A stretch of 42,617 bases of DNA from a virus: positions 8,496 to 51,112 of IMG/VR virus record IMGVR_UViG_3300000101_004941; one strand, given 5' to 3'. A program made the position numbers and the translations under genes. Below, one piece after another: positions 1-42,617 of the stretch. How positions within the stretch are numbered: position 1 is the stretch's first letter; each line of letters begins with the position of its first letter. The notes under the pieces were generated by a model, which was given only the letters and a program-made list of their open reading frames with translations, was not told the origin of the DNA and searched no databases.

Positions 1-1130
1 GCTTTGAAGTCTGCAGGTAAGCTCTTGACATTTAAATGTGCAGGCCAATATACAAAGTGCTGACTAATACCGCCAGCGCCAAATGGCCACATGTTAACTT
101 TCTTAAACTTCTGCTCTAGCTTCCATTGAATAAAATCTGGTAAGTAGTATACATTTAGTGCTTGTACTGCACACGCAATAGTTACTTCAACGTTGTTACT
201 AGTTTGTGTATCTAACAAATGGAATACTTCTTCCTGACGTGTCCAAGTACTAGGATAACGAATATAGTCATTCATTTCTTTAATGCTATCTATACTGTAG
301 TGGAAACGTACTAGTTTAAATTCTTTCCATAAGTCAAATAAATCCTCACGCCATTCAACTCCGTTTGAATTATAACGTAATTCTAAATCTTTAGCGTAAC
401 CCATTTTAATTGCATGTTCAAGTATTTCGTAGTGTTCTTCAATAATAAGACTCTCGCCGCCAGCAAAATATATCTGTTGCATACTAGGCATTTGCTCATA
501 AAACTGTTTCCAAAACGTAGGGTTTTGTTTATGCCAGTTATAACTACTGCCGTTTGTACTACCTTTGTCTTGCCACTGCATGATCTCTTTGAGAGATTCA
601 TTTTTTACTTCAGGAAATATCTTTTTATAATCTTTAATCCACCCACTTGAATCATGTGGGCTACACATAACACAGGCAAGTTGACACTTGGTGCCGAAAC
701 GTAAATCAATGTATGCTAAGTTGGGCGGAACTTCTCCATCTGGTTGTGTATCAGCAAGTATTTTATCTAAATCAACTCGCTTACTCCAATAGTGTGTTTC
801 CCACATACGTTTACTTCGGTGTCCGGCGGCTTCTTCTTTGTAGCATTTTAAACAGCTAGGAGGCTTTTCGCCTGCAAGCATCTGTTTACGTACATTTTTC
901 ATGTACTTACTGTTCCATGCTGTTTCAAAGTCACTAACATTTAAGTTGTTAGGTTTGCCGTCATCTGTTTTAAGAATACCAACTTGGCCACCGTGTTCTT
1001 TATCGTTTGTAGGACCAACTGAACTTGCATTTGCTGTACAACATACTCGCATACTACCGTCTGGGCGGGTACTTAAATGCACCCAGGGTAATAAACAAAA
1101 TGTTTCTGATGGTAATGTTTTATCGCTCAT
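1..1130 (-). CDS. Twitch-type radical SAM protein (3' end cut by window edge)
   Basis: This frame is open from an ATG at 1130 to the left edge, about 376 codons, so the C-terminus is missing. The N-terminus has the 'FCLLPWVHLSTRPDG' start followed by VCCTA, then a CLKC pair near residues 93-96, the arrangement seen in twitch-domain radical SAM proteins. The radical SAM CxxxCxxC motif is CQLACVMC at about residues 139-146, expected to hold a 4Fe-4S cluster that cleaves S-adenosylmethionine. FAGGES near residue 210 is the usual GGE motif that contacts SAM. The gene follows the frameshifted radical SAM gene by 7 bases with only a weak ribosome site, so it is probably translationally coupled. The substrate is unknown. 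The radical SAM assignment is firm; the exact reaction is not predictable. Confidence 0.9.
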   Translation of the reverse strand, partial: MSDKTLPSETFCLLPWVHLSTRPDGSMRVCCTANASSVGPTNDKEHGGQVGILKTDDGKPNNLNVSDFETAWNSKYMKNVRKQMLAGEKPPSCLKCYKEEAAGHRSKRMWETHYWSKRVDLDKILADTQPDGEVPPNLAYIDLRFGTKCQLACVMCSPHDSSGWIKDYKKIFPEVKNESLKEIMQWQDKGSTNGSSYNWHKQNPTFWKQFYEQMPSMQQIYFAGGESLIIEEHYEILEHAIKMGYAKDLELRYNSNGVEWREDLFDLWKEFKLVRFHYSIDSIKEMNDYIRYPSTWTRQEEVFHLLDTQTSNNVEVTIACAVQALNVYYLPDFIQWKLEQKFKKVNMWPFGAGGISQHFVYWPAHLNVKSLPADFK

Positions 1131-1137
1131 ACTGTAC

Positions 1138-2200
1138 TTATTTAAACTGTTCTGCAAAGGGATCGAACTCGGCGCCGCATTTCATTGCACACACTTTAAG
1201 TTTACCATCACCGCAACTAGGCTTTGCCCAACTTTCTTGTATACGATCAAATATACCTGTGTTAAAAACTTTCCCTAATCCGTTACGGGCATCTAATGCT
1301 TTTTTATCTACAAAGTCCCATATCTGTTCTACTTTAGGATCTTTGTGCCACCACTTATACATACGTCCAGCAGTCCAACAACACGGTAATGCTAGACCTT
1401 CTGCTGTGATAAACAAACTGTTTTCTTTTTTAACTTTACAAATGATAGGAGCCGCATCATAATATGCGTCCATACTACCGTATTTCTTGAGGATAGTTTC
1501 TTGCTTGGTAAGTGCTTTGTTCTGGTACTTTGCGTCTGGTTTTTTAATCTCGGCTGTATCTTTGCCTTTGCGGTCTTTGGCCTGATGCTTTTCTTTCTTG
1601 TTTGTCTTTGCATCTATAAATCTTCCAGTTTTCTTTTTCATAAATTTTTCACAACCCCATGAATTTGCTAGTGCTTCTGCTTCGTCGACTTGATGTTGGT
1701 TATGTTCAAATATTAAATAGTCCCAACGAGCTCTACCTCCTGCATTTATAAATGCTTGCATGTTACGTTCTACATTGTCCCAAACAACTCCTTGACGATA
1801 GATATGGTTAGTATCGCGTAAACCATCAACGCTAAAAATAACAGCCCCCATGCGACCAAAAGTTGTCGCCAAGTCGCTCCACCATTGTTTATTCTTTGCG
1901 CCTCCATTTGTGTTCATGCTTAACCAGATATTAGGATTATGCTCTCTAAAGTATTTGAAGATTTCTAGTGTGTCTAGCAACAATAGGATCACCTAAATTA
2001 CCACACATATACATTGTATCTAATTGCTTTATAAAATCTATAGAAAATATATCCTCACAATCTTTAAGTGATAATTCATCTAGATTGATATGAGGATTAA
2101 TGCCTTCACCGTTCATATTACGGTCGCACATAGGACAACTTGCTTGGCAGTTTTGTGTTACTTCAAGATGAATTGTTTTTATATCTTTAAGTTTGTACAT
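1138..2200 (-). pseudogene. Radical SAM/SPASM-like protein, frameshifted
   Basis: Two overlapping frames together make one radical SAM protein. The 5' part starts at ATG 2200 (GGAAAGA just upstream) and carries CQASCPMC at residues 18-25. It runs to GDPIVAR and then leaves frame near 1972-1975, stopping at 1946. The 3' part resumes in another frame with DTLEIFKYF and ends at 1138 after a Cys-rich C-terminus (PCCW, then C-x8-CAMKC), like a twitch/SPASM auxiliary cluster domain. Adding two bases (GA) restores an unbroken product of about 354 residues reading GDPIVARDTLEIF. A GAGA to GA contraction is the simplest cause: real inactivation, an assembly error, or less likely a -2 ribosomal shift. 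An alternative upstream ATG at 2239 would lie deeper inside the preceding gene and lacks a comparable ribosome site. Confidence 0.8.
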
Positions 2201-3119
2201 TTTCATCTTTCCATTTAGGAATACGTATATCAGGTACACAAGAACAAAACTCTGTATTGCAAATTACTGGCTCTGTTGGTATATTATAATTATTATCATA
2301 TATATTTCCAATATCCATACTCTTTGCGGTACTACATTGTGCCAAACTAATTTTACCATCATGCCAAATTACAATTCTAGTTTTTCCTAGTTCACATTTC
2401 CATCCTTTAAACTTATGTAAATTATTACTAATAAGTTCAAACCCATAAGAATAAGGTTTTGGTTGTCCGTCTATATTAAAATGCGTAGGAATTGACAAGC
2501 GTCTATTAACTTTACCAGTACTGTGTTTATAGTTTTTAATAAAATCTAGTTCTTCTTTTGTATAATCTTGAGCTTTACCGGTTAGATCTCTAATTGGTTT
2601 TATGAATACTGTACATTCTAAATTTCTAAACTTTTCTGAATACTCTTTTACAATATGGAAATTTTTCCTATCAGCTAACAATAATATAGTTAAATTAACT
2701 TTTTTATGTAACACTTCAGCAACATTGTAAATGTGTTTTATGTCAGCAAATTCTAAATGTGTGCTAATACAAACTCTTGATATATTATTACATTTACTTA
2801 ATAATTTATTCCACCAATTTATAGTTCTTGATCCATTGGTTGTTATCTGCACAAAATAACTTTTGTCTAGCTCATTTAAAAACGGAATTAATCTTGGCCA
2901 AACAGTAGGCTCTCCTCCTGTTAAATTTAGCAACTTAGGACCCGGTTGTACGTCTTTATGAAGATAGTTAAAAAATTCTAGTGCTTTTTCATAGTGAGGT
3001 TGTCCTGATGACCCGCCATATAAGTCTTCTCTACAATAACTACAAGAATAATTGCAAACATTACTTACAACCCATTCTATATTCATCCCATCTGGATTAT
3101 CTGGAAATATACTATTCAT
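2187..3119 (-). CDS. Radical SAM protein, 310 aa
   Basis: The radical SAM signature CNYSCSYC lies very near the N-terminus (Cys 22, 26, 29), followed by NLTGGEPT around residues 65-72, so the catalytic barrel starts almost at once. The C-terminal quarter has four to five cysteines (CELGK, AQCSTA, VICNTEFCSC), suggesting a twitch-type auxiliary iron-sulphur domain. It lacks the long N-terminal extension of the 448 and 452 residue proteins in this cluster, so it belongs to a different subfamily. Its ATG overlaps the preceding small gene by 8 bases, and its stop overlaps the next radical SAM gene by 14 bases, consistent with a coupled operon. Substrate unknown; maturation of a peptide or sugar would fit the neighbours but is inference. 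Confidence 0.88.
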   Translation of the reverse strand: MNSIFPDNPDGMNIEWVVSNVCNYSCSYCREDLYGGSSGQPHYEKALEFFNYLHKDVQPGPKLLNLTGGEPTVWPRLIPFLNELDKSYFVQITTNGSRTINWWNKLLSKCNNISRVCISTHLEFADIKHIYNVAEVLHKKVNLTILLLADRKNFHIVKEYSEKFRNLECTVFIKPIRDLTGKAQDYTKEELDFIKNYKHSTGKVNRRLSIPTHFNIDGQPKPYSYGFELISNNLHKFKGWKCELGKTRIVIWHDGKISLAQCSTAKSMDIGNIYDNNYNIPTEPVICNTEFCSCVPDIRIPKWKDENVQT

Positions 3120-3336
3120 CTAATACCAACTTTATTTCTTTTCCTGGTCCTATTTTACTAGGAAGATCACCGTATTGTTCAACATACCAATCAATTACAG
3201 CCTTATACCAATTTTGACTATTATGGTGTGCTTGTTTATTAAACTGGTATATGTTATTGTTAGTTGCTTGCATAGTACTTAGTGCTCTAGCACTTTCAAT
3301 TTGCATTTCCCTTAGTGTTAGTTTATTTAATTCCAA
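3112..3336 (-). CDS. Small protein of unknown function
   Basis: A 74-residue frame between the methyltransferase-like gene and three consecutive radical SAM genes. I do not recognise it. The start is uncertain. TTG at 3336 overlaps the upstream gene by 14 bases, has AAAGG about ten bases upstream, and gives the same overlap length seen at other junctions here. ATG at 3306 gives 64 residues starting MQIESARAL, but its AAGGGA site is only a few bases away. The sequence looks helical and polar at the start (LTLREMQIESARALS), with a central Asn/Gln/His-rich stretch and an aromatic segment (WYKAVIDWYVEQYG). No cysteine, signal peptide or membrane segment is visible. Its place just before radical SAM genes makes a peptide substrate or partner possible, but nothing in the sequence shows it. 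Confidence 0.65.
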   Translation of the reverse strand: MELNKLTLREMQIESARALSTMQATNNNIYQFNKQAHHNSQNWYKAVIDWYVEQYGDLPSKIGPGKEIKLVLDE

Positions 3337-4084
3337 TTAACATAAACCTTTTGTATTTGGGCAACTCTAATTCGCCGCTATATAAAATATTATCCATAGG
3401 TGCTTTTACTGCAAACTCTTCTATACTTCCAACACAATTAACATGTTCCTCTACTTCGAAAAAGTTATTGCTTTGTAGTATAACTAGTTTACCATCTGGT
3501 ATTAGATCATACCATTTTGAAAAGTTTTCAATGTGTTCACAACTTGTATTGATAATTGTGTCTGGTGAATCACTAAGCTCGCATTTACTACCGTCTGCAC
3601 GTTTTACGTTGTACGTGTGCATAGAAAAATTTATTTCATTGATGTCTTGTGTGATTGTTTTAAATTTCCAATCTTGTTTAACCCAAGGACTATTAAATGT
3701 TTCTGCTATACTCCGACAACTATCGTCAATGTCAAAACTACGTATTTTGTTTATACGCATTCCGCTTTCAAATAACAGTGTAGCAAGTGTAGCATACCAT
3801 CCTGCACACAAGAATACTGTGCCTAAATCTACTTTAAGGTTACTAAGTTCTTTTACTAACCATAGTTTGCTTTCTAGTTGTCCTCGACTAAAACAATCTG
3901 TATTAAAACTATCGTCATCCTTGTATTTTCGCAGGCCTTCAATAAGTTGGCTGTTGTTTTGATCTTGAATCAACCTAAATAAAGCAAATTTATCATCATT
4001 TAAAATTGCCTTTCTTAAATCAGTAAAAAAAGTATTAGTTGGATCTAATAGTTCTAACCTATCTAATATTTCATGTATCTGCAC
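3323..4084 (-). CDS. Class I SAM-dependent methyltransferase-like protein
   Basis: A 253-residue protein. It starts at GTG 4084, chosen because AAAGGAG sits seven bases upstream. After a helical N-terminal region, a Rossmann-like core begins near residue 87: GTVFLCAGWYATLATLLFE resembles a motif I glycine loop. It is followed by an acidic strand end (IRSFDIDD, near 113-121) that would bind the SAM ribose, and then by IINTSCEHIENFSKWYDLIPDGKL, like motifs IV-V. The glycine loop is not canonical GxGxG, so substrate and even activity are uncertain. It overlaps the preceding glycosyltransferase-like gene by 14 bases and the following small gene by 14 bases. Methylation of a sugar or of a modified product of the island is a reasonable inference. 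Confidence 0.72.
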   Translation of the reverse strand: MQIHEILDRLELLDPTNTFFTDLRKAILNDDKFALFRLIQDQNNSQLIEGLRKYKDDDSFNTDCFSRGQLESKLWLVKELSNLKVDLGTVFLCAGWYATLATLLFESGMRINKIRSFDIDDSCRSIAETFNSPWVKQDWKFKTITQDINEINFSMHTYNVKRADGSKCELSDSPDTIINTSCEHIENFSKWYDLIPDGKLVILQSNNFFEVEEHVNCVGSIEEFAVKAPMDNILYSGELELPKYKRFMLIGIK

Positions 4085-4742
4085 TATACTTCTCCTTTAA
4101 CCAATCAAAGTTGTTTATTAACCCCAGATCAGCGCCATTAGAAAGCCCGTACTCCCTGCCAGCACAAGCACCTTTAATAGCGTACTCGCCGAAGGGACGG
4201 TCTCCTCCCACTGTTGTCCAAATTCGTAATCTTTCATTTGTTTCTTCCTCATTTTGTCTGTCAATAATCTTACTCGCTAGTTTTGTACACTCTCTAAATG
4301 CACTGCGCCATGTACTAAATTCATCTACATTAAATGCTGTTACATTTGATATATCCTGCATCAATTTAAACTTATCACTAATACTTGTAGTCATATCAGG
4401 TTTACTAGTATCCATGTTTATAGTGTTGTTTCTAGGAAACAATTTTACACCACCATATCCATATACTAAGTCGTTAATTGGATTTTGACTTCGCCAAACA
4501 TGCACATGATCTAATTCGTATTTTGGAGGTACATAACTGAAATCAAAATCACTTAAAATAACAGCGTCTGCATCAACAATATAAAACATTCTAGTACAGG
4601 CTTTTTTTGCAGCTTCAATATGAGCCTGGTGTATTCCTTCTATACCATGTGTACGTTTTGCATAAGGGTACTTTTGTTTGAGCTGTTGCCAGTTATAATC
4701 TGCTTCAACTTCATTGTAACTTATAAATGCTATGTCATACAT
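4071..4742 (-). CDS. Glycosyltransferase-like protein (GT-A type), 223 aa
   Basis: The N-terminus DIAFISYNE opens a nucleotide-sugar-binding type fold, and FYIVDADAV places a DxD motif at residues 57-59, the usual metal/UDP-sugar site of GT-A enzymes. YGYGGVKLFPRN and the TWRSAFRE segment match the 305-residue protein at 7445-8362 in the same order (YGNGGLKCWPKE, AWRAGFRE), so the two are paralogs; this copy lacks the roughly 80-residue C-terminal extension. A perfect sigma-70 promoter sequence ends five bases before the ATG, which would give an almost leaderless transcript. Apart from a weak AAG no ribosome site is obvious, so readthrough from the preceding gene may also drive translation. 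Donor and acceptor are unknown. Confidence 0.7.
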   Translation of the reverse strand: MYDIAFISYNEVEADYNWQQLKQKYPYAKRTHGIEGIHQAHIEAAKKACTRMFYIVDADAVILSDFDFSYVPPKYELDHVHVWRSQNPINDLVYGYGGVKLFPRNNTINMDTSKPDMTTSISDKFKLMQDISNVTAFNVDEFSTWRSAFRECTKLASKIIDRQNEEETNERLRIWTTVGGDRPFGEYAIKGACAGREYGLSNGADLGLINNFDWLKEKYSADT

Positions 4743-4747
4743 GTCTT

Positions 4748-4776
4748 ATTATACTACCTTTTATCCAAATTGTCAA
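4748..4776 (-). promoter_or_regulatory. Consensus sigma-70 promoter (second island promoter)
   Basis: Reading the minus strand, TTGACA (4771-4776), 17 bases, then TATAAT (4748-4753): both hexamers and the spacer match the bacterial housekeeping consensus exactly. The -35 box lies in the last codons of the 452-residue radical SAM gene, and the -10 box fills the 11-base gap before the next ATG at 4742. Transcription would start at or within a base or two of that ATG. It could drive the downstream glycosyltransferase, methyltransferase and three radical SAM genes separately. Confidence 0.75.
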
Positions 4777-6112
4777 TAGTATCTACCCAATCTGTAAGTA
4801 TTTTAGGAAATACATCTAAACTTCTATGTCGACGTAAATCGTACTGTGCATAAAATGTTTTAAAGTCATGCCATAATTTAGCAGGGTCACTTGTACGTCT
4901 ATGTGGAGCATCTACAGTTACTAAATAATCAATTAATCTTTCAATGCTTGCTTTTTCGTGTTCGTGCCAAAGTTCTTTATGCTTAACTTCTTCATACCAA
5001 GTACTTAGATTGTTATGGCAATAATCTTTAAGATGCACTGGTAATGCTAACGGACTTTGAAAACTAGGAAACCGCAACAAATTTAAACTTACTGTTGGCT
5101 TTCTGTCTTGTCCTTTTAGTGAATATATTTGGTCAAGAAATTCAGTAATACTAAACAAACATAGACTGTTTATTGTCATCATAATATGTAATTCTGCATC
5201 AGTTTCATTGAGTATACGCTTTACATTATTCAACCACATATCATAATCTAATCCATCACGTATATATTCTGCTTGGTCGCCGACTGCTTCACAACTAGTA
5301 TAGATATGAAACTTTTTTATTCCTTGTGCTTTTTCTATTAATTTATCAATAATGCTTTCTTTAGCAATTAAATTACTGTTAATTGCAAATCGCATATTAG
5401 TATCTTGTTCTTCAAACCAATCAAATAGTTTCCAAGTGTTGCCGCTCATTAATGGCTCACCACCTGTAATACGTATCTCGTCTAAGCTATCTGCAAGACC
5501 GTTGTCCCACCATTTCCAAAATGCTTGTATATAAGGATTGTCTGCATCATCGTTATATGGAGCGGCCCAATCACCGTTGTGTTTAAATGCACCAGCACCA
5601 TCACTAACTAAATTTTCATAAGGCCCGTGTTTGTTAATATCTTTTGCCCAAGTAGTACTAAAACTAGCATTGCAATATGAGCATGCAAGGTTACATGTTC
5701 TATCAAAGGCAATTTCAAAAGTTTTTAAATTAGTGTTAGCATTCCAGTCTGCATCATAAGCTGCTTGTAATTCTTCGTCTGTATAGATAATAGTTTTAAA
5801 GGTGCGATCACTTACAGCATCTTTTTTCATATCTTCCATCTTCCAACAGTAATCGCACTCTGCAGGACGTTTGCCAATTTGCATTTGGCGGCGCATCTCT
5901 TTTTTATGCTTAGTGTTGTGTATAGCTGTATAATTTTCTTCTACTTCTTCAAGTGGAATCTTATGTGCAGGCGGGTGATGACAACTAGCTGTTGTACCAC
6001 TTCCTAACCAAGTTGTAGCATTGAACCATTTAGCTCCACAGAAGCTTTCACTTTTTGGATCTATAATACGTTCTCTATATTGTAATAAACTTTCGTCTTT
6101 TTTAGCTGGCAT
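4754..6112 (-). CDS. Twitch-type radical SAM protein, 452 aa
   Basis: N-terminal Cys-rich region FCGAKWFNATTW with SCHHPPAHKIPLEE and CDYCW (Cys 25, 44, 86, 89), then the radical SAM motif CNLACSYC at Cys 140, 144 and 147, then IRITGGEPLMSG about 75 residues on. This layout is that of twitch-domain radical SAM proteins. It is a clear paralog of the next protein upstream (448 aa): the SCHHP, KIPLEE, DINKHGPY, TGGEP and RRHRSLDVFP-like segments occur in the same order. AGAGGA stands five bases before its ATG, which overlaps the end of the paralog by 11 bases. The product is soluble, with no signal peptide or membrane helix. Reaction and substrate are unknown. Confidence 0.9.
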   Translation of the reverse strand: MPAKKDESLLQYRERIIDPKSESFCGAKWFNATTWLGSGTTASCHHPPAHKIPLEEVEENYTAIHNTKHKKEMRRQMQIGKRPAECDYCWKMEDMKKDAVSDRTFKTIIYTDEELQAAYDADWNANTNLKTFEIAFDRTCNLACSYCNASFSTTWAKDINKHGPYENLVSDGAGAFKHNGDWAAPYNDDADNPYIQAFWKWWDNGLADSLDEIRITGGEPLMSGNTWKLFDWFEEQDTNMRFAINSNLIAKESIIDKLIEKAQGIKKFHIYTSCEAVGDQAEYIRDGLDYDMWLNNVKRILNETDAELHIMMTINSLCLFSITEFLDQIYSLKGQDRKPTVSLNLLRFPSFQSPLALPVHLKDYCHNNLSTWYEEVKHKELWHEHEKASIERLIDYLVTVDAPHRRTSDPAKLWHDFKTFYAQYDLRRHRSLDVFPKILTDWVDTIDNLDKR

Positions 6113-7448
6113 GCCATTCCTCTAACAATGATGCATATTCTGGAAACGTATCTTTAAAGTTTTTATTTCTACGTTTGTCATACTCAAGTATATATTTACA
6201 AAAGTCATTGCGGTATTCAATAGCTGGTTTAGATATTTTAAGATAATGACAAAGTCTTTTAATCTGATCAAGTTCTTCTAAATACATTCTAGCATATCTA
6301 TCCTTACTTGAATATTTAGACCAACTGTTACAAGTTGATTCAATTTGATTAGCATATTGTATACGCTTTTCTTTATCTAACAATGTGGTTTGTAGATGTT
6401 TTGGCCATCTTAAATAATTAATACTAATTGGTATTCTGTTTTCTTCTAAATTAAAATTATATTTTTTTCTAAGTTGCATAATATCTTCTATAAAATTTGA
6501 AAACTCTGGCAAACTTAAAATATTTATAGTTGTCATTATCAAAACATTACTAGTTGTTTCAGTTAGAATACGGTTTACATTCTTATACCAAAGAGTATAA
6601 TCCATACCATCTCTTACGTAATTATTTTGTACTCCTGTTGACTCTGCACTAGTATAAACATCAACCTTCATACCAACTTTATAAAGTGCATTTATCTTAT
6701 TAATTAATTTATTAATTAACTTATCTGGTACTCCTAAGTTTGTGTTAATAGCAACTTCAAAATCTTGAGGATTATCAATTAAGAAATCAAGAAGTTTCCA
6801 TAGGTCTTTCGACATTGTAGGTTCACCGCCTGTAATACGTAATACACGCAAATCTTTTAATATAGTAGGAAACCACTTCCAAAACGCATCTACATAAGGA
6901 TTATTATCGCTTTGTTTATAAACATATTTAGAAGACCCATTATTAGTTGAATATGGTCCGTGTTGATTTATATCTTCCATCCACTTTGAACTAATTTCTG
7001 GTGAGCAATATGCACATGCAAAATTACATGCATTACTAAAGCTAACTTCTAAATAACTAGGCGACACATTATCTTGCGGATTACCTTTTGCAATATCTTC
7101 AAATTTATCCCAAGCCCAGTAGTCAGCTGTTTTATAATGTCTATCACTGAAATATTCTTTATCTAAATCTTCAATCTTCCAACAGTAATCACATTCACTT
7201 GGTCGTTCTCCTTTCAACATCATAGCACGTTGTTCTTTTTTAAATTTACTGTTGTGCAATGCCGCAGGATCTGCTTCTATCTCTTCTAATGGAATTTTAT
7301 GAGGTGCAGGATGATGACAACTATGGTTATACCCTGTTTGTAAATACAGTGTTGTTTGTAGCCATTTAGCCGTACAGAAACTACAACTAACCGAGTTAAT
7401 TTTATTTTTCTTTTCTTTTAATATTTCTATTTGACGTTCATTGCTCAT
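6102..7448 (-). CDS. Twitch-type radical SAM protein, 448 aa
   Basis: Has the same domain order as its neighbour at 4754-6112: Cys 22, 25, 44, 86 and 89 in the N-terminal region (FCTAKWLQTT, SCHHPAPHKIPLEE, CDYCW), radical SAM cysteines 141, 145 and 148 in CNFACAYC, and LRITGGEPTMSKDLWKLLDF. The two proteins keep these blocks at almost identical residue numbers, pointing to tandem duplication followed by divergence. Its ATG overlaps the stop of the upstream glycosyltransferase-like gene as ATGA, and there is no clear ribosome site, so translation is probably coupled to that gene. This gene is more AT-rich and lysine/asparagine-rich than its paralog. Substrate unknown. Confidence 0.9.
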   Translation of the reverse strand: MSNERQIEILKEKKNKINSVSCSFCTAKWLQTTLYLQTGYNHSCHHPAPHKIPLEEIEADPAALHNSKFKKEQRAMMLKGERPSECDYCWKIEDLDKEYFSDRHYKTADYWAWDKFEDIAKGNPQDNVSPSYLEVSFSNACNFACAYCSPEISSKWMEDINQHGPYSTNNGSSKYVYKQSDNNPYVDAFWKWFPTILKDLRVLRITGGEPTMSKDLWKLLDFLIDNPQDFEVAINTNLGVPDKLINKLINKINALYKVGMKVDVYTSAESTGVQNNYVRDGMDYTLWYKNVNRILTETTSNVLIMTTINILSLPEFSNFIEDIMQLRKKYNFNLEENRIPISINYLRWPKHLQTTLLDKEKRIQYANQIESTCNSWSKYSSKDRYARMYLEELDQIKRLCHYLKISKPAIEYRNDFCKYILEYDKRRNKNFKDTFPEYASLLEEWHAS

Positions 7449-8362
7449 TCGGGATCAATTACAAATTGCTCTTGGGGGTTTCTACTTGGATTTTGATATA
7501 CGTGTTTGAAAAATTTACTTTGTTGTTCGTCAAGTGGCATCTGGCCAATTGGTATTTCTAAACTTTCAATTAGCGATGCTCCCAAGACTTCAATTGCTTC
7601 TAATAGCATCGATTGAGAATCTACTGATTCTTTTTCTTTCCACATGTTATTTAGGTATTCAAAGTCTCGAACATTTACATAATCCCAGTCAGTAAGCATT
7701 GTTTTTACCAAGCCTTCCCTAGCACCATATATTGCCCATAGCCCATTTTTAACATCTGAACCTACCATTAGCCATATCCATAACCTATGCAAGTTTTTCC
7801 AATGACCTTTTAAAAAGTCTTCTTTAGAAGGCTTTGCTCCTTGATTAAGTGCCATTTTTACACCTTCTCTAAATCCTGCTCGCCAGGCTTGTTGTGGTGT
7901 TTCATTATTATGTACATCAGAGTAACAACTATTTTGTTGAATATAGTTTAAGTCCCAACAAAAATCTACCTGTGCAGCAATGTTATCTTTATCTGCATTT
8001 TCATGTGTACGCATGTTTAACACATGTTCTTTAGGCCAGCATTTAAGTCCTCCGTTGCCGTATAGTAATCCATTAATAGTATTTTTACCACACCAGCTAA
8101 TTACGCTAGTTTGTAAGTCACTGTGTTTTGATAAGTCTAATTCTTGTTGTAAAAATTCGGCACGTATAGTATTGTCGCCATCAACTGTAATAAATCTATC
8201 TGTTTCACTAAGTTCAGCGCAGGCTTTGTGTGCTGCGTCACTACCTTCTACACCGTGTACACGCTTTGCCCAGGGTGCCTTAGTTAATAGATCTGCATAA
8301 TTTTTTTCTGCATTTGGTTCATCATAACTTAAATAAATTATATCATAGTCAATTATTTTCAT
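7445..8362 (-). CDS. Glycosyltransferase-like protein (GT-A type), 305 aa
   Basis: The start is set at ATG 8362 (MKIIDYD) because AAAGGA lies seven bases upstream; an in-frame ATG at 8389 has no such support. DIIYLSYDEP opens the domain and FITVDGDN gives a DxD-type motif at residues 61-63. The block order HGVEG, DGD, YGNGGLKCWPKE, AWRAGFREG matches the 223-residue protein at 4071-4742, so the two are paralogs. The C-terminal 70-80 residues are extra and acidic (PIGQMPLDEQQSKFF). It overlaps the preceding gene by 14 bases and the next radical SAM gene by 4. Each of the two radical SAM twins thus has one of these glycosyltransferase-like paralogs beside it. Donor and acceptor are unknown. Confidence 0.7.
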   Translation of the reverse strand: MKIIDYDIIYLSYDEPNAEKNYADLLTKAPWAKRVHGVEGSDAAHKACAELSETDRFITVDGDNTIRAEFLQQELDLSKHSDLQTSVISWCGKNTINGLLYGNGGLKCWPKEHVLNMRTHENADKDNIAAQVDFCWDLNYIQQNSCYSDVHNNETPQQAWRAGFREGVKMALNQGAKPSKEDFLKGHWKNLHRLWIWLMVGSDVKNGLWAIYGAREGLVKTMLTDWDYVNVRDFEYLNNMWKEKESVDSQSMLLEAIEVLGASLIESLEIPIGQMPLDEQQSKFFKHVYQNPSRNPQEQFVIDPE

Positions 8363-8897
8363 AATATTTTCCTTTGTGTACATGTTCAATTGAACTTCCT
8401 AAAGTAAGTATTGACGCATTATTGTTTGCAGAATTACTATCAATAACTATTATATTCTTTGTAGATAATTCTTTTAAATTAATAGAAAACTTATCAAATA
8501 AAATAAATCTGTTTTTAGAACTAACTATGTAGTATTCTTTTATATGGTCGTCTCCATTTGATAATGCAGCACAAGTTTCATTACTCATGTAATTATTTAC
8601 AGTCCAAGACGAACTATTCTGGACAATTTGAATACAGTTATCTGTTGTTGTATCTTTTTTTTCTATAAGCCCAGTTTGATGTTTATCAAGTTGTTGTTCA
8701 GAAAAATCTGTAGGAACTACATAATATTTGCCTTTTGTTATAACATCCTCAGCAATTTTATAATTAAACATTTCTTTTTGACCAGTATTGAAGTCATTAA
8801 AAAGTTGTTCATCTATTTCAAGAAAAAGCCCGTTAGAATCTATTGTGTTTGCTATCGACGTAATATTGTAATCGTTATCATAATGTACGTAAAACAT
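8349..8897 (-). CDS. Protein of unknown function, 182 aa
   Basis: I do not recognise this protein. The start is placed at ATG 8897 (MFYVHYDNDYN), where the stop of the upstream gene and this ATG share one base (TAATG); an in-frame ATG at 8918 lies inside the upstream gene. The first half looks like alternating strands and helices (YVHYDNDYNITSIAN, FLEIDEQLFNDF). The second half has a Ser/Asn-rich segment (NSSSWTVNNYMSNETC) and a strand-rich end. There is no signal peptide or membrane helix. It sits between two glycosyltransferase-like genes, overlapping the second by 14 bases, so it probably acts in the same pathway or is an acceptor or partner; this is inference from position only. Confidence 0.75.
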   Translation of the reverse strand: MFYVHYDNDYNITSIANTIDSNGLFLEIDEQLFNDFNTGQKEMFNYKIAEDVITKGKYYVVPTDFSEQQLDKHQTGLIEKKDTTTDNCIQIVQNSSSWTVNNYMSNETCAALSNGDDHIKEYYIVSSKNRFILFDKFSINLKELSTKNIIVIDSNSANNNASILTLGSSIEHVHKGKYYENN

Positions 8898-9706
8898 TAT
8901 ACCTGTTCCTCTAACCATTGTACTACATCATCTGTTAAAAATTCATCTTCCACATAATGTAATACGCCCGATTGTTTATAGCCATTAATTAATATATTAG
9001 AATTATCCAAGTCTACTGGTAGTACGTCGGTCCATTTTGACGGTGTATTATTTAAATTTTGTACACGAGACTTCATATGAGTGAAAGATAACAAACTATC
9101 GTTGTGCAGAGTGTTGCCCTCTATTCCTAATATTTTTAATGCAATTGCTACACTAACATCAACACTACACCAATTTTGAAAATTGTTAGGTGCATATTTT
9201 TTATAAAATACTTTCCAATTTTTCATTATTATATCTAATAATGTAAAAAATTTGTGGGTGCTTTCACATTTTAAAAACTGGTACATTCCTACATAGACGT
9301 CGGGTAAACTATTAGCATCAAAAGTTTTTCTATAATATCTATCAGTAACAATTTCGTTTCTATAAGTTTTTACACTATTGGTAAAAACAAGATTGTGATA
9401 ATGCTTCCAAATATAATCTATATTTTCAAGAACCAACATGTCTACATCAAATACTATTGTATTTCTATACGGAGTTACATGATAAACTTTCCAACGATTT
9501 TCAATCTTCCAATCATTATGTGCCATGTCACTCCACGGTATAGGAATTACTTTATCAAATACATTGTATGGTACATCGTCATCTGTAATTAAACTGATAT
9601 TAGTATTTGGTGACTTAGCAAGTATACTCAATGCTAACGCATAGGCCTGTCTTATATAGTTTGTTTTTGAATTGTTTTGTGCGACAAGACAGATTCCATT
9701 ATTCAT
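8897..9706 (-). CDS. Glycosyltransferase-like protein (GT8-like), 269 aa
   Basis: Begins MNNGICLVAQNN, a first strand followed by a helix carrying Tyr-Ile-Arg-Gln-Ala, then SLITDDD and TIVFDVDMLVLENID, where DVD (residues 87-89) is the metal/sugar-nucleotide DxD motif. QNWCSVDVSVAIALKILGIEGN fits the later acceptor-side acidic helix of GT-A enzymes. The N-terminal 20 residues closely match the 282-residue protein just upstream (MNNGVVLFAFNN, YIKQA), so they are paralogs. AAGGAG lies seven bases before the ATG, which overlaps the upstream gene by 8 bases. The fold assignment is fairly secure; family and substrates are not. Confidence 0.75.
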   Translation of the reverse strand: MNNGICLVAQNNSKTNYIRQAYALALSILAKSPNTNISLITDDDVPYNVFDKVIPIPWSDMAHNDWKIENRWKVYHVTPYRNTIVFDVDMLVLENIDYIWKHYHNLVFTNSVKTYRNEIVTDRYYRKTFDANSLPDVYVGMYQFLKCESTHKFFTLLDIIMKNWKVFYKKYAPNNFQNWCSVDVSVAIALKILGIEGNTLHNDSLLSFTHMKSRVQNLNNTPSKWTDVLPVDLDNSNILINGYKQSGVLHYVEDEFLTDDVVQWLEEQV

Positions 9707-10547
9707 TTACAAACTCCTTGTCTATGAATTCATTTAAACTAAATTTATTCATTACATGTGTAGTAGCATCTGTTAATTTTACAGCTTTATAGTCGTAGTT
9801 TCGTTGTGCCAACATTTTAATTTTATTATCTTTAATATCCATTAACAGATCTTTGTCGGTTGAAACCCACATATCTCCTGGTATTGCTGTAGGCCAGTTA
9901 CTATCTTCTACAAATCCTCGCATTGTATGTATTGCTATACTAAATGCAAAATCGTTTCTAAATTTTGTTTCACTTATGTTATAAACAAGTCTATAATAAT
10001 TATAATTTTCTTTAATGTGTTCTACTAAATCAAACACTGTCTTTGTTGTATTACTTTTTGTAAAATATAATATTGTTGCCCAATACATTGGAATAGTCGA
10101 ATCGCTAATCCTATTAAAACTAGGATGTGTAATTTCTTGATTTATTAAATTATAATCTTTTGCTATCATAAAATCATCAGGCAAAGAAAAACAAGTTAAT
10201 AATTTATTATTACTAATTAACAAATCTGTATCAAGTACTATAGTTTTGTCAAAAATGGATAACCTATATGCATTGCTACGTTCTGTATTTTTCCACTCTA
10301 ATCTTTTGTTTGCATAAATTCCATCATAGAAAGTTTTCTGTGATCCAGCAGGTGTAGGAATGATAGTTAGTTCGTCAATATATTTTGTATAAAACGGATA
10401 TTCAGATTGAATATAATTAACAGAATCTGTAATTAACTGAACTGGCAGATTAAGGTACTGTTTTACACGTTTTGCACAATATATTGCTTGCTTAATATAA
10501 TCTATATGTGTATTGTTAAAAGCAAATAATACTACACCATTGTTCAT
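9699..10547 (-). CDS. Glycosyltransferase-like protein (GT8-like), 282 aa
   Basis: Same plan as the following 269-residue protein: MNNGVVLFAFNN, a helix with YIKQAIYCAKRV, LITDSVN, then KTIVLDTDLLI with DTD at residues 106-108. An AFSIAIHTMRGFVEDSNW segment matches the SVAIALKILGIEGN region of the paralog in position. The ATG overlaps the stop of the 115-residue gene as ATGA. The gene is second in the operon that starts at the 10917-10945 promoter. It is probably a nucleotide-sugar-dependent transferase in the cytoplasm of the infected cell; the acceptor could be a phage fibre, host surface sugar or small molecule. Confidence 0.75.
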   Translation of the reverse strand: MNNGVVLFAFNNTHIDYIKQAIYCAKRVKQYLNLPVQLITDSVNYIQSEYPFYTKYIDELTIIPTPAGSQKTFYDGIYANKRLEWKNTERSNAYRLSIFDKTIVLDTDLLISNNKLLTCFSLPDDFMIAKDYNLINQEITHPSFNRISDSTIPMYWATILYFTKSNTTKTVFDLVEHIKENYNYYRLVYNISETKFRNDFAFSIAIHTMRGFVEDSNWPTAIPGDMWVSTDKDLLMDIKDNKIKMLAQRNYDYKAVKLTDATTHVMNKFSLNEFIDKEFVNE

Positions 10548-10891
10548 AAGTTAGTAAGCCCTTCAACTGATCTGTTTTGTCTAATATCATCGTAGTCTTT
10601 AGCATATTTTCTACTAGCAAAGATATATACACCTACAATATCTTTCATAAATTCTTTTGGATTATCAATTACTACCGGAATTTCATTATCGTCTAATACA
10701 ACTATTTGCTCTTGCTCAGTTTCTAGAAGAACTGATAGTAAATTTATAAGTTGTGTAGATACTGTAAATTTGTAGCCATAAGCATAATGAATAAGATTAT
10801 CTTTATATTGTTTTAAAAAGATGCGTTTTTGGTTGTTTTGTGTTTCTAAAAAATTAGAAAATTCTAGAGCTTTTTCTAGTCGTTCGTCCAT
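10544..10891 (-). CDS. Small conserved phage protein of unknown function, 115 aa
   Basis: First gene of the cargo operon, with an excellent ribosome site (AAGGAG, five bases, ATG) and a consensus promoter 26-54 bases upstream. The sequence begins with a charged helix (MDERLEKALEFSNFLET, NNQKRIFLKQYKDNLI) and continues with KFTVSTQLINLLSVLL, then a short hydrophobic/acidic segment (IVVLDDNEIPVVID) and a C-terminal helix with Arg/Tyr/Asp. It reminds me of a short protein found near tail-fibre genes in marine T4-like phages, but I cannot name a function. There are no cysteines, signal peptide or membrane segment. A chaperone or regulator role would suit its position, but is a guess. Confidence 0.8.
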   Translation of the reverse strand: MDERLEKALEFSNFLETQNNQKRIFLKQYKDNLIHYAYGYKFTVSTQLINLLSVLLETEQEQIVVLDDNEIPVVIDNPKEFMKDIVGVYIFASRKYAKDYDDIRQNRSVEGLTNL

Positions 10892-10916
10892 AGGATCTCC
10901 TTGTATATACTATTGT

Positions 10917-10945
10917 ATTATACACTAAAACTAGATATTTGTCAA
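10917..10945 (-). promoter_or_regulatory. Consensus sigma-70 promoter heading the cargo operon
   Basis: On the minus strand TTGACA (10940-10945) is followed after exactly 17 bases by TATAAT (10917-10922), a perfect match to the bacterial housekeeping promoter. It lies in the 61-base gap between the end of the 302-residue structural gene and the ATG at 10891. Transcription would start around 10910 and give a leader of about 20 bases containing AAGGAG. The adjoining virion genes carry T4-type late motifs instead, so this marks a change in expression class. Confidence 0.85.
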
Positions 10946-10952
10946 GAGTTAA

Positions 10953-11861
10953 TTAGAAAGTATTTGAGGCGCCTGTAGCTACACTAGGTGATGTAACTTC
11001 TACATTTGAACCTGTAGCACGTCTAACAGTAATGGAGCTTGTTAGTGTGCCTTTGACGTTTTCGTCTTCTGGTGCACCCGAGCCTGTTTGATCGCCAGCA
11101 TCATCGTCTCTAAATACTACTCTTACTCTAATACCATTAGTAATATAGCGTATAAAGATTTGATAATCGTTTTCTGCGTACGGATTTGTACCGCCATCTT
11201 GGAATATTTTTACTTCAGTACCATTTGTATTTAAATCATACATACCTGTATTAGTAACTGTTCCTTGATTACCGCCGCCATCTGCATATGCACTAGTATA
11301 GTTTATACTTACATGTTTAGCATCGTTTACTAGGCTTTTCCAGTCTAATGTCTTTGCTTCTGATCCTGTGTAAGATAAACTAGAAACAACTTTTACTGTT
11401 CCGCCAGCGTTCCAAAATGCTTTAAAGGCATTTGCATTAGCCCATGTTAATTGAACATCATGTTGTTGTGTGCCGTTCCAGTTGTTTTTATTTGCTGTTC
11501 TTGCTGTACTAAGTGTACTTTGTGCCGTTGCTAGTGTAAATCTATTTGATGTTACTGTTGCTAGTGCTGTTTCAAATTCGTTATGTATTGCTGCTGTAAT
11601 GCCTGTGTCTGTATCGACTGTTGTTAGTGCTACAGCACTATTAGTTTGGTGTGCGCTTGCTTTGCGAATATCACCTCGTAAGTTATTCCATTGACTAGCT
11701 GTTATAGTCGATCCTACTGATACACTGGGTGCATCAATTGATTCGTTATATCCGGCGGATGAATTGCCACTACCTGTAGGAGTTCCCATTACTGTGTTTA
11801 TACCACTTCTTAGAGTAGTATAATGTGTTTCGTTAATACTTGTGCCTACTGATACAGCCAT
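10953..11861 (-). CDS. Putative virion structural/fibre-associated protein, 302 aa
   Basis: Last gene of the fibre module. The N-terminus has an internal repeat: VSVGTSINETHYTTLRSGI (from residue 3) and VSVGSTITASQWNNLRGDI (about residue 47), each ending in a short helix. The middle contains Ala/Thr/Asn-rich helix-like sequence, and the C-terminal half is strand-rich with Gly/Asn/Ser. No enzyme motif is seen. Such composition and its place after three fibre genes suggest a fibre tip or virion decoration protein. It has its own T4-type late promoter (11889-11896) and AAAGGAAC before the ATG, so it is expressed with virion genes rather than with the downstream enzymes. Specific role unknown. 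Confidence 0.75.
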   Translation of the reverse strand: MAVSVGTSINETHYTTLRSGINTVMGTPTGSGNSSAGYNESIDAPSVSVGSTITASQWNNLRGDIRKASAHQTNSAVALTTVDTDTGITAAIHNEFETALATVTSNRFTLATAQSTLSTARTANKNNWNGTQQHDVQLTWANANAFKAFWNAGGTVKVVSSLSYTGSEAKTLDWKSLVNDAKHVSINYTSAYADGGGNQGTVTNTGMYDLNTNGTEVKIFQDGGTNPYAENDYQIFIRYITNGIRVRVVFRDDDAGDQTGSGAPEDENVKGTLTSSITVRRATGSNVEVTSPSVATGASNTF

Positions 11862-11888
11862 TATTGTTCCTTTTTTAAACTACGTACT

Positions 11889-11896
11889 TATTTATA
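11889..11896 (-). promoter_or_regulatory. T4-type late promoter (TATAAATA)
   Basis: TATAAATA on the minus strand is the exact T4 late -10 motif, 28 bases upstream of the ATG at 11861 and overlapping the stop of the 502-residue fibre gene. It matches three GATAAATAC copies placed 23-28 bases before other virion genes here. Confidence 0.75.
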
Positions 11897-13400
11897 CTTT
11901 TAAAACACACTCAATTAGTTTTTCTGACTCGTCAGTGCTTGATTCTAATGCAATTCCAACTAATGCTGTTGACGCAATAGTTGTACATACTCCGTTGTCC
12001 CATGCGTAAACTGGTTGCCCTTTTGTAACAACTCCACTTACTCTTACAGGAACTCGACCTTTAAGACCAATTGCTTGGCCATCACAGTCGCTATTCATTA
12101 AGTATGCAGGTTCTGCAGATATAACTCCTATTGCCATACAACTTGCTTTACATGCTGTTGCTTCTGCTTCGCCGCCAACACACATTGCTGTACCTGTTGG
12201 ATAATCTTGATCAGTTACGTAAACTTCTGCTAAGTCAGCGTATCTTGCACTTGTTGCCGTACCTTGAAATAATACAGCATTTAAATTTCCTGAACCGTCT
12301 CTTACAGCTACAGTATTACCAGTGCCTGTTCCGCTTGTGTCTACTGATCCTATTCTAGTATTTCCACCTACAATAAGGGCACTTGCTTTTTCTGAAATTC
12401 CATAATAATTTCCAGCATACACATCATCAAATGGTGCAGCTGTTGAACCTATATCTATACTTCTATAAACAGTCGGACTAAGACTTTGTATACCAGGTAA
12501 AATATTCCCTGGACGGATATCTACAACACTTACGTTTGCTCCGCCGGATTCTTTTACTCTAAATTTAATTTCGTCACCTTGTGAATTTTGAATTACACCT
12601 TCGTTATCATTTTCAATAAATAATTTAAGATCGAGTCCTGTACCAATTGCAATACCTGCATCAGTTTGGAAATTTGTAATTTCTGTGAATACTGTTGGCG
12701 CACCCGGATTTGCTGTAACATAGTTACTTGCACTTATTCCGTTAAGTTTTAATGCGTTAGAAGCTGTACCGTGGAACTGATGATCTGTACTTGTTACTCC
12801 AGCTGTTGCACTTTGCGTATTTTTAAGTGTAACACCTTGGCGTACTATGTCAAATCCTGAAATTGCATTTTGTGCATCAGTTGAGTCGATTGTAAATTCT
12901 ACTGGGCTTATTAAAAATTGTACATCGTCATTTACTGTGGCTGCAATTACACTTCTACTAATTGATCCTGTATCAAGTACAGATTTACTTTGCATCTGTG
13001 TAATACCTGTGCCTGCATCTTGGGGACCTACAAGTACAAAGTCTGTGCCGTTATATGCATATAACTGTTGGTTAGTTGTATCCCACCAAAAATCACCTGT
13101 TGATAATCCTGCTGGTGCTGTAGCACTAATTTCTGCGCCGCCTGTTGTGCGCCATTTACCACCGTCATAAAATTTTAATTTGCTGTTTGCTGTATCAAAC
13201 CATATTTGGCCTTGTATAGCCCTTGGTGGTTGATTTGCTCCTGCAAAGTTTTCTAAAAGAAATACAAAGTTTTCGTTTTGTATCTCGCCGTACCCTGCAT
13301 AATTCTTACCAACTAACTTAATGTCAGTTGTTTGATCAATAGTACCGTCTTGTACTATTGTAAGCTGGGTAGTATCATATTTGTTTATTGTATACGCCAT
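11892..13400 (-). CDS. Tail fibre-like virion protein, 502 aa
   Basis: Residues 1-90 share a module with the 640 and 698 residue proteins upstream: AYTIN..., QDGTIDQTT, LVGKNYAGYGE, NENFVFLLENFA, then IQGQIWFDT and a KFYDGGKWRTTGG-like repeat with GDFWWDTTNQQLYAYNG. The middle is repetitive beta sequence. The C-terminal 110 residues begin SARYADLAEVYVTDQDYPTGT and contain AIGVISAEPAYLMNS and KGRVPVRVSGVVTKGQPVYA, a domain common at the ends of marine phage fibre or structural proteins. Unusually, this domain has several cysteines (MCVGG, ACKASC, DCDG, VCTT, LIECVL). It probably forms trimers at the tail tip. Driven by the late motif at 13425-13432. Confidence 0.82.
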   Translation of the reverse strand: MAYTINKYDTTQLTIVQDGTIDQTTDIKLVGKNYAGYGEIQNENFVFLLENFAGANQPPRAIQGQIWFDTANSKLKFYDGGKWRTTGGAEISATAPAGLSTGDFWWDTTNQQLYAYNGTDFVLVGPQDAGTGITQMQSKSVLDTGSISRSVIAATVNDDVQFLISPVEFTIDSTDAQNAISGFDIVRQGVTLKNTQSATAGVTSTDHQFHGTASNALKLNGISASNYVTANPGAPTVFTEITNFQTDAGIAIGTGLDLKLFIENDNEGVIQNSQGDEIKFRVKESGGANVSVVDIRPGNILPGIQSLSPTVYRSIDIGSTAAPFDDVYAGNYYGISEKASALIVGGNTRIGSVDTSGTGTGNTVAVRDGSGNLNAVLFQGTATSARYADLAEVYVTDQDYPTGTAMCVGGEAEATACKASCMAIGVISAEPAYLMNSDCDGQAIGLKGRVPVRVSGVVTKGQPVYAWDNGVCTTIASTALVGIALESSTDESEKLIECVLKV

Positions 13401-13424
13401 AGTTTATAAGCCCCTTGTTACTAG

Positions 13425-13432
13425 TATTTATC
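13425..13432 (-). promoter_or_regulatory. T4-like late promoter (GATAAATA)
   Basis: GATAAATAC on the minus strand in the 38-base gap between two fibre genes, 25 bases upstream of the ATG at 13400. Differs from the T4 late consensus TATAAATA only at the first base, which is G in three of the four copies in this window. Confidence 0.7.
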
Positions 13433-13438
13433 AGATCC

Positions 13439-15361
13439 TTATGGATATGCTACCGTGGAGTTCCAAGCCCACGTTCCTGCTGTTATTGTAAATGTCATTG
13501 TAAATCTTGATGGATCTAGTGCCACCGTACCTGTAGCCGGATTAATGAATGCTATATCTTGTATAACTGATTCATTCTGTGTTCCTGCACTATCTACAGA
13601 TATGGTCGATTTTTGTAATACACCAGTAGCATTTGGTGATGTCGACACTGTAATTTGAATTCCTGAAATTGTACTACTTGCATATGATGTACAATGTATT
13701 TTAGCAATTTTTCCATTTGCTGCTGCTGAAGCAGGATATACTGATTCTATAACAGCTTTTACATCTGTAATTGGACCATCGCCTGCTCCTGGTGCATTTG
13801 GTGTTGTAAATCCTGTAATATCTAGCGCCAACGACATTGGTTCAAATGCAATTTGTGTATCTACATACAATTTATTAGTTACATCAGTGTTTCCTGTTGG
13901 TGTTGCTACTCCAGTAATCTTTTGTGTATTGATTGTTATATCACCTGTAGAGCTAATACTTAATGCTCCTGGCGAACTAATACTTCCAACTGCCGCATCA
14001 CCACTTACAGTAACACTTGTTAATGTACCAACATTTTGTAAAGAAGAATTAACTACTCCTGCGCCAAGTGTTGTTGCTGTAAGTACATTTGCATTTGAAA
14101 TTCTAAAAGACTTTCCTAGTTCTAAGTCTATATTTTGGTTTGATGTAAAGTTACCTGTTGCGTTTTTCCAGATAAAATCTTTACTACCATTTAAACTATT
14201 AATTACAAAGCCGCCACCGTCGATTCCGGCATCATCTAACTCTGTTGAATCATCTGTAATTCCTAATTGTATTTGTGGATCTTGTACTCTAAATGTAGCA
14301 CTTTCAATTACTGTTGATGATCCTGCTACTGTTATGTTGCCTTCAATAGAAACATTGCCTGTAAATCTAGCGGCACCAGTTACATCAAGTTCTACAGTTG
14401 GAGTGCTTTGGAATATACCAAATCTACCATTTAGTGTATCAAAAGATAATCCATCTAATAGATTTGAACCAACTTTACGTCTAATTGCAAATGGTTGATT
14501 TTGGTTTAAAATATCAATAACTGTTTTAGTATCTGTTTCTGTAGTTTTAAATTGCCCGTATGCTGTATCACCGTATCCAACTTTTACTCCAGTATCACCT
14601 TTTACAAACAGTCCACCATCCATTGTTTGGTCAACAATAACATTACTACTGTCTCTTTCGTTATTTCTAACAAAGTCGGTACTAGCAACTGATACACCTT
14701 GTGCATCTACTAGATTTTCAGCTGTTGCTGCAATACCATTCCAACGGAAAGCAATATTATCTCCGTTGTCTGCTAGATAAAGAGGATTAAATCCTACCTT
14801 AATTACTCTTCCAGCTGCATACGGTAATAATACATCTTCAGTTCTTGGTGTAAACTGTGCTGCACTATGTATACCAATTAAGTTTCCTTGTATGTATTGT
14901 GCTAAGATTGCTCTAGTTTGTCCTGATGTGTCAATCATTGTCACAGCTTCTAACAAAGTTTTTCCTTGTGTAGCTGTATAATTAGGTCCTACAGCAACAA
15001 CATCGGTTCCATCATAGAAATAAAGTTTATTTTGTTCATTATCAATCCATAAATCACCTGCAACCATGTTAGGTTGTGAAGAACTTATAATTGGGCCGCC
15101 TGCAATTCTAAATGTTGTTCCGTTATAAATTTTTAAACGCTGATCTGAAGTGTCATACCAAAGTTGTCCTGCTATTGCATTTGTAGGAGCACTAGTACTT
15201 GCAAAACTTTCAGTTAGTTTAATAAAATTTTCATTAATGTATTCGCCAAAACCTTTGTAGTTTCTTCCTACAAGTGTTATGTCTGAAGATGTAGTATCAA
15301 TTACTCCATCTTGTAATTCTACTAGTAGTGATCCGTCTGTTTTGTTTAGTTTATAACTCAT
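13439..15361 (-). CDS. Tail fibre-like virion protein, 640 aa
   Basis: N-terminal module shared with its two neighbours: VELQDGVIDTTSSDITLVG, FGEYINENFIKLTESFAS, IAGQLWYDTSDQRLKIYNG and GDLWIDNEQNKLYFYDG, i.e. two copies of a 'G-x-W/LW-x-D...YDG' beta repeat. The middle has the paralog-conserved RVIKVGFNPLYL and RWNGIAATAENLVD region and a beta-strand run (LDVTGAARFTGNVSIEGNI), typical of fibre shafts. The C-terminal 140 residues differ from the paralogs and carry no collar or processing domain I recognise, consistent with a variable receptor-facing tip. AGGAG lies seven bases before the ATG, which overlaps the stop of the collar fibre gene as ATGA. Confidence 0.8.
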   Translation of the reverse strand: MSYKLNKTDGSLLVELQDGVIDTTSSDITLVGRNYKGFGEYINENFIKLTESFASTSAPTNAIAGQLWYDTSDQRLKIYNGTTFRIAGGPIISSSQPNMVAGDLWIDNEQNKLYFYDGTDVVAVGPNYTATQGKTLLEAVTMIDTSGQTRAILAQYIQGNLIGIHSAAQFTPRTEDVLLPYAAGRVIKVGFNPLYLADNGDNIAFRWNGIAATAENLVDAQGVSVASTDFVRNNERDSSNVIVDQTMDGGLFVKGDTGVKVGYGDTAYGQFKTTETDTKTVIDILNQNQPFAIRRKVGSNLLDGLSFDTLNGRFGIFQSTPTVELDVTGAARFTGNVSIEGNITVAGSSTVIESATFRVQDPQIQLGITDDSTELDDAGIDGGGFVINSLNGSKDFIWKNATGNFTSNQNIDLELGKSFRISNANVLTATTLGAGVVNSSLQNVGTLTSVTVSGDAAVGSISSPGALSISSTGDITINTQKITGVATPTGNTDVTNKLYVDTQIAFEPMSLALDITGFTTPNAPGAGDGPITDVKAVIESVYPASAAANGKIAKIHCTSYASSTISGIQITVSTSPNATGVLQKSTISVDSAGTQNESVIQDIAFINPATGTVALDPSRFTMTFTITAGTWAWNSTVAYP

Positions 15362-17454
15362 GATACTACTCCTGTATATATAATATAATTAACTGTTTGA
15401 TACGGGTTCATTATATTTAAATCATCACCTACAGTAGGTGCTAATATTCCGCCACTTTTATCAATTGTTTGTGATAATTGATCAGTACCAGTTTGTATTG
15501 TACTCAAAGATGCATCATCTGGCTTGTCGCCTCCTCTACCATCAACAGCTCTAATAGCTGTATATTGAACACCGTTTTCAGCTCGTAAATCGTGCTCGTG
15601 TTCTGGTAAATTATTAATATCTATTGTTGCTTCGTCAGTACCGTCAACAGCACCTAGTACACTTGAGTTAGAGTCTCTTGATCTAGTATCTGGAACGTCA
15701 ACAGCTGGATTTGTACCACCCATAGTTAATGCACCTAAAGGAAATCTACCTCTAAGATCTGGTAGAGCAAAGTTTCCTGCTGTTACTAACCCTTGTGCTT
15801 TGTAAGTATATCCGATTAGTTGGTATAAAGTATTGTATACACCTTGACTTAATTCTTGTCCATTACAAAAGAACCAACCTGTAGCTGTAGGTTCAATATT
15901 TCCTGCAAATGGCATAATACTTCCGATAGGTGTAAGACCTGCAATATTTTGGAATAGTGTTCCTCTTGAAATTCTTCTTAAACCTGTGCTTGCTCCACTT
16001 ATTCTATCAATAATAAACTCATCGTTTGATAAACTATCAGTTACTTGTTGTTTTCCAGAAATAATTGTATTTTTAATTGATATGTTAAAATCTTTTACTG
16101 CGCCGCCTGTTTGTCCGTCAAATACGTTTTCAACAGTTTCAACATCGCCTGTCAATCTAAACGTTGTAGAACTTGTAAGTTTATCAGCACTTCCTGATTT
16201 ACCACTTACACTACCACTAACTGAACCTTCTAATGATCCAATAAATGTAGTTGCATACATTTTACGCCATTTATTTGTAGAACTACCAATATTACGAGTA
16301 TTATTCAAATCAGGCATAATAAGTTCTGATTCAGTTGTGTCAACTGTAAGATCGTTGTTACCTAAGGTAATGCCTTTTTGTATAACAATACTTTCACCAA
16401 TGTTTAACGATTTAGCAATGCCAACGCCGCCTTTTACAACTAACGCTCCGTTACTTATAGTTGTACTTTCAGTTACATCATTAGTCTTAATTATTCCGCT
16501 TGTTAATAAATTTCCGGTAACATCCAGTGCTTCATCAGGTGCTTCATTATTAATTCCAATTCGTAAACTACTATCAACTCGAAGAACTGTTTTACTTGCA
16601 CCTGCATTACGCACACGCATATCAATATTTGATCCTTCAATATTGTGTTGAATTATACCGGCACTTCCTTCAATCCCGATCCCCATTTCTCCGTTAATGC
16701 CGTATGCAATACCTGTATTGTTTTGTATATTGAGAGGATTAGTTGATGTAGATTCAACATCTCCTCTTAAAAAGTTTGCTGATGGAACAGCAAGATCATT
16801 TACAATTAAATTTTCCGCTCTTTCAGCAACACCATAAAACTTAACATTGTTTTTTCCGTCAGCATCTGTATCTCTATTTGCTAAGTTAATACCCGGTTTA
16901 ATTGCTGTAAATCCTTGTACTGTTGCTTTAGGAACAAAATCATTAAATGCAACAATAGCAACAATATTTGCACTAACTTGGATTTCAATTACTGTATACT
17001 CTACATTATCTTGTCCAACTATAGTACTAGGTTTTGCACCTGTTGTTAATCCTTGGCTAAATTCTGGGCCAACAAGTATCCAGGTTGAACCTGAAAACAA
17101 ATATAACTGTTGTGATGCTGTATCAACCCATAAATCGCCGTCTGTAGCGTCTGTTGGATCTGGTTGTGTTGTACTTTTTGCTAAGCCGCCGCTTGGTATC
17201 CAAGTAGTTCCATCATAAACTAATAGTTGTCCTGTAATACTATTATACCAAAGTTGACCTTGTATACTATTACTTGGTTCAGTTGGGCTTGCAAAGTTTT
17301 CTAAAAGTCTTAATAAATCTTCAGCAATAACAGCACCATATCCTGTTGAATTTCTACCAGGAAAACTTAAACTTGTTGTATTGTTGATTGTACCATCTTC
17401 AATAACAATAGGATCTTTATCAGCACTATTTGTAAAATTGATTGTATATGCCAT
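15358..17454 (-). CDS. Short tail fibre (gp12-like) with tail collar domain, 698 aa
   Basis: Shares the N-terminal fibre module (VIEDGTINNTTSLSFPG, YGAVIAEDLLRLLENFAS, IQGQLWYNS, GDLWVDTASQQLYLFSG). From about residue 508 it has a phage tail collar domain: TPIGSIMPFAGN, GWFFCNGQELSQGVYNTLYQ, then FALPDLRGRFPLGAL. NNLPEHEHDLRA near residue 616 resembles the His-x-His region that binds metal in T4 gp12, and the end NPYQTVNYIIYTG is the usual collar-protein C-terminus. By this homology it should be the short tail fibre that locks the baseplate onto the host surface. GAGGG precedes the ATG, 4 bases after the stop of the 204-residue gene. Fold confidence is high; receptor unknown. Confidence 0.87.
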   Translation of the reverse strand: MAYTINFTNSADKDPIVIEDGTINNTTSLSFPGRNSTGYGAVIAEDLLRLLENFASPTEPSNSIQGQLWYNSITGQLLVYDGTTWIPSGGLAKSTTQPDPTDATDGDLWVDTASQQLYLFSGSTWILVGPEFSQGLTTGAKPSTIVGQDNVEYTVIEIQVSANIVAIVAFNDFVPKATVQGFTAIKPGINLANRDTDADGKNNVKFYGVAERAENLIVNDLAVPSANFLRGDVESTSTNPLNIQNNTGIAYGINGEMGIGIEGSAGIIQHNIEGSNIDMRVRNAGASKTVLRVDSSLRIGINNEAPDEALDVTGNLLTSGIIKTNDVTESTTISNGALVVKGGVGIAKSLNIGESIVIQKGITLGNNDLTVDTTESELIMPDLNNTRNIGSSTNKWRKMYATTFIGSLEGSVSGSVSGKSGSADKLTSSTTFRLTGDVETVENVFDGQTGGAVKDFNISIKNTIISGKQQVTDSLSNDEFIIDRISGASTGLRRISRGTLFQNIAGLTPIGSIMPFAGNIEPTATGWFFCNGQELSQGVYNTLYQLIGYTYKAQGLVTAGNFALPDLRGRFPLGALTMGGTNPAVDVPDTRSRDSNSSVLGAVDGTDEATIDINNLPEHEHDLRAENGVQYTAIRAVDGRGGDKPDDASLSTIQTGTDQLSQTIDKSGGILAPTVGDDLNIMNPYQTVNYIIYTGVVS

Positions 17455-17458
17455 CTAA

Positions 17459-18073
17459 TTATCCCTCGTTAAAACCAGTTAAACTTTGTACTCTAACTGT
17501 ATAATCTATTTGTATAAGTCTATTTAAACTTTTTTGTACAGGGTGGAAAATTACATGTGTTAGTAATCTGCCAGTACCTGATGCATTATATGCTTTAAGA
17601 CCCAATTCATCAAAAACGTATAAACTATTTTGATCTGCAGCTGTATCAAACGCATCTTGCCCTGTCGGTTCGCCGTAATCTAATAAACAAGTTACTAAAA
17701 TATCTGTATAGTTTGTTCCGCTTACATGACGTGTTTCAATTTTGTTTCTTGCAGGATCTAAATTGTTAACACTTCTGTCATCTACTATTTTTGTAAATGT
17801 TTCATTATATAAACTAGCATTTGTTCCAGTTGAGTTAGGTGTTAGATATGTAATAATCCCTGTTGGATCAACACTTGTGCCACCGTTGCCAAACCCCATT
17901 TCGTAAATCCAACCTGTGCCAGCATTTCCTAAACTCTCTGCAAGGCTTATACTCATATTTTCATAATGTATAGCATTGCGTTTGTCTACAATTACTTCAC
18001 CAGTTTCTGGATTACTTATTTTAATGTGCCCTTGAAGTAGCACACCGTTTTGTTCGTTTAATTTATCTGTCAT
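17459..18073 (-). CDS. Virion structural protein, 204 aa
   Basis: A strand-rich protein beginning NGVLLQGHIKISNPETGEVIVDKRNAI, then YEMGFGNGGTSVDPTGIITYL and, at the C-terminus, RLLTHVIFHPVQKSLNRL followed by IQIDYTVRVQSLTG. No cysteine-based or catalytic motif is visible. Position between the giant baseplate-slot protein and the short tail fibre suggests a baseplate peripheral or fibre-attachment protein (T4 has gp8-gp11 here), but I see no motif that fixes which one. The T4-like late motif at 18096-18103 lies 23 bases upstream of the ATG, with AGGATGG as the ribosome site. Confidence 0.78.
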   Translation of the reverse strand: MTDKLNEQNGVLLQGHIKISNPETGEVIVDKRNAIHYENMSISLAESLGNAGTGWIYEMGFGNGGTSVDPTGIITYLTPNSTGTNASLYNETFTKIVDDRSVNNLDPARNKIETRHVSGTNYTDILVTCLLDYGEPTGQDAFDTAADQNSLYVFDELGLKAYNASGTGRLLTHVIFHPVQKSLNRLIQIDYTVRVQSLTGFNEG

Positions 18074-18095
18074 AGTTTATACCATCCTGCTGTTG

Positions 18096-18103
18096 TATTT
18101 ATC
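18096..18103 (-). promoter_or_regulatory. T4-like late promoter (GATAAATA)
   Basis: GATAAATAC on the minus strand, overlapping the TAA stop of the 5051-residue gene, 23 bases upstream of ATG 18073. Spacing and sequence match the other late motifs in the window. Confidence 0.7.
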
Positions 18104-21100
18104 GCGGCAAGTCAACTGTTGCTGCACGTAAGAATCTACTAATGTTAGAATCGCTATCTACTAGTGAAATTCCTGGTTCAGACCACCTCTGCCCCTGTTT
18201 TCTTACAATAATTACCTTAGTATTTTGTACTGGGGTAGTTGTAAGTGCTAATTGATTACCATTTAAAGTAAATTCTGCTGTTAATGTTTGATCTCCTTCC
18301 GGACTATCTTGTGCTAGTGGACCATTTACATCATCAAATTTGTAAGAATCTATTGCGTTTTTACGTAAACGTCTACCTGCAACAAATACTTCAAATTCAT
18401 TTACACTAGTAGGTGTAAAGTCAAGATTATAAGTTGCTGTTGTTCCGTCTGCTGTGAATACTGTTGTTAGTGTTTCATCTTTATAAGGCATTGAGTTTTT
18501 ACCTGAAACATTTAATACGACTGTATTTTCTGGGTACATATGTTTAACACCTGTTCCTAATGTTCCTCTTCGATACTGACTTATTACATTCCCGTTTCTA
18601 ACAAAATACTCAATGCGTTCTCCGTCAATCATTATAACTGCAGGCTTTATTGACCCTGCAATAGGTGACGGTAATGCATCACCGTTAATTACAGTAATAC
18701 TTTGATCGTATTGATATAAGTCTTTTGCTAATGTAACTTCTTGCTCGTTATTTAATCTTATATATTGTGTTCTATTTAACATATCTTTAAACTGTGACCA
18801 ACCAAATTTATTTTGTGTTTTACTAGCAGAGAAATGTATTACTTGTACAGTATCGTTAAGTGATATTTTTGTTTCTATTTTAACATATTGCTTATTATCA
18901 GTTACATAATAGTCTACACTCGGAGTAAGTAATTGACCATTAATCGATACCCATAAATATTGTGCATCAATAGCCGGATTGTTTAATTTTATAAGTCCGT
19001 TATGTAGATGTATATACTTTTGATATTCAACAGAACCAGGTGTTAGATTAATTCGATCAACTACATCATAATTTATTGTTTGAATATCTTGCCAATCATG
19101 ATTGCTAAATGTAAATATTTCAATTTCTTCTCCTTCAGCAATAGCTGTATCAAAATATATTTGATTAGGCGTTTTTACAAACAGTCTTGAACTAGGATCG
19201 ACATATCCAAATCTATATTCTCCGTTAGTCATTACAAAAATATCTAAAATGTCGCCGTCTTTTTGTTGAACTTCGCCCTTTAATCTAATAACAGTACTAG
19301 CACCTACTATTAAATTATATTGTACTGTTTCTAATATAACACCGTTTAGATAAACTTCTACATATCTGCTATCGATAGTGCCTGGCGGAAATTGCCATTC
19401 TTCAATCTGATATTCTAATTTAGTTGATGTAGTAATATGTCTTAAACTATAACCCGAATCATATATTTTATTTCCTTGCTTTACAATTGTTTTAAAGTGT
19501 AAAGGTTGTTGTACACTAGGAACTGTGGTAATGTCATACGCTAAACTACTTCCATCTGCTGTTATAGTTTCTACATTTACTTCACTATAGTTTTTAACTA
19601 GTAAATCATCTTCAAAGAACACATATTTAATTTCAGTTCCTGCTGTTGGCGGAACTGCAAACTTAATTAATGCGTTGCCAGCTGCGCCATCTGCTTTTTT
19701 ACTTTTACTTACAACGTTTTCTATTGGGAGACCATCTTTTGTAATAATGTTTTGTAAATTAGCTTTGTATCTTACAGTTGTTAAAAATGAAGTTGTACTT
19801 CCGTCAGCAACTATTGTATCTATATCAATTATTTTATTTCCGCTAACTCCAAGTGTAAGTATATTAACTTTAGCATTTATTACAGGTGCTGTAGATAATG
19901 TTATAGTGTTATCATTAAAATTAATAGTATAGTCGTTATCGGCTCCAAGTTTTTGTATATTTCCTGCAACTTTAACAAACACCGATTCTGTTGTTAATGG
20001 CTCGGCTCCAATTTTAAATGTAACTTTACTACCGTTTCCATTATAGTTTGTAGACGTTATTTGACTGCCGCCACCTTTTGGTCTTTCATACACTTTAATA
20101 TCTACTGTATCTAGTAATTGTCCAGGAATCTGCTCTTCAGGTCCTGCACTTGTTGTAGGTGTTACAAATCCATCACCATCAATTGTAATATCAGCACTTT
20201 CTAAACCAGTTGCTGTTGAGTAGTTTAAATTACCGCCTTGTATAATACTATCATATGTCTGCTCATTTGGTAGGAATGTTCCGTCGCTTGTTGATTTTCT
20301 AAATATTACAACATCAGTATTTCCAAATGCAACTGATTCTTCATCAAATGCAACATAGTTTGTTACATCATAATCGTCATCTGTCCTAGACCATGCTGTT
20401 TGTCCTGCACCTGTAATACTTTGTACTAGTGCATTTGGATTTGTCTGTTGTGCTGTTCCAAAATTAGGATCATCAATTCTAATGCCGTTTTTATAAACAT
20501 GATATTCTACGCCAGTTACTAAAGGCTTACTAAAGTTAAACAGTGTAGTACTATCGCCTAATTCAAAAATTTCATCATCGTATGTATTATCATAACTATC
20601 CCAAGTTGATCCAAACCATGCATCTGAATCCCACCCTTGTCCTTGTGACATTCCAAAGCTCTTAACTTCTACGCCGCCATAATCAATTCCAGTCATTAGT
20701 TGACCTAAGTCTTTACCTAATTGTCCTTCTTGTGGATTGTATAATGTGTTTATTCTATCTGCAGCTTGGAATAAGTCCGGAGAAATTTTATAGTTTACAA
20801 TAATTACATCATTAGCATCTGGTTTGCTAGTAAACGATATTTGACCGTAGTACCTTTCGTAACTTGCTTGTTTATCCAATTTATTAATATACGAATATTC
20901 ATTACTTAACTGTTCAATATTATTTTTAAAAACACTTACATCAGTAATTTTTAAATCTATCGGCCAATTTAAATTAAATTCAAACTGAGATCCTGATGCT
21001 GTAAATGTTTGTGTTTGATCAATTTGCGTATATACATATGTTCCACTTGTTCTATCAAATCTAACTGAAGTTTTAATTCCTCTTACTGGATTGTTTCCTA

Positions 21101-24100
21101 GTTCTACACTAAAGGTTGCATCTCTGCCGCCTTCAACAAGATTACCGTTAACTGAAACTGTAGGAGAACTATAATAGCCTGTGCCAGAAACAACTACGTC
21201 AACCTTAGTTACATCTCCCTTAGTACCTAAATACGTTTTAAGGATAGTTCCAGTTCCACCGCCGCCGGTTAATGTTAATACTGGAGGTGATGTATAACCT
21301 TGGCCACCGTCTACAGGAGTTACACTGACAATGCTGTAACTACTATTATCTAGCCAATTTTTATTAGGATAAGATTCGAGCTCTGTAGTATTTCCTACTA
21401 ATACATCACTAACAACTTTAATATCCTTTGGTAATATTTTTCCTTCTAATGAATTATAAGCAGCTGGTAAATCAAAATCAGATGTTACTGTTTTAGTTGG
21501 ATCTATACCTTCGTAAGCACTTAAATATTCTCTAATTTTTGTTGAGAATGGTTTAACTTCTTTAACATATGCTTCATAGCTAGGTAAATTGTCGTTGTTG
21601 AATGTAATATCTTTTCGTAATGTACCTACGTTATGCTTTGCTTTTATAAAACTAGTTTTAAATGCCCAGTCAACGTATGTTTGTTCAGAAAACACATATC
21701 TTAATCCTGCAAAGAACAATTTATTAAATTCAACTAATAATTCGTCAATTAATAAATCATCTTTAATAGAATTTAAAATAATTCTAAGTTCTTTAATTGG
21801 TTCACTATCAAATATTTTAGTATCAAAACTAATTGTATCAAAACCTGTACTTGCAGCTAACGAATCATATAATGTATTTTTAAAATTAATTGTTCCGTTT
21901 TCTCTACCAATAGTTTTATAGTTTTGTGTATAGTCTTCAGTATCAATTGATGATATTTTTTCAATTAACAACCAGCCACCGGTTCCAACGTTTGAAATTT
22001 TTACAACTGAACCAACTAAATTATCTAAACTTGTAAGTTCGTAACTATTGTCAATTAAATAATCAATATCAGTTGTATCATTATACCCTGTTGCATACCA
22101 ATCAATATAATTCCAAAATATGCTTACATTGTAAGATTGGCTTCTTATTCTATTCCAAGTGCTGTTTTCTCTTTCATACAAAGCCCATTTACCAGACAAT
22201 GTTTCGTCTGCTTTAACTAGTACAGCAAAGTTGCGTACAGTTAATATAGTATTTGAATCGTAATAAGTACCTTGACTTATTACTGTAACCGATGTTATTT
22301 TACCTGCTCCATCGATTATTGGCAACAATTCTGCACCTGATCCTGACCCTGCTATTGTTATAGTAGGCGGAAATCTATATCCCTGTCCTGGATTGGTAAT
22401 AACTACGTCTGTAATTTTGCCATCTTTAATTACTGGTGTAACTGTTGCACGTTGTATTTTATCTGTTCCAACAGTTTTAAGATCAGCTACTGTTTCTACT
22501 TCAACATCATATAAATTACTAACAGTAGTTAATTTAGGCTCACTTAACGATAATTTGCTTATATCTTTATCGTCAATGATTAAATTTTTTGTAAGCACAA
22601 GATTAACACGTTCAATAAACTGTTTTAATGCTTCGTTCTTATTTTTAAACCATGACTGTCTTGGTCTGTTAAGTGAACCGTATTTTTCTTTTTCGCTTAG
22701 TGTAGGATCTGGAACTATTCTTGATTGTGCATCATATCCAATTAAACTATCAAACCACTTTATAACAACATCTGGATTAGGCTGACTTGTTTCTAATCCT
22801 TCGCTAACAATTTGATATTGATTGTGAACATTTTGATCTTGATTTTTAATTTTCCAAAACTGAACATTTAATGCTACATCAGTACCTTTTATTAATGAAT
22901 CGCAATTATATAGTACAAACTTTGACGGTGATATAAGTGCAACAAATTTATGACCTTTTGCAGCAGGATCTGTAATGTACTGTGCAATATCTCTCGTATC
23001 AATTTTTCTAAATTCTTGGTCTGGAACAATTGTTTTATCTGTTACCCAGAAATAATACTTATTTAGGAATGTTTTAGATACATCGTTATAAACTCGTCTA
23101 GTTGAATAAGAAGTATCTCCGTATAAACTTTGTCCGCTAAATCCGTTTGCAAATCCTTGTTCAGTATCAGCCTGTGCGTCCCAGGCGCTTGGTAAGATAT
23201 CTGACTCTACCCACTCGTAAATATCAATTGTATTTCCTTGGAACACTTTATTCCAAGACTGAGCTGCATATTCTATTGATCCTTGATACGGGTTATAAAA
23301 TTTTGCATTTGTTAAGTTCCACCAAACTTCACCTAACTGTTCTGGTCCCCAGGATGCTGTTTCATCTTTTATTGCACTAGCATTATTAGAAACACTGTAA
23401 ACAGCAGGATCATAATATGTTTTATATGTTAATTCTTGTTCTGCTGGTCCTGCAACCTTTCCTTGGATAGGATCTATATAATCTAAATATGTAAGTAGTT
23501 CATTATCAACTATATTGTATAAAAATATTTTTTTAATTTTTTGTACATCTACTGTTTGATTTGATGATCTATATGTTTCCCACATATTTACATTTTCATC
23601 TATTCTAAAATCAATTACTTGTCCTTGTGCATTGCTCTCAACTTTAGATGTTAGCCCTACATAAAAATGATTTTGTTTTGCATGTATATTTCTACCAAAT
23701 GTATTAATATCATTATCTGGAATTTGTATTGTTTGTGCAAATAACATTCCGGTTGGTGTCTTTTCATAAACAAATACAACTCCAACATCTATTCTTTCTT
23801 CAACTATTTCAGTAAATGCATTATCAAATCTAGTTGTATTTGAATCGAATGTTGTTGTTTGAGTAGAGTCACCGTTTCTTGAAGTTACAAATAACTTATT
23901 TCCGTCATATTGTAATTCCCAACCAAATCTTTCAGCACGTTCATTGTTAGGACTTTGTAAATCTTGTAAGAATGTAAACACACCATTAACTTGTTGATAT
24001 ATAGAAACTTTTCCTTGGTCTGCATTATAATCATCATTAAATGGTGCAGCAATTGCAATATACATTCCGTCGTCTGATATTGCTATAGCTTGGCCAAAGC

Positions 24101-27100
24101 CGCTAGTTTTATCTGGTGCTTGTAATTCTTGTCCTCTTTCCCAGAATCCGTTGTTTTGTCTATATACAACTACCTGGTTAGGAACTGTACTATCATATAA
24201 TGCATTAGCAATTAAAACGTCACCGTTTTTATTAATATCAAACTGGCTTCCAAATGTAGAAAGTTGATCTTGGTCTAATACCGAACTTCCATCTGTGCTA
24301 TCGTTTACAACACTAGTACCAGAAGAGTTAGGTATAAATCCAACATAGTCAATTAAATCATCTGTACTTGTCCAATCAGTTGTATCAAATACTCCAGGAG
24401 CGATGTTAGTTTTAGAAACATATAACACCCCAGTTCCGCTTACAGCTGGATTTTCTCTATAAACAACATCTCCAGTAAAATAACTTATATTATCACTGAA
24501 CACACCTTTGTATTTTTTATTTTTTGCATACTCCCAGGTGTATGTTATATTATTTTCGGTACCTGTTTTTATAAAATAAATTCTTCCTGGCAAACCTGCT
24601 GTTTTTGTTCCTTCAGCATGCACCATTGTTCTATACAATCCGTTACTATCTTTTGTAATTTTAATATCTGAACCTAGTTTGAAGTTTGCTTGTTGTTCAG
24701 GAACTGTGTATGTGCCAATTTCATCATAACGCCCTGGCGCAGATCTTGAATAGACTGAATATAATCCTTCGTTTGTAAGGCCGCTAGGTGTGCCAGTTGA
24801 TTCTGCAGGAATTTTATAAACTTGTTCCCAATCATTATTAATAGATGTTGGTGGATTAGCCTGTCTAGGAATACCTAAAACATTACCTTCTGAATACATC
24901 CAGTATTCAATTTCATTAATGTTATCTTCTGCACTTAGCGCAATTGGATTTCCTGAATCAAATACTAGCATTTTTCCTATGCCTGCCGGAGTATATCCTA
25001 ATGATGTAAACTGTATTTCACCCATTACATTATCAATAGTACGGTTTACATCAGGATCGCCTGGTGTAGCTAGACGTTCTATCTCAGCATTTTGACCGTA
25101 GTCGTCACCAACACTAAATGTACCTGTTAAATTTTTTACAAATATTGTAGCATTTAAACTATTTCGCTGATAAAACGTAACTTCGGCTGTTGCGCCAGTT
25201 GTAAGATCTCTCACAGTATCGCCTGGTCTTGGCTCAAATGGATTATCTGAAGCATCAGTTTTTGTAAAGTCTAAATTTATATATCCGTCCCACACGTCAT
25301 ACACATTTCTAGTTTGATTTGTCGTTGTTGTGCTTAATCCAATTGTAGTAATGTCTTTAAATGTACCTGTTGTATATTGCGGAAGTTGATTGACATAAAC
25401 ACTAACTGGATCACCTGGAGATATTGTATCGCTTAGAGCTTTTGGAGCTCGCATTACATACAAGTTACTAGAGAATGTAGCATTGCTACCTCCTGCTCCC
25501 GGAAGTCCTCTATATGTTAATGTTCTTAAATAACCTGTAAAAGTGTTTTGACTACTAATGTCTGTGGTTATATAATCTAAACTTGAATAATAATATCTGC
25601 CAGTAGGTGTACTATCTGATATAAGATCCCAGTAAACTAATCCTGCACCTTTATCTATATTTGTTGTTGACGATGTCGGAGTATACACTGGTGTATCTAT
25701 CCACCAATAACCTCCCCAAACTGTCGAAGTATCAACAGGATCAGTTGGTCCTTGTTTTATATATTCGCCGATAAAGTCGCCGTCATTTCTAAACAAACTA
25801 TCACTAGCGTTAAATGCTCCATTTACATCTCTTAAATATATTAATAATTCAGCACCAACTAATTTAGTATATTCAACTGTACCTGTAGCATTAGGTGTTT
25901 GTAAAATATCTCCGATAACAACTGCTGTAGTTGAACTATTTACATATAGAACTTCGTCAATTTTCTTTTGTATAGTATGTTCTTGGCTTAAAAATGCATC
26001 TGTAATTGCAGAGTGGCTTCCATTGAACGGAGCTCTTGCTGTAAGTGATGCTAAATCTTGATTTGCATATGTAATTGAATTCCATTGCAATCTAACTTGA
26101 TCGTTTATTCCGCTACCTTCATATAATGAAAACGGAGCTCGAACAAGTATATGACTTGTTGGTTGACCGTTAAATGCAAGTAAACTGTTATTAGGATCAA
26201 TTGCATAGTCACCAACTAGTAAGGTTGAAATAAAGTTTGTATTGTCGTTTTGTAAACCTGCAGAAATAATATTCTCTGCAACAGAACTAAAACTATTAAA
26301 AACAATATTTGCTTCTTCACCTTCAATGTCAATCTTTGCTCTCCATAATCCTTGATCTTTTCCTACAATACTATTTTTAGGATAATCAACAGCATTTTGG
26401 AATGCGCCTGAATATTTTGTTTTTACGTTAGAAGCATCTGGTGATCCAATAATTATATATTTTCCATCTGGACTAATTGCAAGGCCTGCTCCAAACTTCT
26501 GCCTATCGTTACCAAACTTAAACGGCTCAATTGTTTGTGTTAGAGTATAAGTTAACGCATTTGTCGGTCTGTTATATACATAAACCTTTCCATCTTCGCT
26601 TTCAGGAGTACTTACTATTAATGTTGTATTTCTGTCATCAACCGCCATTGAGGATCCAAATAACGAACCGTTATTTACCCATGTTCCTGTGTTAAAGGTG
26701 TGTGCTGTAAAGGACGAAGAATTTGTAGGTACAGTTAAATCTGCATCATCATATAATTGGAAGGAATTTGAATTAATTGTTCCTCCGATATACTTTGAAG
26801 TGTTATTAAGCTCAACAGTACCTTCTATTCCACTAAAAGTTATTCTGTCATACTTCGCTAGATTATGAAAACCTTGATTAAAAATAGTTGTACTAGCAGA
26901 ATCTAAAGTTATAGATTGAATATTTCCAGAAGCATTTGTAACTGGATTTTCAATACGTTGTAATTCATTAAAACTATTTGTATTTTTATATACAGCCCAT
27001 TCGTTATTTTGTGTTATTTTATCAACCCATAAAAGATCGTTGCCATTTAAATTTGTTTGTGCAATGTTATTTGCATCTACAATATTAGTTGCTCTAACTT

Positions 27101-30100
27101 TTAAGAACGTTGTTATATTGCCAACTAGGTCGCTATCGTCTGTTGTTTTAGCAATACTAGATTCAACAGTTATAATATTTTTATTTACACTATCAATCTT
27201 ATAAAATCCATCAATATTAAGAGAGGTACTATCGTTATGTATTGCATTAATACCTATTATATCACCTTTCGAAATATCTTTAATATTTTCATCTACTGTT
27301 ATATCGAATTTTGTTTCGCCTGGGGCACTTTTTCCAACACGGTTTATTACATAAGGAGTATCAATGTGTTTATATACTGTCCAATCTCTATTTTGGTTTC
27401 CAACCCAAATATAATTATTTTTTGTAATATCTCCAAAATTAAAATCAAGGATATTCTCGTAGTTAGTAACTATTCCTCTAACATCTTGTTGATTTACATA
27501 TCCTGAATTTTTTGTGTAACTATCAAATACATATTTTGCTGGGAACGGCTTATGGTCATAGTTTTTAGATTTTTGATATACTTCATAAGGTTTAATTCTA
27601 TATATTAGATCAGTTTCTTTGCCAGTTGTTGAATTTACTAATTCTATTGGTTGTGGTACTAATCTAAATTTTCCTTCGTCTAATCTAAAGATAACATCAT
27701 CAAACCCTTCTGATGCACCGTATTGTCCATCTTTGATTGCCCATTCTTCATAGAACTCTAAACTATCTTTATCATCACTAGCTAGTGCATCAAATAATTT
27801 TGTAAGTGCATTTTTAGAACCTTTATCTTGGATCATACCTTGATAAAATTTATACTGACTAACATCGTCATTAATAATATTTTGCAAATATTGGCGCTTT
27901 TGATAACCAATTAAATGCTGTGCCATACGTTGTTGTTCAACATCAAAGTTGTCACTATCTAAATCGTAAAAGTCTGCAAACTGATTTGTTTTATATTCAA
28001 AGTTTGCATACAATCCGCCCTCTGGTTTTTCAGAAAGGACATTCCAACTTTTTGCATCAAATGTTTCTGTACCAGGTACTTTGGTGTATGCACTATAATA
28101 AAATTCTTTGTTTTTGACAACAGAGCCAATATCATAATCTGTCCATTGTTCCCATTCTACAATATTAGGTTCGTCAAAAACAAAACCTGGAATATTTAAA
28201 CTTCCGTCCCAATCTGTTGTTCTATATCCTAATACTTTAATTCTTTCTTGTCTATAACCCGGTTGCTGATCAAATATTACATCGCCAAACACTGTACTAT
28301 TATCAATTAATACAACATGTTCCTTTTGTACCAAAGGTAATGATATGAAGTATATGCCGTCGGCTGTATTTTTTGGAGCAAGGGCAAACTCGTTAGGCGA
28401 TCGTCCAATATTTGCAAAGTCTTCTACAAGTTTTTGACCGTCTGCTTTAAATAATCCGTATCCATAAAATCCATCAAAGATATTATCTACCATAGAATAT
28501 GATGTTGTTATTTTTATTTGTTCTGCGCCAGGGCTTAACGTTAGTACACTACCAGCTGCCCAATTTTGTGTGGACCAGAATAAAAACTCATTTACAGTAT
28601 GTCTCCAATCTAGTACTACTTTACTATCGCTTTGGAAATAATCAAAAACAAATCCTTGGCTTTTTAAATACTCTCCGTAACCTAATAAAAAGTCTACAAC
28701 TCCTTGGATGTCTTTAATTATAGTTCCGTATAGCAGTTCTTTGGTTACAGTACTTGAAAACTGTTTTCTAATAAAAGCTGTTCTACCACCCTTTAAAGGT
28801 AATGCAGCTAATTTTGAAAACTGTGTGTCGTCAAATTGATTTGTACTTTGATGTTGTGTTATTGTTCTATAGTAACTTCCTTGGTATTCAACATTTTGAC
28901 CTGCAACATATGTCTTTCCCGAATCCCATACAACAAATTCTTCACTTATACCTCCTATGTTAATACTAGGATCATTTTGTTTAGCTACAGGTGCAAGATA
29001 TTTAAATATTGTATTATTTGGGCTATATCCTTTTATAACATAACCATCTGTTCTGCGTTCAATAATTACACCACTGTATTCAACTGTTTTTATAGGTGAA
29101 CTTGTGTTGAGTATAATTTTATAATTTTCGTCAGGTACAAAGACGTTGCCTTCGTTTGTAGGTGTTCTACTATCTAATATAAGTTTAAATTTTTCAATAT
29201 CAGTAAACCCGGCTAATTTAAAACCAATTTGGTTATCTATTTTAGTAAGATTAGATTTGTAAGTTTTATAATTTTTAAGTACGTCACCTGCCATGTAAGA
29301 TGCAACATAATTTATTAAACCGCTTGTAAAGGTTTGTGTAGCATCTGTAGATGTACTTGGAAAAACTATGTCTTTTAATTCAATCCGTTTGTTAGTAGGT
29401 TTGTATACAATAGATCCGGCATTGTTACGTACTTGGTTAAATCTATCAAATCCTGTACTAAAAATTAAACTAGGTTTATTAATAATAAACGCTTTAATTA
29501 AACTAAATGCATAATCAGAACTATTACGCCAGGCTGATTCTACTGGTGCGCCGTCGCCAAATACGAAACTAAAATCAATAGTATCGGGTTGGTAGTTAGT
29601 AATCCATCCAATACTAAGTGGAGGTAATAAATTTCCTGTTGCATCTGACGGAATATGCTTTAAAAGGTTTGGTCTTTGATACTTTTTTAATATCTTGTAC
29701 TTAACGCCCGGCTGTCTAACAATACCATCTTGTAGATCTGTCCACATTAATAAGTTATCTTTAGTGTACGGTGCTGGACCGTATTGTGTTTCCCACCAGC
29801 TTGGTTTAACAGTAAATCCTAACATTTCCCAAGGATGTGTGTGAGGACGATCAGTATCAAATGCTCTTTTGTAAATTTGTCTCCAAAATCCTGGCAGTAC
29901 TTTTTCGCTAGGCGAATTAGTTGCACTATAGTTGAAAGTAAATGTATTAGATCTTTCAAAGAAATTATGTAAAGTATAATCTGTATCAATAAACTTACTC
30001 CAAGATAAGAAATTACTTAACATAGACTTGTTAATTTCTGCAAATGATATTCCTGTTTCTCTGTATTCACCTGGAACTAAATCATTTATATCTAAAAGTG

Positions 30101-33100
30101 CCGGATCATAACTTATTTTAATATTATTAAAAATTCTTTTTTCTAATTCTAATAACAAGTCATCTCTATAATCACCAAATGCGACAAACCTACTACCGTC
30201 ATGTCCTTGTATAAATGACGTTGTTGTTAAGTATGTATTATCACTATACAACATTGGTTCATAAGCAGGGTACAATCCTAGTTTAGTAGGAGTTGGTGGT
30301 ACATAACTTCCGTTTGTAGTTTCGTATTCGTAAATATCTATTACATCATCTTGTGCCTTAGTTGCTGTGATAACAGCAAATCCATCAGTATTAAATGTGT
30401 AATCTTTGTTGTGTATCAACTGAACGCTGTTTTTATAAACTCCAACGGCTTTTTTTGAAAGGGTAGTGTTATCAAAGACTTGACTTAGAGCAAAAAATGT
30501 TTCGTCTGCATCTAATATTGTATAAGACATTTTTTTGACAGCACCAATTGGAACCATGTCACTGAAATAAAACGGCATTTCTTTGCTTTTTACATTATTA
30601 ATAGTTTGTAGTATGCTATCTACATGATCTTTCGTTGTACCTTGGAATTCTGAATCAAGTGCTACTTGTAAAAATTCACGTTTGAATCTATTATATTCTG
30701 TTCTTGAATAGTCTAATGATTTAACTATATTACAATCTTTATCAGTTATATGATAAAGTGATAAATTCATAGGAGCACTATGCTGTAAGAAGCGTCTACC
30801 TAAACTTGATAAGTTGCTAATATCTCTAAGATTACCAATACCTGGAAATTGTCCACTAAAGTTATCTAAATTTTCAACAATAGTGCTTACATGATCATTA
30901 ACTTCACCTAATGTAAATTCTTTTAGATTTTCGTTTTTTGGATTTCTTTCTAACGAAGCTGGTATTTCGTAGAATCCGTTTTCATTCTTTACAGCTTTAG
31001 ATTTAGTTTTAATAATTACATCATCATTAAGTGTTAGTGCATTGTTAAAAACAACTACAGAATTATTTTGAATATTGGTTGTAATAGTATAATTAATATT
31101 TTCAAATTGTAACGTATTATTAAGATAAACTCTTACCCATAAATCATTTAATAGTCCGCTGTTATTATATACATCAATCTCAAATCCAGTTGTTGTGTTA
31201 TCAAAAACATACTGTCTAATAACAGGTTGGTCAGATAATGTTGTAACTTTTTTCCAACCACTTATAGTTTCAAATGTGTTTAACTCTGAGTATTTTCTTA
31301 GATAGCCAATGTCAGTGTTTACAGTTAAGATATTATTATCTGTAGTATAAGTCATACTATCTTGTAATATATCATAATTAAAAACAATATCGCCTACATT
31401 AGATATACTACGATAACTTAAAGGAAATCCTAGTTCTGTATCTGCTGTTCCTGTACCTTGTTTATAACTAAACAATTTATTACCTACAAATGTTGTTGCT
31501 TCATAGGTAACAGAATCACCGTAACTATTTCCGTTACTGTCAAAAATGTCAAACAAAGGAGGTTGATTTGTATCTGTCTTTTGCTGTGTTTCTATCCAAA
31601 CGCTATTTTGATAATGTAGCATCTTACCTTTAAACACATTACCATTTAGTGCAAGTACTGTTTCATTTTCTTGAGGAATACTATCTGATACTTCTTTAAG
31701 TGTAATTTGATTGTTGGTACTTTGTCCTCCTGCAAATTTGATTATATCTACTTCAAAAATTCTACCTTTTACAAGTATATCAGTATCTGCTGTAAACAAA
31801 ATACGCATACCTTTAACAATATCAATCCCGTCAATGTTATAACCTATGCCGCCTTCGATAGTACTAAAAACATCCGTAGTAAAATTATCTATTAAGTCAA
31901 CATCTTTTTTAATTTTTGTACCAAAGTTATGTAATTTAATATCTGCTTCAAATTCAATAATAGGTCTTTTTGCACGTTGCAATTGATCTAATTCTGACAG
32001 TTCGTTATTCTGAATTGCACTTGTTTCAATTACACTTTTATGAAACCATCTATTATATCTTGCCCAAAGATTTCCATCCTTTGACGAACGGTTAATTACC
32101 AAATAGTCTTTTTTAGTTGGATAACCAATTGCTTTACCAAACGGCAATCTATCAAATCCGTTAGCATCAAAAGCAACATCGATGTCATCTGTAAAATCAG
32201 TTGGAACATTAAGATTGGTTTCTGGTACGAGTTTTATTCTATCACCAACACCTTCTACGTAAAATGCACCTTCAGCATAAGAAACCGGTTCTACTTCACC
32301 AGTAAAAAATATTTTCATACCGTTAGATAAATCTACACCATTACTTGCTTTATATGTTTGTTTTCCTAGTATTTCTTTTTCGACATCAATAAATGTTGCT
32401 TCACTAATATCTTTTACAACTATAGTTCCGCTTGCTTGCAAATCGTTTGCAGCCATGTAATAAAGTATATCAGGTGTATCAGTTCCTAGTTGTAATGTGC
32501 TTACACCCTTTTCTAAACCTTGGACACTTACGCCTTCTAAAACAAGTATACTGGAACTATCTAAATCAAATCCTTCGTCTAATGTTTTTTTAGTTTTTAT
32601 TGTAAATGGTAAATTTGGTGTATCAATATCAAACTTATATGTTATCCCTCTATATAACGTTATTGTAGGATTATTTGTTAAGCCGTCTGGACTAAAAATA
32701 TATGTATTATTATCAACGTTATCACCAATTCTTATTGTGTAGGTGCTTTCAACATCAATTGTATTCCCGGGAAGCCCAAAACTTTGAGGACCGTTTGGCA
32801 ACCAGTAGTATTCTCTAAAATTAGTAAGTTTATCCCAATCTACATGAGGATCCCAAGCATAAAATTCTTGCTGATTTAGTACACTGTGATCCTTTGTACC
32901 TTTATTAAAACTATCAAGCTGGTTAACATAATCATTATAGTCTTTATAAAATGTAACGTTACCTAAATTATCTTTTATAACACTAGCTGGCTCTAATTGA
33001 TAATTTTGTCTATCACTACTTACTTCAGATACATAATTATCATTTGCTTTATATGCTTTGGCAGTTTTTCTACCAACATATCCATTTAACTTTTCAACTA

Positions 33101-33254
33101 CGCCAGGCTGTATAAGCTGGTCCATTGTGCTTGCTAAAAACTTTTTATTAGCAGGTGTCCTATAGTATCTTGGTAAATGGCTAGCACTTTCTCTTTTACG
33201 ATTTTCATTGCCGCCTGGCAACGGCTGGTCTGATTGATCTTTATTATATGCCAT
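18099..33254 (-). CDS. Giant virion structural protein, 5051 aa (gp7/gp8 slot)
   Basis: One uninterrupted 15.2 kb frame starting directly at the gp6 stop (TAATG). The N-terminus (RYYRTPANKKFL, QLIQPGVVEKLNGYVGRK) and Trp/Tyr-rich blocks such as KPSWWETQYGPAPYT look like a large marine T4-like virion protein. Inside are several repeat families. FG-GAP-like propeller blades lie near residues 2200-2270 (LFGSSMAVDDRNTTLIVSTP, KFGAGLAISPDGKYIIIGSP) and again at 3000-3200 (FGQAIAISDDGMYIAIAAP, RFGWELQYDGNKLFVTS). Two GQGY-x2-PP glycine-rich repeats are near 3620 and 3980. In the last 1000 residues, 'ADGST-x-Y' beta modules recur (VFTADGTTATYNLDFTPTSV). T4 gp7 is about 1030 residues, so this is about five times longer. 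No enzyme motif seen. Probably a baseplate wedge/fibre-network protein. Confidence 0.85.
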   Translation of the reverse strand: MAYNKDQSDQPLPGGNENRKRESASHLPRYYRTPANKKFLASTMDQLIQPGVVEKLNGYVGRKTAKAYKANDNYVSEVSSDRQNYQLEPASVIKDNLGNVTFYKDYNDYVNQLDSFNKGTKDHSVLNQQEFYAWDPHVDWDKLTNFREYYWLPNGPQSFGLPGNTIDVESTYTIRIGDNVDNNTYIFSPDGLTNNPTITLYRGITYKFDIDTPNLPFTIKTKKTLDEGFDLDSSSILVLEGVSVQGLEKGVSTLQLGTDTPDILYYMAANDLQASGTIVVKDISEATFIDVEKEILGKQTYKASNGVDLSNGMKIFFTGEVEPVSYAEGAFYVEGVGDRIKLVPETNLNVPTDFTDDIDVAFDANGFDRLPFGKAIGYPTKKDYLVINRSSKDGNLWARYNRWFHKSVIETSAIQNNELSELDQLQRAKRPIIEFEADIKLHNFGTKIKKDVDLIDNFTTDVFSTIEGGIGYNIDGIDIVKGMRILFTADTDILVKGRIFEVDIIKFAGGQSTNNQITLKEVSDSIPQENETVLALNGNVFKGKMLHYQNSVWIETQQKTDTNQPPLFDIFDSNGNSYGDSVTYEATTFVGNKLFSYKQGTGTADTELGFPLSYRSISNVGDIVFNYDILQDSMTYTTDNNILTVNTDIGYLRKYSELNTFETISGWKKVTTLSDQPVIRQYVFDNTTTGFEIDVYNNSGLLNDLWVRVYLNNTLQFENINYTITTNIQNNSVVVFNNALTLNDDVIIKTKSKAVKNENGFYEIPASLERNPKNENLKEFTLGEVNDHVSTIVENLDNFSGQFPGIGNLRDISNLSSLGRRFLQHSAPMNLSLYHITDKDCNIVKSLDYSRTEYNRFKREFLQVALDSEFQGTTKDHVDSILQTINNVKSKEMPFYFSDMVPIGAVKKMSYTILDADETFFALSQVFDNTTLSKKAVGVYKNSVQLIHNKDYTFNTDGFAVITATKAQDDVIDIYEYETTNGSYVPPTPTKLGLYPAYEPMLYSDNTYLTTTSFIQGHDGSRFVAFGDYRDDLLLELEKRIFNNIKISYDPALLDINDLVPGEYRETGISFAEINKSMLSNFLSWSKFIDTDYTLHNFFERSNTFTFNYSATNSPSEKVLPGFWRQIYKRAFDTDRPHTHPWEMLGFTVKPSWWETQYGPAPYTKDNLLMWTDLQDGIVRQPGVKYKILKKYQRPNLLKHIPSDATGNLLPPLSIGWITNYQPDTIDFSFVFGDGAPVESAWRNSSDYAFSLIKAFIINKPSLIFSTGFDRFNQVRNNAGSIVYKPTNKRIELKDIVFPSTSTDATQTFTSGLINYVASYMAGDVLKNYKTYKSNLTKIDNQIGFKLAGFTDIEKFKLILDSRTPTNEGNVFVPDENYKIILNTSSPIKTVEYSGVIIERRTDGYVIKGYSPNNTIFKYLAPVAKQNDPSINIGGISEEFVVWDSGKTYVAGQNVEYQGSYYRTITQHQSTNQFDDTQFSKLAALPLKGGRTAFIRKQFSSTVTKELLYGTIIKDIQGVVDFLLGYGEYLKSQGFVFDYFQSDSKVVLDWRHTVNEFLFWSTQNWAAGSVLTLSPGAEQIKITTSYSMVDNIFDGFYGYGLFKADGQKLVEDFANIGRSPNEFALAPKNTADGIYFISLPLVQKEHVVLIDNSTVFGDVIFDQQPGYRQERIKVLGYRTTDWDGSLNIPGFVFDEPNIVEWEQWTDYDIGSVVKNKEFYYSAYTKVPGTETFDAKSWNVLSEKPEGGLYANFEYKTNQFADFYDLDSDNFDVEQQRMAQHLIGYQKRQYLQNIINDDVSQYKFYQGMIQDKGSKNALTKLFDALASDDKDSLEFYEEWAIKDGQYGASEGFDDVIFRLDEGKFRLVPQPIELVNSTTGKETDLIYRIKPYEVYQKSKNYDHKPFPAKYVFDSYTKNSGYVNQQDVRGIVTNYENILDFNFGDITKNNYIWVGNQNRDWTVYKHIDTPYVINRVGKSAPGETKFDITVDENIKDISKGDIIGINAIHNDSTSLNIDGFYKIDSVNKNIITVESSIAKTTDDSDLVGNITTFLKVRATNIVDANNIAQTNLNGNDLLWVDKITQNNEWAVYKNTNSFNELQRIENPVTNASGNIQSITLDSASTTIFNQGFHNLAKYDRITFSGIEGTVELNNTSKYIGGTINSNSFQLYDDADLTVPTNSSSFTAHTFNTGTWVNNGSLFGSSMAVDDRNTTLIVSTPESEDGKVYVYNRPTNALTYTLTQTIEPFKFGNDRQKFGAGLAISPDGKYIIIGSPDASNVKTKYSGAFQNAVDYPKNSIVGKDQGLWRAKIDIEGEEANIVFNSFSSVAENIISAGLQNDNTNFISTLLVGDYAIDPNNSLLAFNGQPTSHILVRAPFSLYEGSGINDQVRLQWNSITYANQDLASLTARAPFNGSHSAITDAFLSQEHTIQKKIDEVLYVNSSTTAVVIGDILQTPNATGTVEYTKLVGAELLIYLRDVNGAFNASDSLFRNDGDFIGEYIKQGPTDPVDTSTVWGGYWWIDTPVYTPTSSTTNIDKGAGLVYWDLISDSTPTGRYYYSSLDYITTDISSQNTFTGYLRTLTYRGLPGAGGSNATFSSNLYVMRAPKALSDTISPGDPVSVYVNQLPQYTTGTFKDITTIGLSTTTTNQTRNVYDVWDGYINLDFTKTDASDNPFEPRPGDTVRDLTTGATAEVTFYQRNSLNATIFVKNLTGTFSVGDDYGQNAEIERLATPGDPDVNRTIDNVMGEIQFTSLGYTPAGIGKMLVFDSGNPIALSAEDNINEIEYWMYSEGNVLGIPRQANPPTSINNDWEQVYKIPAESTGTPSGLTNEGLYSVYSRSAPGRYDEIGTYTVPEQQANFKLGSDIKITKDSNGLYRTMVHAEGTKTAGLPGRIYFIKTGTENNITYTWEYAKNKKYKGVFSDNISYFTGDVVYRENPAVSGTGVLYVSKTNIAPGVFDTTDWTSTDDLIDYVGFIPNSSGTSVVNDSTDGSSVLDQDQLSTFGSQFDINKNGDVLIANALYDSTVPNQVVVYRQNNGFWERGQELQAPDKTSGFGQAIAISDDGMYIAIAAPFNDDYNADQGKVSIYQQVNGVFTFLQDLQSPNNERAERFGWELQYDGNKLFVTSRNGDSTQTTTFDSNTTRFDNAFTEIVEERIDVGVVFVYEKTPTGMLFAQTIQIPDNDINTFGRNIHAKQNHFYVGLTSKVESNAQGQVIDFRIDENVNMWETYRSSNQTVDVQKIKKIFLYNIVDNELLTYLDYIDPIQGKVAGPAEQELTYKTYYDPAVYSVSNNASAIKDETASWGPEQLGEVWWNLTNAKFYNPYQGSIEYAAQSWNKVFQGNTIDIYEWVESDILPSAWDAQADTEQGFANGFSGQSLYGDTSYSTRRVYNDVSKTFLNKYYFWVTDKTIVPDQEFRKIDTRDIAQYITDPAAKGHKFVALISPSKFVLYNCDSLIKGTDVALNVQFWKIKNQDQNVHNQYQIVSEGLETSQPNPDVVIKWFDSLIGYDAQSRIVPDPTLSEKEKYGSLNRPRQSWFKNKNEALKQFIERVNLVLTKNLIIDDKDISKLSLSEPKLTTVSNLYDVEVETVADLKTVGTDKIQRATVTPVIKDGKITDVVITNPGQGYRFPPTITIAGSGSGAELLPIIDGAGKITSVTVISQGTYYDSNTILTVRNFAVLVKADETLSGKWALYERENSTWNRIRSQSYNVSIFWNYIDWYATGYNDTTDIDYLIDNSYELTSLDNLVGSVVKISNVGTGGWLLIEKISSIDTEDYTQNYKTIGRENGTINFKNTLYDSLAASTGFDTISFDTKIFDSEPIKELRIILNSIKDDLLIDELLVEFNKLFFAGLRYVFSEQTYVDWAFKTSFIKAKHNVGTLRKDITFNNDNLPSYEAYVKEVKPFSTKIREYLSAYEGIDPTKTVTSDFDLPAAYNSLEGKILPKDIKVVSDVLVGNTTELESYPNKNWLDNSSYSIVSVTPVDGGQGYTSPPVLTLTGGGGTGTILKTYLGTKGDVTKVDVVVSGTGYYSSPTVSVNGNLVEGGRDATFSVELGNNPVRGIKTSVRFDRTSGTYVYTQIDQTQTFTASGSQFEFNLNWPIDLKITDVSVFKNNIEQLSNEYSYINKLDKQASYERYYGQISFTSKPDANDVIIVNYKISPDLFQAADRINTLYNPQEGQLGKDLGQLMTGIDYGGVEVKSFGMSQGQGWDSDAWFGSTWDSYDNTYDDEIFELGDSTTLFNFSKPLVTGVEYHVYKNGIRIDDPNFGTAQQTNPNALVQSITGAGQTAWSRTDDDYDVTNYVAFDEESVAFGNTDVVIFRKSTSDGTFLPNEQTYDSIIQGGNLNYSTATGLESADITIDGDGFVTPTTSAGPEEQIPGQLLDTVDIKVYERPKGGGSQITSTNYNGNGSKVTFKIGAEPLTTESVFVKVAGNIQKLGADNDYTINFNDNTITLSTAPVINAKVNILTLGVSGNKIIDIDTIVADGSTTSFLTTVRYKANLQNIITKDGLPIENVVSKSKKADGAAGNALIKFAVPPTAGTEIKYVFFEDDLLVKNYSEVNVETITADGSSLAYDITTVPSVQQPLHFKTIVKQGNKIYDSGYSLRHITTSTKLEYQIEEWQFPPGTIDSRYVEVYLNGVILETVQYNLIVGASTVIRLKGEVQQKDGDILDIFVMTNGEYRFGYVDPSSRLFVKTPNQIYFDTAIAEGEEIEIFTFSNHDWQDIQTINYDVVDRINLTPGSVEYQKYIHLHNGLIKLNNPAIDAQYLWVSINGQLLTPSVDYYVTDNKQYVKIETKISLNDTVQVIHFSASKTQNKFGWSQFKDMLNRTQYIRLNNEQEVTLAKDLYQYDQSITVINGDALPSPIAGSIKPAVIMIDGERIEYFVRNGNVISQYRRGTLGTGVKHMYPENTVVLNVSGKNSMPYKDETLTTVFTADGTTATYNLDFTPTSVNEFEVFVAGRRLRKNAIDSYKFDDVNGPLAQDSPEGDQTLTAEFTLNGNQLALTTTPVQNTKVIIVRKQGQRWSEPGISLVDSDSNISRFLRAATVDLPR

Positions 33255-36200
33255 TAGTAGCCTGAGCCTCCACTTGAGCTTGAACTAGAACTAGATGAAC
33301 TAGAACTAGATGAACTGGATGAACTAGAACTGGATGAACTAGATGATGAATTTATATTAGAACTTGTTATTCCAATGTTACCTGTAGCTGTTGAAGTTGT
33401 TGTAATTGCGCCGTCTGCTTTAAGACGTGTAGCTGTGATATTATCTATAATTGCTACGTCAGTTACTGTTGCTCCGCTAATAAATATTTCGTCTGATTCA
33501 GATTTTATTTCAAATAAACTACCAAACGTTTGATCTTTTTGTTTTGGTACAATTACAAAAGTAACAATAGTGGGTGCTAATTGTTGCATCACATATGCTG
33601 TTAATTCTGTAAAATAAAATGTTTCTCCAAAGTCCCAGTTATCTAATGCAAAAAATTCATTAATTGCACTTATAACTCTTGATTTAACTTCATTATCGTT
33701 TACTACAATATCTGGATTTTTTACAATTTTAAAATCTGCTTGGAATTCAGCATTGGCTTTTGTTCCAAATAAAATTTTATATTTTACCGGATGATATATA
33801 ATTTCATCACTTAGCGATTTAATGTTGTTAAGTGTTGCTCCATAATTTAAAAACAAACTATCGCTACTAGGTGCTAAAGGTTTAGTAGTTACAATGTTAT
33901 CTAAATATTGTCTAAAACTATTATCATATGATCTAGTTAACAAATATGTATCTACAATATTACTTACACTAGGGTCTATACGTGTACTTTCATCAGCAGC
34001 ATGCACATAATGGAATTTAATATTATCACGTCCAATTTGTGCTCTATACTTTTGTGAAATATTTAAATTACTTGTAGTTTTATCAAGTATTTCAAAAATA
34101 TTTTCATCTACATAATAAAATATTTGTCCATCAGTATATAACGTAGTTGATCCTAAACTTGCTTTATTTTGTAGTGTAATAATATCTAAAACACTATTAG
34201 GTTTATAAAACCATTCTTCAACTCCGTCAATACTTGTTATTTTTTCTGAAAATATATACTTTCGTAAGGGGTTATTTGTTTCATTAACAATTACATCAAA
34301 TAAATCTGGATCGTCAACCACTCCGTCATCATCTTCGTCAAAGAAACTTACTTGCACTTTTTTACTATTAACATATCCTTCAGTATCTCTATAATCCTCT
34401 ACAATCTCCCAATCATAATCAACAGTATAAGGTACTGGATTTGAAGTAGGATCTTTTTGATTAATACTTAACACACTAATTTTATCTTTAATTATTTTTC
34501 CAGTCCTATTATTGTAAACTTTGTCACTGTTATCAAAATAAAACCTTACCTCTTCGTCACTTTCAAACAAGTATCTCGAACCTCTATATGTTATTGTATA
34601 TGTTTCACCATTTGTTTCAAATAATAACAGCCAGCTTGCATCTAGTTGTTGGTTAGTGTTGTCACCAGTTTTACCAATACTAAACGAACTTGCACTATCT
34701 AAATTAGTAGAAGATATTAGTCTCCATTCTCCTAAATTTACATCAAATCTTAGTCCAAACGTTTTATATGCAAAAATTTGATCTACAAGTTGTGTTTGCA
34801 CAGATGATTGTATACTATTTGCAATTCTAGGAATAATTTGTGTAAGTTTTGCTCCTTGCGGAATAATATCATTTATTAATACAGGCCCTGTCCCGTCATC
34901 AGCAACAATTGTTCCGTTTTCTGATACACTTACAATGTTTGCCCAAAGGTATTCTACTGAACCTGGATGATCAGCAACTCCGTCCATGATCTTGTTGCCT
35001 TCAGTAGACATAAAATGTTTACCACTAGGTGGGATAAATTTTAATAAGGTTCCTGTTCTTATAAGTTTTAGTGTACTTGCTGTAAACCTACCTAGTTGTT
35101 GTCTAGTTCCAGAAGTGTTTGTAAAATAACCAGTGTTTTGATTTGAATCTACAGTACTGCTATTCCATACAAGTCCTAAGTCACCTACTAATATTTTCGG
35201 AAAATTAGTAAGATAATAATTTTTTATTTTTCTGTTTGTTAAAACAGGTTGTACAACATTTGCTAGGGCTCCTTCAATGTCGGTTTTTGTAACAAAGTCA
35301 AATCCTACTTTTGTATCAATAAACTCTCTTGTTAGAATTCCGTCTATTGAAAATAAATTTGTTTTACTGTATCTACCCGTTGCATCTACTAGGTCTAAGT
35401 ACCTGCTTATTCCGCTTGCTGTTCTATTAACACTTTTTACTTTAATAATTTCTTGGCTTGAAGTTAATGGAGCAATTTGATAATCTTCAGCTGTTACCAT
35501 TCTATTCTGTGTATAATAACTAGATGGTGCATTACGCTTTATACTTGCACTTGTTTCACTAATACTTGCATTATCTACTGTATACTTTAGTTGGAATACT
35601 AACGTAAGATTTTCAGACTTTCCAGTTTTGCTCAAATAAGGAATTTGTACACTTATACCACGCATATCTTTAGGATCTATTATAAGTCTTTCATTTTTTC
35701 CTGTTCTATAATATATCTTAAAATTACCTTGAGGTAAATTTCCAAACGTGCCATCTGAAAATATTAAACTAATTCTGTCATTTGCTCTAGTTAATACACT
35801 AAAGATATTTCTAATACTTTTACTTAAACTATTATAAACTACGTTGTTACCTTCAACAGCTTGTACTTTTGTCCATAACTCTTGTTCTAATCCATACTCG
35901 TCTACTGAATATAGCCAGACATCACTGTTGTTTACGTTAGTTGCATCTATACTTACTACTTGATTAGTACTAGGCGAATCAACAATAAAAGAACCATTAT
36001 CTAATGTGCCTTGTCTAAAATGACAAAAATAACCGCTGTTTGTACTGCTTGGTCCTTTACCGTCATTTCTATATAAAAATGCAAAGTTGTTGCCTGGATA
36101 AGGAGCTTCTTCTTCAATTACTCCATTATTAACATCTGTACTTACGATTTCAAATCTACTAGTACTACCACTAATATTTTTGTTAAATCCAAAAACCGGA

Positions 36201-36787
36201 ACACCAGTATTTGTGCTACTAAATCTATATTGTTCTGTAGGAACACTGTTAACTGTATCTTTTTTTACAGGCCTTCCAATAGGATTATTTACAGGTAATG
36301 TTGCATTTAAAACTTTTGTAAACTGTTCTTGCCAATTTGCATTACTTGGATCGTTCCATATAATTGTTTGATTTTCTAGATTAATTCCATTACTATCTCT
36401 TACAGCTTCTGATGTGCTAACTGATTCAACTTTTAATAATCCGTTAGCTGACTGATTACGCTTTGGATTATAAGATAATGTACGTGCAAGACGGAGAACA
36501 CTTTCTCTACGTTCTGCAAGTTCTAAGAAATTTTCACGTGCATTTAAATCTGTACGGAATGCAATATTTTGACCAAGGAAAGCAATCATGTCAATTAATG
36601 CAAGGTACTCAGAACTTTCAATATAATCGTTAAAATCTTCTGGATAATTTTCACGTAGATAATTTATCATTGTTCTACGCAAGTTGTCAAAGTCGTAAGA
36701 TTTAAAATCTGCGTTTCTATAACTTTGGTAGATACGCTTCCAATCTTCTGCTACTAGTAATCTATTTTGTCTATCAGTCGAGGACAT
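33254..36787 (-). CDS. 6: Baseplate wedge subunit gp6-like, 1177 aa
   Basis: The N-terminus MSSTDRQNRLLVAEDWKRIY and the block YLRENYPEDFNDYIESSEYL, followed by IDMIAFLGQNIAFRTDLNAREN, are the hallmark start of T4-like gp6 baseplate wedge proteins. A J-like region with KTGKSENLTLVFQLKYTVDN and SYYTQNRMVTAEDYQ lies near residues 395-445, and the C-terminal FGETFYFTELTAYVMQQLAP block also fits. gp6 forms the inner ring joining baseplate wedges. At 1177 residues it is almost twice T4 gp6 (660), as is common in marine relatives. The C-terminus ends in 26 serines then GGSGY. AAAGGAAAG lies upstream of the ATG, and a late motif at 36812-36819 precedes it. It follows gp25, the T4 order. Confidence 0.92.
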   Translation of the reverse strand: MSSTDRQNRLLVAEDWKRIYQSYRNADFKSYDFDNLRRTMINYLRENYPEDFNDYIESSEYLALIDMIAFLGQNIAFRTDLNARENFLELAERRESVLRLARTLSYNPKRNQSANGLLKVESVSTSEAVRDSNGINLENQTIIWNDPSNANWQEQFTKVLNATLPVNNPIGRPVKKDTVNSVPTEQYRFSSTNTGVPVFGFNKNISGSTSRFEIVSTDVNNGVIEEEAPYPGNNFAFLYRNDGKGPSSTNSGYFCHFRQGTLDNGSFIVDSPSTNQVVSIDATNVNNSDVWLYSVDEYGLEQELWTKVQAVEGNNVVYNSLSKSIRNIFSVLTRANDRISLIFSDGTFGNLPQGNFKIYYRTGKNERLIIDPKDMRGISVQIPYLSKTGKSENLTLVFQLKYTVDNASISETSASIKRNAPSSYYTQNRMVTAEDYQIAPLTSSQEIIKVKSVNRTASGISRYLDLVDATGRYSKTNLFSIDGILTREFIDTKVGFDFVTKTDIEGALANVVQPVLTNRKIKNYYLTNFPKILVGDLGLVWNSSTVDSNQNTGYFTNTSGTRQQLGRFTASTLKLIRTGTLLKFIPPSGKHFMSTEGNKIMDGVADHPGSVEYLWANIVSVSENGTIVADDGTGPVLINDIIPQGAKLTQIIPRIANSIQSSVQTQLVDQIFAYKTFGLRFDVNLGEWRLISSTNLDSASSFSIGKTGDNTNQQLDASWLLLFETNGETYTITYRGSRYLFESDEEVRFYFDNSDKVYNNRTGKIIKDKISVLSINQKDPTSNPVPYTVDYDWEIVEDYRDTEGYVNSKKVQVSFFDEDDDGVVDDPDLFDVIVNETNNPLRKYIFSEKITSIDGVEEWFYKPNSVLDIITLQNKASLGSTTLYTDGQIFYYVDENIFEILDKTTSNLNISQKYRAQIGRDNIKFHYVHAADESTRIDPSVSNIVDTYLLTRSYDNSFRQYLDNIVTTKPLAPSSDSLFLNYGATLNNIKSLSDEIIYHPVKYKILFGTKANAEFQADFKIVKNPDIVVNDNEVKSRVISAINEFFALDNWDFGETFYFTELTAYVMQQLAPTIVTFVIVPKQKDQTFGSLFEIKSESDEIFISGATVTDVAIIDNITATRLKADGAITTTSTATGNIGITSSNINSSSSSSSSSSSSSSSSSSSSSSSSSSGGSGY
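33272..33349 (-). repeat. Poly-serine tract in gp6 C-terminus (26 Ser codons)
   Basis: Twenty-six consecutive serine codons. The codons are mixed (TCA, TCT, TCC, AGT, AGC) but follow a loose 15-base period (TCATCTAGTTCTAGT). The tract lies just before GGSGY and the stop, as a flexible tail of gp6. Confidence 0.9.
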
Positions 36788-36811
36788 ATTTGGCTTTCCT
36801 TTATTATACAG

Positions 36812-36819
36812 TATTTATC
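36812..36819 (-). promoter_or_regulatory. T4-like late promoter (GATAAATA)
   Basis: GATAAATAC on the minus strand in the 56-base gap between gp25 and gp6, 25 bases upstream of the gp6 ATG. Would drive gp6 and the giant protein gene, which have no gap between them. The rest of the gap is AT-rich with no clear hairpin. Confidence 0.7.
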
Positions 36820-36843
36820 ACTATTGATTAACTACGTATATTA

Positions 36844-37293
36844 TTAGGTATTTAGAAATCCGTTATTTTGATCAAATGTTAAACGCATACTTTCGACAAT
36901 ATTATAAGTTAAAAATAGCACTTCTGCTTCAATTTGTAGGCCACTTTCATATTCATCTACTGTTACTGAGTTAACACTTATCCTTGGATCATAATTAATA
37001 ATTTCTGTTACATTATCAACAATAATTTGTTTAAGTTGTTCGGTCATTGGTTCATGTAATATGTCCCAAATAATTGTTCCAAATGTCGGATTCGCTAACA
37101 ACTCACCTTGTCTTATATGAAAATGATTAATTATATCTTGTTTTATTAATGCAAAATCATATAAATTAAATCCAATGTTGTCTGGGTCAACTGTACTAAA
37201 TCCTTTATAAGTTTTTGATCCTATACCATAGTCAGGCTTCTTGTTGGATTTAACATTTATATCTTGGTAAAGTCTTTTTTCTTGCGTACTCAT
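36844..37293 (-). CDS. 25: Baseplate wedge subunit gp25-like, 149 aa
   Basis: Matches the GPW/gp25 family: an N-terminal extension (KRLYQDINVKSNKKPDYGIG), the helix DFALIKQDIINHFHIRQGEL, then LANPTFGTIIWDILHEPMTE carrying the conserved Pro-x-Phe-Gly and Glu-Pro of the family, and the strand-rich end PRISVNSVTVDEYESGL. gp25 joins the wedge core to the tail sheath and has a lysozyme-like name only from old literature. Length is close to T4 gp25 (132). It lies between the gp5-like hub gene (11 bases) and gp6 (56 bases), the T4 baseplate neighbourhood, with AGGAAAA before its ATG. Confidence 0.92.
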   Translation of the reverse strand: MSTQEKRLYQDINVKSNKKPDYGIGSKTYKGFSTVDPDNIGFNLYDFALIKQDIINHFHIRQGELLANPTFGTIIWDILHEPMTEQLKQIIVDNVTEIINYDPRISVNSVTVDEYESGLQIEAEVLFLTYNIVESMRLTFDQNNGFLNT

Positions 37294-37304
37294 ATCTTAT
37301 TTTC

Positions 37305-39263
37305 CTAGGTTTGTGTGCCGTTAGCAGCATCATACTCTGCCTCAAATGCTGCTGTTTCTGCATCTAGTTGGGCTTGTTGGTCTGCGGTTATAGGCGCAGG
37401 TGTTGTGTTGGTTCTATCAGGTTTATATTCTGGTCCGCCTTTTATAACATCTTTACCAGTTACTGGATCTACAGCAATACGCTTCTTTTCGGTATAACTA
37501 AAGCCGTCAGCATCTACACCCTTTACTTCTTCAAATCTAGCTGTTACTTTTCCTTGATCATTCTTTGAATATCCTGTAATTTTAGGTGCAGACGCTTCAG
37601 GAATTATATTTCCATTGTTGCCTACTAATACAGCTTTGCCACCAGAGGTAATTGTTTCTGTTGTAGACGTCGATGTTGTAGATGTTGTTGTGCCGTCATC
37701 TGATACAGTAGTTGTTGTTTCAGTCTGTGGTACGCCGTTTTGATTAACTAGAGTAGCCTCTTTAACCTTTTCCTGTTCAGCAGCTTCTTCGTTTGCTCTA
37801 TCTTCGTTTGGATTTCCGCTTGCCGGTGGAACTTGACATTGTTTGAATGTATCTTCGGGATTTTTCTCTTTATTTTTATCATCGCTAGTAGCGTTTGCTT
37901 TACCTTCTTCCACCTTTTTAGGATCGTTGTCTGTTTTTTCAGGAGTATGTTCTAAAGGATTTTTATTTTCTTGACCTGACCAAGATCCTCGCTTAGGTAC
38001 TCTACCTGGAATCGGTGCTGCACCAGCTTCTGCTGCGGCTGGTCCATTCATGTCAATTCTATCTGCTGTTTCTTTATGTGCAGCTGACTTAATATTACTT
38101 GAACCAGCACAAGTAAGCATACCATCTGCTCCTACTTTGACTGTCCAATTAGCCGCTGTTTCCATTGCCATTTGATTACCAGCTTTTATATTAATGTTTT
38201 GTCCTGCTTCTATGTTAATATTTCTATCTGCTTTAAAATTAAAATCATTTTCAGTGTGTAAACTGATACTATCTTTTGCATAAATGTCAATTTTTCCGTT
38301 AGCTGTCATTTCAATCCAACTATCACCACTGCCATGAGCTATGTAAATTAAATCCTCTGCATTGTGTAGTAGTATTTGATGACCTGTTCTTGTGCGTATT
38401 CTAAATAGTTCATTAAAAGGTATACCAGGATTACCACCGTCTTTTAAACTTACATATTCACTAGGTACAGCATTTGGTCCTCTAACTGGGCCTTTTCTAA
38501 ATAGTGTAGGATCGCCATCGTCCATTACTAAAGTTGTTCCTGTAAGTCTACTTGCTTTAATGTCTATTGAATCTATTTTACCTCCAGATTTAACTGTAGG
38601 TTTACCATCTCGTCTATCAACCGGCCCTGGTGAACTCCAACCAAATACCATACTAGGCAAATCTCGTCTAGCACTAGAAGTTGTTGTACCCCGTATAGGA
38701 TCATCTGCTAACCCAGAACTATCTAAAATAAGACAAGCGTCGGGATTGCATGGTTTTAGATATTGTGTTGCATTTGTGCCGTTGGCATCTTCGGTTTTTT
38801 TATTATACTCGGCAACTGGTCTTGCTTTTGTAGGGTCTTCTTTGTTAAACTTAGTACTTGCATTACCAGGAACCATAAAGTTCATATTTTGATCTTGTAT
38901 ACATCCTATCCAATATCCCTTACCTCTGTTACCTTCTGCAAAAATTACTAAAACTTTAGTTCCTATATCAGGAGGTACAGCCCAAAAACCGTAACTTTTC
39001 TGTGTGTAATCATAACCTTCATTTTCACTTGATCCAGCATACGGAGTTACACCATAGAATGGACTTAGATAACTTACAGGTACAAATTCACCAGAAGATT
39101 CTGAATTACCTTCACTTGTAGTTTTTAATAGTTCTACCTTTAACGACCCCATGTAGTCTACATCAAGGTGTTCTCTAACAACAGCTACATACGGACCTGG
39201 GCCTTCTACAGTTTTTTGTTTAGCGTCTGCCGGTATATGTGGGGATCTAGTTTCTTTGGCCAT
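37305..39263 (-). CDS. 5: Baseplate hub/spike protein gp5-like, lysozyme domain absent, 652 aa
   Basis: Residues about 20-135 form the gp5/VgrG-type OB domain: PYVAVVREHLDVDYMGSLKV, YGFWAVPPDIGTKVLVIFAE and GKGYWIGCIQDQNMNFMVPG. A second conserved block, FNELFRIRTRTGHQILLHNA, leads into the spike needle: WIEMTANGKIDIYAKDSISL then DRNINIEAGQNINIKAGNQM, the octad-like repeats of a triple-stranded beta-helix. Between these, where T4 gp5 carries its lysozyme, I see no Glu-Asp-Thr lysozyme motif, only about 170 residues of Pro/Asp/Arg-rich linker. The last 240 residues are low-complexity (Glu/Lys/Thr-rich, 'TSTTSTSTTET'), an unusual extension beyond the needle. AGGAGG is seven bases before the ATG. 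Confidence 0.88.
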   Translation of the reverse strand: MAKETRSPHIPADAKQKTVEGPGPYVAVVREHLDVDYMGSLKVELLKTTSEGNSESSGEFVPVSYLSPFYGVTPYAGSSENEGYDYTQKSYGFWAVPPDIGTKVLVIFAEGNRGKGYWIGCIQDQNMNFMVPGNASTKFNKEDPTKARPVAEYNKKTEDANGTNATQYLKPCNPDACLILDSSGLADDPIRGTTTSSARRDLPSMVFGWSSPGPVDRRDGKPTVKSGGKIDSIDIKASRLTGTTLVMDDGDPTLFRKGPVRGPNAVPSEYVSLKDGGNPGIPFNELFRIRTRTGHQILLHNAEDLIYIAHGSGDSWIEMTANGKIDIYAKDSISLHTENDFNFKADRNINIEAGQNINIKAGNQMAMETAANWTVKVGADGMLTCAGSSNIKSAAHKETADRIDMNGPAAAEAGAAPIPGRVPKRGSWSGQENKNPLEHTPEKTDNDPKKVEEGKANATSDDKNKEKNPEDTFKQCQVPPASGNPNEDRANEEAAEQEKVKEATLVNQNGVPQTETTTTVSDDGTTTSTTSTSTTETITSGGKAVLVGNNGNIIPEASAPKITGYSKNDQGKVTARFEEVKGVDADGFSYTEKKRIAVDPVTGKDVIKGGPEYKPDRTNTTPAPITADQQAQLDAETAAFEAEYDAANGTQT

Positions 39264-41960
39264 TTAAAATCCTCCTACTATTCTACCACTTGAAAGTTGT
39301 CTTGCTGTTCCTGGTAATTTTTTGCTTGGTTGTTTTTCTGGTGGCGGAGTACCGCCTTTATTATGCTCAGGATGTCCTGGTGGTGGACCACCACCTGCAC
39401 CTGCACCTTCTGGATTTCCAGTTAGTGGATTAGTTTCAGTTTCTGTAAGTTGTTTTTTAGCATCATTTGATGTAACGGCTCCGGAGCTCTCAGTAGCTGT
39501 TTGATTAGTATCTGTAATTTGTTTAGGTCTTCGAATAGTTTGCAATGTTTGAGTAAATTGTCCTCCGGAAAATTTATTAGCTACAAACAATACTTTATAC
39601 AATCCACTAAAAGAACCTACAGGAGCAGATCCGCCGCCTGGAAAAGTCATATAATTTCCTACATAATCCATTGGAGTTCTAAAATTTATTTCAACGTCAA
39701 CTTCTCCGCTTTGATAGTCCATTGTTCCGTCTGAATTTAAATTCATGCCAGGTCCTTCAGCAGCACTATAATTGCCCATACCGCTATCTGCAATGTAATA
39801 AGGATCTCCCCAAATTTCTAAGTCAACCATAATCATGTCAACTGGTGAATTAATTAATGATTCATTAAAATTACGTGCAACTATTGATTCTGGATGTACC
39901 ATAACTCCACCAGTGTCTGTTGTATTCCCTTTATTTACATCAGCTTTTACAGGACTGGCATTTATAGATGTTCCGTCTGCTTCTGTGCTTCCTGTTGCTG
40001 CTGTCTTATTAGTACTATTTCCACCACTACTTGCAGATGTTTTAGCATCAGCTGTTTTTTGCCCATAGTCTCCAGCAATATTAGTAAAAAAGGCCATATT
40101 AAAGTTTATATCAAAATTAATAACATCGTCATTCTTTCCGGTGTATATGTAATCATATTGTTTAACAGCTTGAATCATTAAATTAGATATACCCTTTGAC
40201 GGTTCAGTTGGGTTTCTAAAATTACTATGATGAACTTTGTAAGGCACAACTTTGTAAACAAAAATCTTTGGTGGCGTTCCAGTTTTATCTACATTATCAT
40301 GATCTGTAACAACATAAGTATTTGTTTCAAGCCTATACCAATTTAACATTCCGTTTCCGTCTGGCTTTTGATCAACTATACTTCTTCCAAACTCGCTTAA
40401 TATTATTACATCCTCTATAATTTGTTCTATCTTTTTTCCATTACTAACTGTCATCATTCTTTGCTCAGGATTAACCTGTACTTTACAACGATCTATTTTT
40501 CCTTTTTCTTCTTCGCTTTGTGCTGCGCCACTTTTTACAAAACCCTTGCAACCAACATCGTCTTTTGATTTTACAATTTTTGATTTTCCGATATCGTTTA
40601 TATTTTCTTCTTTGTCAGCATAATCTCTAATAGTTTCTCCAAGATCAGATCTTCTTACTGTAATGCCCAATTCTTTATCTAAAGAAGCTTTAAATTTTTC
40701 CATCGACATACTTTTTTCTTGAACAGCTATAGCTGATTCGTATAGTCTCTGTTGTTGTTCTTGTGTAAGCTCGCGCTTTTGTGATCCTGATTCGCTATCA
40801 TTGCCTTGCGTTGTAGCTGAATTATCTTCTTGCTCACTACCACCTTTTGCAAATGCCGCACTTTCTTCTGCACTAGATTTTTTAGTAGGAAACATAATAA
40901 TATATTGGTTTGCTTTTGATTTATTTTCTTGTTCAACACCTTCAAGTTCTTTTTCATTTATATTAGTTGTTAAACTATCAAACCCCCATTGCAACATTTC
41001 CGCTACTGTTCTACCTTCAAACGATGCATCGTTTCTTGTAGATTGTGTTTGATCAGTAAGTGCTACCTCATGGAACGGAATAGCTTCTACAGCATATTGG
41101 CTTCCACCTTCTGTAACTTCAAACTCAACATTAGTTAATTTTAAAGGAAATATGCGTCTAGAATTAGGTATACTAATTGGTCGGTTTCCTGCATGTCCTT
41201 TAAATTCAACACTTAAACAAAAAGGTGCATCAATATAATTTTTATGGCCCGCACTTAATGCTGCAATCTGCAATGCTTGTAAAAATAGCCCCATACTATA
41301 AGGTTCTTGTACTTTGAAACTAATAGAAACAGCATTTGATCCTCTAGTTTTGCTATTTGGTGCTATAATAGTTTCTATTTCAACATCATCTATAAAATAT
41401 TCTGTTTTTCCATTAATTTCATATATAGTTTTACTACCTCTTAACGGGCCGCCGCCGCCTGATTTTATAACTGTAATTAAAGGATCGTTATATCTATACG
41501 TTTGATCAGGAAAGTTTAATTCAAAGTCGGTTAAACAACCTAAAGTAAAAATATAATTGTAACTAGAAAAAGGATTAAGTATGTTTGGTTGCTTACCAAT
41601 TCCTCCCATTAAGCCTCCAAAGGCTTGAGAAAGTCCTCCAAGTGACCCGCCTATTAATTTTCCGCCACTAGCAAGTCCTGGTAACTTACTATTTAATACT
41701 TGACTAATTCCGCCCTGTGCAAGATCTAAAGAACCTAAAGCAGGGCCTGTTATTCCGTTTATAGAATTAGGCATATCTAATGTTGCCCCTGTAATATCAG
41801 ATAATGATCCTTCAACCGCACTTGCAATGCCACCTACTGAAATTTTGCCCGAAGTTTGGAATTGACTAGATACTGATTCTGCAGCTTTTTCTGCTTTAGC
41901 TACTAGTTCTTCTCCCTTGGCTCTTAATCTAGCATCGATATTTTGAATATGTGATGACAT
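39264..41960 (-). CDS. Large baseplate structural protein, probable hub (gp27-like), 898 aa
   Basis: Lies directly before gp5 with no intergenic base, in the place of a hub protein. Residues 1-125 are helical then Gly/Leu/Ser-rich (GPALGSLDLAQGGISQVL). A structured domain follows: NPFSSYNYIFTLGCLTDFEL, and later VSISFKVQEPYSMGLFLQAL. Residues about 345-430 are a charged low-complexity insert (KGGSEQEDNSATTQGNDSES). A second domain has IEDVIILSEFGRSI and NWYRLETNTYVVTDHDN, then FVYKVVPYKVHHSNFRNP, compatible with the beta-barrel hub domains of gp27-type proteins. The C-terminus is Pro/Gly-rich. The gp27-like identity rests on position and general architecture, not a signature motif. AGGA lies upstream of the ATG. 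Confidence 0.75.
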   Translation of the reverse strand: MSSHIQNIDARLRAKGEELVAKAEKAAESVSSQFQTSGKISVGGIASAVEGSLSDITGATLDMPNSINGITGPALGSLDLAQGGISQVLNSKLPGLASGGKLIGGSLGGLSQAFGGLMGGIGKQPNILNPFSSYNYIFTLGCLTDFELNFPDQTYRYNDPLITVIKSGGGGPLRGSKTIYEINGKTEYFIDDVEIETIIAPNSKTRGSNAVSISFKVQEPYSMGLFLQALQIAALSAGHKNYIDAPFCLSVEFKGHAGNRPISIPNSRRIFPLKLTNVEFEVTEGGSQYAVEAIPFHEVALTDQTQSTRNDASFEGRTVAEMLQWGFDSLTTNINEKELEGVEQENKSKANQYIIMFPTKKSSAEESAAFAKGGSEQEDNSATTQGNDSESGSQKRELTQEQQQRLYESAIAVQEKSMSMEKFKASLDKELGITVRRSDLGETIRDYADKEENINDIGKSKIVKSKDDVGCKGFVKSGAAQSEEEKGKIDRCKVQVNPEQRMMTVSNGKKIEQIIEDVIILSEFGRSIVDQKPDGNGMLNWYRLETNTYVVTDHDNVDKTGTPPKIFVYKVVPYKVHHSNFRNPTEPSKGISNLMIQAVKQYDYIYTGKNDDVINFDINFNMAFFTNIAGDYGQKTADAKTSASSGGNSTNKTAATGSTEADGTSINASPVKADVNKGNTTDTGGVMVHPESIVARNFNESLINSPVDMIMVDLEIWGDPYYIADSGMGNYSAAEGPGMNLNSDGTMDYQSGEVDVEINFRTPMDYVGNYMTFPGGGSAPVGSFSGLYKVLFVANKFSGGQFTQTLQTIRRPKQITDTNQTATESSGAVTSNDAKKQLTETETNPLTGNPEGAGAGGGPPPGHPEHNKGGTPPPEKQPSKKLPGTARQLSSGRIVGGF

Positions 41961-42257
41961 TTATAGTCCTAACAAACGTTTTAGTGCTGGGCCTTTAGGT
42001 ACAAATATTTCTGTGCCTGCTTCAAAATCAAAAATAGGATCTTTTAATGTTTCAAGGTTACGTTGTGCATATACCCACCATAAATCTTTGTCTCCATACA
42101 TATCAAATGCAAGTAAATCAGGACGATGTGTATATTGTACTTGTATATTATAAAGCACATCGTCTGGTTCTGCTGGAATTGGTCTAATTTTTAATATATC
42201 TAAATATTGACCTGAAACAAATGGTGTTTTGAAATAAGGACTACTTGCTGAATACAT
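41961..42257 (-). CDS. 53: Baseplate wedge protein gp53-like, 98 aa
   Basis: A 98-residue protein matching the conserved core of gp53: YTHRPDLLAFDMYGDKDLWW followed by VYAQRNLETLKDPIFDF and FVPKGPALKRL. The Arg-Pro-Asp-Leu, Leu-Trp-Trp-Val and Asp-Pro-x-Phe-Asp-Phe positions are what I recognise, and the end resembles a short LysM-like unit. T4 gp53 is 196 residues, so this is about half, as is usual in marine relatives. It joins neighbouring wedges in the baseplate. GGAGGATTTATTTA precedes its ATG, which shares one base with the stop of the gp48-like gene. Confidence 0.87.
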   Translation of the reverse strand: MYSASSPYFKTPFVSGQYLDILKIRPIPAEPDDVLYNIQVQYTHRPDLLAFDMYGDKDLWWVYAQRNLETLKDPIFDFEAGTEIFVPKGPALKRLLGL

Positions 42258-42617
42258 TAAATAAATCCTCCTTTGCCGTTAGCATATCCGCCTTTGACAA
42301 AAGTATCTAAACTAAACTTGTGTACTTCACTTCTTGAATATGTAGGTTGTGCTACAACTGTTATTGTACTTCTTGTAGGAGCATAAGTGTTTATCTCAGG
42401 AAGATATAAGTAATCAACATCTGGTGGTAAATCAACTGACATAGATTGTATTATAGAAGGAACATTTTTAAAAACATAGTCCCCGTAACCATTTAGTAAA
42501 ACAATTGGAGGCGGTGCTCCTTGATTGCTTGTATCACCGTATGCCATTTTTGTAACTGAACGTAGGTAATGTACGCATGCCGCCCAATATAATCCTTCAG
42601 CTGCACTTTCTACATAA
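42257..42617 (-). CDS. 48: Tail tube cap gp48-like protein, C-terminal part (5' end outside window)
   Basis: The reading frame is open from the window edge (42617) to the stop at 42257, 119 codons. An ATG at 42547 (MAYGDTSNQG) is internal: the 23 codons before it encode AAEGLYWAACVHYLRSVTK, continuous in style with what follows. The recognised blocks are APPPIVLLNGYGDYVFKNVP, then DLPPDVDYLYL, then TVVAQPTYSRSEVHKFSLDT, typical of the C-terminal region of the marine T4-like gp48 tail-tube cap or a close baseplate-tube relative. It is followed at once by gp53. Identity as gp48 rather than gp54 is likely but not certain, since the N-terminal part is missing. Confidence 0.75.
   Translation of the reverse strand, partial: YVESAAEGLYWAACVHYLRSVTKMAYGDTSNQGAPPPIVLLNGYGDYVFKNVPSIIQSMSVDLPPDVDYLYLPEINTYAPTRSTITVVAQPTYSRSEVHKFSLDTFVKGGYANGKGGFI

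Follow-up and report, generated by a model that had tools for sequence, protein, structure and literature searches.

Several described phage systems resemble the locus discussed here. In the T4-like cyanomyoviruses S-PM2 and Syn9, early genes have sigma70-like promoters and late genes have NATAAATA (PMC2984593). The host recognition cluster of the pelagimyophages is a hypervariable island located beside the tail fibres that contains glycosyltransferases and radical-SAM cassettes; in that study the prediction of middle and late promoters failed, and hence no late-promoter map is available (PMC7029224). The T4 genes e, soc, 49 and I-TevI are associated with hairpins in which a promoter lies within the hairpin region, and RNA started from that promoter is without the 5' arm (PMC3014915). 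Additionally, gp27 of Alteromonas phage V22, a protein bearing DUF4376, was identified as a tail-fibre chaperone (PMC7289586).

The window analysed here is a stretch of 42,617 nucleotides of viral DNA with a G+C content of 33.6%. An earlier note on this DNA had proposed that a perfect TTGACA-N17-TATAAT promoter, with an AAGGAG site downstream and a short distance to the first gene, heads an island of genes that lies among virion genes. The motif is exact at 10945-10917 on the minus strand (the strand was missing from that note), and the AAGGAG and the short distance were likewise found. It is very probable that a T4-like marine virus related to jumbo phages uses the site as a functional early (prereplicative) promoter, from which a polycistronic cassette mRNA is made; we infer its activity and timing from the motif, its conservation, the promoter classes and synteny. 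The elements of the site are as follows.

10945-10940, minus strand: -35 hexamer TTGACA, exact match
10922-10917, minus strand: -10 hexamer TATAAT, spacer 17, exact match
10910..10911, minus strand: predicted transcription start, about 7 nt past the -10, placed by sigma70 geometry
10902-10897, minus strand: Shine-Dalgarno (SD) AAGGAG, 5 nt ahead of the ATG, from the sequence
10902..10924, minus strand: inverted repeat TGTATA...TATACA spanning the -10 and the start; weak predicted stem of 10924-10919 with 10907-10902

The bacterial sigma70 consensus is matched at 12 of 12 positions with a spacer of 17, the tail-region ORF that precedes the site (10953-11861) has its stop codon 7 nt ahead of the -35, and the distance from the -10 to the ATG of gene A at 10891 is 25 nt. 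A first-order Markov model predicts 0.039 perfect matches for the window as a whole, both strands counted, and 0.0005 for the 60-nt stretches upstream of its genes; two were observed (10917-10945 and 4748-4776; P about 7e-4). Looser sigma70-type matches occur in the window at the chance level (93 observed, 90.8 expected); the case therefore depends on the perfect score and on its conservation alone, and looser scoring was set aside as uninformative.

At least 539 relatives of gene A are present in IMG/VR. The first conservation sample consisted of the best 80 of these, which gave 45 distinct upstream regions; the sampled relatives are best matches and not a random selection, with proteins down to 43% identity. 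TTGACW-N17-TATAMT is found upstream of gene A in 42 of the 45. A site can be read in 44 distinct relatives: the -35 is TTGAC[A/T] in 43 of them, the -10 is TATA[C/A]T in 43 and the spacer is 17 in all, and the hexamers are near-invariant while most spacer positions are variable. The previous stop codon is 1-14 nt from the -35 in all 44 loci. In a second, more divergent sample centred on a distant clade, the strict form is kept in 26 of 42 new distinct upstream regions, and roughly a quarter of the regions are without a clear consensus. The promoter is thus not indispensable to gene A, because some lineages have no recognisable consensus site. The comparative data mark the gene A site as a real promoter, and this reading, in which its activity is predicted, is well supported. 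Gene A promoters also differ from other host-type promoters in a T at -14 (43/44 vs 6/39), a purine at -13 (44/44 vs 23/39) and C as the fifth base of the -10 (22 of 43 gene A representatives vs 9 of 39 others, P 0.012).

The gene A site belongs to a wider class of host-type promoters. In 20 long related records the strict host-type motif occurs at 113 sites, compared with 3 for a reversed-pattern control. Complete reading of nine records placed 50 of their 68 sites no more than 60 nt ahead of an ORF start, gene A being headed by such a site in 9/9. The gene for the late sigma factor gp55 (phrog_12791) was detected in 15 of the 20 uncultured records, in each case with a host-type motif 19-27 nt upstream. 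Other genes headed by this class encode GTP cyclohydrolase (phrog_2197), a VWA-type protein (phrog_1314) and a 5'-exonuclease (phrog_107), as well as a DnaJ-like ORF (read from the sequence) and a regulator-like ORF. As the class heads the gene for the late sigma factor, it must act before late transcription, and by this inference an early timing of the host-type class is well supported. In T4, gp55 is a middle gene, and "early" could therefore mean early or middle. The proposal that a host-type promoter heads the island is thus borne out by conservation and by membership in the class that heads gp55, both of which are read from sequence. Activity of a strong host-type promoter may also persist into the late phase. 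As to the unmodified polymerase proposed in the earlier note, a search of 22 records for AsiA gave no match, and neither did its positive control.

The nearest cultured relatives are the jumbo phages PA5oct, SCTP-2 and Atu_ph07, and the best matches of gp6 and gp55 are to jumbo phages, at 38-47% identity. The strict host-type motif occurs at 14 sites in the genome of PA5oct (control 0) and at 12 in that of SCTP-2 (control 1); there is none in the genome of the Agrobacterium phage Atu_ph07, which perhaps reflects the sigma preference of its host.

In nine related records (G000-G006, G008 and G016) the distance from motif to ATG is bimodal in both classes. Host-type motifs are located either 5-6 nt (10 sites) or 19-47 nt ahead of the ATG, with none at 10-18 nt, and late-type motifs either 4-6 nt (12 sites) or mostly 16-30 nt; judged from these spacings, the short-distance groups of both classes would give leaderless mRNAs. 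The spacer of the GTP cyclohydrolase host-type site holds a conserved CCTAAATA, a near-match to the late motif (G001, G002, G003, G005, G008 and G016), and early and late promoters possibly overlap at this gene.

The late class, [GT]ATAAATA, sits 20-30 nt ahead of tail and baseplate genes. The following members were located in the window.

11889..11896, minus strand: late motif TATAAATA of the tail gene 10953-11861
13425..13432, minus strand: late motif GATAAATA of the tail gene 11892-13400
18096..18103, minus strand: late motif GATAAATA of the gene 17459-18073
36812..36819, minus strand: late motif GATAAATA of the baseplate wedge gene 33254-36787

Ahead of the tail gene 10953-11861, NATAAATA is present in 43 of 67 distinct relatives and a host-type site in 1 of 67. 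The corresponding counts are 41/44 and 0/44 for the tail gene 11892-13400 and 30/32 and 0/32 for the gene 17459-18073, whereas gene A has the host-type site in 42/45 and the late motif in 0/45. The contrast in promoter class between gene A and the tail gene 11892 gives a Fisher P of about 3e-22, a value that is indicative as the sequences are related. The earlier attribution of T4-type late motifs to the neighbouring virion genes holds for the four genes listed and not for the other virion genes. No terminator was found ahead of the promoter in the window, and most relatives have none between the tail gene and the promoter. Late read-through into the island is expected, since the promoter lies 1-14 nt past the tail-gene stop, usually without a terminator. 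The view that the island is transcribed unlike its neighbours therefore stands in part: its promoter class differs, but late read-through is expected and the island holds a late motif. Between the gp6-like baseplate gene and the tail genes, positions 18099-33254 form a single ORF of 5051 aa, and in G002 an ORF of 5333 aa occupies the corresponding place.

The genes of the cassette and its second promoter are listed below.

10544..10891, minus strand: gene A, 115 aa, first gene of the cassette (44 relatives aligned)
9699..10547, minus strand: gene B, 282 aa, probable GT-A-type glycosyltransferase (protein cluster cl1, shared with gene C)
8897..9706, minus strand: gene C, 269 aa, glycogenin-like glycosyltransferase (profile against PDB, glycogenin E 4e-6)
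8349..8918, minus strand: gene D, 189 aa, fast evolving (synteny)
7445..8389, minus strand: gene E, 314 aa, glycosyltransferase-like fold (AlphaFold and Foldseek PDB)
6102-7448 and 4754-6112, minus strand: two radical-SAM proteins (Pfam PF04055 and PHROG)
4748..4776, minus strand: second perfect TTGACA-N17-TATAAT, 5 nt ahead of the ATG at 4742
4071..4742, minus strand: gene headed by the second promoter (protein cluster shared with gene E)

The order A-B-C-D-E followed by the radical-SAM genes is syntenic directly after the tail genes in nearly all relatives. The AlphaFold model of gene A (pLDDT 95) resembles DUF4376 phage proteins in fold, with many DUF4376 matches in a Foldseek search of BFVD at a TM of up to 0.79; the best E value was 4e-5 for an unnamed protein and 2.5e-4 for a DUF4376 protein. 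Gene A gave no Pfam family above the cut-off and no PHROG match. DUF4376 (PF14301) was not found by sequence for the 44 gene A members among the matches listed (25/28 families) or in 8 uncultured records. True membership of gene A in DUF4376 was thus rejected as unsupported by sequence, the likeness being in fold only, and a function could not be assigned through Pfam or PDB, where the matches were at the chance level. Neither gene A nor gene E has a tblastn match in 50,697 phage records. Gene B has a conserved DTD motif and no Pfam match, and the best PDB match of gene E in Foldseek is SunS (E 7.6e-5, low global TM). For PF04055 the protein of 6102-7448 is above the cut-off and that of 4754-6112 just below it, and both have PHROG radical-SAM matches.

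The second promoter overlaps the stop codon of the ORF 4754-6112 and, judging by its spacing, probably gives a leaderless start. Orthologues of the gene that it heads have a host-type site 5-6 nt ahead of a conserved ATG in 9 of 24 distinct relatives, and the remaining orthologues look operon-internal. In a near-identical record the island continues for about 35 kb. It includes numerous radical-SAM genes and three host-type sites, as well as a single late motif located directly ahead of one radical-SAM gene. The radical-SAM gene at 1138-2239 of the window consists of two overlapping frames (1138-1992 and 1946-2239). Its counterpart in the near-identical record G016 is a single ORF of 356 aa, which indicates a frameshift or a sequencing error in the window.

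In the proposed mechanism, host RNA polymerase with the housekeeping sigma factor would read the site at 10945-10917 soon after infection. The resulting polycistronic mRNA would have its 5' end near 10910, about 20 nt of leader and a strong site for ribosome binding, and would encode gene A, with its DUF4376 chaperone-like fold, followed by the glycosyltransferase-like proteins and the radical-SAM enzymes. These early enzymes, whose function is predicted, probably alter sugars of the host or of the virion ahead of virion assembly. Later, polymerase programmed by gp55 would start at NATAAATA promoters and read the neighbouring tail genes; these late transcripts probably also continue into the cassette by read-through.

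A hairpin over the promoter may add a further layer of control. In divergent leaders, long complementary arms flank the -10 and the start, and the arm sequences differ between lineages. An initial test for inverted repeats gave an excess without constant arms or geometry; fixed operator arms were therefore rejected, and this outcome led to a swap test in which the segment from the -35 to the start was exchanged among the gene A loci. It is possible, though we hold this tentatively, that the hairpin sets the timing of expression. As the promoter start lies in the loop or the 3' arm, only read-through RNA carries both arms; late read-through RNA would fold and hide the SD, or terminate in some lineages, while RNA from the promoter's own start, without the 5' arm, would be translated. 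Expression of gene A would in this way be limited to the early phase, and the mechanism would complement the early-promoter reading and not replace it.

The swap test argues for such a role. Cognate pairs fold at -9.78 kcal/mol compared with -6.25 +/- 0.32 kcal/mol for swapped pairs (0 of 20000 permutations; 43 representatives below 70% identity), but the permutation leaves some relatedness in. The signal is stronger when G-U pairs are allowed (z -11.1) than without them (z -8.8), although the share of G-U pairs in cognate stems equals that of the swapped controls. No effect was seen at 27 other host-type promoters or at five of six control genes; the control z values range from -2.6 to +1.7, the small effect (z -2.6) being that of control gene 10953. 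Nine lineages that lack a consensus promoter also retain the effect (z -4.7). The SD is paired above 0.8 in 24 of 52 leaders, and in L222, L225 and L272 it lies in stems of at least 9 pairs that are followed by six or more T just ahead of the ATG, an arrangement that resembles an intrinsic terminator superimposed on the promoter. The T4 e/soc/49/I-TevI hairpins provide a precedent (PMC3014915).

Other results weigh against this role. The mean unpaired value of the SD is 0.29 with cognate and 0.33 with foreign 5' segments (median rank 0.48), so that the mean occlusion barely exceeds that with foreign segments, and SD sequestration was rejected as a general rule; in many clades the stem ends short of the SD. 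In the window the stretch from the -35 to the ATG is not special (MFE -7.0, rank 0.61 against swapped 5' segments), the SD is unpaired at 0.48 on read-through RNA and 0.45 on own-start RNA, and within the window's own clade there is no covariation beyond that of shuffles. In the window's TATAAT, an A stands where nine of twelve clade members have a C paired with G, and the perfect -10 thus comes with a weaker stem. An Rfam search gave no match. Statistically the hairpin is real in the relatives, strong in many of them and weak in the window copy, and its function is putative. The stronger proposal, that a covarying hairpin silences or ends late read-through RNA and thereby confines gene A to early expression inside a late tail operon, is somewhat unlikely. 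The covariation of a hairpin around the gene A start site in the relatives is a new observation.

Alternatively, a repressor of phage or host origin could bind the inverted repeat in DNA as a dimer and switch off the early promoter. The -10 and the start lie at the centre of the repeat, where operators are commonly placed, and the T at -14 that distinguishes gene A promoters (43/44 vs 6/39 others) is consistent with this. The arms, however, differ greatly between lineages with complementarity kept, as those of a fixed operator would not. In addition, the SD is often part of the repeat and the signal is stronger when G-U pairing is tolerated; we consider an operator unlikely. It is extremely improbable that the site is a chance match in A+T-rich sequence and that late read-through from the tail-gene promoters is the sole source of cassette expression, as conservation over divergent relatives with a fixed spacer and the 113-to-3 enrichment over the control pattern outweigh the chance-level counts of weaker matches in the window, the tail-gene gap of only 1-14 nt and the lack of the consensus in some lineages.

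If the site is an early promoter as proposed, hundreds of uncultured marine phages probably express a sugar/radical-SAM island early despite its location in a late region. Such early expression would make a role on the infected host cell, or in preparing precursors, more likely than a simple decoration of virions late in infection. The two classes also provide a promoter vocabulary for phages without a cultured host. If the hairpin acts as proposed, it would represent the classic T4 (lysozyme) control in a reversed-timing form.

The known systems differ in how they compare with this locus. The predicted fold of gene A is similar to that of DUF4376 chaperones and gene A directly follows a tail gene, but it is shorter, showed no sequence match to them and is headed by an early-class promoter. 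As in the pelagimyophage cluster, a variable glycosyltransferase and radical-SAM island lies beside tail genes, while the baseplate and sigma genes here are nearest to those of jumbo phages such as SCTP-2 and PA5oct. The repeat of the relatives has in common with the T4 gene e type that the promoter is inside the hairpin region; in T4 the embedded promoter is late and the silenced RNA early, whereas here the embedded promoter is of the host-type, early class and the upstream one late, so that the RNA to be silenced would be late read-through. The cyanomyoviruses share host-type hexamers ahead of early-gene homologues, the NATAAATA late class and gp55, but they are another phage lineage, and here the promoter is located inside a run of late tail genes, where it heads a glycosyltransferase/radical-SAM cassette.
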